Source of the DNA: Ignavibacteriota bacterium
GTDB lineage: Bacteria; Bacteroidota; Ignavibacteria; UBA10030; UBA6906
NCBI GenBank assembly: GCA_003158475.1
Contig: PMJR01000127.1
Span: 1-50,048, forward strand
Direction of reading: 5' to 3'
DNA: 50,048 bases
Both the position numbers and the translations under genes were made by a program. Under the pieces are notes generated by a model that was not told the DNA's origin, made no database searches, and saw nothing but the letters and a program-made list of their open reading frames with translations. Of this stretch, positions 1-50,048 are shown one piece after another; positions within the stretch are counted from its first letter, which is position 1; every line of letters begins with the position of its first letter.

Positions 1-370
1 TCGCCTCGCGCCGGACGCGCGCACTGACCTGCAACCGCCTCCGCAGGGTCTCGACGACGCCGGCGGCCCGGCGCTCCTGCATGAAGCTCAACACGGCATT
101 GACAATCAGCAGCGCACCCACCACAGCGAGGTCCGAATATTTCCGGAGGACGGCAGACAGTATCATGATCACTTCGAGCATCCACGCCGACACCCCCCAG
201 AATTTTCCAAGGAATTTGAGTACCGGGTGCCCCTTGTGTTCGGCCACTTCGTTGTAGCCATACGTTTTACGGAGGGCATCCACCTCCGGGTGCGAAAGCC
301 CCTGCTCGGGGTTCACATGGAGCGCCGCCTGGGATTCCCCGGAGTCAGGCATGTCTGGTTTGTCCGTCAT
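1..370 (-). CDS. P-type cation (proton) ATPase, N-terminal fragment
   Basis: This is the first ~123 residues of a P-type ATPase; the gene runs off the left edge. Translation begins at the ATG at 370, with an AGGAA ribosome site 5 nt upstream. The N-terminus has the cation-ATPase N-domain pattern (GLSHPEVDALRKTYGYNEV, residues ~24-42), then a basic stretch, then a first hydrophobic segment (WMLEVIMILSAVL, ~61-73) and a second (DLAVVGALLIVNAVLSF, ~78-94). The KFLGKFWGVSAWMLE stretch is typical of the plasma-membrane H+-ATPase subfamily (type IIIA), which pumps protons out using ATP. The catalytic DKTGT site lies outside the window, so the transported ion cannot be confirmed. A transposase relic sits immediately upstream. 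Confidence 0.85.
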   Translation of the reverse strand, partial: MTDKPDMPDSGESQAALHVNPEQGLSHPEVDALRKTYGYNEVAEHKGHPVLKFLGKFWGVSAWMLEVIMILSAVLRKYSDLAVVGALLIVNAVLSFMQERRAAGVVETLRRRLQVSARVRREA

Positions 371-393
371 ACCATTCCTGTTTGAGTTTAATA

Positions 394-531
394 TCAGCCT
401 TGTCGCTCAAGGTTGCTGAAGCCTATCTTCCGGACGATGTCTGTCACCGGCGTGCCGGCAAGAGTCTGGTGCAGAGTAAACGCAACCGGCGCATCGGTGG
501 TGCGCTTTTTCACCAGGGCCTGTTTTCCCAT
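394..531 (-). pseudogene. IS3-family transposase OrfA relic
   Basis: A 45-codon minus-strand frame reads like the N-terminal helix-turn-helix of IS3-family OrfA proteins. The stretch VAFTLHQTLAGTPV followed by DIVRKIGFSN matches the family pattern QIAFALRQAEsGTPVaEVcRKmGiSE at A, F, L, Q, GTPV, RK, G and S. The frame stops at LERQG, just where the family continues into its YRWKKKY segment, so the gene is cut short. No terminal inverted repeats or OrfB were found. It lies between the P-type ATPase start and the rhodanese start, which suggests that a past insertion reshaped this junction. The assignment rests on pattern similarity only. Confidence 0.5.
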
Positions 532-566
532 TATAAGGAAATCCGGCGAGACATCTCTCATCCGAA

Positions 567-968
567 ATGGTTCCGGAAATGGGGAATGGTTTGTTTCGCG
601 TTTCGCAGGCGTCGAGCGCTCCCAACGCACCGGAAGCAGTCGGACCGACATTCCTTACATATGAAGAAGCCCAGGGTCTCTACCCCCGAAAACGCGCTCT
701 CTTCATTGATGCACGCTTTGCATATGACTTCAGCGCCGGCCACTTCAAGGGGGCAGTCAGTGTTCCATTACACGAACTCGGCAAGAATCATCCGATTCTC
801 ACAGTGCTGCCCAAGGATCAAATCCTCGTTGCCTATTGTGACGGGGCGGGGCGTAATTCAAGTGCGGAGTTGGCCAAAACGCTTTACGGATTTGGCTATT
901 CAAACGTGAAGGTCTTTTTCGGAGGATGGAACGAGTGGCTGGCTCACAAGCATCCAACAGAGCCATGA
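567..968 (+). CDS. Rhodanese-domain protein
   Basis: A 133-aa single-domain rhodanese, a sulfurtransferase fold that carries persulfide sulfur on a cysteine. The domain covers residues ~28-128: LFIDARFAYDFSAGHFKGAVSVP, then the active-site loop VAYCDGAGRNSS with the catalytic cysteine at ~90, then GYSNVKVFFGGWNEW. The N-terminal ~25 residues are low-complexity and match no signal peptide or known extension. There is no clear ribosome site before the ATG at 567, and an in-frame stop lies at 534. The IS3 relic ends ~35 bp upstream, so the natural 5' end may have been replaced; related proteins often carry an N-terminal membrane segment. It probably belongs to the sulfur-handling neighbourhood. 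Confidence 0.8.
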   Translation: MVPEMGNGLFRVSQASSAPNAPEAVGPTFLTYEEAQGLYPRKRALFIDARFAYDFSAGHFKGAVSVPLHELGKNHPILTVLPKDQILVAYCDGAGRNSSAELAKTLYGFGYSNVKVFFGGWNEWLAHKHPTEP

Positions 969-1030
969 ATGTGCCGGAGCGGGTTCCCACCCGAGACATT
1001 GTGATCACACACCTGGGATTGAGAGTTCTT

Positions 1031-1231
1031 TCAACTCCTCCCATTCCCTTCTGGCTTAGATGAACTTTGAGAGGCGAGCGCTGCGATCAGGGCGCCGTAG
1101 CCGGTGCTGATATACGGATTGGAACTGATCGGACAAGCGCCGGTCGCACATCCGACGAAGTAATACCACCCAAACCCGGCAATTCCCCCGACGGCTATCC
1201 ACGCGAGATTCTTCCAACCAGGCAATTTCAT
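1031..1231 (-). CDS. DUF6132 family small membrane protein
   Basis: A 66-aa protein with one membrane segment (residues ~8-27) followed by the family signature GCATGACPISSNPYISTGYGA. That signature, with its two cysteines, is what identifies DUF6132. Its function is unknown; family members usually lie next to rhodanese, YeeE/YedE or other redox sulfur genes, as here. The start codon overlaps the stop of the DUF1858 gene (ATGA, 1228-1231), indicating translational coupling. The C-terminal tail is short and polar. Confidence 0.8.
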   Translation of the reverse strand: MKLPGWKNLAWIAVGGIAGFGWYYFVGCATGACPISSNPYISTGYGALIAALASQSSSKPEGNGRS

Positions 1232-1449
1232 CTCCCCTCCCCGGTCTGAATATGCGATTTCAGATCTTCGATGAGAAGATCAATCTCCGATTCGGTTTTC
1301 CCGCTCCTCCTCGCAACTTCCTCGAAAGTCGCCCACACCGGCTCGCCGCAGGTGACGCACGGGAGCCCCTTGTCGATCATAAACCGCACCGCAGATGGCC
1401 AGTCGCGAACCAGGTCCTCAATTGTTATCGATCGTCGCACCGCTTCCAT
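1228..1449 (-). CDS. DUF1858 domain protein
   Basis: A 73-aa cytosolic protein made of a single DUF1858 domain, a small helical domain linked in some proteins with hybrid-cluster and redox functions. The start SITIEDLVRDWPSAVRFMIDKGLPCVTCGEPVW shows the typical pattern: an I-T-x-x-x-L-V helix, then G-x-P-C-x-x-C. The C-x-x-C pair at residues ~31-34 could act as a redox disulfide or metal site. It overlaps both neighbours (1418-1449 and 1228-1231), so the three small genes form one coupled unit. The exact role is not known. Confidence 0.8.
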   Translation of the reverse strand: MEAVRRSITIEDLVRDWPSAVRFMIDKGLPCVTCGEPVWATFEEVARRSGKTESEIDLLIEDLKSHIQTGEGR

Positions 1450-1678
1450 CCGGCATCCCCCATCGTGTCTTAATCAAATTGTCGATGAACTGACCGGTCG
1501 CATGCACAACCAGCTCACTGTCGCACTCTTTTTGAAACCGCTCACAGATTGATTGTTTCATCCGAACCGCCGAGGGGTAATCCTCAGCGCTCGAAAGCAA
1601 CGCTTCCGCCTCTTCACAGTATCTGCGTATCAATTCTTCCTGCTTTGGCAATTGTGGGACCGCGCGAATGGGTTCCAT
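1418..1678 (-). CDS. Hypothetical 86-aa protein, first gene of a three-gene unit
   Basis: I do not recognise this protein. It is 86 aa, mostly helical by eye and rich in charged residues, with two cysteines in the first half (RRYCEEAE and SICERFQKEC regions) and no membrane segment or signal peptide. Its 3' end overlaps the DUF1858 start by ~32 bp, supporting co-expression with DUF1858 and DUF6132. The long overlap and the absence of frame interruptions suggest a real gene, though the call depends mainly on context. Confidence 0.55.
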   Translation of the reverse strand: MEPIRAVPQLPKQEELIRRYCEEAEALLSSAEDYPSAVRMKQSICERFQKECDSELVVHATGQFIDNLIKTRWGMPDGSGATIDNN

Positions 1679-1791
1679 GCAAGCATCTTTCTGTTTACTG
1701 AGCTGCGTCCTTCTTCCTACGTCCTCCAGCAGATTTGATGCAGGAGATCAGAAAAGGGTTCTTCATACAGGCTTCCTCGCTCTCCACCGGT

Positions 1792-2232
1792 CTATCGTTG
1801 TCTGCGCGACCAGAGAGGATAGCCCTGTTTGTCTCTCAAGTTCAGAGTCTTTTCCCCCTTTTCGACCTCAGCAGCCACAAGAACGGATTTGCCCTGGAGA
1901 ATGATTCTGGAACCGGTGACCGTGATCTTGTCCCCTTTTCCGATCTTCACGCTCTGCTTGTCCAGGTACCAGTCCGGACCCAGATGGACGCTGACTGATC
2001 CTGAATCGGACCTCAAAGTCAGGTGCATTCCCGCGCCAATGCCACGCGCGCCCGTGAACTTATCGACGGCAACTACCTCCCCACGTACTGTTTGAACTGT
2101 CGTCGTATCATAGAGTCTCTGGTAGCCCCGGCCGCCCGGCCCCCCCATGCTACGCTGAGCAAAGGATGACGGCGAGGTGATCAGGATCGCCGCCAGAGCT
2201 GTGATACCGAGAAAACTTCGGTCGATCTTCAT
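1792..2232 (-). CDS. Exported small beta-rich protein, OB-fold-like
   Basis: A 146-aa protein with an N-terminal signal peptide (hydrophobic residues ~8-24, cleavage after SSFAQ). The mature part begins with a glycine-rich stretch and continues as alternating beta-strand sequence: VRGEVVAVDKF, MHLTLRSDSGSVSVHLGP, GDKITVTGSRIILQG, VLVAAEVEKG. This resembles the nucleic-acid-binding-like OB folds seen in many small periplasmic proteins with 'GEVVxV' starts, but the ligand is unknown. A weak ribosome site (TTTGAGGC) precedes the ATG. It lies divergent from the DUF134 gene. Two other exported proteins in the window (25823 and 34069) have a comparable strand pattern. Confidence 0.6.
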   Translation of the reverse strand: MKIDRSFLGITALAAILITSPSSFAQRSMGGPGGRGYQRLYDTTTVQTVRGEVVAVDKFTGARGIGAGMHLTLRSDSGSVSVHLGPDWYLDKQSVKIGKGDKITVTGSRIILQGKSVLVAAEVEKGEKTLNLRDKQGYPLWSRRQR

Positions 2233-2360
2233 GATGAAGCCTCAAAGGTGGTTGATGGTTCTGAATGAGAAGGCAGACATGAATCTGTCTGGTTAGATGC
2301 AGCCTTCCTCAAAAGTGGTCAGCCACGCAGAAGATAAGTATCCTCTCCCGCCGCCATCAC

Positions 2361-2389
2361 TTGACTTTGGCCGCCGGGCCATGTATATT
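2361..2389 (+). promoter_or_regulatory. Sigma-70-like promoter of the DUF134-nifX unit
   Basis: TTGACT (2361-2366) and TATATT (2384-2389) are separated by exactly 17 bp, a near-consensus vegetative promoter. Transcription would start near 2396, inside the palindrome that follows. It is the best promoter match noticed in the window. Confidence 0.7.
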
Positions 2390-2395
2390 CGTTAC

Positions 2396-2407
2396 GAGCA
2401 TATGCTC
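2396..2407. promoter_or_regulatory. Palindromic operator GAGCATATGCTC
   Basis: A perfect 12-bp palindrome, GAGCATATGCTC, lies at the predicted transcription start and ~35 bp before the DUF134 start codon. A protein bound here would block transcription. The DUF134 product, a predicted helix-turn-helix protein, is the obvious candidate for autoregulation; that link is an inference. Confidence 0.55.
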
Positions 2408-2441
2408 ATAATTACTTATCATCCACAAAGGGGCCCGACAA

Positions 2442-2882
2442 TTGGCCCGGCCCAAACGGCTCCGCCGACTCGCCTACGCACCGCCGGTGCTCTTCTTCCT
2501 TCCCTCCGGGAAAGAAGAACACACTGCTCCGAACGATGCCGTCACGTTGACCATGGATGAGTTCGAGTCCTTGCGGCTGGCGGACCTGGAATGTTATTCT
2601 CAGGAACAGGCCGCGAGGAAAATGGGCATTTCACGTGCGACCTTTGGAAGAATCGTTGAGTCCGGAAGGTCGAAAGTCGCAAGGGCACTTGTTCACGGCT
2701 GCCGGATAGAAATATCTGGCGGAGCCTTCATGTTCGGCCGCGGCAGCCATTTACAGTGTCCGCGCTGCAGGCATCAACAGCCGAGAGGCATCCAGAAGCG
2801 AGAGCGCGTTGAGTGCAGACGCTGCTGTCTGCCCCTGCAGAACAGCGACGAGTCACAGCAAGGAGCATCACACAAGTCATGA
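2442..2882 (+). CDS. DUF134 (UPF0251) predicted DNA-binding protein
   Basis: A 146-aa protein of the DUF134 family, predicted transcription regulators. The family opening (M)ARPKRLRRL is present, which fixes a TTG start at 2442 behind an AAAGGGG ribosome site (2427-2433). Residues ~42-85 hold the core MDEFESLRLADLECYSQEQAA followed by a sigma-factor-like helix-turn-helix (KMGISRATFGRIVESGR). The C-terminus has a cysteine-rich zinc-ribbon-like segment (CPRC then CRRCC, ~106-127). The gene is followed 33 bp later by a NifX/NifB-type protein, a pairing common to this family in anaerobes. Its own promoter and a palindrome lie directly upstream. Confidence 0.88.
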   Translation: MARPKRLRRLAYAPPVLFFLPSGKEEHTAPNDAVTLTMDEFESLRLADLECYSQEQAARKMGISRATFGRIVESGRSKVARALVHGCRIEISGGAFMFGRGSHLQCPRCRHQQPRGIQKRERVECRRCCLPLQNSDESQQGASHKS

Positions 2883-2915
2883 GCGGGTACACTAACAATC
2901 CAGAGGAGACGGGTT

Positions 2916-3341
2916 ATGGATTTCAAGAATGCTGTAATAGCAATTGTCACAGACGATGGCACGACAGTGAGTTCTCACTTCGGCCGTGCGCAGTTCTACG
3001 AGGTCATCACTTTTGCTGACGGAAAGGCCGTCAAGCAAGAACGACGTGAAAAAGCCGGTCATCACAGCTTCGCGTCGCAGGAAGGACCCGACGACGATGG
3101 ACAGCATCACGGCGAATCACACCAGCGACGCCATCAAACCATGATTTCGCCGATCATGGATTGTGTGGCCGTCATTGGCCGCGGGATGGGCCAGGGTGCT
3201 GTGGACCACCTTCGTCAATCCAACTTGCTTCCCATCCTGACCGGCCTGCATACCATCGATGAAGTCATCAATGCGGTGGCCGCCGGCTCACTCGAAAATG
3301 ATGCCCGCCGGATCCATCAGCACCACCTGGAGCAACATTGA
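2916..3341 (+). CDS. NifX/NifB-type dinitrogenase iron-molybdenum cofactor-binding domain protein
   Basis: A 141-aa single-domain member of the family that includes NifX, NafY and the archaeal MTH1175 protein. It starts with the standard strand and loop VIAIVTDDGTTVSSHFGRAQFYEV and ends with the GMGQGAVDHL...LLPILTG pattern. Between them (residues ~47-75) is a histidine-rich insert (GHHSF, GQHHGESHQRRHQ) that may bind metal. In organisms lacking nitrogenase such proteins occur beside DUF134 regulators and Mrp-type ATPases, and may handle iron-sulfur or other metal clusters. No nitrogenase gene is in the window, so nitrogen fixation should not be inferred. The start at 2916 has a GGAG ribosome site. 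Confidence 0.82.
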   Translation: MDFKNAVIAIVTDDGTTVSSHFGRAQFYEVITFADGKAVKQERREKAGHHSFASQEGPDDDGQHHGESHQRRHQTMISPIMDCVAVIGRGMGQGAVDHLRQSNLLPILTGLHTIDEVINAVAAGSLENDARRIHQHHLEQH

Positions 3342-3620
3342 AGCACACAGGGAAACCGCTCCGCGGCGACAAAGATGTTCGTCCCCGCGGGGGTTTACCT
3401 GGCAAAGGGTGCGGGTTGATGCATTTGCAGTATTCGTCCGGCCAGGCGTTTAACTTTTCCGGGCCGACGGTATGGTTTCTACGGTTATGATTGGTTTAAT
3501 GGAGAGTAACGCTCAACCGGAGTGCGGAAGAAAAAGCTCGATGGGCTGATCGTACAGCTTCCACCGGTTGTGATGTGGTTTTCAGCTATCCACGGGGAGG
3601 CCGTGATGGATCGCAGATTT

Positions 3621-4823
3621 TCAACAGCCCCCCTGGATCTTTTTCACTTTCTTGATTTCCTTTGAGCCTCCGTTTTTGTTTTTCTCTATCATCGCCAGGA
3701 TGTCTTTTCGTGCGGTTTCCCGAAACCGGAAGACATCCGTGTCCCAGCGGGTACCCGCAGGAATGACCGCAGACGGGTTCATAATCGTTGCATTGAACGC
3801 ATCCAGTCCCCCGTGAAGCGCCGCAATGTTTTCGTACCCCAGTTTCTCGAGCAGCAGACAGGCGGCATGCTCCTCCGGCTCGCTGTCCGCCACGAGGACT
3901 TTTTTTACGTGCCGCTGAGACAACATGGTGATCCAGTCTTTGCCAAAGAGGTCACGCACCTGAATGTTGCTGGAGCCCGGCAGTGCGAGCTTCGCGCACG
4001 CCGCAGGCGTCCGGATATCAATGATTCTCATGCGCGGTTCATGGTCGACGATCCTGAACGCAAGCTCATCGGCGGTCATCAGCTTCACAGGGTGTGTGCT
4101 GAGATAGGCAGGATTGGAAACTCTGTCGATGATGTGTGTTTTCCGATCCGGCAGGAAGATGAAGACGATGCCGAGCGCGACGACGCCCGCTCCGGCAATG
4201 AGGTGGTTGCGGGTGGAGAAGCCGAGCGAGGGGGCAGATTTCTTATTCACGCGCTTCTCGATAACGGTCGTTCCGGCAAAAGCGCCGACTGCGATGACAA
4301 TGAGCAGGAACGCAAACATTCCCTGGGACATCCCGAGCGAATCGAATATCTTGATCGACCCGAGCGGGGTGGATTCATAGAAGCCGTGGTAGAGCGGATA
4401 CATCTCTCCGAAGGCCAGCACGCCGAACAGTCCCCCTCCCACAAAGAACATCGCATCAATCTTGCCGATTGCCGCGGCGCAGACGCTTGTGCCCGGACAG
4501 TAGCCGCCGAGGACGAAGCCGACCCCCATGATCGCGCCCCCAGCAACGGCCGGCCGCAGCCACGTGGGATTGACAAATATCGCGTCCGTGTCGAGGAGAC
4601 CGAAATACCCGAGAAGGAGAACGCCGCTCATGGCTGTTACAGCCGCGGTGAAGAACACACGCAGCACAGTGAAATCATATCCATAAAAGACGCCGGCCAA
4701 CCGGCGCGATGACGAAAACCCCGCCTGCTCGAGCGCGAAGCCGAAGCCGATACCGAGAATGAGGGCCACGACAAGATTCAGTTGGTCAGAAATCACTTCA
4801 GGTACGAACGGTCCCATTGCCAC
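3621..4823 (-). CDS. YeeE/YedE sulfur-transport membrane protein fused to a cysteine-less rhodanese domain
   Basis: A 400-aa membrane protein, last gene of the octaheme operon. Residues ~15-225 form a YeeE/YedE (DUF395) domain with about six membrane segments and the motif GGYCPGTSVCAAAIGK (cysteines ~109 and ~115); characterised homologues import thiosulfate through conserved cysteines. Residues ~248-345 form a rhodanese domain (MRIIDIRTPAACAKLALPG, GYENIAALHGGLDAF). Its active-site loop reads VLVADSEPEEHA, so the catalytic cysteine is missing and the domain probably binds or senses rather than transfers sulfur. The tail (~375-400) is lysine-rich. The start may be GTG 4823 or ATG 4817. It lies 15 bp behind the second YeeE gene. 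Confidence 0.85.
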   Translation of the reverse strand: MAMGPFVPEVISDQLNLVVALILGIGFGFALEQAGFSSSRRLAGVFYGYDFTVLRVFFTAAVTAMSGVLLLGYFGLLDTDAIFVNPTWLRPAVAGGAIMGVGFVLGGYCPGTSVCAAAIGKIDAMFFVGGGLFGVLAFGEMYPLYHGFYESTPLGSIKIFDSLGMSQGMFAFLLIVIAVGAFAGTTVIEKRVNKKSAPSLGFSTRNHLIAGAGVVALGIVFIFLPDRKTHIIDRVSNPAYLSTHPVKLMTADELAFRIVDHEPRMRIIDIRTPAACAKLALPGSSNIQVRDLFGKDWITMLSQRHVKKVLVADSEPEEHAACLLLEKLGYENIAALHGGLDAFNATIMNPSAVIPAGTRWDTDVFRFRETARKDILAMIEKNKNGGSKEIKKVKKIQGGC

Positions 4824-4838
4824 TGCTCCGGATTGTTT

Positions 4839-5357
4839 TTACAGCCACAGTTTTCGTGCAACGTAGGCAACGGCATAGCCAGTGCCGAAAATCGCCATCA
4901 TCGTTACGAATCCGGCGGTCGACAGAACCGCCATGCCGCTGAGTGCAGCGCCGCTCGTGCATCCGCGGGCGAACTGCGCGCCTATGCCGAAGAGCGCACC
5001 TCCCAGGGCCGCAAACATCCAGCGGAGCCTGGTTCCGACCCGCGGCCCCGCTTCCGTGACAATCTTCAATCGGTCGGACACAAGTCCGGAGATGAACGCT
5101 CCGATCACCACACCCGCCATTTCAAATACCAGCCACGACTTGAGCGGATTGTCCTTGCCGGGCCCGACATACGTGCTGTAAAACTGGGAGTTTTCAGCGT
5201 GAGACGGCGCGACACCGTCCACGGTCGCAACGACGACGCTCTTGATTGCTCCGCTCGCCCCCAGGCCACGCCCGGTGATGAATATCGTGGCCAGGAGTAC
5301 CACACCGAGGAAGAACCCGGCGAGATAGGGATTCATGTACTTCGTCTTCATGATCAT
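4839..5357 (-). CDS. YeeE/YedE family membrane protein (second half-transporter)
   Basis: A 172-aa membrane protein with about four hydrophobic segments and the YeeE/YedE signature FARGCTSGAALSGM (residues ~130-143), whose cysteine matches the conserved one in thiosulfate-transporting homologues. In many bacteria the family occurs as two adjacent half-size proteins, and this gene and the 400-aa protein downstream fit that arrangement. The loop ~45-65 (ENSQFYSTYVGPGKDN) probably faces the periplasm. It starts 3 bp behind the cytochrome b stop, so it is part of the same transcript. A sulfur-compound substrate (thiosulfate or similar) is inferred from the family. Confidence 0.85.
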   Translation of the reverse strand: MIMKTKYMNPYLAGFFLGVVLLATIFITGRGLGASGAIKSVVVATVDGVAPSHAENSQFYSTYVGPGKDNPLKSWLVFEMAGVVIGAFISGLVSDRLKIVTEAGPRVGTRLRWMFAALGGALFGIGAQFARGCTSGAALSGMAVLSTAGFVTMMAIFGTGYAVAYVARKLWL

Positions 5358-5360
5358 GCC

Positions 5361-6020
5361 TCACTCTGAGAGAACGGGTTCATGCAATACGGGCTGAGCT
5401 TTCTTTTCGACAGGCCCTGCCTCGAGCTCTTCATAGCCCGTGACCATGGCTTTAAGATTCGATGTGACGGTGCGTCCGGTGGTGACGAGATAGAGATGAG
5501 CGATAAAAAATGACGCGAGAAGGAACGCGCCAATGGTGTGAAGGACCGCAATGATCTCGAGGCCCCCGACGTTCAGACTCAGGACCTCGTACCGTTGCGG
5601 ATACCGGTAGAACATGTACAGGAGCCCTGAAACGACCATGATGGGAATCACGAGGACTTTGAGCCCGGCGTAGACGAGCTTCTGCAGGGGGTTCAGTTTG
5701 CTCAGGCTCGTCTTCCTTGTTGGATGGGGCACATTGCGGAATATTCCGAACACGTAATACTCTGCCTGCGCCCGCAGGTTCTCCCACGTCGGCACATATT
5801 GCCGCCACTCGCCTGTCGTGAAATGCCAGAAGATCGCAAACACGATGAGCACGAGGAAGCTGATCGCGGCGAAATTGTGATACCGCACTGCCTGATCGAA
5901 ACCGAAGAATCGGATCGACCCGTGGATCTCAAACCCGGTCACACCAAGGAAAATGATGAGAGCGGCCTGAGTCCAGTGCCAGAATCTCTCAAACGCACGA
6001 TAGACATACTCCTTTTTCAC
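5361..6020 (-). CDS. Membrane cytochrome b (formate dehydrogenase gamma / thiosulfate reductase type)
   Basis: A 219-aa integral membrane cytochrome b with four hydrophobic segments. Histidines suited to haem b ligation lie in RFWHWTQAALIIFLG (residue ~15), VRYHNFAAISF (~48), FAIFWHFTTGEW (~66) and in the last helices (VLHTIGAF and FIAHLYLVTTG). Such subunits oxidise quinol, or reduce quinone, in the membrane and exchange electrons with a periplasmic partner. Here that partner is almost certainly the octaheme cytochrome, which ends 4 bp upstream. The start is GTG at 6020 behind an AGGAG site ~11 nt away. The C-terminal tail (~200-219) is polar and cytosolic. Confidence 0.88.
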   Translation of the reverse strand: MKKEYVYRAFERFWHWTQAALIIFLGVTGFEIHGSIRFFGFDQAVRYHNFAAISFLVLIVFAIFWHFTTGEWRQYVPTWENLRAQAEYYVFGIFRNVPHPTRKTSLSKLNPLQKLVYAGLKVLVIPIMVVSGLLYMFYRYPQRYEVLSLNVGGLEIIAVLHTIGAFLLASFFIAHLYLVTTGRTVTSNLKAMVTGYEELEAGPVEKKAQPVLHEPVLSE

Positions 6021-6024
6021 GCGA

Positions 6025-7590
6025 TCATATCTCCTTTCGATTGCGGCTGATCAGAATCCGGATTGTTCCGTGCAGAACGGCCGCCGCGAGTGTCAGAGCC
6101 AGGATTCCCCAGCCGAGATACTCTACCCACGAGCTGTAGTTCCTTCCCGGTATGTAGAACCCTGTCAGTGATGCAAGACGGCCATTGTTGCGCGTGTGAC
6201 ACTCAGTACAGCCGACGGCCTGTTCCTTCGGAGAAACCATGTGGTTGACGGGCCAATACATTTCTGTCTCCACGAACCCGAAGTGTCCGCTGTAGGGGAG
6301 GTGGACCTGCTTCATCCCTTCTTCGGCGGCACGTTGCCAGTTAAATTCGCTCCAGTACCCCCCGTCCCCGGGCCGTGTGGAGACGGTTTTGGGTTGAATG
6401 AGGTATCCGTACCCGGTGTCATAAATCTGGTCCGCCCGGTGAATCTTTACCGGGTAAATCTTCGCGTCCGGATCGTCGTAACTTCCGAAGAGTTCATTCA
6501 TTTTCACCGGTCGGGACGGGTCCAGCGTGTCGCCGATCAGGTAGTGCGATGCGGATCCGTTGAACCAGATGTACTCGGGTTTGAGCTTCTTCCCCCAGAT
6601 AAACGACCCCTTGATGGACATATACACGTCAGTCCCGCTGCTATCCTTCTCTTCAAAGGGCTTGCCGTCCCTGAGCTTCCCCGCGGTTGACCAGTCCCAG
6701 TGGAGCTTTGTCGGGTTCACCTTCGCATAGATCGGGATATGGCAGGTCTGGCATGCAACCTTGAGCATGTGTTTGTTCAGTACATCGTCGGAGTGCGGCA
6801 TTGTCGAATGGCAGGATTCGCATTCGACCCGGTTACGATTCATCGAAGACACGGAATACATCTTGCCGAGCATCTGATGCTTCTCTGCGGTATGACAATC
6901 GACGCAGACCATGTCCGGGCCTTCCGAGGCCATGTGGACATCGACGTCCCGCGACGGTTCGAACTCCGCCTCCTCAAGATCGCCGTGTTTCACGTTGTTC
7001 CCGCCCCCGCCGAAGAAGTGACAGGCGCCGCAATTCGTTCGCGCGGGCCTACCGACATTTTGCGCGACCTTGCTCAGATCCACCGAAGGATCGGGAAGTC
7101 CGGCACCGCCAGTCTGTTTGACGTACGTTCCGCTGTTGTCGTGGCACACCAGGCAATCCACATTGAGCGAATCGTTGAAATCGAACGTTGCATCCGCGTA
7201 TCCGTAGCCGATGTGGCACCTGTTGCAGCTTTGCTCGTTTCCGGAAATGCCGATGCAGAAATTGTTCAACACATTGCGCTTGCCGATCGGGCGGATCCCC
7301 TTCCCTTCGATATATTCAGTCCGTTCCCAGTTCCAGTGCGTCGAATGCATCACCTCTGCGGCGCGCCCGTTGTGGCATGAAATACACGCGGCAGTGACTT
7401 CCTGCGGTCTTGTGAAGGTCTTTTTGAGCTGCGGGAAAAGCGAGTGCTCGACAGAGGGTTTCGCCTTTGTTTTATGCCCTTCTTTCAACCGGGCGAGCGG
7501 CGTCCCTTCCGAGCTGTTCTTGTGAAGTGCAGTCGTTATCAACCCGAACACGATTCCAAGCGCAAGGAGAGAAAAAAAGATCCGTTTCAT
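6025..7590 (-). CDS. otr: Octaheme c-type cytochrome, tetrathionate reductase (OTR) family
   Basis: A 521-aa multihaem cytochrome with eight CxxCH sites: CISCH (~69), CNRCH (~122), CLVCH (~146), CGACH (~187), CVDCH (~229), CESCH (~257), CQTCH (~280) and CTECH (~461). The N-terminus is a signal anchor (residues ~4-21) and residues ~490-508 form a C-terminal membrane helix, so the haem domain faces the periplasm. Order and spacing match the OTR family; in the Shewanella enzyme one haem has a lysine ligand and reduces tetrathionate, nitrite and hydroxylamine in vitro. The lysine in CHDNSGTYVK (~158) is a candidate for that ligand. The physiological substrate here is unknown. Its ATG overlaps the merR stop (ATGA). 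Confidence 0.88.
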   Translation of the reverse strand: MKRIFFSLLALGIVFGLITTALHKNSSEGTPLARLKEGHKTKAKPSVEHSLFPQLKKTFTRPQEVTAACISCHNGRAAEVMHSTHWNWERTEYIEGKGIRPIGKRNVLNNFCIGISGNEQSCNRCHIGYGYADATFDFNDSLNVDCLVCHDNSGTYVKQTGGAGLPDPSVDLSKVAQNVGRPARTNCGACHFFGGGGNNVKHGDLEEAEFEPSRDVDVHMASEGPDMVCVDCHTAEKHQMLGKMYSVSSMNRNRVECESCHSTMPHSDDVLNKHMLKVACQTCHIPIYAKVNPTKLHWDWSTAGKLRDGKPFEEKDSSGTDVYMSIKGSFIWGKKLKPEYIWFNGSASHYLIGDTLDPSRPVKMNELFGSYDDPDAKIYPVKIHRADQIYDTGYGYLIQPKTVSTRPGDGGYWSEFNWQRAAEEGMKQVHLPYSGHFGFVETEMYWPVNHMVSPKEQAVGCTECHTRNNGRLASLTGFYIPGRNYSSWVEYLGWGILALTLAAAVLHGTIRILISRNRKEI

Positions 7591-8069
7591 GATTCACTGC
7601 CCCTGTTGCTCCGCGTTATCGACACTGGTTTCGGCATGATCATGTTGTGAACCAACCGCTTGATGTTTTTGCAGTCCGAGGAGAGCTCGTATACCTTGCA
7701 GTCTCGGCACACCCGGTCTGCACATGCATTGTGCTCATGTTTGTATGTCCAGCAGCCCGCGGCGGGAGAATCGTAAGCAGGGCAACCCAGCTTTTGTTCC
7801 GGGGAGCACTGTACATGGTCCCAGCACGGTATCATGGAATGGATTCGACGGATTCCTTCGATCGAGATCTTATGCTCATTGATGGCGGTCCGGATGCACT
7901 CGAGTCGTCCGACATCCGATTCCGAGTACCGGCGCTGATTTCCCTCGCTTTTGTGCACAAGAATGAGCCCCTTGCGGTCATAAAGGCGAAGGGTCTCGAC
8001 GGAAACCCGCAACCGCCGGGCGACGGTTGCGATCGTGAAGCGAGGGATATTCTTCTCTCTGGAATCCAT
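7587..8069 (-). CDS. MerR-family regulator with cysteine-rich C-terminal domain
   Basis: A 160-aa MerR-type regulator. Residues ~11-75 form the winged helix (FTIATVARRLRVSVETLRLYDRKGLI, then QRRYSESDVGRLECI). The effector part holds eight cysteines at ~82, 88, 96, 106, 116, 121, 124 and 133 (PCWDHVQC, GCPAYD, GCWTYK, CADRVCRDCKVYE), more than a simple metal-sensing MerR has, and suited to a zinc or iron-sulfur centre or a reactive thiol switch. It is the first gene of the octaheme operon and overlaps it by 4 bp, so it probably regulates its own transcript. A perfect palindrome overlaps its ATG. No ribosome site is visible, suggesting leaderless or weak translation. Confidence 0.87.
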   Translation of the reverse strand: MDSREKNIPRFTIATVARRLRVSVETLRLYDRKGLILVHKSEGNQRRYSESDVGRLECIRTAINEHKISIEGIRRIHSMIPCWDHVQCSPEQKLGCPAYDSPAAGCWTYKHEHNACADRVCRDCKVYELSSDCKNIKRLVHNMIMPKPVSITRSNRGSES

Positions 8070-8093
8070 AGTTGTATTTATAAATACAACTAT
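8068..8093. promoter_or_regulatory. Perfect 26-bp palindromic operator at the merR start
   Basis: Positions 8068-8080 (ATAGTTGTATTTA) are mirrored exactly by 8081-8093, giving an uninterrupted 26-bp palindrome. It covers the first two bases of the merR start codon and the whole region where a ribosome site would be. It is the natural operator for the MerR product; that assignment is inferred from position and family habit. A TACAAT hexamer just upstream on the minus strand (8095-8100) could serve as a -10 element. Confidence 0.75.
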
Positions 8094-8490
8094 TGTACCA
8101 CCTATCTATCGAGGCGTTTAGCAGATTTTTTGGGGGGCCGACAAGATAGAATTTCCAGATTCGAGAATCAACGATAACATGAATATCAGGAATGACGAGA
8201 AGAGCGTGGGAATCCGTGATCTCAGTCCTGCAAAGAGCCCGTCGATCGTCAGCCTGACCGACGTCACCGGGTCAGGAGAAGGTCACCCAGAAGTGCACAA
8301 TAGATTGTACTGACCCATGGATTGCTGGTTATGGGGCAAGAGCCTGATTTGCAGCCGACAAATCTGTAGAATGCATACCCTGCTGAGCCGCCAAGAACAA
8401 TGGGAGCGGTGCGCCAGATCCAAATCAACAACGAGGACTTACAACCCGCATCTCTGGGAAGCCGGTTGACAGGGGCTCATGGGGGAAAGC
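8094..8490. other. No gene recognised
   Basis: About 400 bp between the MerR operator and the DUF2892 gene. A 44-codon plus-strand frame at 8179-8313 has an ATG but no ribosome site and no recognisable sequence. A G-run (GGGGGG) lies near 8132. I see nothing else. Confidence 0.5.
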
Positions 8491-8703
8491 TTATTTCGCC
8501 CCTTCTTTCTTCCTGGTTGACAAATTAATCAGCGCGTAAAGGGGGCAAAAACTGACCACACTCGTCAGAACAAAGACCACCGCCAGCACCCCAAGTATGA
8601 TTGCCAGAGCTCCTGTAAGTGTGCCGGTAAGTATGAGTATGCCAACGGCCAACGCTGCGATCACTCGGACCGTTCGGTCAATTGTGCCCATATTCTTGTT
8701 CAT
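8491..8703 (-). CDS. DUF2892 (YgaP-like) small membrane protein
   Basis: A 70-aa protein beginning MNKNMGTIDRTVRVIAALAVG and continuing with two hydrophobic stretches, then CPLYALINLSTRKK. The N-G-x-x-D-R-x-x-R start and the C-P-x-Y-x-x-x-x-x-S/N-T ending are the DUF2892 signature, the same transmembrane module found behind the rhodanese in YgaP. Its role is unknown; the family is repeatedly found with sulfur-transfer genes. A good AGGAG ribosome site lies 7 nt before the ATG. It is divergent from the OsmC operon, sharing a 169-bp regulatory space. Confidence 0.88.
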   Translation of the reverse strand: MNKNMGTIDRTVRVIAALAVGILILTGTLTGALAIILGVLAVVFVLTSVVSFCPLYALINLSTRKKEGAK

Positions 8704-8872
8704 GCGGACTCCTGATTGAGATTAGTGAATATTCTGGGTGGAGAGGTTTCGCGAATATGATGCATTCAAGTTAGGAAAGGGTCAAATTCCGCAGATCAGG
8801 ATTGAATCCTTTTGTCGTTCGGTGCATCTCATAAGGGAACCTGATCCCATGCACCTATTGGAGTGAAGAGCA

Positions 8873-9337
8873 ATGCCGACAAAAAATGCCGTCGTCAAGC
8901 AGTTACGAGGTATTACGTTAGCCGCGAAAGCAGATTCGAATCACTGGGTGATGATGGACGGGAGAGACTCCTCTGGCGGGGAAGGTGCCGCATCAACTCC
9001 AAAGGAGCTCCTCCTCATGGCCCTGGGTGGATGCACATCGATGGATGTCATCCCTATCCTCAAAAAAATGCGGGTACAATTCGATGCGTTCGAGGCACAT
9101 CTCACCGGAAACGCGCGTGAAGAGCATCCACAGGCATTCACCGATATCCATATCGAGTACATATTCCACGGCGACGCAATCCCGGAGGCTGATGTTCAGC
9201 GTGCGATCGAGCTTTCAACAACAAAGTACTGCTCCGTCTCCGCCATGCTCCGGGACAGCGTGAAGATAACGCATTCATATACTATTCACCCCACATCACA
9301 GCCAGATATCAAAACGGAATCCCCCATCACCTCCTAA
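8873..9337 (+). CDS. OsmC/Ohr-family peroxiredoxin-like protein
   Basis: A 154-aa member of the OsmC family, thiol-dependent hydroperoxide reductases. Two cysteines sit in the expected places: C54 in LGGCTSMD at the start of the central helix and C120 in TTKYCSVSAM. The segment STPKELLLMALGGC is the family hallmark. It is closer to the YhfA/OsmC-like group than to Ohr, so the substrate is uncertain. The ATG has a GGAGTG ribosome site. It is first in a three-gene plus-strand unit with FmdB and a TlpA-like thioredoxin (gaps of 14 and 48 bp), pointing to a thiol or peroxide defence function. Confidence 0.88.
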   Translation: MPTKNAVVKQLRGITLAAKADSNHWVMMDGRDSSGGEGAASTPKELLLMALGGCTSMDVIPILKKMRVQFDAFEAHLTGNAREEHPQAFTDIHIEYIFHGDAIPEADVQRAIELSTTKYCSVSAMLRDSVKITHSYTIHPTSQPDIKTESPITS

Positions 9338-9351
9338 GGAAGACAATCAGA

Positions 9352-9582
9352 ATGCCCATCTATGATTATCAATGTTCCGAGTGCGGGAAGACATACGATG
9401 TGTTCCACAAGGTCCGCGAAATCAAAGAGGATATCGTCTGTCCTACGTGCAATTCATCAGAACACGTTCGGCTGATCTCCGCTCCCAGCGTCAGCATGAA
9501 GGGGAGCACGCACCATGCCCCGGAGTCTGCCCCCTCCTGCAGAGATGGATCGTGCTGCGGCGGCACTTGCAGTGTAAACTGA
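9352..9582 (+). CDS. FmdB-family zinc ribbon protein
   Basis: A 76-aa protein starting MPIYDYQCSECGKTYDVF, the standard opening of FmdB regulatory-type zinc ribbons. Cysteines 8, 11, 30 and 33 form the metal-binding pair of C-x-x-C knuckles. Unlike short family members it has a cysteine-rich tail (CRDGSCCGGTC, residues 63-73), which may hold another metal or take part in sulfur trafficking. Such proteins are common in anaerobes, and their function is not established. An AAGGA ribosome site precedes the ATG. Confidence 0.87.
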   Translation: MPIYDYQCSECGKTYDVFHKVREIKEDIVCPTCNSSEHVRLISAPSVSMKGSTHHAPESAPSCRDGSCCGGTCSVN

Positions 9583-9630
9583 GCCAACCCTCAAAACCAC
9601 ATCGCTAGTCAGCTTGACACAAGGAAAAAC

Positions 9631-10191
9631 ATGAAATCAAAAAAGGCTGTTGAGAGATTTCCCGGAGCATATGTCTGGATCATCGGGGCAGTCGGAGTAC
9701 TTCTGTCGGGGTATTTCATCCTTGGCAGAAGTGAATCAGCGGCGACGGGCGCGTTGGAACCCTCCCTCCCGCCATCCACAGAGGTTAGGCATGCCCCGGA
9801 ATTCACACTTACCGATATGAACGGGCGCCAGGTCTCTCTGGCCGACTTCCGGGGAAAGGTCGTCGTGCTGGACTTCTGGGCCACCTGGTGTCCCCCCTGC
9901 AAACGCGAGATTCCCGACTTCATAGAATTGCAGTCACAATACGGATCCAAGGGGGTGCAGATAATAGGGATCGGGCTGGATGAACCGGAGAAGCTGAAAG
10001 CATTTGCGATCAGCCACGGCATGAATTATTCAGTCCTTATGGGGACCGATGATATCGCGATCAAGTACGGAGGCATATCGGGCATCCCAACCACATTTAT
10101 CATTGACAGATCCGGAAAGATCGTGAATCGGTTTGAAGGGTTCAGGTCAAAGGACGTATTCGAAGGCGAGATCAGACCATTGGTGCTATAG
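9631..10191 (+). CDS. TlpA/ResA-like membrane-anchored thioredoxin
   Basis: A 186-aa thioredoxin-fold protein anchored by an N-terminal membrane helix (residues ~14-31) with the domain in the periplasm. APEFTLTDMNGRQVSLADFRGK is the AhpC-TSA/TlpA entry motif, the active site is WCPPC (87-90), and the cis-proline loop is GIPTTF (~157). TlpA and ResA proteins keep periplasmic thiols reduced, notably the CxxCH sites of apo-cytochrome c. That would suit a locus encoding an eight-haem cytochrome, though the link is inferred. It ends 26 bp from the convergent glucan synthase gene. Confidence 0.9.
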   Translation: MKSKKAVERFPGAYVWIIGAVGVLLSGYFILGRSESAATGALEPSLPPSTEVRHAPEFTLTDMNGRQVSLADFRGKVVVLDFWATWCPPCKREIPDFIELQSQYGSKGVQIIGIGLDEPEKLKAFAISHGMNYSVLMGTDDIAIKYGGISGIPTTFIIDRSGKIVNRFEGFRSKDVFEGEIRPLVL

Positions 10192-10217
10192 CCCCTGCCG
10201 ATGCTTCAGTTGATTGA

Positions 10218-13200
10218 TCAGCCTGTCGGCGCCGGCTTCCCCATGCGTACGACAACCCGGTGCTTGACCAGATCCCGACCCAGAGAAATTTCCCCGTTTT
10301 TCACGCACTGTCCGTCCATCTCCACGCGGGAGACGTCACGCTCGCAGTGTTCCGGATTCTCAACCTGAATTTCGTAGACCGCTTCCCCGTGGCGATAGGT
10401 CATGCTGAAACCGTCCCACCATGCGGGAATGACCGGCGCGATTCGCATTGTCTCCCCGCGCACATGAAGTCCCAGGATCTCTTCGACCCAGGCGCGGTAC
10501 ATCCACCCCGCCGAGCCGGTGTACCAGGACCAGCCCCCCTGGCCGATCCGCCCGGGGAGGCTGTACACATCGGCGGACACCACGTACGGCTCAACGCCGT
10601 AGCGCCACACCGTCAACGGATCGCGTGCGCGCTCAATGGGGTTGATCATCCGCAGAATGTTCGCTGCCCGGGTGCCGTCCCCGCTCCGCACCATTGCCAT
10701 CGCCAGCCACACAGCCGCATGAGTGTACTGACCGCCGTTCTCCCTTACTCCGGGAGGGTAACCGCTGATGTACCCGGGTGACGGCTTCATCGTGTCAAAG
10801 GGAGGCTCAAACAGGAGCACCAGACCATCATCCTCGCGAACGAGATGTCCCCACGCCGATTCAAGCGCCTTTTCCGCCCGATCCGGCCGGGCGGCACCGC
10901 TCAGCCATGCCCAGGATTGAGGCAGAGAATCAATCCGCGCCTCCACATTTGCCGAAGAACCGAGGGATGTACCGTCATCGAACGTTGCCCGGAGATACCA
11001 TTCCCCGTCCCAGGCGAACTGCTCAACCCGCTGGATGAGCGCTTTCCGGTCCTGCTCAAACGTCATGCTGAGATCCGTCCGGCCCACGAGTCCGGACATT
11101 TCCCCCATCCCCTTCAGCACATCCACCATGAACCACGCCAGCCAGACGCTCTCCCCCTTCCCCCCTGCACCAACGAGGTTCATGCCGTCATTCCAGTCCC
11201 CGGTTCCCATCAGGGGCAATCCATGGGCCCCGAACTTCTGGCTGTGCGTGAGCGCGCGTTGACAGTGCTCAAGAAGCGTGGCTCGTTCTGTCGACACCCC
11301 CGGAATTTGAAGGCTCTCGATCTGGTCGTCCTTCAACACAAGTGCGTCGAGGAATGGGACATTCTCGCGAAGGATATTCAGATCCCCGGTGATTCCGACG
11401 TAGTGCGCAACGACGAAAGGGAGCCACAGGAGATCATCGGATATCCGCGTGCGGATTCCCACGCCGGTCGGAGGATGCCACCAGTGCTGGACATCCCCCT
11501 CGCTGAACTGCCGGCTTGCTGCGAGCAGTATGTGTTCGCGCGCCAGGGCGGGATGTGCGTACACCAGGGCCATCACGTCCTGCAATTGATCGCGGAAACC
11601 GAAGGCACCGCCGGACTGGTAGAAGGCAGAGCGCCCCCAGAACCGGCAGCCGAGGGTTTGAACCAGCAGCCAGCGGTTGATCATGAAATCGGCGGCGAGT
11701 TCCGGGGTATGCACCTGGATCGAGCCGAGCCGGTCATCCCACCACTCTTTCGTACCCTCGAGCGCAGCCTCTACGACCCGGCTATTCCGGTAGGTAAGAA
11801 TGAGTGCCTGGGCCTCATCCAGCGACTGAGTCTGACCCATCAAACACGTGATCTCAGTCCGTTCGCCCGGAGCCAGCCACACAATTGATTGTATCGCGGC
11901 GCAAGGGTCCAGGGCCGCCCCGACCCTGCCTGAAAGCCGTATTTGCTCCATCGCCGCCGGGTTCCTCATCGAGCGGTTGCGCCCCAGGAAGGTTGTCCGG
12001 TCTCCCGAGTACGACTCGTGGGGCTCGCTCATGGCCGCGAAAGCCACCCGATCGGAATAATCAGGATTGTAGTAATTGCGCGCGATCAGCGCCTGAATAT
12101 CGTCATCCCAACTGGTCACGACGTGGTCCCGGGAAGATTCACGAAACTCCCCGAGAGTCCATTCCACGTACATTGTCACAGACAGCCTGCGTGGTCTGTC
12201 GGAATCGTTTCTGAGTGACAGCCTTTGAATCTTGACCGGTTTGCCCCCCCTGTCATCTACCGGGACGAAGACCGTCAGCTCCTGCTCGATCCCGTGACTG
12301 TTGTGCTCGAACACCGTGTATCCCGCCCCATGCCTCGCACGGTACGCGGTCTCCTCACGAATCGGCGAAGCGCACGGCGTCCAGTAGATGCCGGTTTCCT
12401 CATCCCGGATGTAGAGCGCTTCTGACGGCGGATCAACAACGGGGTCGTTTGACCACTCGGTCAGGCGATTCCGCTCGCTGTTCCCCTGCCAGGTGAATCC
12501 GGCCCCCGTTTCGCTGACAAGCGTGCCGAAGCCCGGGTTGGCGATGACGTTGACCCAGGGCGCGGGGGTGTTCATCCCCGGGCCCAGATAAATTGCGTAT
12601 TCACGCCCGTCCGAAGTAAAACCGCCCAGGCTGTTGAAGTACGCGAGGTCCATAAATGGGAGCACTGCTGATGGATCACGGGGATCACGTTTCGAGACCA
12701 TGGGTTCGGGCAAATCAGGGGCTTCCATCTTCAATCCCAGCTGCAGGGGCAAAGTCCCCCGGGCCCCCACGATCACGACGCTTGCCACGGCCCGCAGAAG
12801 AGTCAGGTCTTCCGGGGGAATAAGATCCGCATCGCGAAGATAGACCCCCCCGCGACGATCCTCGCCCGAAGTCGCCGCGTAGGACTGGATCAGGAGTGCG
12901 AGCGCTTCATGCAGCGGGCGCATGTAACCACCGGCCTCTTCGTTCAGGATTACCAGGTCGGTCAAGAGCCCGTGCATCCGCCAATATGTATGTGCCTGAA
13001 GCATTTGACGCACCAGTCCCATATCACGCTCCTCGCCAATTGCGACCAGGGCAATCGGCAGGTCGCCGGAGATGGAATAGGCCCACAACCCGGACTGGCC
13101 TTTACGGTTTTTCATGATCCGCTCTGCGGGAGAGCGGAGGAGGGGATTCGGAAAGAGCAGATGGCTTGCCAGTTGCTGGAATCGCCGTGCCTCGTCGGGC

Positions 13201-16200
13201 TGGATTCTCAGGAGCCGCAACTCGAGCTGGGCTGATGCCCAGACCAACTCCATCGCCCGATCGATAGCATGGGGATCACTGTACTTGCCCAGCAAACTCA
13301 AGACCTCCGTGCGAGTTGCCCCGGCGGCCAAAATCATCGAAACCCTGACACGTTGCCGGGGACCCAAGTTCAGCCCCTGGCGCAGGCTGAGGATCGGGTC
13401 AATGACATACCCCTCGCTGTTTCCCGGTTCCTGAACGGCGCCCATCGGGCCGGCGAGCGTTCGCCCCCGTCCAATGAACCGGGCCCGGTCGGTCTCGTAC
13501 CGAAGGGGTTCGGCGTCAACTTCGTCTTCAAGCGTAAAGCGGTGCCCGACGCACATCGGGGGATCGCCCTCCTGGCGGGACCGCCGGTGCGCAAGAATCG
13601 CGTTCTGTCCCGGTACCGCCTCCGTCTGGATGAAAAGCTTATTGAAAGCGGGATGCTGCCGGTCAGCATTGTGAGGCGCCATCGAGAGTTCAACGTAGCT
13701 CGTCAGATCGAGACGGCGGGTCCGGAGTGAACGATTAATCAGAGTCAATCGCCGGATTTCGACGTCGTCCTCCGGAGCGACGATGATTTCCGTCTCGCTC
13801 TCTATGTCGTTGTCGACGCGCCGGAACACGACCCGGTCCAGCGAAAAGTTGGCGCTATAGTCCTCAACATTCCCTCCGGCCGGCTGATAGGTGTTGCACC
13901 ACAACCGGTGCGAATCTGCGTCATGGATATAGCAGAACGTCCCCCAGGGATCCGCCGTACGATCCGACCTCCATCGCGTTATCTCAAAGCCACGCCAGTG
14001 GCTGTAACCACCGCCGGCGTTCGTGAGCATCACGCCATAGCTTCCGTTGGAGAGGAGCTGGGTCTTCGGCGTGGAGGTATGGGGAGTGTCGAACTGGCTC
14101 ACGGAGAGGGCGACTTCTCCCACGGCTGCGATGGAGGAGACCCTCGCGTGCGCTGAGACCTGGTCTACCAGAGGGAGCTGCGGGATCCGTTCATACAGCA
14201 ACGGCTCGACCGCGCGCACGCGGGGGTCCGCGTAAAAAGCCTTCTGGACGGAATTGCCACGGAGGAAGTTTGTCAGCGCCAGGAAACCCATTCCCTGATG
14301 ATGGGCCATGTACGCCTGCACGATCACGCCCCGGTCCCCTTCGCGCTCCGGCTGATGATCGAAGTCCATCGCTTCGTAGTAGCCGAAGTCGTTCAATAAT
14401 CCCAGGCCCGAGAGGCGTTTCAGATTTCGGAGTGTCTCCAGCGGCGCGAGAGCGATGGCCAGAAGCGTGGCATAGGGGGCGATGACGATCTTTTCCGCCT
14501 GACCGCGCTTGAGCCCGAGTTCCGGCACGCCGAAGGCACTGTATTGATAGGTCCTGTGTGCGTCCAGATCCCCGGAGGCAGACTCCGAGATACCCCACGG
14601 CACGTGATGCGTGCGGCCGTAGGCGATCTGGACCGCGACGGCATCGCGGGTCGCTTTATCCAGCAGCGAGTTTGCATACGATCGCTGGAAAAGGAGGGGC
14701 ATCAGATATTCGAACATCGTCCCGGTCCAGCTGAGGAGCACCTGTCGCCCGCCGATGGCGCCGTACGGCCGGCTCATGGCAAACCAGTGTTCGGCAGGGA
14801 TGTCCCCCCTGGCAATGGCAATGAAGCTTCCCAGGCGAGCCTCGCTTGCCAGCAGATCGTAGAATGCATGATCCAGCCGCCCTTCAGAGACATTATAGCC
14901 GATCGAGAAGAGCCTGCGGGAGGAGTTGTAGAGGAAGCGCATATTGATGGATTCGGACAGGTCGCGTACACTCCGGGCGAGTTGCTCGCCTGACGCCATC
15001 ATTTCACCGGCCAGCCATTTCGAATCATCGAGGGCTTTGAATACGCGATCGATCCAGTTCGCCACTTCGCTCTCCTCAGGAGGAGCCTGTTTCCGGAGTT
15101 CCTGGAGGTACGGGATCCAGTCGAGAGTACCCCCGGCGAGATCCTGAAGGGACGGCGCGCGATGAAGGGCTCCCAGGAATGCCCGCCGGGCGTCCGGATC
15201 CAGCATGCGTACTCCATCCGCAGTCTTCTCACCGAGAATTTCGATCCACAGGAGGTAGCGATTCGCAATGTTCAGGAAGGCTTGCAGCTGGCTCTGCATC
15301 TGCCTCGCCCAGTACGCTACCTTCCCCCCGGCCGCTTCAGAGACCCAGGCCTTTTCGGCCAGATCCCTGACGTCACGTTCCGCCCTGCGCATGACGCCGA
15401 GTGCGTCCACGATATGCTCCGGCGGGGAGCCCCAGGTGCGCAGCAGCTCATCGAGGGCGTGGGCATCCACGCCGGAGACCTTTTCGGTCCGCAATGTCTG
15501 CCGCAGGACTTCACCGGTGTCCCGCAAACCCCCGAAGGCTTCCCGATCGAGCAGCGCCCCCTCCCTCAAGGCGCCGAGGGCCTGGTCCACAGTCAATAAT
15601 GCGCCAAGCAGATTTCCGCTGTCGGCGGTGGAAACGTAGCGAGGTTTGAGGGGAGCGAGGGTTTGAATATCGTACCAATTCAGCAAATGGCCCTCATGAC
15701 GCTCCAGTTTGGCGATCGTCTCCATCGTCCGCGTCAGCTTACGGGTGACCTCATCCACAGTGATGTACCCGAGGTCATGCGCGCCGAGCACGCTGACCAT
15801 CCAAAGACCGATATTTGTCGGGCTGGTCCGCATTGCCAGTTGATTCTGATATGACACCTGGAAGTTGTCGGGAGGCAACCAGGAAGACCTTTCGTTGACA
15901 AAGTCCGAGAAATAGCGCCAGGTGCGGCGCGCGATATTCCTCAGGAATTGCCGATCCTCCGGCGAGAGAAGTGACTGCGGCTGTTTTGACTCCGGACGCC
16001 TGTTGAGGTGCCAGCCAAAGGCGGGCGAGACAAACCAGAGCATCAGCCAGGGCGCCCCAAGCGAGAGGGTCGACGGCATCCAGAGCCACACCGCCAGGGC
16101 CGCGATTACGCTGAACAGGCTCGCCAGGCCCATCGAAAGGAGGAGCCTGGGGACTCTGGCCTGGGCATCGTCATGCGTCACCTGCGCCGAAGCCCACTCC

Positions 16201-19200
16201 AGCAGCCCACGATGCGAAATGTGACGCCGGTAGAGGGCACGCACGATGGCATCAATGGCCAGCCAGGCCTGGTATGGAAGCAATGCCGCTTCTACGATCG
16301 CCCGCAGAAGATCGTGTGCCACCTTCATGATGGAAATCCCCTTCCCGCCATGGCGGGATGTCGCCCAGGTGAATAGCTGCGCGAGTGAGTCAAAAAGCAG
16401 ATACGCAGAGATCACCAGGGTCGAGATCACGCCGGCTTCAAATGAAATCAGCCAGGAGGCCGCAAGCAGGGCCACGCTGGCTGGGGGAAGCAGGCTGCGG
16501 CGCAGGTTATCAAAAATCTTCCCGCGGTTGAACCAGGAAAGCGGATTCCGGGCCCAACCCCCTCCCGGCCGTGGAACGCGCGGCATGATCCAATCGGCGA
16601 TCTGCCAATCGCCCCGGGTCCAGCGATGCTGCCGCCCGATGAAGCTCACGTAGTCTTGGGGGAACTCGTCATAGAGCTCGATATCACTGGCCAGGCCCAC
16701 CCGGACGTGAGCGCCTTCAATCAAATCATGGCTGAGGAGCAGGGACTCGGGGAATCTGCCGGAAAGCACCCGACTGAACGCGCGCACATCGTAAATGCCC
16801 TTCCCCTGGTAGGAAGCTTCCCCGGTGAGATCCTGATTGACATCGGAAACCGCGTTGGTATAAGGGTCGATGCCGACCTGATCCGAAAAAATCCGGCTGA
16901 AGGGGGAGCCGGTCGTGCTCGGCAGGGAGGGGCTCACGCGCGGCTGGATGATTGTGTAGCCTGCGAGGATCCGGCCCCGGTTGTCGAGGCACAGCTGATT
17001 GAGCGGATGTGCGATTGTCTCAATCAGCCGGCGGGCGGTGTCGTGCGGCAGCTGCGTGTCACTGTCCAGCGTGATGACAAACCTCACGTCGGCAAGTTGA
17101 TCCGCGTTCCCGACCCGGACCAGGGGATCGGTCCCGTGCTTTCGCGTGCCATCGATCAGACCGTTGAGTTCTTCAAGCTTCCCCCGTTTACGTTCCCATC
17201 CGATAAATTTTCGCTCGGACTCAGACCATTCCCGCTCCCGATGGAAAAGGAAGAACCGCTCACTGCCATGCCGGCGATTGAGGTTTTCAATTGACCCCTT
17301 TGCCGCCTGGAACAGGGACTCGTCCCCTTCACAATGGATTTCCGAAGCGTCCTTGTAGTCCGTAAAGAGGCCAAAGAGCAGATTTGCCTCTTTATTGGCG
17401 AGATAGCGTATTTCAAGCTTTTCCGCCTCGGCATCGATCGTCTTCAGGTCGACGAGCAACATGGGAACGACAACGAGTGTCCGACAATCATCGGGAATCC
17501 CCGAGACCCTGTAATCCATCTTCGGCAGTGCGCGTGGCGGCAGGAGACGCATAACGAGGTAGTTCATGATCTCAAGAGAGACCTGGCTCGCAGGGAGGAG
17601 CAGGAGGACCGCAACCAGAAGCTGAATGCCGGCAAGCTCTCCGCGTAGTCCAAGCAGGAGGAGGAGTGAGACCAATGAGAAGGAGAGGAGACCGAGTCCC
17701 CCGATGTACAGCGCGCCATGGTGACGATACGTCCATTGCAAGGCGAGGAATCGGAGCGACTCGCGGCAGCCGATCATCCGTGCCAGATCCCTTCTCCGTT
17801 CGCCGATCAGATACGCCCCGACGTGCGTCCAGCGTTTATCCGGCACCGGATCATGGAGAGCCTGGTGTGCGAGATGAAGAGCACCCTCGGCGATCTTCTC
17901 CTCGGACAGGCCGGAGCTCCGGCGGAGATCTTCAATAGCACGGCGGCATCGATCGCGAGTGTCGAAATCCATCTGAGCATAGATACCGGCGGGATCCTTC
18001 CGAAGCAACCCATCCACCCGGCTGAGCTGTTCGAAGCATACCTTCCAATCAAGCAGGTCGAGCTGGCGCAGGCTGGTGAACGCATTCCCGATGGACAACT
18101 GGTCACGTGTCTGCCGGTTCTTCTCACGCAAATCAAGATCACTCAGGGATTTCTGGAACTTGCGTTCAAGCCAGTGTTGTACCGGCTCCATGACGGGTCC
18201 CTCGTCATAGAGGTAATCGATCATTTGCGAAGCAAAATAGGGGCTGGGGTCTGGATGGCTCCTGGCAAGTTCAGCCAGGATCGAGAAGATCTGGTGGGGA
18301 TCCTGACGGTTGACTGCGATGAGCCTGTTCGCCCAGAAACCTGCAATCCCGCGCTCGCGCAGCTCGGTCAAGGCCCTGTGGGCGATATGCTGGATCCCCT
18401 CCATGAGGGCCAGGCGGAGCATCTGCGGAAGGGCCCAGAGTTCACCGATGGACAATGGCACCACGCCCTGATAGGCAACGAAGAATGAAAGTATGTTTTC
18501 CTGATCCAGGCGTAGGTCCGCATGGGCGACAAGTTCCCGCGCAAGGTCGTAGATGCGGGGGAGACCACGGTCGGGTTCGTTTGCGAGTACCGGGAGCTGC
18601 CGGTAGTAACGCCGGGGGAGGTTTCGCCGGATTCCCCGGGCATTGCTTGCGAGGATGTATTCGTTGTCGAGGAGCCACTCGGCGCTCGGCGGCACGCCCT
18701 GCTCCAGGTGACTCGCCTCGGTGAGAACCAGGCAGGTACGGTGGATCCACAGACGATCCCGTTCGATCCTCTTGAGCAGTGCGGTGTTCTGCGGCGGATG
18801 CAAGGCGAGCTGGTGGGACGCGGCAAGTCGTTGGGCGTGTTCCTGGATCTGCAACGGGGTGAAGGGCGATCCGGAGCTCCACCCTTCTCCGCTCGGGCTA
18901 TCACCGACGGGACGAAGGATGAACAATGCTGGGGGGCTCTCGCCGGTTTCCATCAGAAGCGCCGCGGGGATCCCCAGCGATTCGAGGGGGGCCTGAAGAA
19001 TCAGGACGCACTCGCCGGCAACCAGCCAGCGGGAGTGATCTTCAAGCAGTCTCAGCTCCACCCCGGACCTCGACCGGCGGATCGACGTTACGCACAGGAT
19101 GCTCCCGATGACCCCGGCTGCAATGAACGCGATCGGCACAGAATTCGCTGCGCCCAGAGCCGGCGACTGAAGATAGACAGAAACACCAGACGCAATTGTT

Positions 19201-19391
19201 CCGAAGAGGATGAAACCGATGACTGCTCCGAAAACCAGGCGCCAGCGGAACGGGTCCCCCCGATGGACATCGCCATCAGCACTCTTGCTCAACCATGCGA
19301 CGCGGCGGTAACCCTTCCTCCGCAGTTCCTTGAGAGCTTTGCGAGCTTCTTCTCGCTTGCCGAAGTATCCAATGAGAACACCTGCGTCCAT
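10218..19391 (-). CDS. ndvB: Cyclic beta-1,2-glucan synthase (NdvB/ChvB/Cgs type)
   Basis: A 3057-aa membrane protein with the full cyclic glucan synthase layout. Two N-terminal helices (~50-105) are followed by a long soluble part, a helix pair (~555-620), a GT84 glucosyltransferase domain with DSDTQLP (~776) and GRQHRWTRGDW (~920), then more helices to ~1125. Next is a glycoamylase-like region (~1130-1700), in recent work the cyclising transglycosylation domain, followed by beta-sandwich domains and a C-terminal GH94 phosphorylase-like domain with TGDWNDGMN (~2730). Known enzymes make and export cyclic beta-1,2-glucan for osmotic adaptation and host interaction. It is ~200 aa longer than rhizobial and Brucella enzymes, partly through an N-terminal segment (GYFGKREEARKALKELRRKGYR) resembling stress-protein repeats. 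Confidence 0.92.
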   Translation of the reverse strand: MDAGVLIGYFGKREEARKALKELRRKGYRRVAWLSKSADGDVHRGDPFRWRLVFGAVIGFILFGTIASGVSVYLQSPALGAANSVPIAFIAAGVIGSILCVTSIRRSRSGVELRLLEDHSRWLVAGECVLILQAPLESLGIPAALLMETGESPPALFILRPVGDSPSGEGWSSGSPFTPLQIQEHAQRLAASHQLALHPPQNTALLKRIERDRLWIHRTCLVLTEASHLEQGVPPSAEWLLDNEYILASNARGIRRNLPRRYYRQLPVLANEPDRGLPRIYDLARELVAHADLRLDQENILSFFVAYQGVVPLSIGELWALPQMLRLALMEGIQHIAHRALTELRERGIAGFWANRLIAVNRQDPHQIFSILAELARSHPDPSPYFASQMIDYLYDEGPVMEPVQHWLERKFQKSLSDLDLREKNRQTRDQLSIGNAFTSLRQLDLLDWKVCFEQLSRVDGLLRKDPAGIYAQMDFDTRDRCRRAIEDLRRSSGLSEEKIAEGALHLAHQALHDPVPDKRWTHVGAYLIGERRRDLARMIGCRESLRFLALQWTYRHHGALYIGGLGLLSFSLVSLLLLLGLRGELAGIQLLVAVLLLLPASQVSLEIMNYLVMRLLPPRALPKMDYRVSGIPDDCRTLVVVPMLLVDLKTIDAEAEKLEIRYLANKEANLLFGLFTDYKDASEIHCEGDESLFQAAKGSIENLNRRHGSERFFLFHREREWSESERKFIGWERKRGKLEELNGLIDGTRKHGTDPLVRVGNADQLADVRFVITLDSDTQLPHDTARRLIETIAHPLNQLCLDNRGRILAGYTIIQPRVSPSLPSTTGSPFSRIFSDQVGIDPYTNAVSDVNQDLTGEASYQGKGIYDVRAFSRVLSGRFPESLLLSHDLIEGAHVRVGLASDIELYDEFPQDYVSFIGRQHRWTRGDWQIADWIMPRVPRPGGGWARNPLSWFNRGKIFDNLRRSLLPPASVALLAASWLISFEAGVISTLVISAYLLFDSLAQLFTWATSRHGGKGISIMKVAHDLLRAIVEAALLPYQAWLAIDAIVRALYRRHISHRGLLEWASAQVTHDDAQARVPRLLLSMGLASLFSVIAALAVWLWMPSTLSLGAPWLMLWFVSPAFGWHLNRRPESKQPQSLLSPEDRQFLRNIARRTWRYFSDFVNERSSWLPPDNFQVSYQNQLAMRTSPTNIGLWMVSVLGAHDLGYITVDEVTRKLTRTMETIAKLERHEGHLLNWYDIQTLAPLKPRYVSTADSGNLLGALLTVDQALGALREGALLDREAFGGLRDTGEVLRQTLRTEKVSGVDAHALDELLRTWGSPPEHIVDALGVMRRAERDVRDLAEKAWVSEAAGGKVAYWARQMQSQLQAFLNIANRYLLWIEILGEKTADGVRMLDPDARRAFLGALHRAPSLQDLAGGTLDWIPYLQELRKQAPPEESEVANWIDRVFKALDDSKWLAGEMMASGEQLARSVRDLSESINMRFLYNSSRRLFSIGYNVSEGRLDHAFYDLLASEARLGSFIAIARGDIPAEHWFAMSRPYGAIGGRQVLLSWTGTMFEYLMPLLFQRSYANSLLDKATRDAVAVQIAYGRTHHVPWGISESASGDLDAHRTYQYSAFGVPELGLKRGQAEKIVIAPYATLLAIALAPLETLRNLKRLSGLGLLNDFGYYEAMDFDHQPEREGDRGVIVQAYMAHHQGMGFLALTNFLRGNSVQKAFYADPRVRAVEPLLYERIPQLPLVDQVSAHARVSSIAAVGEVALSVSQFDTPHTSTPKTQLLSNGSYGVMLTNAGGGYSHWRGFEITRWRSDRTADPWGTFCYIHDADSHRLWCNTYQPAGGNVEDYSANFSLDRVVFRRVDNDIESETEIIVAPEDDVEIRRLTLINRSLRTRRLDLTSYVELSMAPHNADRQHPAFNKLFIQTEAVPGQNAILAHRRSRQEGDPPMCVGHRFTLEDEVDAEPLRYETDRARFIGRGRTLAGPMGAVQEPGNSEGYVIDPILSLRQGLNLGPRQRVRVSMILAAGATRTEVLSLLGKYSDPHAIDRAMELVWASAQLELRLLRIQPDEARRFQQLASHLLFPNPLLRSPAERIMKNRKGQSGLWAYSISGDLPIALVAIGEERDMGLVRQMLQAHTYWRMHGLLTDLVILNEEAGGYMRPLHEALALLIQSYAATSGEDRRGGVYLRDADLIPPEDLTLLRAVASVVIVGARGTLPLQLGLKMEAPDLPEPMVSKRDPRDPSAVLPFMDLAYFNSLGGFTSDGREYAIYLGPGMNTPAPWVNVIANPGFGTLVSETGAGFTWQGNSERNRLTEWSNDPVVDPPSEALYIRDEETGIYWTPCASPIREETAYRARHGAGYTVFEHNSHGIEQELTVFVPVDDRGGKPVKIQRLSLRNDSDRPRRLSVTMYVEWTLGEFRESSRDHVVTSWDDDIQALIARNYYNPDYSDRVAFAAMSEPHESYSGDRTTFLGRNRSMRNPAAMEQIRLSGRVGAALDPCAAIQSIVWLAPGERTEITCLMGQTQSLDEAQALILTYRNSRVVEAALEGTKEWWDDRLGSIQVHTPELAADFMINRWLLVQTLGCRFWGRSAFYQSGGAFGFRDQLQDVMALVYAHPALAREHILLAASRQFSEGDVQHWWHPPTGVGIRTRISDDLLWLPFVVAHYVGITGDLNILRENVPFLDALVLKDDQIESLQIPGVSTERATLLEHCQRALTHSQKFGAHGLPLMGTGDWNDGMNLVGAGGKGESVWLAWFMVDVLKGMGEMSGLVGRTDLSMTFEQDRKALIQRVEQFAWDGEWYLRATFDDGTSLGSSANVEARIDSLPQSWAWLSGAARPDRAEKALESAWGHLVREDDGLVLLFEPPFDTMKPSPGYISGYPPGVRENGGQYTHAAVWLAMAMVRSGDGTRAANILRMINPIERARDPLTVWRYGVEPYVVSADVYSLPGRIGQGGWSWYTGSAGWMYRAWVEEILGLHVRGETMRIAPVIPAWWDGFSMTYRHGEAVYEIQVENPEHCERDVSRVEMDGQCVKNGEISLGRDLVKHRVVVRMGKPAPTG

Positions 19392-19559
19392 CCTCTGTCC
19401 CTGACGGAAGTAAGAGCAAACACCAGTCCCTGGCCGCGCTCATCGCGCAGCGTTGTACGCCGATGTCAAGTGAGCCGGGCCAGCCCGTGACTTGACGACT
19501 TTGGATCAACCTGGGGAAGGACGTGACATCACGCGTCGAGCGCCGATCAGGGCTGAGGA

Positions 19560-19811
19560 TCAGCCCTTCTTGGCCAGCCGGATGATGTACAGAAGGATGA
19601 GAGCACCCACAACAGCGGCGATCAGCAGGCCCAGGATGCCTCCGCTCGAAATGCCGAGCAGGCCGAATACCCAGACGCCGACGAAGGAACCTATGACCCC
19701 GACAATCAAATCACCGAGCAGGCCGAACCCGGCCCCCTTCATGATTTTCCCGGCGAGGAAACCGGCGACAATCCCGATCACGAGGAACAGAAGCAAGTTT
19801 TCCGTACTCAT
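19560..19811 (-). CDS. GlsB/YeaQ/YmgE-family membrane protein
   Basis: An 83-aa protein with three hydrophobic segments and the family pattern LVIGIVAGFLAGKIMKGAGFGLLGDLIVGVIGSFVG. This family (transglycosylase-associated protein) is induced by general and envelope stress in several bacteria; its molecular role is unknown. It starts 38 bp after the SPFH gene and is likely in the same transcript, driven by the promoter at 20779-20836. The cyclic glucan synthase lies 168 bp downstream. Confidence 0.9.
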   Translation of the reverse strand: MSTENLLLFLVIGIVAGFLAGKIMKGAGFGLLGDLIVGVIGSFVGVWVFGLLGISSGGILGLLIAAVVGALILLYIIRLAKKG

Positions 19812-19849
19812 ATGACTATCTCCTTATGTGGAATGTCTTTTCTCTTACC

Positions 19850-20740
19850 CTATTTGGTGTCCAGGATGATCGGCAATCCATCCTTACCCGCCCCGACGAT
19901 TATGACCTTTGTGTTTTGCGAATTTGCAAGCTTCTCCGTTGCCTCAATACCCTTCCAGCGAAGCAGCTGGTCGCTGATGCCGGCGGCGACTATGGCCTGG
20001 AAGTCGGCGATACCCTTTGCTTCAATTCGTTTCCTGTCCGCCTCCTGCTTCTCCTTCGTGAGAATGAATTCCATGCGCTGGCTTTCCTGGTCGGCGCGCT
20101 GTTTCTGTTCTATCGCCTCGGTGAGTTGAGTCGGAAGCGCGACATTGCGAAGCGGCGTGGCTTCAATTGTTACTCCACGGGGCGCAACTGTCTTTGCCAG
20201 CTCTTCCTGGATCGCTACGCCGAGGCGCTCCCGTTCTGTCGAATACAGAGCGCTTGCCTGGAAACTCGCAGTGACGGCCCGGCTGATGGAACGGAACTGC
20301 GGAATGAGGATGATGGTTTCGTAGTCCCCGCCCGCGACCGTCTTGTACACGCGCCCTGCGGAGTCGGGGTTGAGCCGGTAGAGCACACTGATCTCGAGTC
20401 CGATTGTCAGGCCCTCACGCGAGAGAACCTGCATTGTCTCCTTGTGTTCCTGCGTCTGGATGGTGAATTTGACCACGTTCGCCAGCGGGTTGACGATATT
20501 GATGCCGGACGGAATAGTCTTCTCCGACACGATGCCGAAGAAATCCACAACGCCGACGTACCCCGCAGGCACCTGTGTGAAACACTGGAGCAATGCCAGA
20601 ACGGCGAAGACGCCCGCAAACAGGGCGCTCACCCTGGCAACGGAGCGGGAAGTGACGCTGTTCTGGGCCGTTTTCCCGGCGGCGCCCCGCCAGATGAAGA
20701 ATGCAACGATGGCGATGATGATCGAGGTGACAAAGACCAT
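19850..20740 (-). CDS. SPFH/prohibitin-family membrane protein
   Basis: A 296-aa protein with two N-terminal hydrophobic segments (residues ~3-18 and ~37-55) and an SPFH (band 7) domain (~55-240): VPAGYVGVVDFFGIV, LSREGLTIGLEISVLYRLNP, then the alkaline charged helix ATPLRNVALPTQLTEAIEQKQRADQESQ. It resembles prohibitin-type proteins, which assemble into membrane rings that organise proteases or stress responses. The ATG has an AAGGGA ribosome site. It is the first gene after a well-conserved promoter whose start site would lie ~32 bp upstream. It probably forms an operon with GlsB. Confidence 0.9.
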   Translation of the reverse strand: MVFVTSIIIAIVAFFIWRGAAGKTAQNSVTSRSVARVSALFAGVFAVLALLQCFTQVPAGYVGVVDFFGIVSEKTIPSGINIVNPLANVVKFTIQTQEHKETMQVLSREGLTIGLEISVLYRLNPDSAGRVYKTVAGGDYETIILIPQFRSISRAVTASFQASALYSTERERLGVAIQEELAKTVAPRGVTIEATPLRNVALPTQLTEAIEQKQRADQESQRMEFILTKEKQEADRKRIEAKGIADFQAIVAAGISDQLLRWKGIEATEKLANSQNTKVIIVGAGKDGLPIILDTK

Positions 20741-20778
20741 GAGGATTCCCTTGGGAATGAGAGTGACGGATCAGAAGG

Positions 20779-20836
20779 AATGTACAGGGTGGAAGCGCGT
20801 GATGTTATCCGTCAAAAGGATGGTAAAGGAGTTAAC
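20779..20836 (-). promoter_or_regulatory. Promoter and upstream activator site, copy A (SPFH operon)
   Basis: Read on the minus strand: GTTAAC (20831-20836), CATCC (20818-20822), a -35 element TAACAT (20802-20807), a 17-bp spacer and a -10 element TACATT (20779-20784). The same parts recur with identical spacing at 26581-26638 and 34922-34979. The upstream boxes probably bind a regulator next to RNA polymerase. Confidence 0.65.
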
Positions 20837-20911
20837 CCTTTCGGGGGATGGAGTTGCGAGCGGGTTTTGGAGGAATTGCTCCCGTCCGTCGGTGACGAGG
20901 ATCACATCTTG

Positions 20912-21835
20912 TTACTTCCGCAGGGCCGCAAGTTTTTCGAAGAGTGCGACTTCCTGCTCGTTGAGATGTTCCGGCATCCGGACGTCGAGCTTCACGAAAA
21001 GATTTCCAAACAGGGTCTTTTCACCATAGACCGGCATTCCAAGCCCCAGAAGCCTGAGCTCCTTGCCGTTCGGGGTTCCCTTCGCGATATCAACATTGAC
21101 CATTCCTTTCAGCGTTCTGACCTTCGCCTTCCCGCCAAGGACGGCCGTATACAACTCCACCGGGAAATCGCAGTAGAGGTCGTTCCCCTTCCGTTGAAAT
21201 TCCGGATGTGGTGCGACCCTGATGGTGAGAAAGAGGTCGCCGTTTGCGCCGCCGTGTGATCCGGTACCCCCTTTACCGGCGACCCGCAAGATCTGCATAT
21301 CCGCAACGCCGGGCTTGACCGTTACCCTGATCGTTTGGCCGTTGAGATGGATCAGACGGATCGCACCATTGTACGCTTCCTCGAGCGAGAAGACCGTTTC
21401 AGCTTCGAGGTCCTCCCCCTTGATTGCCGTACCCCTGCTCCCCCTCCTTCGGGCGCCGCTCTGTCCGAACAGCATCTCAAAAAGATCGCCGGCCACCTCC
21501 TCACCAAACACCGTATTGGATTCTCCGCCGCTCCGGTGTGTTTGTCCGGCATGGTCGCCGGCATACTTCGACCAGTCAAATCCTCCCGGCTCCGCCCCGG
21601 CTTTTTCGTAGACCTTCCAGTCAGCGCCGAACTGATCATACTTTTTTCTCTTCTCCGGATCGCCAAGGACTTCGTTGGCCTCGTTGATGTCCTTGAACCT
21701 CTCCTCGGCCGCCTTGTCTCCCTTGGCCTTGTCAGGATGATACTTGAGAGCAAGCTTTCGATACGCCTTCTTGATCTCCCCCTCTGTCGCTTTCTCTCCG
21801 ACCCCCAGTACTTTGTAGTAATCTTTATATGTCAT
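20912..21835 (-). CDS. dnaJ: DnaJ-family co-chaperone without zinc finger (CbpA/type II)
   Basis: A J-domain protein of 307 aa from the ATG at 21835; a longer frame exists but [12 protein letters not shown] is the usual family start. Residues ~1-65 are the J domain with the HPD motif ([10 protein letters not shown]) that stimulates DnaK ATPase. A Gly/Phe-rich linker with QSGARRRG follows, then the two C-terminal substrate-binding beta domains. The CxxCxGxG zinc repeats of classical DnaJ are absent, so it belongs with CbpA/DnaJ2 proteins. It lies 30 bp downstream of grpE; dnaK is not in the window. Expression with stress genes is expected. Confidence 0.9.
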
Positions 21836-21865
21836 CGTCTCCGCTTCCCCGCTGCCTGCCACGTG

Positions 21866-22399
21866 CTATCCGGCAACCCGCACCTGCGCCGGGCGCAACA
21901 ACTCACTCCTCCAGAGATACCCCCGACGCAAATCTTCAACGACGGTTCCCTGCTCGACATCGTCACTCTTCGCCAGGGCAACGGCTTCGTGCAACTCAGG
22001 GGTAAACGCCTTCCCCTGGCTGTCGAATGAGCGGACTTCCTGTGCCTCCAGGAGGGCAAGGAGCTTTCGATAGATGTTCTGCAGCCCTTCCGTCACCGGC
22101 CGCTCCGCACTGCCCGCCCAGTGCAGCGCCTTCTCCACATCGTCGATGATGCCGATAAGCGGAAGGAGCATCTCACGCTTGCCTGCCTCGGCAAGCTTGT
22201 TGCCTTCACGTTCAATGTGTCGGCGGTAGTTCTTGAAATCAGCCAGCGCGCGCAGATGCCGGTCACGCTCCTGGCGCAAGTCCTCCCGCAACCCTTCGAT
22301 CTCTTCTGCGAGGTCGGCCGGCCGGAGCAAATGCCGGCTTTCCCCGGATCCTGTGAGCACTGCCGCATTCTTCACGTTTTCGCGTGCATTAATTGCCAT
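21866..22399 (-). CDS. grpE: GrpE nucleotide exchange factor
   Basis: A 177-aa GrpE, the exchange factor that releases ADP from DnaK. It has a long N-terminal coiled coil (~30-75, EIEGLREDLRQERDRHLRALADFKNY) and the C-terminal beta domain with the signature FDSQGKAFTPELHEAV and GYLWRSELLRPAQVRV. The family's ADFKNYRRR-like segment is present. It is near the usual length. It overlaps no neighbour but sits 30 bp before dnaJ and 42 bp after the oxidoreductase gene. A second grpE for housekeeping is likely elsewhere in the genome, since dnaK is not adjacent. Confidence 0.93.
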   Translation of the reverse strand: MAINARENVKNAAVLTGSGESRHLLRPADLAEEIEGLREDLRQERDRHLRALADFKNYRRHIEREGNKLAEAGKREMLLPLIGIIDDVEKALHWAGSAERPVTEGLQNIYRKLLALLEAQEVRSFDSQGKAFTPELHEAVALAKSDDVEQGTVVEDLRRGYLWRSELLRPAQVRVAG

Positions 22400-22440
22400 G
22401 GTGGACCATCGTAATAGTGTGAGCGACGCTATTCACCGGG

Positions 22441-23571
22441 TCATTCCCCGACGTGGCCCGGGCCTGAATCTTCTTTAGTGAGCTTGACGACCATCTTGCC
22501 GATGTTACCTCCACGCAGCAGATCGACAAAGGCATGCGGCGCGCGATCGATCCCCTGCACCACCGTCTCTTTCATGACCAGGCCGCCCCCGGCGATATGG
22601 GCGTTCATCTCCTTCACAAATTCCGGCATACGGTCGAACCAGTCTCCTACGATGAAACCCCTCATCGTAAGCCGTTTGGTGACAAACAGATGAAGATTCC
22701 GGGGGCCCGACACCGGTGTCTCATCATTGTATCCTCCGATCGCACCGCACGCGATGATCCGTCCGTTCGGACGCATCGCCGAGAGCGCAGCCTCAAGCAT
22801 CTCGCCCCCGACATTGTCGAAATACACGTCGATACCGTCGGGCGCGGAGGCCTTGAGCTGGCGCGGGAGGTCCCCGTCCTTGTAGTTGAAGGCGGCATCA
22901 AAGCCGAGTTCCTTGAGGAGCATCGTGACCTTTTCCGGGGAGCCGGCACTGCCGATGACGCGGCATCCGCGCATCTTGGACAACTGACCGGCGATGCTCC
23001 CGACTGCCCCCGCCGCCGCGGAGATCAGGACGCGGTCGCCCGCCTTCACATCAACCAGGTTCAAACCGGCCCAGGCGGTCAATCCGGTCATGCCGAGCGC
23101 ACCGAGGTAGGCCGAGAGGGGCCGGACATCGCGGTCGACCACGCGGACCTCCCGCATCCCCGAGACAAAGTACTCGCGCCATCCGAGGCGGGAGGTGACG
23201 ATATCGCCCGGGACGATCCCAGGGGCCCGGGATTCAATCACCTCACCGACCGCCGCGCCGTCAAGCGGTTGATTCAGTTGAAACGGACTCACATAGGAAG
23301 GGACGTCGTTCATGCGACCGCGCATGTACGGGTCGACGGACATGTACAGGTTACGCACCAATACCTGGTCTTCCCCCGGCGGCGGCACTTCGACGCGGAC
23401 CACGGTAAAATTGTCGGGAACCGGCAACCCATGCGGTCGGGAGACGAGCCGGACCTCACGACTGATCGTCGGAATCCGCGCGACCCGTTTCTTCGGTTCA
23501 ATCTCAGCCAGCGGCGCTTTGACGCCTTTCTCCGTGGCGATTTCGCTTACAAATGTTTCCATGGTGACCAC
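22441..23571 (-). CDS. NADP-dependent MDR oxidoreductase (leukotriene B4 dehydrogenase / CurA type)
   Basis: A 376-aa zinc-independent medium-chain reductase. The catalytic half begins with RLVSRPHGLPVPDNFTVV and has NLYMSVDPYMRGRM, the usual substrate-loop motif. The Rossmann half has AAAGAVGSIAGQLSKMRGC, which binds NADPH. Related enzymes reduce alpha,beta-unsaturated ketones and aldehydes, including curcumin in CurA and lipid enals, so detoxification is likely. The N-terminal ~30 residues (MVTMETFVSEIATEKGVKAP) are an unusual charged extension; the start could be the fourth codon (23562). It lies between DUF3185 and grpE in a stress gene run. Confidence 0.88.
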   Translation of the reverse strand: MVTMETFVSEIATEKGVKAPLAEIEPKKRVARIPTISREVRLVSRPHGLPVPDNFTVVRVEVPPPGEDQVLVRNLYMSVDPYMRGRMNDVPSYVSPFQLNQPLDGAAVGEVIESRAPGIVPGDIVTSRLGWREYFVSGMREVRVVDRDVRPLSAYLGALGMTGLTAWAGLNLVDVKAGDRVLISAAAGAVGSIAGQLSKMRGCRVIGSAGSPEKVTMLLKELGFDAAFNYKDGDLPRQLKASAPDGIDVYFDNVGGEMLEAALSAMRPNGRIIACGAIGGYNDETPVSGPRNLHLFVTKRLTMRGFIVGDWFDRMPEFVKEMNAHIAGGGLVMKETVVQGIDRAPHAFVDLLRGGNIGKMVVKLTKEDSGPGHVGE

Positions 23572-23672
23572 CCTCCGGTTACTGATAGATCATTCGATTG
23601 GATCACCCGGTCCGACGGATGCCGAACCGGCTCGATGCCCGGTATTGCACGCCAGCAGATTCCCCTGCGGCA

Positions 23673-23885
23673 TCACACGTGTTTTCTCTGCAACAGGCGC
23701 GTCAACCCCATCACTCCAACGACCGCCGCAATCACGCCTCCCACGAGAAGCCACATCGCCCTGTCAGTCGGGGAGCCCGTGAAGAATCGGGAAATGTCGG
23801 AACTCAACCCGTTCGATGCGTTGATGCCGAGCACGATAAGCAGGATGCCCCCGGCAAGAAGGGCGAAAGAAAAGACTCTGTTCAT
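23673..23885 (-). CDS. DUF3185 family membrane protein
   Basis: A 70-aa protein from the ATG at 23885 (MNRVFSFALLAGGILLIVLG); a longer frame upstream lacks family similarity. Two membrane helices flank the conserved segment INASNGLSSDISRFFTGSPTDRAMW, the DUF3185 hallmark. Its function is unknown; it is often encoded with CsbD, DUF883-like and other general-stress proteins. It lies 54 bp after the AsmA-like gene, probably in the csbD transcript. Confidence 0.85.
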   Translation of the reverse strand: MNRVFSFALLAGGILLIVLGINASNGLSSDISRFFTGSPTDRAMWLLVGGVIAAVVGVMGLTRLLQRKHV

Positions 23886-23938
23886 GAGACAGTCCTCTGT
23901 GTTATTCGTTGCACACAACAATGTTCAACCTTCGTCAC

Positions 23939-25315
23939 TCAGAACCCGACGATATCACCGACGCCGCTGCGGAGAGCGAACCATGCAAATCCGAAAAACG
24001 GGTCCTTCTGCTTCCTGGCGTATCTCACGGTGCCGAACTTCATCGCGCCCGATCTGTCCGGCGTATTTGTCTTTCTGATCGTCACGTTCTTTGCCACCCA
24101 GGATGCGAACCTATCCACAAGGGCGTTCTCGCTGCCGGTGCGGCTGTTGATGGAAGCGACGATCAGGTCCCTGTAGACGGCGCGAACAGTGCCGGTGGCG
24201 ACCCCTGCCCTGACATTGATGTCGAACGCCGCCGACTCGAGCACTCCGGTCTTGATGCGCGTTTGATCGGATGGTTCGATCCATGGATTGAGTTTGCTCA
24301 GATCCATTCCGCTGAGTGAGCCGGAGTACCGGAGGGAGAATTGCGGGCTTGTCAGAGGGATCGACATGACCAGATTTACCGTGCCTCCCCCCATGAAGGT
24401 TCCCCGGCCGTGAATGCTCGCACCGGCACCCCGCTCGGCGTGACTGGCAACGCCTGTCACAAGCCCCTGCACACGATCGAACGTCAGCGTCGCGGGTTTC
24501 ACCCCCATCGCAAACCTCTCGCGGTACCTCAGCCGACAATCAGTGATGATCAGACTATCGAGCCCTACCGTGTCCTTCACAGAGGAGAGGATCTCGTCCG
24601 GCATGCGCGGCACCGGGGAACCATCGGCAGAGGGCTTGTCCTTGTTGATCAGAACGTCGGCAAAAACGTCCTGGAATTGGAGGGAACGGGCGTGGTAGTT
24701 CTCCCCCTGGAGCAAGTCGACATAGGCAAGCCCCGCCAGCCTGCATCGGCGGGCACTCATCTCAAACCAGGTTTTTCTGAACTTGCTCCCTTCAAAAAAC
24801 TGCGCGTCACTCACCAGGGGATGGAGCTCCAGAGCCTCAACCACAATTTCCGAATCCGGTACGGACAAACGCAACGGGCCGCACCGCAACCCGTATCCAA
24901 ACCCCTGAAACGCCATGTCAACTTCGCCTGCCTCTACAACAGAGGCGGCGAGGGTGCGAGGATCGACGCTGGTCCCGCGAAGGAGGCCCAGCCAATGAAC
25001 GCCGCTGACTGAGACTGCGGCGATACTCCCTGAAAAGGAGGAATCGTTTCGGGCCAGCAGTACGGAGTCGCATGCAATGCGGTTTTTCATTACGTCGAAC
25101 CGTATCCCGCTGATCCGTATCGAATACCCGGGATAGGATGCTGCGAAACCCTTTGTGATTCGCGCTTCAACAAATTTTTGGAGAAAGGCGGTCGGGAATG
25201 AGAGGAAAACCAACACACAGAGGAGCACAACAACTCCCAGAGCGATGGACGCGGTCCCCAGCGCCTTCCGCCATAAGGGTTTCTGCCTGTCGACCGCTCC
25301 CAGCCCACGATTCAT
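23939..25315 (-). CDS. Membrane-anchored AsmA/DUF748-like protein
   Basis: A 458-aa protein with one N-terminal membrane helix (residues ~18-42) and a large periplasmic part. The sequence alternates short strands with SIRISGIRFDVMKNRIACDSVLL, LRLSVPDSEIVVEAL and VKPATLTFDRVQGLVTG, the beta-rich layout of AsmA, DUF748 and other lipid-transport groove proteins. I cannot name a closer family. Its start overlaps the csbD stop (ATGA, 25312-25315), so it is translationally coupled to it. A role in the outer membrane or envelope maintenance under stress is plausible but inferred. Confidence 0.6.
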   Translation of the reverse strand: MNRGLGAVDRQKPLWRKALGTASIALGVVVLLCVLVFLSFPTAFLQKFVEARITKGFAASYPGYSIRISGIRFDVMKNRIACDSVLLARNDSSFSGSIAAVSVSGVHWLGLLRGTSVDPRTLAASVVEAGEVDMAFQGFGYGLRCGPLRLSVPDSEIVVEALELHPLVSDAQFFEGSKFRKTWFEMSARRCRLAGLAYVDLLQGENYHARSLQFQDVFADVLINKDKPSADGSPVPRMPDEILSSVKDTVGLDSLIITDCRLRYRERFAMGVKPATLTFDRVQGLVTGVASHAERGAGASIHGRGTFMGGGTVNLVMSIPLTSPQFSLRYSGSLSGMDLSKLNPWIEPSDQTRIKTGVLESAAFDINVRAGVATGTVRAVYRDLIVASINSRTGSENALVDRFASWVAKNVTIRKTNTPDRSGAMKFGTVRYARKQKDPFFGFAWFALRSGVGDIVGF

Positions 25316-25635
25316 CGAACCCCTTGAAGTGGTTTGTGCTTTCGGCCCGACTTCCTTTTTTTGATCTGATCCGACTTGTCTGAATTGATCATGGATTTCT
25401 GCAGCTCCATCAGCCTTCGTCTGGACAGCTTCAGTTGCTCAACGGTCTCCTTATATACGGCAGCGTGCCCCCTGGCCTCTTCTTTGGCATTGCCGTATCT
25501 CTCCTGGAGTTCTCCGACAAGCGCTTCGTACTTGCCGGCGATTGCGGCGAGCTCGTCGTTCATTACTTTCCCCCAGTGTTGTACAGCCTTGCCCCTTCGT
25601 TGCTTCCACTCCCCTTCAATGCTATCCCAGTTCAT
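25312..25635 (-). CDS. CsbD-family general stress protein
   Basis: A 107-aa protein starting MNWDSIEGEWKQRRGKAVQHWGK and continuing IAGKYEALVGELQERYGNAKEEA, the CsbD signature. CsbD proteins are small, abundant stress proteins of unknown mechanism, sigma-B dependent in Bacillus. The C-terminal half (~60-107) is a charged helical extension not present in the ~60-aa standard form. It is first in the csbD, AsmA-like, DUF3185 run. A degenerate copy of the shared promoter element lies ~110 bp upstream. Confidence 0.88.
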   Translation of the reverse strand: MNWDSIEGEWKQRRGKAVQHWGKVMNDELAAIAGKYEALVGELQERYGNAKEEARGHAAVYKETVEQLKLSRRRLMELQKSMINSDKSDQIKKRKSGRKHKPLQGVR

Positions 25636-25726
25636 ATTTTACCTGACGTATTTCCGGATGCTCATCCGGCATTCTTGTGACACTCCTCTTTCTCGAGGAT
25701 GAGAGTTCGCGCTTGCGAATGATGAA

Positions 25727-25784
25727 GCAAACAACCCCTGAGTCCGGAAAGGAATAGGGCAACAAGGATGAAAAGGTGGCTCAT
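25727..25784 (-). promoter_or_regulatory. Degenerate copy D of the shared promoter element (csbD)
   Basis: On the minus strand CATCC (25766-25770) is followed after the standard interval by ATTCCT at the -35 place (25750-25755) and GTTTGC at the -10 place (25727-25732). The GTTAAC box is replaced by ATGAGC (25779-25784). Around CATCC the sequence CTTTTCATCCTTGTTGCCC matches the strong copies well. Activity is uncertain. Confidence 0.35.
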
Positions 25785-25822
25785 TCCCTCCTTGCCGGCC
25801 TACGACACAAAGGGGCCACTGG

Positions 25823-26548
25823 CTACAGGGACGGCACAAGTCCGTTCTTCCCGACCAGGACCCGGTTTACGGACAACTCGCCGTTTGGCTTCTGGTTCGC
25901 GATCACGAGCACATGCGCCCCCGGCTTCAAATCGAGCGTCCGGCCCGCCTCGAATGTGACGATGGGCGTCCCCCACGGAATCGTCAGGGCTTGCGGGCGG
26001 GTCATTGCGGAGCTCTTGAACTGCAGCGTCAGGGAAGTCCCCCCTTCCCGGTTCCCCGCGATAGAGCTGTTCGTCCTTGCATCCCCATCCTTCCCGCCCT
26101 TGATTCCGGACCCCGGCGGCAGGCCGAGCATTGAGGCATGGGAGGTGGTCCCGTTCAGCACCGTTGCACCTCCTCCATCAAGACTGGAGAGATCCGAGGC
26201 AAAACTTCCCTCGCCTGTTCTGGGCGCGCCCGCAGGAAAGATATGGACCTCTATCGCCCGCATCGATCCGTCCGACTGGATGACGGATGTGATCCCCATG
26301 TAACTGCCATCTTTGAGATGCCCGCGGTCGGACGCGACGACAACGGACACCCGGGAAGGGGATACGAGCTCGACGGGCACCGGCCCGGTCAAGGTTTCGA
26401 CCGTGAGCAACGGGCCGCTCACACTCTGGACGGTGCCGCGGACGAGAACTGCCCGGCGCGGCAGGGGATCGGAAGATGCAGACATGCACCCCGAGGCGAG
26501 CACCCCGGCGCCGGCAAATATGACAAACATGGCTGAAGTTGTGCGCAT
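25823..26548 (-). CDS. Exported lipoprotein with beta-rich domains
   Basis: A 241-aa lipoprotein from the ATG at 26548, chosen because GAGGA lies 6 nt upstream and a signal peptide follows at once (MRTTSAMFVIFAGAGVLASGC, lipobox LASGC). A longer frame to 26617 would bury the signal. The mature protein begins VLVRGTVQSVSGPLLTVETLTGPVPVELVSPSRVSVVV, a strand pattern like small OB-type (DUF5666-like) domains, and repeats a similar pattern after ~180 (ALTIPWGTPIVTFEAGRTLDLKPG, HVLVIANQKPNGELSVNRVLVG). The ligand is unknown. It is controlled by promoter copy B; its transcript would start ~26 bp upstream. Confidence 0.65.
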   Translation of the reverse strand: MRTTSAMFVIFAGAGVLASGCMSASSDPLPRRAVLVRGTVQSVSGPLLTVETLTGPVPVELVSPSRVSVVVASDRGHLKDGSYMGITSVIQSDGSMRAIEVHIFPAGAPRTGEGSFASDLSSLDGGGATVLNGTTSHASMLGLPPGSGIKGGKDGDARTNSSIAGNREGGTSLTLQFKSSAMTRPQALTIPWGTPIVTFEAGRTLDLKPGAHVLVIANQKPNGELSVNRVLVGKNGLVPSL

Positions 26549-26580
26549 TGTCGTCCTCACGTGGGCATAGTTGATGAAGA

Positions 26581-26638
26581 AGTGTATCGAGGAAAAACCG
26601 GGAAGGTAATAGCGCAAAGGGATGAAAACATAGTTAAC
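26581..26638 (-). promoter_or_regulatory. Promoter and upstream activator site, copy B (lipoprotein)
   Basis: On the minus strand: GTTAAC (26633-26638), CATCC (26620-26624), -35 TTACCT (26604-26609), 17-bp spacer, -10 TACACT (26581-26586). Identity with copy C extends into the spacer (CGGTTnTTCCTCG). The lipoprotein ATG lies ~33 bp downstream of the -10. Confidence 0.7.
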
Positions 26639-26647
26639 CCCCTTTTG

Positions 26648-26670
26648 GGGAGGAAACGTGATTTCCTCCC
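26648..26670. terminator. Stem-loop between the response regulator and promoter copy B
   Basis: GGGAGGAAA (26648-26656) and TTTCCTCCC (26662-26670) form a perfect 9-bp stem with a 5-nt loop, 62 bp after the response regulator stop. No T-run follows on the minus strand, so it may be a weak terminator or a structural element insulating promoter B. Confidence 0.45.
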
Positions 26671-26731
26671 GGAGAACGTTGAAGGGAAAGGAGGCCCTAA
26701 CGAGGCTTAACGGAGGAGGAAGGGAACGGGT

Positions 26732-27385
26732 TCAGGACGGTTCGTGATTGTGGGCGGACATTGCTATCTGTAGGCGACTGTGTATGGCGAGTTTTTCGAG
26801 GATGTTATGAACATGACTCTTGACCGTGTATGTCGCGATGTTGAGCCGCTGGGCGATTTCCTTGTTGCTGAGACCTTCGGCAATCAGCGAGATGATTTCA
26901 CGTTCACGCTTCGTCATCCGCACCGCGCTGGCCAGCTTTCCCTTCCCCTTTTTGAGCGCGTTGTCGATAACATGAGTAAACAGCGAGCCGGCGAGCGAAG
27001 GAGGGAGGACTTTTGCCCCGCGGGCAACCGAGCGTATGGTTCCCAGAAAATCCTCCACCGTCGCGTCTTTGAGGATGAAGCCCGATGCCCCAGCCTCCAC
27101 CCACTCGACGATATCCAGCTGTGACGGGATAAGGCCCATCCCGATCACTTTGATCTCAGGAAATCCCTTGTTCAGAGAGGCAAGAACACGGACACCGTTT
27201 TGATTCCGCAAACCAAGATCGAGGAGAACAACGTGAGGTTTCAGTTTGCCCACCTGCACCAGAGTGCTGTCACTGCCCCCGGAAGCAGCCACGACCGTCA
27301 TATCTGCTTCCTCCTTGATCATGGCCGCGATGCCCTCGCGTAAAATGCGATTATCTTCAACAAGGAGTATCCGGATCGTTTTCAT
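26732..27385 (-). CDS. Orphan NarL/FixJ-type response regulator
   Basis: A 217-aa two-domain response regulator. The receiver (1-120) has acidic residues in LLVEDNR, the phosphoacceptor D56 in LLDLGL and K106 in ILKDATV. The switch Thr/Ser normally found after the fourth strand is replaced: IGMGLIPS has Gly where Thr is expected. The C-terminal LuxR-type helix-turn-helix (~148-210) reads LTKRE-like TKREREIISLIAEGLSNKEIAQRLNIATYTVKSHV. No histidine kinase is encoded nearby. Being embedded among genes with a shared promoter element makes it the best candidate for binding that element; this is an inference. Confidence 0.9.
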   Translation of the reverse strand: MKTIRILLVEDNRILREGIAAMIKEEADMTVVAASGGSDSTLVQVGKLKPHVVLLDLGLRNQNGVRVLASLNKGFPEIKVIGMGLIPSQLDIVEWVEAGASGFILKDATVEDFLGTIRSVARGAKVLPPSLAGSLFTHVIDNALKKGKGKLASAVRMTKREREIISLIAEGLSNKEIAQRLNIATYTVKSHVHNILEKLAIHSRLQIAMSAHNHEPS

Positions 27386-27676
27386 TCAGGAAGGGGCCTG
27401 AATCAGGTGGTGGATGTTTGGTTGAACTGCCGGGGCATACTGCCTTTCAATGAACAAACATTTTGGATCAGAAACAAAGGAGAATTGGGCGGAAAAAATC
27501 ACGCCGCGGCCGATCAAAAGGCGGGGGACAAGGTCTCCTGCTGCGTCCCCGGGAACCGAAGGGACGATCAAGGGTGATGAAGATCTGAACATGCGCGAAG
27601 TCGCGTCCCGGCCTTCCGATGTGGGGGTGACGGCACCACGACGGCCATCGAAGACGATCGTGCGCGAAGGACTCGA

Positions 27677-29158
27677 CTATAGGTACTGCTCAAACACTCG
27701 CCGGAAGTGGAATCCATAGATGGCAAGGGTGATGGCCGTTGAAAAATGCCGGGGCCGGCGGAACAGCGACCAGAAGAAGAGCTTCCAGTAGTACAATCGC
27801 TCTTTCCCTACGATCCCGAGCAGGACCATCGACCTTGACAGGGCGTGCAGCTGGGCGAACTGAAAAGGGGCTTTGTGGCGCCGGAGAGGTTCATGGGTCC
27901 TGAGAAAATCAATGACCCGCTGATAGTACTCTTTCGGGGAGTAGATCGTCGCCAGGATCTTCCTGTAGCCGTCGAGAAGCGCCTCGTTGTTCATCTTCGG
28001 GGTGAAGTTCATCGTGAAATCCGTGTTGGACCCCGAAAACGTCTTCAGAAGCCTCTCCTCCCGTCCGAGCCTGTGGTACAGTCGTGTGTTGATCGGGGCG
28101 TTGAGGAGCCCCACCATCGCAACGACAATCCCGCTCTCCCTGATGAACCGGATTAACGTGTCAAAAATGGACGGGGGATCGTGGTCGAATCCCACGATGA
28201 ACCCCCCCTGGACCTGCAGGCCGGCCTTCTGGAGGGTCTTGACGCTTGCGATCAGATCCCGGTTCCTATTCGGTATCTTCCTGCATTCCTCCAGGCTCTC
28301 TTCGTTCGGGCTTTCGATTCCGACGAAAATCTCTTCAAATCCCGCCTGGGCCATAAGGTCCAGCAATCTCGGGTCATCAGAGAGGTTGAGGGATGCCTCG
28401 GTCCCGAAAGTGAACGGGAACTGCCTTGCCTCCATCCACCGGATGACCAGGGGGAGGACTTCCTTCTTCAACTTAATCCTGTTCCCGATGAAGTTGTCAT
28501 CGACGAAGAACACGTGCCCGCGCCACCCGTTCCGGTACAGAGCATCCAGCTCCACGATCACCTGCGCGCTGGATTTCGTGCGCGGCTCGCGCCCGTAGAG
28601 GACAGTAATATCGCAAAACTCACAGTCGTACGGGCAGCCGCGCGAGTACTGGACATTCATGGTGGCGTACTGGCCCGGGTCGATGAGGTTCCACATCGGC
28701 AGGGGGGTCGTGGCCAGATCCGCCCACTCATCTGTTTCGTACAGGTGTTCCGGCCGGCCGGCCAGGAGGTCATCGATAAACCGGGGGAGTGTGATCTCCG
28801 CCTCGTTCAGCACGAAGTGGTCCACTCCCTGGAATTCCTCGTGCCGGGCAGTAAACAGCGGTCCGCCTGCGACAACCTTTGTCCGCACCTCGTTGCATCG
28901 TGCGATCACTTCCCGCGCGGACTCCGCCTGTACGGCCATCCCGCCGAGGAAAACGTAGTCGGCCCATCGGAGATCCTCCGTCTCGAGCGGGGTCAGATTG
29001 AGATCAACCAGCCTCTTCTCCCACTCAACAGGCAGGAGGGCGGCGACCGTCAACAATCCCAGGGGAGGTTGCCCGGCCTTCTTGGAAACAAACCGGAGGG
29101 CGTGCTTGAAGGACCAGAAATTATCCGGATATTCAGGACAGACGAGAAGGATATTCAT
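27677..29158 (-). CDS. B12-binding radical SAM protein (DUF4070, HpnP-like)
   Basis: A 493-aa protein from the ATG at 29158 (MNILLVCPEYPDNFWSFKHAL), the standard opening of this family; a longer frame to 29317 is ignored. Residues ~1-130 form a cobalamin-binding domain. The radical SAM core has RGCPYDCEFCDITVLYGR (CxxxCxxC, ~175) for the 4Fe-4S cluster, then FVDDNFIGN. The C-terminal third matches DUF4070. Members include the hopanoid C-2 methylase HpnP, so a lipid methylase is possible, but many relatives have unknown substrates and no hopanoid gene is nearby. A weak copy of the stress promoter element lies ~160 bp upstream. Confidence 0.85.
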   Translation of the reverse strand: MNILLVCPEYPDNFWSFKHALRFVSKKAGQPPLGLLTVAALLPVEWEKRLVDLNLTPLETEDLRWADYVFLGGMAVQAESAREVIARCNEVRTKVVAGGPLFTARHEEFQGVDHFVLNEAEITLPRFIDDLLAGRPEHLYETDEWADLATTPLPMWNLIDPGQYATMNVQYSRGCPYDCEFCDITVLYGREPRTKSSAQVIVELDALYRNGWRGHVFFVDDNFIGNRIKLKKEVLPLVIRWMEARQFPFTFGTEASLNLSDDPRLLDLMAQAGFEEIFVGIESPNEESLEECRKIPNRNRDLIASVKTLQKAGLQVQGGFIVGFDHDPPSIFDTLIRFIRESGIVVAMVGLLNAPINTRLYHRLGREERLLKTFSGSNTDFTMNFTPKMNNEALLDGYRKILATIYSPKEYYQRVIDFLRTHEPLRRHKAPFQFAQLHALSRSMVLLGIVGKERLYYWKLFFWSLFRRPRHFSTAITLAIYGFHFRRVFEQYL

Positions 29159-29284
29159 GGAGTACCATTTCCCGGGGAGGGATGTGATGCCGCGACGCAC
29201 GATCAGGTGAGAGGTCTTGAACTCTCCGTTCCACAGGCCGGTGCTCTCCCCTTGCAGGTCGGAAGGCGTCCAAGTCACCATCTG

Positions 29285-29342
29285 CAACCTAACAAACAAA
29301 TCACAGCACCGCATCATCCCAAAGGATGAAAACGGGATTAGT
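29285..29342 (-). promoter_or_regulatory. Weak copy E of the shared promoter element (radical SAM gene)
   Basis: GTTTTCATCCTTT (minus strand, CATCC at 29324-29328) matches the strong copies, and ACTAAT lies where GTTAAC is expected (29337-29342). The -35 and -10 places (29308-29313, 29285-29290) do not match well. It may be a chance or a decayed site. Confidence 0.25.
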
Positions 29343-29356
29343 CCATTTCGTCCTCG

Positions 29357-31843
29357 TTACTTGATGCCCCCGCCAGCATCGCTCGATTTGTGCGAAACAA
29401 CCTGGAGAGCAGCACCTTTGAGGTCCGCCGAAAAGGCCGTTACACGAATGCTCCCGCTCTTTCCATTCGATCGGACGACAGCAAGAGCAAGTCCGTTAAA
29501 GGCCTTGCGCAGTTTACTCTTCATCGTGGTCTTTTCCTGCGGGTTGCCATTGTCGGTGCAGGAGAGCGCTCCCTCCCCTTCAACTTTGAATTCAATGAGG
29601 TTATTCGCGTCCGGAACAACGAGCCCGTTTTCATCAACAATCTCCACCCTGACATCGACAATATCATGGACATCTGCGTCGATATCATTTCTATCCGCCG
29701 AGAGACGAATGGCCGCAGGTCTGGAAGTTGTGCGAACCTCTTCCGTCACGACCTGTCCATTTTTTTTGGCAACCACCCTCAACAATCCCGGTTCATAAGG
29801 GACATCCCACGAAAGATGCAAATCTGAGGTGGTTGCCGGAACAAACGGCCGGTCAAACTTATTCCAGCCCCCGGAATTGCCCTGCTGCGGAAAGACAACG
29901 GATTTCACGCCAAAGGATTTCCCGTTTACAAAAAGTTCGACGCTGTCACAATTGGTATACGCGATGACAGGAACCACCTGGCCTTCGTGTCCGGACCAAT
30001 TCCAATGAGGGAAGAGATGGACCATCGGCTTGTTGGTCCATTGGCTTTGATAAAAATAATACCCGTCCTTGGGAAAACCGCACACGTCGATGACGCCTGA
30101 ACTTGAACTTTTGTTCGGCCATCGGGCCTCTCCCAGATAGTCAATGCCCGTCCACATGAAATCCCCTATGACATAGTCATACAATGAGGTAAATCGCCAT
30201 AACTGCTCCGCCGGGATCATATTGAATTTGTAATCGGTTGATCGACCGGGCCTCCCGGATGACGTATCGGACACAAGAGTATAGTCTCCGCGAATCCCCG
30301 GAATGGAAACATTTTCAGTCCCTATCATTTTCCTGTCCGGATAGTCGTGCCTGTCAACACTATAATACAATTCCCTCCGCTTCAGCCATCGGTCAACGTA
30401 ATTATACCCCACAATATCCTGCAATTCGAGAAACCGGGGTTTTGCCGGATAGTCAACGTCGGCAATCCTGTCATTCGCGACTGTTACCGGCCTGGTAGGG
30501 TCTTCCTTGTGAAGCGTTTCGACCAAGTGTCGCAACACTTCCGGGCCTCCGTCGGCCCCCTGCTCGAGAACCTCATTGCCGGCACTCCACAATACCACCG
30601 ATGGATGATTCCGGTCCCGATGGATCATGGAAATCAGATCTGATTGTGAACATTCTTCGAAATACTTATGATACCCGTATGCCACTTCCCCTTTCTTGAT
30701 TTCCCATTCATCAAACGCCTCATCCATGACCAGAAACCCCATTCTATCGCACAGGTCAAGAAACTCAGAAGCCGGCGGGTTATGTGCAGTGCGAATGGCA
30801 TTGCAGCCCATGTCTTTGAGCAGTTGCAGACGCCTTTTCCATGCCTGCTCGGGAACGGCAGTCCCAAGACAACCTGCATCGTGGTGCAGGCACACGCCAT
30901 TCATCTTTACGTGCTTTCCGTTCAGCGTAAACCCCTTGTTCTTATCGTATTCAATCGTACGGATACCGAATGTCGAGCTCAGGTTGTCGCGCAGCGTTGT
31001 TCCTTCTATTATTGATGACTGAAGCTTACAGAGCGACGGCACATCAATCGACCAGAGCGAAGGAGAGACAACCCTGATGGTCTGCCCTACTTCTGTCTTG
31101 CCCGACGGTGCAAGTGCAACAGGCGTTTCAAGAGTCACCAGCTGTTTCCCTGTTACATCCGTTATGACCGACCTCAACACAACTTTCCTGGCGATTGGGG
31201 AATTGTTTTCGATGGAAGTGCGGACTTGAATAGTTGCTGAGGATGAATCAACCGACGGTGTGGTAATATACGTACCCCACTGAGCTACATGCACAGGCCC
31301 GGCAATATTCAACCACACATGGCGGTAGATGCCCGAGCCTGAGTACCAGCGGCTGTTGGGCTGGAGAGAATTGTCAACTCTGACAGCTATCAGATTTTCT
31401 CCTTCATTGACAAAAGGCGTCAAATCGTAGGTGAAACTGGAGTAGCCATAGGGATGCTTGCCCAGATGCCGCCCGTTTATCCAGACGTCGGCATTCATGT
31501 ACACACCGCCGAATTCAATCCACACAGCGTGGTCCTTCGGATTTACAGACAAGCTGAAATGTTTGCGATACCATCCGATTCCGGCCGGAAGAAAACCGCC
31601 GTTTCCTTTCGTCTCCGCGTCCTCGCTAAACTCGCCTTCGATGCTCCAATCGTGCGGAAGATTGAGTGTCCGCCATCGGGCATCATCGAATGCCTGTTGT
31701 TCTGCACCTTGGGTATCGGAACGAACAAATTTCCAGTCGTCATCCAGCAGCAGATGCTGACGGTTGTCAGGCGCGGCACACCAAACATTGAGAGAAAGAA
31801 TGTGCAGGATGGGAAGTATGAGGAAACGTGAATGGCTTTTCAT
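29357..31843 (-). CDS. Exported GH2 beta-galactosidase-type glycosidase
   Basis: An 828-aa secreted GH2 enzyme from the ATG at 31843; the N-terminus (MKSHSRFLILPILHILSLNVWCAA) is a signal peptide. The sugar-binding domain has LPHDWSIEGEFSED and GIGWYRKHF, the Ig-like domain spans ~200-300, and the TIM barrel holds the acid/base E424 in WSAGNEV and the nucleophile E510 in GTENVSIPG. The C-terminal part (PWxxWSGHEGQVVPVIAYTNCDSVELFVNGKS) is the DUF4982-type domain followed by a beta sandwich. It probably cleaves terminal beta-galactosides or related sugars from plant polysaccharides. It is co-oriented with the GH27 gene 122 bp upstream. Confidence 0.9.
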   Translation of the reverse strand: MKSHSRFLILPILHILSLNVWCAAPDNRQHLLLDDDWKFVRSDTQGAEQQAFDDARWRTLNLPHDWSIEGEFSEDAETKGNGGFLPAGIGWYRKHFSLSVNPKDHAVWIEFGGVYMNADVWINGRHLGKHPYGYSSFTYDLTPFVNEGENLIAVRVDNSLQPNSRWYSGSGIYRHVWLNIAGPVHVAQWGTYITTPSVDSSSATIQVRTSIENNSPIARKVVLRSVITDVTGKQLVTLETPVALAPSGKTEVGQTIRVVSPSLWSIDVPSLCKLQSSIIEGTTLRDNLSSTFGIRTIEYDKNKGFTLNGKHVKMNGVCLHHDAGCLGTAVPEQAWKRRLQLLKDMGCNAIRTAHNPPASEFLDLCDRMGFLVMDEAFDEWEIKKGEVAYGYHKYFEECSQSDLISMIHRDRNHPSVVLWSAGNEVLEQGADGGPEVLRHLVETLHKEDPTRPVTVANDRIADVDYPAKPRFLELQDIVGYNYVDRWLKRRELYYSVDRHDYPDRKMIGTENVSIPGIRGDYTLVSDTSSGRPGRSTDYKFNMIPAEQLWRFTSLYDYVIGDFMWTGIDYLGEARWPNKSSSSGVIDVCGFPKDGYYFYQSQWTNKPMVHLFPHWNWSGHEGQVVPVIAYTNCDSVELFVNGKSFGVKSVVFPQQGNSGGWNKFDRPFVPATTSDLHLSWDVPYEPGLLRVVAKKNGQVVTEEVRTTSRPAAIRLSADRNDIDADVHDIVDVRVEIVDENGLVVPDANNLIEFKVEGEGALSCTDNGNPQEKTTMKSKLRKAFNGLALAVVRSNGKSGSIRVTAFSADLKGAALQVVSHKSSDAGGGIK

Positions 31844-31964
31844 AGTTGAACACCTCTCCCTTTGGTGGGTATCCACAGCCACTGCCCTACCGCCGACGCG
31901 ACCCATGACACCGGGTGAACCGGTTCAGCAGGAATGCGCTGACCGCCCGGCACGGCGGCAAGTG

Positions 31965-33170
31965 CTATTTTTCCAATCTGAGCATGAGCACGTCATGCGG
32001 TGCAATGGTGGAAACGAGCGTATTGGCAGTCGTGTCGATTCTCTTCTTCTTCCAAAGGTCGCGAAGAACGTAGGTTCGCCGTACACAATTCAATTCGGAC
32101 ATTGTCACATCATCGCGGATGACGTCCTTCCTCCAGTCATGCCGGATGGTTGCGGCCTTTGAACCCCGGTTGAAAAAGCAGACCGCCCAATCGCCACCCT
32201 GGAGGGGTTTGTACCAGATTTCCAGGCTATCGGGTTGTGTTTGTCTGAAGCCCTGAATGCCGAGTGAATCCTGATCGATGGCAATAGCCTCCTTGTTTGT
32301 GAGGATTTCAAGGGTCGCCTTCGACATTGTCCTCAGATCGTTGCCGGCAATAAGGGGGGCGGCCAACATGCACCAGAGCGTGAAATGGGCGCGACTTTCA
32401 TTCACCGTCAGGGTTCCGTTTCCGACCTCAAGCATATCGGGATCATTCCAGTGTCCCGGTCCGGCATAGGCACGAAGGCCCTCCTGTTTTTCAAGGATCT
32501 GCATCACGCCGTAGGAATTATACTTTCCGCCGTGATCGTCGATGCAATTCCAGCATGCAGTGATATCGCCCGTCGTCCTCCAAAGATGGCCGATACCCGC
32601 ACCCCAGAGCCAGGGCTTGTTGTTCCCCCACTCACACATGCTGAACACCATGGGTCGTTTGGCGGCGCGCAGGGCATCGCGCATCGTCGCGTACGCCCCC
32701 GGGGCATTGATGCCTTCGGTATTGCACCAGTCATATTTGAGATAATCGGCGCCGAGGCGGGCAAAGACCAGGGCGTCCTGGAATTCATGACCCCGGCTCG
32801 CGGTATAGCCGCCGCAGGTTTTGTAGCCTGCATCAGAATAGAGCCCGAGTTTCAGTCCTCTGGAGTGGATGTATTCCGACAGGTCCTTCAGTCCGGACGG
32901 AAACCTGTTTGCGTCGACGGTCAGAAAACCAAGGCTATCCCGCGGTCCGGTCCAATTGTCGTCGACGATCACGTACGCATACCCGGCGTCTTTCATTCCC
33001 GAGGAAACGAGAAGATCAGCCATCTCACGTATCAATTTCTCATTAAAATTCCCCGCAAACGTATTGAATGTGTTCCACCCCATGGGCGGGGTGAGGGCCA
33101 GACTGTCGACTTTTTGTGCCTGACAGTCGAGCGTGACTACGAGGGTGAATGTCAGCAGGAGTTTTATCAA
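31965..33170 (-). CDS. Exported GH27 alpha-galactosidase
   Basis: A 401-aa secreted GH27 enzyme. The best start is the TTG at 33170, which follows GGAG by ~10 nt and gives a clean signal peptide (LIKLLLTFTLVVTLDCQAQ); a longer frame to 33299 overlaps the SDR gene. The mature protein opens ALTPPMGWNTFN, typical of the family. The nucleophile aspartate is in YLKYDWCN (~147) and the acid/base in RTTGDI (~202). GPGHWNDPDML completes the barrel signature. It removes alpha-linked galactose, for example from galactomannan or raffinose-type sugars. The C-terminal beta domain is complete. It would act with the GH2 enzyme downstream. Confidence 0.92.
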   Translation of the reverse strand: MIKLLLTFTLVVTLDCQAQKVDSLALTPPMGWNTFNTFAGNFNEKLIREMADLLVSSGMKDAGYAYVIVDDNWTGPRDSLGFLTVDANRFPSGLKDLSEYIHSRGLKLGLYSDAGYKTCGGYTASRGHEFQDALVFARLGADYLKYDWCNTEGINAPGAYATMRDALRAAKRPMVFSMCEWGNNKPWLWGAGIGHLWRTTGDITACWNCIDDHGGKYNSYGVMQILEKQEGLRAYAGPGHWNDPDMLEVGNGTLTVNESRAHFTLWCMLAAPLIAGNDLRTMSKATLEILTNKEAIAIDQDSLGIQGFRQTQPDSLEIWYKPLQGGDWAVCFFNRGSKAATIRHDWRKDVIRDDVTMSELNCVRRTYVLRDLWKKKRIDTTANTLVSTIAPHDVLMLRLEK

Positions 33171-33219
33171 TGTGATTACTCTCCGTTGTTCGGTGCGTTT
33201 CAGAGTCTCAGAGCCGAGG

Positions 33220-33897
33220 TCACTCCCGGCGGGTTTCGCCGACCTCCACGCGCCGGGGATCCCTGAGTATGCGGACAAATCTGTACCGGTAGTCTCCATG
33301 AAATTGCCCGATGATCTGCCGAGCGACCCAGGGGGCGTCCAGCATGCCTGTCACGTCCCTTCCCCCCTTCCTCCAGAACGGCGTGGCCATCCCGGCGGGG
33401 GCCGCGACGAGAACTTTCCCGAGCTTCGGGTCGAGTGAGAGAGAATTCCCCAGCATCCCAAGCCCCGCTTTCACAGCCGTGTAGATCGGCTCATGCGGGC
33501 GCGGTGTCCACTGGGAGGTCGATGTAACCGCAATGAGGGCGGGGAGCTCATTCTGTTTCCTGAGTATCCTCTGGATGAGCATCGAAGGCGCGACCAGGCC
33601 GACGGACGTCATTGCGGCGATCTCCGCGTCGTCTACACTTTCGAGGAGACCCTGCTGACTGAACCCGGCGGCATAGACAAGAAGGTCGATGGAGGGGATC
33701 GAAGCCAGGAGAGCGTCGAGTTTTGAGCCGAGCTCGCGTCGTTCGGCACTCAGGTCCAGGATTGTACACGACAGCCCTCCCTTCCCCGGATCGTGCCGGC
33801 CGGTGATAAACACCCGGTACTCTTCTGCAAACAGGAGCCCCAGTTCCAGACCGAGGCCGGAGGTGCCGCCGACGATGAGCGCATTCATCTTATCCAT
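33220..33897 (-). CDS. Short-chain dehydrogenase/reductase
   Basis: A 225-aa SDR from the ATG at 33897 (MDKMNALIVGGTSGLGLELG); a start at 33915 is also possible. The NAD(P)-binding motif is GGTSGLG, the active site has serine in TSTSQW and YTAVKAG (Y-x-x-x-K), and PAGMATPFW follows. The protein lacks a clear NNAG; it reads VYAAG. The family is too broad to name a substrate. Its 3' end lies 50 bp before the GH27 start, and it is 172 bp downstream of the exported protein gene. Confidence 0.88.
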   Translation of the reverse strand: MDKMNALIVGGTSGLGLELGLLFAEEYRVFITGRHDPGKGGLSCTILDLSAERRELGSKLDALLASIPSIDLLVYAAGFSQQGLLESVDDAEIAAMTSVGLVAPSMLIQRILRKQNELPALIAVTSTSQWTPRPHEPIYTAVKAGLGMLGNSLSLDPKLGKVLVAAPAGMATPFWRKGGRDVTGMLDAPWVARQIIGQFHGDYRYRFVRILRDPRRVEVGETRRE

Positions 33898-33939
33898 GGC
33901 CCCCTCGTAAGACATTGTGAGCGGGTACAATGACGGAAC

Positions 33940-33966
33940 ACGCCTCCCCCGGGGCGGGAGAGGCGT
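33940..33966. terminator. GC-rich stem-loop after the exported protein gene
   Basis: ACGCCTC (33940-33946) pairs with GAGGCGT (33960-33966), with C-rich and G-rich bases continuing the stem inward. It lies ~105 bp after the stop at 34069 and before the SDR start. No clear T-run follows on the minus strand, so termination is uncertain. Confidence 0.35.
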
Positions 33967-34068
33967 CCGAAAGAATGAAGAAAATCAGAGCGCTATGAAC
34001 TTAAACAAGGAAAGTATGGAATTCAAGCAGGTGCGATCGCGGTTCCATGCGACCGCTCGTTTCACCGG

Positions 34069-34782
34069 TCATGCCTTTCGCTTGCGCCGTAACGCGCGCA
34101 CTATGAGGACCGTCATCAACAGGATGACGATAATGATAAGAATAGTGATGGCAGGAGTCCCCCACAACCCGGGAGTTTCACCGGGCTTGGAGCCTTCTCC
34201 CGGCATCGCGCCTTCATCAATCAGCAGCACGCCCACCCGCGCCGGCGTCCGGAGTGCCTTGGGAACAAATGCAGCCGCGCTCCCCACGGCCATTTGCGAT
34301 CTCGTTTTTACGACCGTGGCTGTGATTTTATCCCCTTCGCGCAGCTGATCCAGCGTTTTCTCTTTCCCCTCAACGGTGATCTTGCCCCCCGTAGGCACGC
34401 GGTACATCCTGTTCTCCCCCTCCGGCGTCTTGATGATCAAACTGTTGCCGACATTCTTCCACACCGTCCCGAGTTCGATTACTTCCACCGTATCAACCCA
34501 CCTGGGAGGGGTCGCGGTGGTAACCGTTGCGTTCAACTTCATCCCCGGCGTCAGCTCGTGAACGGTCACATCTTTGCCGTCGATGGTAATCCTGAGGCCC
34601 TCTGGAATCTCAAACTGCTTTACCTCGCCATTTGCCAACTTCACGACGACATCGTTCCCCTCGACGTACACAACCTCGGCATTTTCAAACCTGGTCTCAA
34701 CGTGCTGGGCCCGGACCCCCTGGGCCGACACCATGCACACCAGCGTCGCTACAAGAAATCGAACGGATCGTAGATGGATCAT
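34069..34782 (-). CDS. Exported beta-rich protein with C-terminal membrane anchor
   Basis: A 237-aa protein with a signal peptide (residues ~8-25, cleavage after VRAQ), two repeats of a small beta domain, and a C-terminal membrane helix (TPAITILIIIVILLMTVLIVRALRRKRK). Each repeat has the pattern GNDVVVKLANGEVKQFEIPEGLRITIDGKDVTVHELTPGMKL / GNSLIIKTPEGENRMYRVPTGGKITVEGKEKTLDQLREGDKI, so the two halves are duplicated. The function is unknown. It is preceded by promoter copy C and a short leader frame whose stop overlaps its ATG. Confidence 0.75.
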   Translation of the reverse strand: MIHLRSVRFLVATLVCMVSAQGVRAQHVETRFENAEVVYVEGNDVVVKLANGEVKQFEIPEGLRITIDGKDVTVHELTPGMKLNATVTTATPPRWVDTVEVIELGTVWKNVGNSLIIKTPEGENRMYRVPTGGKITVEGKEKTLDQLREGDKITATVVKTRSQMAVGSAAAFVPKALRTPARVGVLLIDEGAMPGEGSKPGETPGLWGTPAITILIIIVILLMTVLIVRALRRKRKA

Positions 34783-34910
34783 GTATGCTCTCCGTATTGT
34801 TCAAGTCGGCTTTCGGCAAATGCGAGAAGCACGTCAGTATCCGTTCTTGTGCCCTCAACGGTCCGAGATGCTTCTCGGTGGAAGACGGGCTTATTGCGCT
34901 TATCCTTCAC
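34779..34910 (-). CDS. Possible 43-aa leader peptide
   Basis: A GTG-initiated frame of 43 codons begins ~5 bp after the expected start of the copy-C transcript and ends with a TGA that overlaps the ATG of the exported protein gene (ATGA). That geometry suits translational coupling. The ribosome site (GGCGGG) is weak and the peptide is mostly charged (VKDKRNKPVFHREASRTVE), so it may be non-coding leader. Confidence 0.25.
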   Translation of the reverse strand: MKDKRNKPVFHREASRTVEGTRTDTDVLLAFAESRLEQYGEHT

Positions 34911-34921
34911 CCCGCCGGGAA

Positions 34922-34979
34922 AGTGTACCGAGGAAGAACCGTCGATGTAATAGGGCAAAAGGAGGATAAAGGAGTTAAT
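34922..34979 (-). promoter_or_regulatory. Promoter and upstream activator site, copy C (exported protein)
   Basis: On the minus strand: ATTAAC (34974-34979), CCTCC in the CATCC place (34961-34965), -35 TTACAT (34945-34950), 17-bp spacer and -10 TACACT (34922-34927). The spacing matches copies A and B to the base. Confidence 0.65.
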
Positions 34980-35193
34980 CCCCCTTTGTCTGACGCAGGA
35001 GCCCTCCAGCTGTCTGGTTGCCCGGTCGGATGTACTGACGAAAGGGATTCGATGGGTTTCAGGCAGATCTGAGGAGGGTGCGACGAGGAGGCCTGCCAGC
35101 AGTGTTTTTACGGCACCTCTCGGCGGGGGTATCAATACGTAACGAAGAATGCGAGATTCACAGGAGATCTCGCCGAGGACCTGTGGACAAACG

Positions 35194-35218
35194 ACCGGCC
35201 GTCTGATCGACGGCCGGT
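35194..35218 (-). terminator. Stem-loop terminator after the type IX cargo gene
   Basis: ACCGGCCGTC (35194-35203) and GACGGCCGGT (35209-35218) pair perfectly with a 5-nt loop, 28 bp after the stop codon at 35246. Only a short T-rich tail (GTTTGT) follows on the minus strand. Confidence 0.55.
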
Positions 35219-35245
35219 GCATTCCAGAGTGGCCGGCCAGCGCCG

Positions 35246-36097
35246 CTATTTTTCCAGCATCATTTTCCTTTGCTGCACGAATCCGGTGGTCTGAAGTCTG
35301 TACAGATATACTCCGCTCGAAAGTCCCCCACCGTCGAATCGGGCTTCGTGCGTCCCCTGCTGCTGCACTCCGTCGACAAGTGTGGCCACCTCGCGCCCGA
35401 GTATGTCGAAGACGGTCAGCCGAACCGGGCCCGCACCAGCAAGCTGGTACTGTATCAGCGTGCTCGGATTGAATGGATTGGGGAAGTTCTGAAAGAGCGC
35501 GAATGCCAGGGGCTGCGTCACGTGTTCTGCCACACCGGTTGCAGTGCCCGAGAGGGACAAATCGTCGAGAGTGAACGCCGATCCGAGGTTGAACCTGCCG
35601 CTGTTACCACTCGATCCGGCTATCCCGAACCAGGTGGCACAGCTGTCCGGCGTTCCGCCCTGCAAGTAACTGACCGTGGCGGAGAACTGGGTGTATACGC
35701 CCTGTGCGATCTTGTTGGTGAATACCGCATAGCCTATTAGGGAGTGCGATTTGAACATTGAGATCCAACCGTACAGGCTGTCGCCGCCGACCGGATCGAA
35801 CGTGTACCACCCCGAGAATGTCATATACCGCTGTGAGATCGGGAATCCCGTATAGACAAAGGGGGCGTAGGGGACGGTGAAGGCCGAAACGACCGCACCC
35901 TGCAATGCCGAGGAGCCGGAATGAGCGGTTGAAGTCTGCGTCACCGGGGTATAGTAGCCCGCGTAGTTGTTGGTGGTCCACCCCGTGGGCTCGCCTGACC
36001 CCCACGTCTCAAACCCCGCATTGGGGATCTGGGCCTCCGTCAGGGCCGGAAACAGGACGGCAAGCGCGCAGAGGAAAACAGGCGCAATTCTCTTCAT
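35246..36097 (-). CDS. Secreted protein with type IX secretion sorting domain
   Basis: A 283-aa secreted protein from the ATG at 36097 (signal peptide MKRIAPVFLCALAVLFPALTEAQ). Residues ~24-190 form a carbohydrate-binding-like beta sandwich (IPNAGFETWGSGEPTGW, typical of PCMD or CBM-like modules). The last ~85 residues are a type A type-IX sorting domain: NFPNPFNPSTLIQYQL, VRLTVFDILGREVATLVDG and SGVYLYRLQTTG, ending KMMLEK. That domain targets proteins across the outer membrane through the type IX system, which is found in Bacteroidota. It is the strongest taxonomic marker in the window. No type IX machinery genes are seen here. Confidence 0.9.
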   Translation of the reverse strand: MKRIAPVFLCALAVLFPALTEAQIPNAGFETWGSGEPTGWTTNNYAGYYTPVTQTSTAHSGSSALQGAVVSAFTVPYAPFVYTGFPISQRYMTFSGWYTFDPVGGDSLYGWISMFKSHSLIGYAVFTNKIAQGVYTQFSATVSYLQGGTPDSCATWFGIAGSSGNSGRFNLGSAFTLDDLSLSGTATGVAEHVTQPLAFALFQNFPNPFNPSTLIQYQLAGAGPVRLTVFDILGREVATLVDGVQQQGTHEARFDGGGLSSGVYLYRLQTTGFVQQRKMMLEK

Positions 36098-36380
36098 AAC
36101 CTCCTCCATGTGTGGTTGTGAAAGAACGACGGTCGTGGATATCTGATCGGGAACAAGGGTTCGTGTTGGATTAACAGTCACCTCACGTCGATTGTTCCCG
36201 CGATGCCCATAAAAAGGCGACGCGCCCCCCTCCCCGTCTCCTACGGGGCCCGATCGTACCGGGGGGGGGAGTGCAGAACGCAGTGCAGAGGGATATTCGG
36301 AAGCGCGATTTTGGACTGGATTTCCGGGACTGGGGCCCACGATGTGAGTGTTATGAAGGCGCCGATATCCTTCAGATGGA

Positions 36381-37880
36381 TCACCTGCGAACCAATCGAA
36401 AACTGATGAACGCCAGATTCTTGCTATCCGGCGCCCATGAGTTTACATCAAATGTTCCCTGCCCGCCCATGAGTTTGGCAAGCACATCAATGTCACCACC
36501 TGCCGTGGGTAGAAGTCTCAGCATAACGTCCTGATTCGCAGGATGTCCTTTGACGTCCTTTTCAAATGAGAGGAATGCTATCCATTTGCCGTCCGGCGAC
36601 ACATGCGGAAACCAATTGTTATACCCGTCGAAAGTAATCTGCTCCTGAGAGCTGCCGTCGGGTTTCATCCGCCAGATTTGACTTGATCCCGACCGGTCAG
36701 AATTAAAATAGATGTAGTTTCCATCAGGTGTGAACTCCGGGCCGTCGTCAATACCGGGCTGAGTGGTAAGGCGTGTTTCGCTGCCTCCGTGTGCAGGGAT
36801 GCTGTAAACATCCAGGTTGTCGTTTCGCATACCGGCAAACAGGATAGTCGCACCGTCCGCAGACCAGCTATGCCACCATGATGAAGCATTGGGTGTAAGA
36901 AGTCTAGGTTCACCCCCCTTGGCCGGGACCACGTAAATCATGGACTTATGCTCACCGACGTAATTGCTTGCAGCCAACTGTTTCCTGTCCGGTGAGAACC
37001 CATTGGAACCGCCTAGATTTCTTAATCCCCCCGTGTCGTACACACCGGGAACACCGCCGGCTCTCGGCAATTCATACAAGAGTCCCTTGTCGCTGAAGAA
37101 TATATGCTCCCCGTCCCCCGCCCAGAATGCTCCTTCGATATAACTCGCAGCGGTGTAGATTGCTTTTCGATCCTTCGATTCGATGGAAATCGTCTCCAAC
37201 GTGCTCTCGAGCGAGGATTCACCCGAACCTGCCCTTGTGTCGCTCGAGATCTCGACGTCTGAAAATATTGCTTTCTCCAGGACGCTGTTGTCATGAGAAC
37301 AAACACCCAGCCCGACGACAAACGGATCGTCAAATTTGATTTTGAATGACCCGCCTCCGGAGCGGAATCTACCGCTGTCGGGTGCAACTGACATGAATAC
37401 ATAGTTCCCTTCTTTTTGAATCCTGAGTCTTCTGGGGCCCCGTATGCTTGCTTGAATCTCGCGTGTCGGCCCCCCCTTCACTTCCCGATACTGCAGGGAC
37501 GTCAGGCCATCTCCGTGAAGAACAACATCTGCATACGGTGCATCGGGTTCGAGGTTCTGGCGGATTATGAGCCCTGCTTTTCGATGAGCATTACCCCCGG
37601 TGCCCACGAAACTGATTGCCGAAGAAATGGACAGATCGTGTGAAGCCTTCTTCCAAACATAATGGAAAGCATCTTTGACAAACCACATATTCTCTCCGCC
37701 TCCGGCGACAATATATCTCATGCTGAGGGAATCGAACGTCACCGAGCCTTTCCTGAGAACATCCCCTATATCACTGCTTCCTTCAAAAATGCCGAGCGGT
37801 TGTCTCTGTGAAAAGAGCAGACGGGTCGGGAAAAGAAGCATTACGGAAAGAATGAGAATTGCGCAAAATACCTGTTTCAT
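36381..37880 (-). CDS. Exported TolB-like beta-propeller protein
   Basis: A 499-aa exported protein (signal peptide FCAILILSVMLLFPTRLLFS) from the ATG at 37880. The N-terminal half (~30-200) has a jelly-roll, DUF1349-like pattern with WFVKDAFHYVWKK and KAGLIIRQNLEPDAPYADVVLHG. The C-terminal half is a propeller with repeated PDRKQLAASN, SADGATILFAG, TPDGNYIYFNSD, SPDGKWIAFLS and APDSKNLAFIS motifs of the WD40-like (PD40) type. Such proteins usually bind ligands or partner proteins in the periplasm or outside. It lies in the carbohydrate cluster, with an 87-bp gap from the GH2 gene upstream. Confidence 0.82.
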   Translation of the reverse strand: MKQVFCAILILSVMLLFPTRLLFSQRQPLGIFEGSSDIGDVLRKGSVTFDSLSMRYIVAGGGENMWFVKDAFHYVWKKASHDLSISSAISFVGTGGNAHRKAGLIIRQNLEPDAPYADVVLHGDGLTSLQYREVKGGPTREIQASIRGPRRLRIQKEGNYVFMSVAPDSGRFRSGGGSFKIKFDDPFVVGLGVCSHDNSVLEKAIFSDVEISSDTRAGSGESSLESTLETISIESKDRKAIYTAASYIEGAFWAGDGEHIFFSDKGLLYELPRAGGVPGVYDTGGLRNLGGSNGFSPDRKQLAASNYVGEHKSMIYVVPAKGGEPRLLTPNASSWWHSWSADGATILFAGMRNDNLDVYSIPAHGGSETRLTTQPGIDDGPEFTPDGNYIYFNSDRSGSSQIWRMKPDGSSQEQITFDGYNNWFPHVSPDGKWIAFLSFEKDVKGHPANQDVMLRLLPTAGGDIDVLAKLMGGQGTFDVNSWAPDSKNLAFISFRLVRR

Positions 37881-37976
37881 CACGATCACCCTTCAGTTAC
37901 TTGCACTTCAGTTAGTCGCGTTCCGGCTCCAGACAGGGATCCATGCTTCAATCGCTCTGAATGCGCTTCATGGTTG

Positions 37977-40900
37977 TCACTCCACTCCCCATCCATCCAC
38001 TCTCACGGCCGGCCTTTCCCCTCCACTGTCCCGCTCAAGCACATCGACGGCGACGGTGCGGCATTCTCCCGGCAAGAGAGAGAAGTAGTTGTCGTCATAG
38101 AAGGCGGGCAGAATCCGTTTTCCACTTTTCTCTCTCACCACTCTCAATGTCGCCATGAGTGCGGCATGGTGCGTGTGATTGGTGACCGTTGACCTCAGAC
38201 GCCAGGTCCCCCTGTCGTGTGATATTTTCGTAACGGCATCCAGATTCAGATTCAGAAGTTTTCGATTCCCTTTGCCCTGTTCCAGACCGCGCCAGTAGCA
38301 GTTTTCGGACACGGCTCTGCCCCCTCTTCTGAGCGTAAGCCGGAGGAGCGAGACAGCCGTCGAATCCTCCGGCGGCCCCACGGCGAGGCAGCGGCAGATG
38401 CTGTCCTCCGGGCAGACCACACGGGTCTCCTTTCTGGATCGGACAGTTCCATCGGGGTCCAGGGTCAGCATTTCCACGGTGAGCGGCGATCGGCCGGGGA
38501 GGCTGTAGTTGACCACCTCCACGCTGTCGCTGGAAGGATTCCATTGAACGTGGAGGGGCTCACAGGCTTTCTTGCTCCCGAAATACGCGGCGGTTGGCTC
38601 TAAGTAGTAGTCGTACGTTTGCCACACCAGTGAGGGCCAGGCGGGGTGACTCATCCAGAGCAAAAGACCCATCCTGTTTGTGCTCTGAGCCTCGAACATG
38701 CCCCGGTACCCCTGATAGTTGACCCATTGTGCGCAGGAAAGCCAAGTCCGCAGGCTGTCCACTTTCCCGAAATTGTCCTCCACGGCCCTGTTGAAGGAGT
38801 TCCCGTTCTGCGCTCCCTCCAGTGTAAAATCGTGCAATCCCCAGAGCGCGTTTTGAGGCCAGAGGGCGGAGTCGGGCAACATTTGCCTCAGGCTTTCGTA
38901 GGAGACAAGGTCGGGCATTCCCATCTCGCTGTGGAGTTTGTCCGTCGCCCGCCTCTCGAAGTAGAACTTCTCGGGCATGCGCCTGTACGGCCCGCCTCCG
39001 CTGACAACGCCGAAGGCCGAATTTGAAATATAGTGCACTCCCGGGTGAGCGAGCGACAACATATTTCGCAGCGCGGAATCAATGGCAGCCGGGGGGTTCC
39101 CTTCGTTCCGCCCGACATACAGCGCAAGGGATGGATGATTGCGAATGCGCCCGACGAAGTCTCCGGCATTCAGGATGAACAATCCCGCGTCGTTCGGGTC
39201 GGGGCCGTCAAACGGGTTTGCAAGCCAGAAATCCTGCCAGATCATTATTCCATGCCGGTCGCAGGCCTCGAAAAACGCATCAGCGCCGGTCTGCCCGACC
39301 CAATTCCTGATCATGGTGAAATTCATTTCCCTGTGATAGCGAACGGCGATGTCGTATTCTCTCGAGCGGTAGCGAAGCATCGACTCAGGGAATCCCCAGT
39401 TCCCCCCGCGGGCGATGAAGCGCCTGCCATTGACCCATATCTTCAAAGCACCCCCCTGCTCCGAATACGACATCTGTCTGATGCCCGTCCTGAACGAGCA
39501 GGCATCTGACGTCTCCCCTCCGGATATCAGGAATGCGAGATTCACCTTGTAGAGGTTCTGCGCGCCATATCCATTAGGCCACCAGAGACGCGGGCTCTTC
39601 ACGTGCAACGACGGATGCGTCACAGCGGTGAGGAGAACCGTTTTCGTCTCCGATCCGGCAAGGAGTACCGGCTGTTCGAAGGATATATTGCCGAAAGACC
39701 CCCGAAACAACCCTGCAATACCCGTCTTCGCACCGTTGCGCAGTGTCACCGCAACACGTATGTCAGCCAGAGAAGTGTCCGGGAGCGGGAGAGTCGCAGA
39801 AACGAATGGGTCCTCGATAGTTACAGGTCCGCTTTCGCAAAGATACACATCGCTCCATATGCCCGTATTGCGTCCGCGGATTGTCGGGATCCAATCCCAG
39901 CCGATCGAGGCATGGAATGTCGGGTTGTCCGCACCCAGTTCTCCGCCGTTCGCATCGGGGCTGGTGCGGGTTTGCTCCGTGGCAAAGCCGGGCGTGGAGT
40001 TTTTGAAAATCCGGACAGCCAGAACGTTCTTCTTGCCGGGGACGAGGATGTCCGTCACATCGAACGCGCCCCGGTGAAATGCGCCCTCGATGCGCCCCAG
40101 CGCATGACCGTTCAGGTACACTTCCGCCTTCCAGTTGATCCCGTCGAAATGGATATGCATCCGCCCTCCTCTGCGGGGCGCAGGTGCCGTAAACTCGTCG
40201 CGATACCAGAAATCCGAGTAGAAAAACGATTCGGAGATCGCCAGTTGATTGTCGGCGAAGTTCGGGTCGGGCAACGCCCCGATATTCAGAAAACTGACCA
40301 GCACAGTGGCGGGGACGGTGGCAACTGGCCAATCGCCCGCGCGGAATCCTGGCAAGGAAATCGTTTCGCCGCCGGCGGAGACCAAGGATTCACGCTGGAG
40401 CCGCCAGGCACCCCCGGCAAGATCCATCCTTCCATCCTTTCGCGAGCGGGAAATCGGGTGCGCGACGGCCACCGGACCTCCCGTGCCGAAGACTTCCAGT
40501 TCGCTTAGTATGTAACCCTCTATCGACACCGGCTTCCGCATGAGGATGCGCACGTATCTCCCGTGCTCCTTCCGGTCCAGATGTATGATCTCCGTGTTTC
40601 CTCGATCGACACTCAATAATGCCACGTCCCTCCAGGCAGAGGCATTGCCGGATACCTGGACGGAGCCCACGGCGGGGCGCCGTATCCAGTGGAGCTGAAT
40701 CCTGTCAAACGTGCACTCGGCGCCAAGATCCACCGAAACCCACTCTTCCCCGGTCCCGGCACTTTTCCACGCGCTGGTGAAGTGATAGGGGCCGCCGACA
40801 TCGGCGCGCTTCCCGTTCCCATACATGCCGAACTCGCCGACGCTCCACTGCAACGCATTGGGAGAATTCGCCTCAAGGCGGTAGAATCTGTATCGGACGG

Positions 40901-41567
40901 TTGAGTCAAGTTTGAACGGCAGGTTCACCGAGCGGAGGTTTCGAGGCCAGACTCTCCGGAGAAAGCCTGTTAATGTGTCGCCGGGCAATGCCTCCCCCTC
41001 TGCCTTTCCCGCGCCTTTCCAAATCGCTCCGTCGACGGAACCGCTTATCGAAACCTCCCAATGCTTTGGCGGGAGACTATCGGTCAAGAGGGTCCCCGAC
41101 ACACACACACTGTCGAGAGTGCTGGGAGGGGAATTACCTGCCAATTCCAACTGGAGCCATGCCCGTGGGCCATCAAGGGTTTTTCGGGTCATCGGATTCC
41201 GGTCAAGGACCCATTCCCGCTCGTTCCTCGGGAGGATGCTGTCGGTGCTCGACGTGGTGACGATCCACCCCGGGAGCGTCGAATCAATGATACCGTCGGT
41301 AATCAGCTGGGCCGTCAGGTTATAGTCATAGCTGCCCGATTGATATGACGCCCGGTGAAGCGCGAGATTGCGGTAGTGAACGGAATCGATGGTCTTCGAG
41401 GGGGAGTAATCCTCCGCCGGGTCGCCGGGATAGACCCCTACGCCGCGTGTCCGGTCCTGGGCCGGGGCTCTGAGGAATGAAACGGCAATCAGGGGGAGCA
41501 ACAAAGAAAACCCCCGGGAGCATGCCACAAAAAACGATCGGCCCCCGGGCCGCGCAAATGTCTCCAT
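37977..41567 (-). CDS. Exported large GH2 enzyme (exo-beta-glucosaminidase / beta-mannosidase type)
   Basis: A 1196-aa secreted glycosidase from the ATG at 41567; residues ~10-35 are a signal peptide. The N-terminal ~330 residues carry two discoidin-like (F5/8) modules (WLQLELAGNSPPSTLDSVCVSG and WVSVDLGAECTFDRIQLHW). The GH2 part has DFWYRDEF, VYLNGHALGRIEGAF and the barrel with acid/base glutamate in YVGRNEGNPP (~820) and nucleophile in LHSEMGMP (~880). The GRNE motif and DFWLANPFDGPD are like exo-glucosaminidase/mannosidase members rather than LacZ. The substrate is uncertain. A C-terminal beta sandwich ends the protein. Confidence 0.88.
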   Translation of the reverse strand: METFARPGGRSFFVACSRGFSLLLPLIAVSFLRAPAQDRTRGVGVYPGDPAEDYSPSKTIDSVHYRNLALHRASYQSGSYDYNLTAQLITDGIIDSTLPGWIVTTSSTDSILPRNEREWVLDRNPMTRKTLDGPRAWLQLELAGNSPPSTLDSVCVSGTLLTDSLPPKHWEVSISGSVDGAIWKGAGKAEGEALPGDTLTGFLRRVWPRNLRSVNLPFKLDSTVRYRFYRLEANSPNALQWSVGEFGMYGNGKRADVGGPYHFTSAWKSAGTGEEWVSVDLGAECTFDRIQLHWIRRPAVGSVQVSGNASAWRDVALLSVDRGNTEIIHLDRKEHGRYVRILMRKPVSIEGYILSELEVFGTGGPVAVAHPISRSRKDGRMDLAGGAWRLQRESLVSAGGETISLPGFRAGDWPVATVPATVLVSFLNIGALPDPNFADNQLAISESFFYSDFWYRDEFTAPAPRRGGRMHIHFDGINWKAEVYLNGHALGRIEGAFHRGAFDVTDILVPGKKNVLAVRIFKNSTPGFATEQTRTSPDANGGELGADNPTFHASIGWDWIPTIRGRNTGIWSDVYLCESGPVTIEDPFVSATLPLPDTSLADIRVAVTLRNGAKTGIAGLFRGSFGNISFEQPVLLAGSETKTVLLTAVTHPSLHVKSPRLWWPNGYGAQNLYKVNLAFLISGGETSDACSFRTGIRQMSYSEQGGALKIWVNGRRFIARGGNWGFPESMLRYRSREYDIAVRYHREMNFTMIRNWVGQTGADAFFEACDRHGIMIWQDFWLANPFDGPDPNDAGLFILNAGDFVGRIRNHPSLALYVGRNEGNPPAAIDSALRNMLSLAHPGVHYISNSAFGVVSGGGPYRRMPEKFYFERRATDKLHSEMGMPDLVSYESLRQMLPDSALWPQNALWGLHDFTLEGAQNGNSFNRAVEDNFGKVDSLRTWLSCAQWVNYQGYRGMFEAQSTNRMGLLLWMSHPAWPSLVWQTYDYYLEPTAAYFGSKKACEPLHVQWNPSSDSVEVVNYSLPGRSPLTVEMLTLDPDGTVRSRKETRVVCPEDSICRCLAVGPPEDSTAVSLLRLTLRRGGRAVSENCYWRGLEQGKGNRKLLNLNLDAVTKISHDRGTWRLRSTVTNHTHHAALMATLRVVREKSGKRILPAFYDDNYFSLLPGECRTVAVDVLERDSGGERPAVRVDGWGVE

Positions 41568-41748
41568 CGTTTCCTTCGTTCTTATGAGTTCACTGTCGGT
41601 AACACTCTTTCCTCTTGCAGCCCAGCGCGTATGTTGATTCCGGAAGGACTTACCTTGCAAGAGCATACCTCGTTTTTCCTCTATTGTCAAATCGGGGGCT
41701 CGGCTCATACGCAACGCGGGCGATCGGTTCGAGTCCCGTCCACCAAGC

Positions 41749-41787
41749 AAAAGCCCCGCCTCAAGGACAGGTCCCTGAGGGCGGGGC
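41749..41787 (-). terminator. Rho-independent terminator of the DinB-like gene
   Basis: A long GC-rich hairpin (GCCCCGCC at 41753-41760 pairing with GGCGGGGC ending at 41787, with further TCA/TGA and GGAC/GTCC pairs inside) is followed on the minus strand by TTTT (41749-41752). It lies 70 bp after the stop at 41857. Confidence 0.75.
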
Positions 41788-41856
41788 GTTCGGATTGAGA
41801 ACCGAGGAGTATTACTCCTTGCACGAGGCCCTGAGAGAGATTCAGGCCTCGAGGGC

Positions 41857-42438
41857 CTACTTCATTGTTTTCTCGGCGGCCTTTTGCGCGGCCGTCCAGG
41901 GTGGCACAACGCCCTCCATGCGTGCATAGGCAATGGACTGTCCGAGATGCTCGTGCATGTGGGACAGGAGCCCTAACAGGACACTCCGGACAGTCATCTT
42001 CTGCCCGAAGAAGTCCACCATGTTTTCGAGGGTGGCGTCCGACATGCTGCCAATTGAGGTCTTCACGAAGTCAAACGACTTCACAAGCTGTTCGCGGATG
42101 ACCTTCTTGTCCGTCGAGGCTTTTTCCCACTTCGTCGCATCCTCCGGTGAGCCAATGGTGAGACCTTCCGGCAGTGTGACGCCGGCAAGCTTGAGAACCA
42201 AATAATTGGCAAACGCGATATGTGAATACACTTCACTGATCGAGCGGACCTCTTTGTTCGGACGCCACGTCATCTTCCCTTGAGGGATGGCGTTCTCGAG
42301 ATCCAGGATCTGTTTCTGGGCATATTCGACCTGACCGGTCAAATCCGCGCGAAAACCCTTCCCATCTTCCGCTTGAACCGTCGTCCCGGCCGCCGCAAGC
42401 AACAGACAAATAGCAAAAGCATAAAGAAGACTCTTCAT
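41857..42438 (-). CDS. Exported DinB-superfamily protein
   Basis: A 193-aa protein with a signal peptide (MKSLLYAFAICLLLAAAGTTVQA) and a four-helix DinB-like domain. The conserved histidines that would bind metal appear in EVYSHIAFANYLVL (~75) and LLSHMHEHLGQSIAYARM (~160). DinB/YfiT proteins include thiol-dependent metal enzymes, but this exported form has no known reaction. A GGAG ribosome site lies before the ATG, and a strong terminator follows the gene. It is a single-gene unit. Confidence 0.85.
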   Translation of the reverse strand: MKSLLYAFAICLLLAAAGTTVQAEDGKGFRADLTGQVEYAQKQILDLENAIPQGKMTWRPNKEVRSISEVYSHIAFANYLVLKLAGVTLPEGLTIGSPEDATKWEKASTDKKVIREQLVKSFDFVKTSIGSMSDATLENMVDFFGQKMTVRSVLLGLLSHMHEHLGQSIAYARMEGVVPPWTAAQKAAEKTMK

Positions 42439-42795
42439 GGAGTACTCCGCTGGTTGTGAGTGAATGAATGGTTTGTTGTATGTGTGAATAGGGAAATCCG
42501 AAGGGCGGGGACAGGGCCGATGCGATCACCGAGTATGCAACAATAGATGTTGTTCAACCGCAAGGCCTGCCGTAGTCGAGAAGCATGGGTAAGAACAGTG
42601 CGAGAACTCCTGTTTCGTCTCGTGAACTTTTATTATAAGCAATTCATTGTTCAATGTCAACGTCCGGGAGGACCAAAGTGTCAGAAGTGCGGGCTCGTTC
42701 TGTGCATCCGCGATCGTCTTTCAGCTGTTGGTCCCCCCCCTTGCCACCGATACGTATCGGCAAGCGCGTTCAGGCCGTATTCCGGAAGAATGATC
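42439..42795. other. No gene recognised; one inverted repeat
   Basis: No coding frame is convincing in these 357 bp. The stretch 42741-42763 is an imperfect inverted repeat around the perfect palindrome CCGATACGTATCGG (42747-42760), flanked by TTGCC and CAA arms. A C-run of eight or more precedes it. It lies after the cupredoxin-like gene stop and may be a terminator or binding site. Confidence 0.5.
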
Positions 42796-43131
42796 TTACG
42801 GCACTATCATCTCGGGATGTGAACCCCCGGTTGCGAAATCTCTCGCCTCGTGCACATAAATGGCATATTGATATCTCGTGGGGCCGCTGGGATCGATCTG
42901 AACCATCGCCACCGTTGGTTGTTGGTGTGAAGGAGTCTTCCCGTGCCCGTGAGGGATATGGCGCACCTTCAAGAGTCCGTGGTCCGGGATCAAGATATCG
43001 ATCTTGGAACCTGTTTTGTTGTCCCACGCGATTTGATCGCCGGGGCTCACGTGAATCTTGTCTGCCTTCATTACCTTGGTAACCGGATCCTGAAACACGT
43101 TGATTACTTTTAATGCGGGTGATTGAGCCAT
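42796..43131 (-). CDS. Small cupredoxin-like protein
   Basis: A 111-aa protein without a signal peptide. The strand pattern KADKIHVSPGDQIAWDNKTGSKIDILIP and the ending YQYAIYVHEARDFATGGSHPEMIVP resemble cupredoxin-like domains. The loop region has several histidines (RHIPHGHGKTPSHQQ), but the classical copper-binding Cys-x(n)-His-x(n)-Met set is not complete: there is no cysteine. It could bind metal weakly or be a degenerate relative. A ribosome site is present in the GGGAGGAAGC region upstream. Its own transcript is likely. Confidence 0.6.
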   Translation of the reverse strand: MAQSPALKVINVFQDPVTKVMKADKIHVSPGDQIAWDNKTGSKIDILIPDHGLLKVRHIPHGHGKTPSHQQPTVAMVQIDPSGPTRYQYAIYVHEARDFATGGSHPEMIVP

Positions 43132-43180
43132 TGCTTCCTCCCTTGATTATTGTATGGTGCGTTTCGCTTCGGTCTTCGCC

Positions 43181-45748
43181 TTAGCGTTTGATCAACTCCT
43201 GATATCGCCTATCGCCGCGCAAATCCTTCAATTCCGGACTGTTCTCAAATTCTTCCTTCAGGATCCCTTTTTTTAAACCTTCCCCCATCCAGGCAAGAGC
43301 CTCCGCACGTTGCCCGACCATTTCATAGATAACCACCGCTCTCTCAATCACTTCGAGATCTTCGGGAGCAAGGGACAGGGAGGCCTTGATGAGCTTGAGA
43401 GCCTCGGCATTCTTCCCTACCATGGAATAGTAGTCTGCGAGTTGACTCAGAACTGTGGCGTCTTTGGGATTGACAGAACGCTGAGCTTCAGCAAGCTCTA
43501 TTGTTCTGTCGAACCTCCTCCTGGCGGAGTCGCGCTGGCCGGTCCAATAGTACGCGGATGCAAGGTTTGCCCAGACTCTGTAGTCGCGATCGTTTAGCGC
43601 GAGCGCCCTCTCATACACCGGAATCGCACTGCTAAATTGTTTTCGAGCGATATACAGAGTTGCGAGATTGCTGTACAACCTGTACGTCGGTTCAATGGCA
43701 ATTGACTTCTTGAACGCATCCTCCGCCTCACCGTAGCGCTCGAGCTCGTAGTATGAGGCCCCCAACCCGCTAAACCCTCCAGCGTTATCCGGAGTCAGAT
43801 CGACCACTCGCTTGTATTCCTCGACTGCCTCAGCATAACGCTTGCGGAAAAAGTAGAAACCTCCGAGATCCAGATGTCCTGCCCAATAACTCGGCTTGAG
43901 ATCGATCGCTCTTTTATATGCTCTTTCGGCTTCGTCATATTTTTCAAGGCTCTTATAGGTACTCGCCAGTCCTCGTTGGGCTTCAATGTTCGATGCGTCC
44001 TTTTCAAGGATGGCCTGATATGCCGATACGGCCTCCTCATATTTTCCTGTTCCCGTGTAGATCAACGCCAGGGTCATGCGCACCTGGAGGAGCTGAGAGT
44101 TGAGTTCGACCGCTCGGAAGCAACTGCCCGTCGCTTTCACGGTCCACTGAAGGTCCTTTGTGAGTTCGTATTTGCGCCAGTACGCCTCCCCCAGTCCAGC
44201 ATAGGCCAACGCATACGATGAGTCATCCATTACTGCTTTCTCGAACTGCTGTATCGCGAAATCGATATTCCCCTTCCTATGGAGTTCTGCGAGATACCCC
44301 CGTCCCAGAATATAAAAATCGTTTGCCTCGGAGACGTCGGTAGCACCGAGTGACGCCATGGTCAGAGACCTCGGTTCCACTGGCACATCAAGCATTGCGA
44401 CAAGCATCCCGACGGTCGTGTCCTGAAGCCTGATGCGCGTCAATTGCCGAGCATCGATCGACTTGGAACTAAGTTGCCGCAAATTCTGCGCGTCGATGAG
44501 GTGAATGACTATGTGTATTTGGTCCGTGTCGCGTTCCACATTTCCTGTTATGACAAGCGTCGCGCCGAATCGCTGCCGCGCCTTGTCGGCGGTTCTTATG
44601 GTGTCTCCGCGAATTTCAGTCGACGGAATCACCGACAATGGTGCGTTGCCTCGCGAGCGAATCTGCATCAGTCCCAGGGTTACGATCTCCGTCAACCCGT
44701 CGCAGTACACCTGATCTTTCGGATCGCCCCCGATGCTCGTGAAGGGGAGAACGGCGATGAGTTTCTCCGCATGGGTGTTCCAGATTCCTGTGAGGCTCCC
44801 TATCGACGTCCGGACAGGAGGAATTGCGAGAAGAACAACCAGCAGGACAAGCGCTGACAGAGCGTACGTCAGGGAACGGCGTCGTGACGTAACGGCCGTG
44901 GCCAACGTCCGTGGCTTGGATTCCCCCGTTCCGAGAAGATACTCCAAATCATCGCCCAGTTCAGCGGCCGACTGATATCGACGTACAGGATCCTTCTGCA
45001 GACATTTCGTTACAATCGCCTGAAGGTCTGCAGGCACGTCGACACGAAGATCTATAGCTGCAGGCGGGTCCTGGTTGAGAATGGAGTAAAGAACGACCTG
45101 ATCATATTCCCCTTTGAACGGCCGGTGGCCGACAAGCATCTCGTAGAGCACGACTCCGATGGACCATATATCCGACTTCTGGTCGGCCGGATCGCCTCTG
45201 GCCTGCTCGGGGGACATGTAGGCGATCGTACCGACTGTCGATCCTGCTTTCGTGAGGACAGTCTGACCATGGAGTTTTGATACGCCAAAATCCAGGATCT
45301 TCGCGACGCCCTCAGTTGTCACTATGATGTTCGCGGGCTTTATATCGCGATGGATAATCCCCTTTTGATGAGTTTTCGACAGTCCCCGCACAATCTGAAG
45401 AGCAATCCTGGTTGCTTCTTCAATTGTCAGAGGAGCACGCTCAATTCTCCGGTCAAGCGTCTCCCCTTCGTAAAAGGCCATCGCAATAAACGACTGGCCA
45501 TCTTCGGCTTCCCCGATTTCATAGACCGTACAGATGTTGGGATGATCAAAGGACGAAGCAGCCCGGGCCTCGTTGATGAATCGCTCTTTCGCATCGGAAT
45601 CGCGGGTAAGATCAGGCGGCAGGAACTTCAGGGCCACGAGGCGGTCGAGATTGAGATCCTGGGCTTTGTAGACCACACCCATGCCGCCTGCGCCCAGGTG
45701 CTCCAGGACCTTGTAGTGAGAAACCGTCTTACCAATGAGGGAAACCAA
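43181..45748 (-). CDS. Serine/threonine protein kinase with TolB-like and TPR domains
   Basis: An 855-aa protein starting at TTG 45748, chosen because GGAAGG lies 7 nt upstream and the kinase domain begins directly (VSLIGKTVSHYKVLEHLGAGGMG). Kinase motifs: K41 in VALKF, HRDIKPAN (D135), DFGVSK (D153) and SPEQAR, all intact. A membrane helix (~293-312) separates it from a TolB-N-like domain (EKLIAVLPFTSIGG, ~335-470). The C-terminal half holds about eight to ten TPR units (YAEAVEEYKRVVDLTPDNAGG and similar). Such proteins sense or organise signals across the membrane by unknown inputs. An extended frame upstream to 45856 has no ribosome site. Confidence 0.88.
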   Translation of the reverse strand: MVSLIGKTVSHYKVLEHLGAGGMGVVYKAQDLNLDRLVALKFLPPDLTRDSDAKERFINEARAASSFDHPNICTVYEIGEAEDGQSFIAMAFYEGETLDRRIERAPLTIEEATRIALQIVRGLSKTHQKGIIHRDIKPANIIVTTEGVAKILDFGVSKLHGQTVLTKAGSTVGTIAYMSPEQARGDPADQKSDIWSIGVVLYEMLVGHRPFKGEYDQVVLYSILNQDPPAAIDLRVDVPADLQAIVTKCLQKDPVRRYQSAAELGDDLEYLLGTGESKPRTLATAVTSRRRSLTYALSALVLLVVLLAIPPVRTSIGSLTGIWNTHAEKLIAVLPFTSIGGDPKDQVYCDGLTEIVTLGLMQIRSRGNAPLSVIPSTEIRGDTIRTADKARQRFGATLVITGNVERDTDQIHIVIHLIDAQNLRQLSSKSIDARQLTRIRLQDTTVGMLVAMLDVPVEPRSLTMASLGATDVSEANDFYILGRGYLAELHRKGNIDFAIQQFEKAVMDDSSYALAYAGLGEAYWRKYELTKDLQWTVKATGSCFRAVELNSQLLQVRMTLALIYTGTGKYEEAVSAYQAILEKDASNIEAQRGLASTYKSLEKYDEAERAYKRAIDLKPSYWAGHLDLGGFYFFRKRYAEAVEEYKRVVDLTPDNAGGFSGLGASYYELERYGEAEDAFKKSIAIEPTYRLYSNLATLYIARKQFSSAIPVYERALALNDRDYRVWANLASAYYWTGQRDSARRRFDRTIELAEAQRSVNPKDATVLSQLADYYSMVGKNAEALKLIKASLSLAPEDLEVIERAVVIYEMVGQRAEALAWMGEGLKKGILKEEFENSPELKDLRGDRRYQELIKR

Positions 45749-45842
45749 CGCAGTTCCTTCCCGACAAGCGGTCGTGGTTGATTCAAGGTTGTAGGTGCGG
45801 TAATGTACTCCAGCGTGCCTGTATTTGCAAACACACGTGCCC

Positions 45843-45868
45843 CACGACCTTTTCACACGACCTTTTCA
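45843..45868. repeat. Tandem 13-bp direct repeat upstream of the kinase
   Basis: CACGACCTTTTCA occurs twice in exact tandem (45843-45855 and 45856-45868), ~95 bp before the TTG start. Its position suits a regulator binding to two stacked sites. Confidence 0.6.
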
Positions 45869-46287
45869 GACGACGATTACAGTTCGGTGGAAGCCCTTAC
45901 AATAATCCGAAAGGCCATGGAACGTTGAAGAGTCTTGTTAGCTTCAGGAACGAGAAGCCGGCAATTTCAGTTCCATTGTGCACACCCCTTGATGATGCTG
46001 CGACGATCAAAGCCCCGCTTCAATTACGTATGACCAATGGGAATGGGGGTTTACGGATGAGGGATACAGACGAGGGTTGAAACAGATGAACTGTAAGGAA
46101 ACCCACTGATTTGTTACACCGAATCAAGAACCAGCGGAAACGGAAACACAATTGACATCTTGATTTCGTGTTTCATCGGCAAGACCGGGCGTATTTTGAT
46201 TTGCGCTGTTCTGGCTGGCATACCCTCTGTGATGCTCAGACGTTCCGCTCGAGGATGCGTCCCGATTCGTACGGCACGTTTCAGGAT
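45869..46287. other. No gene recognised
   Basis: About 420 bp between the kinase upstream region and the reductase stop. Open frames here continue shadows of neighbouring genes, and no promoter or stem-loop stands out. Confidence 0.5.
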
Positions 46288-47472
46288 TCAAGTTTTAGCG
46301 GGCAACCGTCCTTTGAGATCCCGGGGGCTGAACGGGCCGGGCGCAGCGATAAGCTGCCGGGCTGCATCCACCTGCTCCCAGACATTCCAGAGCAACACCC
46401 CCCGCACGCGGCCGCTATGCAAATAATAGATGACGCCTTCCTCGTTGGGTCGCTTCCAGTCGGCAAACATTTCCAGGCGGGAGTCCAGTTCGCCAACTGC
46501 TTCGTATCCCAAATCGAACATGTCGGAGTAAAAGAAGGGCAGGTGATGGTACGGCTCAGACTTGCCCGCCATATTTCGGCCCGCCATCCGTCCCATGGCA
46601 TTGGCGTTATCCTCGTGTTCGACCCGGATCTGCTTTCCCAACGCAGGGTTGTAGAATGAGGCAACATCTCCTGCTGCGTAGATATCGGGAAGGCTGGTGC
46701 ACAGGAATTTGTCCACGACGATTCCGTTTTCAACGTTTAACCCGGCTTTTTGGGCGAGCTCGACGCTTGGCTCGATGCCCACTCCTGCAACCACTCCGTC
46801 CACCGCTATTTCCCGTTTTGTTTTCGTTTTCAAGACACGCTGCACACCGCGTGCTTCCAAACCAATTACCTCTTCCCCGGCCAACACCTCGACACCTTTC
46901 TGCCTGTAATAATCGGACACAAACTGAGCGAGGGGCGGCGGGAAGACGCGGTCCCCGATATCTTTGCCGGGAAATATCATCGCAACTTCTTTCCCGTTCA
47001 GAGCCAGCGCCGCAGCGATCTCCGAACCGATAAACCCGCCACCGATCACGGCAAATCGCCGGCCCGGCTCGGTGAGCGCACGAAGGCGCCGGTAATCCGC
47101 CAGGGTGCGGAAGTAGATGATGTGGTCCTCGCCGAACACAAGGCGGCGTGGCTTGCCGCCCGTGGCCAATAGGAGTTTTTCGTACGTGAAAACATCTCCC
47201 TTGTCGTCTACAACGTGTTTCTGTCCCGGCAGAATCTCTTCGACGACACGGCCAAGGTGGACCGTTACTCCTTTATCCCTCGTCTTGCGCCAGATGATAT
47301 CATGGGACTTTCCCTTCCAAAGGCCCTTCGAGAGAGGAGGACGATCGTACGGATCGTCCATCTCCGCGCTGATCATCCCGATCCCGCCGGTGGATTCAAC
47401 TTCGCGTATCCCATCTACCGCGGCCGCCGCAGTCATCCCACCGCCGATGATCAGATATCTGTAGTCCGTCAT
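46288..47472 (-). CDS. FAD-dependent pyridine nucleotide-disulfide-family reductase
   Basis: A 394-aa flavoprotein of the ferredoxin-reductase/AIF-like type. FAD-binding: YLIIGGGMTAAAAVDGI at the N-terminus and IYAAGDVASFYNPALGK (~270). NAD(P)H-binding: RRFAVIGGGFIGSEIAA (~140). PYDRPPLSKGLW (~44) is typical of rubredoxin/ferredoxin reductases and dicamba-type reductases. The C-terminal domain has EHEDNANAMGRMAGRNM. There is no redox CxxC pair, so it is not a disulfide reductase. Likely role: passing electrons from NADH to a ferredoxin or rubredoxin partner, which is not encoded here. Confidence 0.9.
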   Translation of the reverse strand: MTDYRYLIIGGGMTAAAAVDGIREVESTGGIGMISAEMDDPYDRPPLSKGLWKGKSHDIIWRKTRDKGVTVHLGRVVEEILPGQKHVVDDKGDVFTYEKLLLATGGKPRRLVFGEDHIIYFRTLADYRRLRALTEPGRRFAVIGGGFIGSEIAAALALNGKEVAMIFPGKDIGDRVFPPPLAQFVSDYYRQKGVEVLAGEEVIGLEARGVQRVLKTKTKREIAVDGVVAGVGIEPSVELAQKAGLNVENGIVVDKFLCTSLPDIYAAGDVASFYNPALGKQIRVEHEDNANAMGRMAGRNMAGKSEPYHHLPFFYSDMFDLGYEAVGELDSRLEMFADWKRPNEEGVIYYLHSGRVRGVLLWNVWEQVDAARQLIAAPGPFSPRDLKGRLPAKT

Positions 47473-47755
47473 TGTTTATCCTCTCCGGTCTTTGTCTTTC
47501 GCTTGGTTTTCCAGCGCGGCCACGTTGCCCGGGCGGCGTTTGTAACGTTCTGCACCTTTGCCCCCCCTCCCCCGTTTGAATCTGGACTTTGGATGATCAA
47601 GCAGACAGTTCTTCCCCAAAAACCGTTCAGTTCTGGAATCGTGTGTGCTTCCCCTCGGGCCCCCGGGTCTCAGCTCAAGACTTGATCATCGTGAGAATCA
47701 TTACGGTCTCGCATCAAAGACAAGGGTGACTACGCGCTGGCGGTGTGCATAAGCG

Positions 47756-49168
47756 TCATTTCGCAGTTGCGACGTACGGCGTGACCATCTTCGTTGGATC
47801 GACGATGCGATCGAACTCCTGTTCCGTTACAAAGCCGAGTTTCAATGCCGCGACCTTCAGCGTCAGGTCATTCTCCATCGCGTAATGCGCCATTTGCGAC
47901 GCTTTGTCATAGCCGATGACAGGTGCAAGCGCCGTCACAAGCATCAGCGAGTGATCTACGATTTCCTTGATCCTCTTGAGATTCGGCTGCGTCCCCTCCA
48001 CCAGGAACCTGCGGAAGTTCGTGCAGCCGTCCGTCATGATCGTGATTGAGTGCATGATGTTGAATATCATGAGCGGCTTATAGACGTTCATTTCGAGATA
48101 ACCGCCACCACCCCCGAAACCGACCGCCACATCGTTTGCCATCACCTGCACGGCGATCATCGTCAGGGCCTCGGTTTGAGTCGGATTCACTTTGCCCGGC
48201 ATGATTGACGAGCCCGGCTCGTTTTCAGGGATGATCAGTTCTGCAAAGCCGCCCCTCGGACCGCACGACATCAGGCGAATGTCGTTGCCAATCTTGTAGA
48301 GCGAGACGGCCAGCGTGCGAAGCGTGCCCGAGAGGTGCACCAATGCGTCGTGAGAGCCCTGCACCGTAAACTTGTTGGGCGCGCTCACGAACGGCAGGCC
48401 TGTGAGCCTGGCAATTTCGGCAGCGACCGCATGGGCGAAGCCGGGCGCCGAATTGATGCCGGTACCGACCGCCGTGCCACCGAGCGCGAGGCGATAGACC
48501 CCCTTCAATGCATCCTCAATCCGCTCGAGATCGTCCGAGAGCATCCCCGCATAACCCGACCATTCCTGGCCGAGCGTCAAGGGTGCTGCGTCTTGCATAT
48601 GAGTGCGACCGATCTTGACGATATCCTTCCAATCCCCGGCCTTTGCGGCAATAGCATCGCGCAGCGCGGTCACCGCCGGCATCAACTGTGCCGTCACATT
48701 CACGCCGGCGGCGATACACATGGCGGAGGGGAAGGAATCGTTTGACGATTGAGACATGTTGACGTGGTCGTTCGGATGCACGGGCTCCTTGCTGCCGAGC
48801 GCGGTGCCCGCAAGCTGACAACAGCGATTCGATATCACCTCGTTCACGTTCATGTTGAATTGCGTGCCGCTGCCGGTCATCCAGACATGCAGCGGGAACA
48901 TATCTTGGAGCTGCCCGTCGAGGATCTCGTCACAGACCTTGACGATGAGTCTGCGCGTTTCATCGTTCAGGCGCCCCCCTGCATGGTTGGCATTCGCCGC
49001 GGCTTTCTTCAGCGTCGCATAGGAGGAAATCATCTCCTGCGGGATCAAGTCCTTGCCTATGTTGAAATACTTCAGTGATCGCTGGGTTTGGGCCCCCCAG
49101 AGCCGGTCGACGGGAACTTCGATCTCGCCGAGGCTATCAGTTTCCTTACGGACTTCGTCCACAGTCAA
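47756..49168 (-). CDS. fumC: Class II fumarate hydratase (fumarase C)
   Basis: A 470-aa fumarase, interconverting fumarate and malate in the TCA cycle. Motifs: [23 protein letters not shown]-like start, [48 protein letters not shown], and the superfamily signature [13 protein letters not shown]. No iron-sulfur cysteines, as expected for class II. It is the usual length and reads intact. It is a single minus-strand gene, with 283 bp of apparently empty sequence before the reductase gene. Confidence 0.95.
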
Positions 49169-49575
49169 TTCTCCCTTTTCTTTATGTTCGCAGCCACCCC
49201 AATCTCCTGGTCTGTTCGATTGTACTCAATTCCCATAGTGTAAGGATCAACACCTGTAGAGACCATTTCCTCCACCGCCGCAATCCACCTCGGCCCAGTG
49301 CGTCTGCCACCCGGAGGGAATAGTCCACAGTCCTTCAAGCTCCGGCGGAGCGGGGCTGAGGATATCATGGTACACTGCTTTGCTTGAGCTCGGATCCGTC
49401 ACCTTGCGGGGAGTGCTCCCATTTCCTGCGCCACCCCCCGTGAGAATTTCGATCTCATGTCGGTGACGAGATAGTAGACTCCTTTGGAGCGAGGGAAAGG
49501 GATCGCCACGGGGAGACCCCCTGCAAACAAAAGGTGTTAGCAACGAACACTCGGGGTCAGAATTGCGGTTATTCG
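49169..49575. other. No gene recognised
   Basis: About 400 bp between fumC and the tRNA fragment. Minus-strand frames (up to 117 codons) have no family resemblance that I trust. A GTTAGCA word at 49536-49542 matches the repeats described beyond the tRNA fragment. Confidence 0.45.
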
Positions 49576-49617
49576 AGCTGAAGGTGGGATTTGAACCCAC
49601 GACCTGCGGTTTACGAA
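49576..49617 (-). tRNA. tRNA-Thr(CGU), 3' half only
   Basis: On the minus strand an anticodon loop TTCGTAA (49611-49617) is followed by a 3' anticodon stem ACCGC, variable loop AGGTC, T arm GTGGG-TTCAAAT-CCCAC and acceptor strand CTTCAGC, as in bacterial tRNA-Thr. The anticodon reads CGU. The matching 5' half (acceptor GCTGAAG and D arm) is absent upstream. The gene is therefore broken at the anticodon loop, where site-specific recombinases often cut. A tRNA finder would miss it. Confidence 0.65.
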
Positions 49618-49642
49618 GTCGCCTTCGTCACAAAAAACCGCA
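49605..49642. repeat. Nested inverted repeats at the tRNA break point
   Basis: TGCGGTTT (49605-49612) and AAACCGCA (49635-49642) form an outer inverted repeat, enclosing ACGAAG/CTTCGT arms (49613-49618 and 49623-49628). The outer arms duplicate the tRNA anticodon stem. Confidence 0.6.
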
Positions 49643-49689
49643 GAAACCGAGTTGGTTTGCCCGATTTTGCACCCGCTTGTGACGCCATC

Positions 49690-49708
49690 GTTAGCAGACT
49701 GTTAGCAG
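49690..49708 (+). repeat. Direct repeats GTTAGCAG, 11 bp apart
   Basis: GTTAGCAG occurs at 49690-49697 and 49701-49708, one helical turn apart, ~75 bp from the tRNA fragment. A related GTTAGCA lies at 49536-49542 on its other side. Such repeats could be arm-type recombinase or excisionase sites; this is an inference. Confidence 0.4.
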
Positions 49709-49879
49709 ATAAATTGTACTTCAATATACCATTGGACTGTCGATATGTCAACTACTGAGGAAAGCAGATAACTGGGAGAATGCCTGCAGCAATCACCACG
49801 CGTGTTTCCTTGCACCTACAGCATGCCGGTGTTACATTTGTTGCCAACCCAAATTCAAGCACACCTGTGAGATTTCCGC

Positions 49880-50048
49880 GTGTCGGACACTCTGATTTTC
49901 CAGCACTGTCTGTGGCTGGCCGCTATATTCGCTGTGGGGGCCATCGCACAGTGGATAGCGCCAAGAACCAGCTCGCCGGCCGTGTTGGAGCTGCTCGGCG
50001 GGGTCTTCCTCGGCAATCTGAGTCTGGTTGGGGTGCCCCTCTTCGAGC
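49880..50048 (+). CDS. CPA2-type cation/proton antiporter, N-terminal fragment
   Basis: The first ~56 residues of a membrane transporter, cut by the right edge. The start is probably GTG 49880; an in-frame TGA lies 12 bp upstream. The sequence LWLAAIFAVGAIAQWIAPRT then SPAVLELLGGVFLGNLSLVG matches the first helices of KefB/CPA2 antiporters (P-x-V-L-x-E-L-L-x-G). Ion and regulation cannot be told from this fragment. It was too short for a standard gene call. Confidence 0.7.
   Translation, partial: MSDTLIFQHCLWLAAIFAVGAIAQWIAPRTSSPAVLELLGGVFLGNLSLVGVPLFE

Follow-up and report, generated by a model that had tools for sequence, protein, structure and literature searches.

The window, a 50,048-nt stretch of DNA that is contig C95 in our numbering, carries on its minus strand genes for an SPFH/Band 7 protein and a GlsB/YeaQ-type protein, a CsbD protein, a putative lipoprotein, a response regulator, a radical SAM protein and an exported protein (Table 1). 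The lipoprotein has no Pfam or NCBIfam match. The true start of the radical SAM gene is downstream of the operator that precedes it, because its homologues begin MNILLVCPEYP. A single open reading frame of 3057 aa (10218-19391, minus strand) adjoins this stress cluster.

Table 1. Promoter elements, genes behind them, candidate regulator and mini-receiver genes. Positions are those of the window unless a locus is named; R1 is the sequence-only model described in the text.
Feature	Position	Strand	Match or score
Site 1: SPFH-GlsB promoter operator, 33 bp	20806..20838	(-)	R1 50.4 bits, E 7.3e-15
Site 1: -10 TACATT	20779-20784	(-)	
Site 2: lipoprotein promoter operator, directly downstream of response-regulator gene	26608..26640	(-)	R1 52.4 bits, E 1.8e-15
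Site 2: -10 TACACT	26581-26586	(-)	
Site 3: exported-protein promoter operator	34949..34981	(-)	R1 58.7 bits, E 1.9e-17
Site 3: -10 TACACT	34922-34927	(-)	
Weaker operator before B12/radical SAM (DUF4070) gene	29312..29344	(-)	R1 18.8 bits, E 5.5e-5
Weakest operator, before csbD	25754..25786	(-)	R1 13.6 bits, E 0.0024
SPFH/Band 7 protein	19850..20740	(-)	PF01145
GlsB/YeaQ-type protein (Transgly_assoc), second gene after SPFH	19560..19811	(-)	PF04226
CsbD	25312..25635	(-)	PF05532
Putative lipoprotein, 241 aa	25826..26548	(-)	Lipobox-like N-terminus read from sequence
NarL/FixJ-type response regulator, proposed activator, 217 aa	26732..27385	(-)	Pfam Response_reg and GerE
B12-binding radical SAM protein, DUF4070	27677..29317 (ORF as listed)	(-)	
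Exported protein, 237 aa	34069..34782	(-)	N-terminal signal
Mini-receiver gene	L119:1026-1310		
Mini-receiver gene	L121:1074-1256		
Mini-receiver gene	L122:2372-2554		
Mini-receiver gene	L125:1080-1379		
Mini-receiver gene	L129:2486-2788		
Mini-receiver gene	L073:1588-1854		
Mini-receiver gene	L164:6853-7152		

The first-pass annotation had proposed that three promoters in the window share the same boxes at the same intervals, and that two weaker copies precede csbD and the radical SAM gene. When the window was scanned with R1, a sequence-only model trained on 15 sites of the window's own genome, matches were obtained at exactly these five places. The three strong copies, which like the genes behind them all lie on the minus strand, align 5' to 3' without gaps from AAGGGGGATTAAC through to the -10, and in each of them the -10 starts exactly 54 bp from the initial G of the operator, so the intervals do agree to the base. 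The boxes themselves had been read as GTTAAC and CATCC in all three promoters, and this does not hold for site 3, which has ATTAAC and CCTCC. The two weaker copies were recovered, that of csbD also by its PWM score (16.7 versus a control maximum of 12.9), and both lack a good -10 at the fixed distance. A TTACAT had been taken for the -35; it is common to some copies and is not conserved over a larger set of 120 sites.

This larger set, comprising 120 distinct sites from the genome of the window and its relatives, yields a 33-bp operator with the consensus GGATTARCTMCTYTTTCATCCYTTYGGNCGATT (positions 0-32), in which CCYTTYGGNCGAT forms a second conserved block. The operator, or box, is followed by a variable stretch and then by TAtaMT at positions 54-59, often with GG before it; 103 of the 120 sites have TANNNT at offset 53 or 54, whereas at most other offsets it occurs about one or two times. 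Nothing TTGACA-like is conserved at the place of the -35 in these sites, which suggests that the promoters depend on an activator. An imperfect inverted repeat, GGATnAR-N7-TTnATCC, is centred on position 10 (p=0.026 against shuffled columns). A pure palindrome and a 10-bp direct repeat of the OmpR type were the first guesses tried, and in the tests a 9-bp direct repeat scores about as well as the palindrome. Since the inverted repeat is modest and the direct repeat performs similarly, the symmetry is ambiguous and the arrangement of a bound dimer is uncertain.

Copies of the element extend well beyond the window. BLAST with site 3 against the window's genome (3.75 Mb in 153 contigs) returned further copies, and TTAACTCCTTTNNCATCCTTT, with up to 3 mismatches allowed, occurs 14 times in this genome compared with 3 times for a reversed-pattern control. 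At E<1e-3, R1 reports 24 sites in the same genome. Some of them were not in its training set, for example the boxes in front of two more CsbD genes. In 405 kb of control sequence surrounding unrelated LuxR-type regulators, it gives 0 matches at E<=1. Most sites of the window's genome are followed, 25-210 bp on, by an ORF that runs in the same direction and has a plausible ribosome site; a random scatter over the genome, which had been named as the outcome that would speak against a regulon, was thus not observed. The repeated promoter pattern is confirmed as real and beyond chance. In this uncultured Ignavibacteria-type bacterium and in its relatives, a shared DNA switch stands before some 25-30 genes, most of them of stress type. 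A separate observation concerns genome G030, where about 14 boxes are found in 50 kb of contig C2 (138-188 kb; loci L087-L089) and where the sampled members of its family (G025, G035 and G039) have no boxes. This cluster looks like a stress island gained or retained as a block.

The products of the genes that come first after the sites, 144 proteins in all, were scanned together. The families counted were CsbD (14), DUF5670/lmo0937 (11), B12/radical SAM (9), DUF4398 (8, the downstream proteins of this type being lipoproteins), DUF932 (7), the regulator described below (7), KaiC (6) and ice-binding proteins (4). GlsB/YeaQ (Transgly_assoc), YtxH and ECF sigma factors are represented by single boxed examples, and boxed signalling proteins include PAS histidine kinases and one receiver-HisKA-HATPase hybrid. 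Stress families are enriched in this tally, which bears out the first-pass view of the targets as stress-type genes. Boxed radical SAM/DUF4070 genes are present in other genomes too. In the reverse direction, 19 genomes yielded 16 CsbD genes, of which 14 are preceded by a box at a distance of about 160 bp (the weak copy of the window included); all four CsbD genes of the window's own genome are boxed, and its three DUF5670 genes comprise two that are directly boxed and a third that lies behind a boxed csbD. ECF sigma genes with an upstream box were seen in three genomes (L087:8512-9138, L091:9029-9673 and L175:7027-7581), which suggests a layered cascade. Genes for KaiC-type double ATPases are boxed in L140, L142, L148, L165, L075 and L087, and in several genomes such genes adjoin that for the regulator.

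Immediately upstream of site 2, gene 26732-27385 encodes what is, by its domain content, a member of the NarL/FixJ family, with a receiver (PF00072, 1.2e-15) and a LuxR-type HTH (PF00196, 1.7e-19). Its closest solved relatives by full-length sequence match are NarL (1a04) and VraR (5hev), and DevR (PDB 3c3w) is matched at 4.4e-29; none of the NCBIfam equivalogs reaches its cut-off for this protein (NarL 143.9 bits versus 250). Among 26 orthologues, the phospho-acceptor D56 and K106 are invariant and the acidic pair E10/D11 is nearly so; the protein was also aligned with NarL. The switch Ser of NarL couples phosphorylation to dimerisation. Opposite this Ser, the regulator has Gly84, or Asp in a diverged branch, rather than Ser/Thr, and its activation route may for this reason be atypical. 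Three close paralogues of the regulator are present in the genome of the window. The boxed PAS or hybrid kinases are candidates for its partner kinases.

The association of this regulator with the box was followed across genomes. In 41 relatives, regulators fall into two clearly separate classes, close orthologues of about 50-100% identity and a background of about 30%. The close orthologues adjoin boxes across genomes, even where R1 sees only one motif per genome, and lie directly upstream of a boxed gene. In the pooled data, 55 of 74 orthologues are followed by a box within 333 bp and none of 55 background LuxR-type regulators is, a comparison in which the PWM was partly trained on regulator-linked loci, a bias of which the named-genome set and R1 are free. 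The remaining 19 orthologues have no recognisable downstream box; four of them have one upstream, and some of the 19 may carry diverged boxes. The named-genome loci, which were fetched with a profile from the orthologue alignment, come from Ignavibacteriae, Melioribacteraceae, Zixibacteria, Gemmatimonadetes and one MAG labelled Deltaproteobacteria. In this set, R1 gives 53 matches in 35 regulator loci and no boxes in 35 loci of background regulators. Boxes stand behind most Ignavibacteria and Zixibacteria orthologues and are weak or missing in Gemmatimonadetes. The regulator gene itself is preceded by a box in L140, L141, L149, L161 and others, while that of the window has none upstream.

Presence of the motif also follows presence of the regulator. 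Among the relatives, motifs were found in 18 of the 23 genomes with a close orthologue and in none of the 18 without. In an even draw of 119 genomes of the class, the figures were 15 of 29 and 0 of 90 (Fisher p=1.9e-11, or about 1e-8 once genomes already used are left out), p-values that overstate the evidence, as the genomes are related and not independent, although the direction is not in doubt. Furthermore, the boxes vary along with the regulator subfamily, a GGGACTAGTCCC-type box being found beside the regulators of L119, L121, L122 and L125. The first-pass annotation had named no regulator; on these comparisons, the product of 26732-27385 is most likely the one that acts on the shared box.

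A further feature is seen in the diverged branch, whose regulators are about 50-61% identical to the protein of the window. The next gene after these regulators, itself under a box, encodes a protein of 60-100 aa that matches only the alpha4-beta5-alpha5 region and linker of the regulator (about 30-50% identity, E down to 2e-15), lacks both Asp56 and the HTH, and has no Pfam match. About a dozen of the 41 relatives, and two further named genomes, encode such mini-receivers next to the regulator. We hypothesise that they cap the dimer face of the regulator and would act as feedback inhibitor microproteins.

The regulon reading of the shared promoters is supported by these data, and we consider it highly probable that they constitute one regulon of activator-dependent promoters run by the 26732-27385 regulator or a close paralogue. 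With a start site near position 66, the operator would span about -66 to -34, where activators that touch polymerase usually bind. Bound there, next to a weak -35 region, the regulator or one of its three paralogues would recruit an ordinary (sigma-70-like) RNA polymerase, placing it on the TAtaMT -10 at a fixed distance from the operator. The regulon would supply general-stress and envelope proteins. Signalling genes, for PAS or hybrid histidine kinases, for an ECF sigma factor and for a KaiC ATPase, would often belong to it, and in a number of relatives it would include the regulator itself, in positive autoregulation. We infer DNA binding by the regulator, activation and not repression, phosphorylation and induction by stress. 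More tentatively, it is possible that this subfamily, in Ignavibacteria, Zixibacteria, Gemmatimonadota and neighbours, replaces a sigma factor as the general-stress master, its receiver switch being atypical and mini-receivers under its own box restraining it in part of that range.

The resemblance of the target families to the sigma-B and RpoS regulons raises the question as to whether the element is itself an alternative (ECF or sigma-B-like) sigma promoter, with the upstream boxes as its -35 and TACACT as its -10. A box does precede ECF sigma genes in the three islands L087, L091 and L175; however, ECF genes are found in few motif-bearing genomes, and there as targets. Furthermore, a 33-bp block that starts 54 bp before the -10 is too long and too distant for a -35, and the -10 is TATAAT-like. 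What is seen in place of a sigma-B/EcfG-type -35/-10 pair is a 33-bp operator 54 bp from such a -10, with no conserved -35, and we regard a sigma promoter as very unlikely. It is scarcely credible that a dispersed repeat or mobile element devoid of any regulatory role accounts for the copies, as their number, and the clustering of some of them on G030 contig C2, might suggest. This possibility is largely refuted by the conservation, which is confined to the operator and the -10 and gives way to unrelated sequence between and outside them; moreover, orientation and distance to the gene are constrained, and boxed gene families are shared between different genera.

A further question is what binds the operator, and to what effect: it could be a repressor site, for the regulator or another factor, or be occupied by a different factor of the same stress islands. 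Linkage alone cannot separate a binder from its neighbour, but the motif is missing from every sampled genome that has no close orthologue, be it one of the 18 relatives or of the 90 genomes of the class (the two draws share some genomes), and the type of box changes together with the regulator subfamily. Activation is favoured over repression because the operator sits beside the missing -35. We consider another binder, or repression, unlikely, and retain activation by the regulator or a paralogue as the preferred reading.

A search of the papers available returned no earlier description of this regulon, nor of any general-stress regulon for Ignavibacteria and their neighbours. The CRP/FNR regulons treated for an anammox community that includes Ignavibacteria (PMC8510549) appear to represent a different system. 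The present analysis yields an operator sequence, a candidate regulator and a target list for an Ignavibacteria-type stress regulon, and permits function to be assigned by shared control to the orphan families CsbD, DUF5670/lmo0937, DUF932, DUF4398 and the DUF4070 radical SAM proteins. It also suggests that a two-component regulator can take charge of genes that are under sigma-B or RpoS elsewhere.

As in other NarL/FixJ systems, a receiver is combined with a LuxR-type HTH, and a multi-gene regulon has a fixed operator upstream of the -10; the difference is that the switch Ser/Thr is replaced by Gly/Asp and that the regulator forms its own subfamily with its own operator. In mycobacteria, DosR/DevR is a NarL-type response regulator that drives a dormancy stress regulon via a conserved upstream box. 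A similar pairing of a NarL-type response regulator with a conserved upstream box is proposed here on linkage and co-occurrence, while the operator, the target set and the phylum differ. The general stress regulons of sigma-B, RpoS and EcfG are controlled by sigma factors through -35/-10 elements. Their targets are of similar kinds (CsbD, YeaQ/GlsB-type and small membrane proteins), whereas control in the present case is predicted to pass through an activator operator tied to a response regulator.
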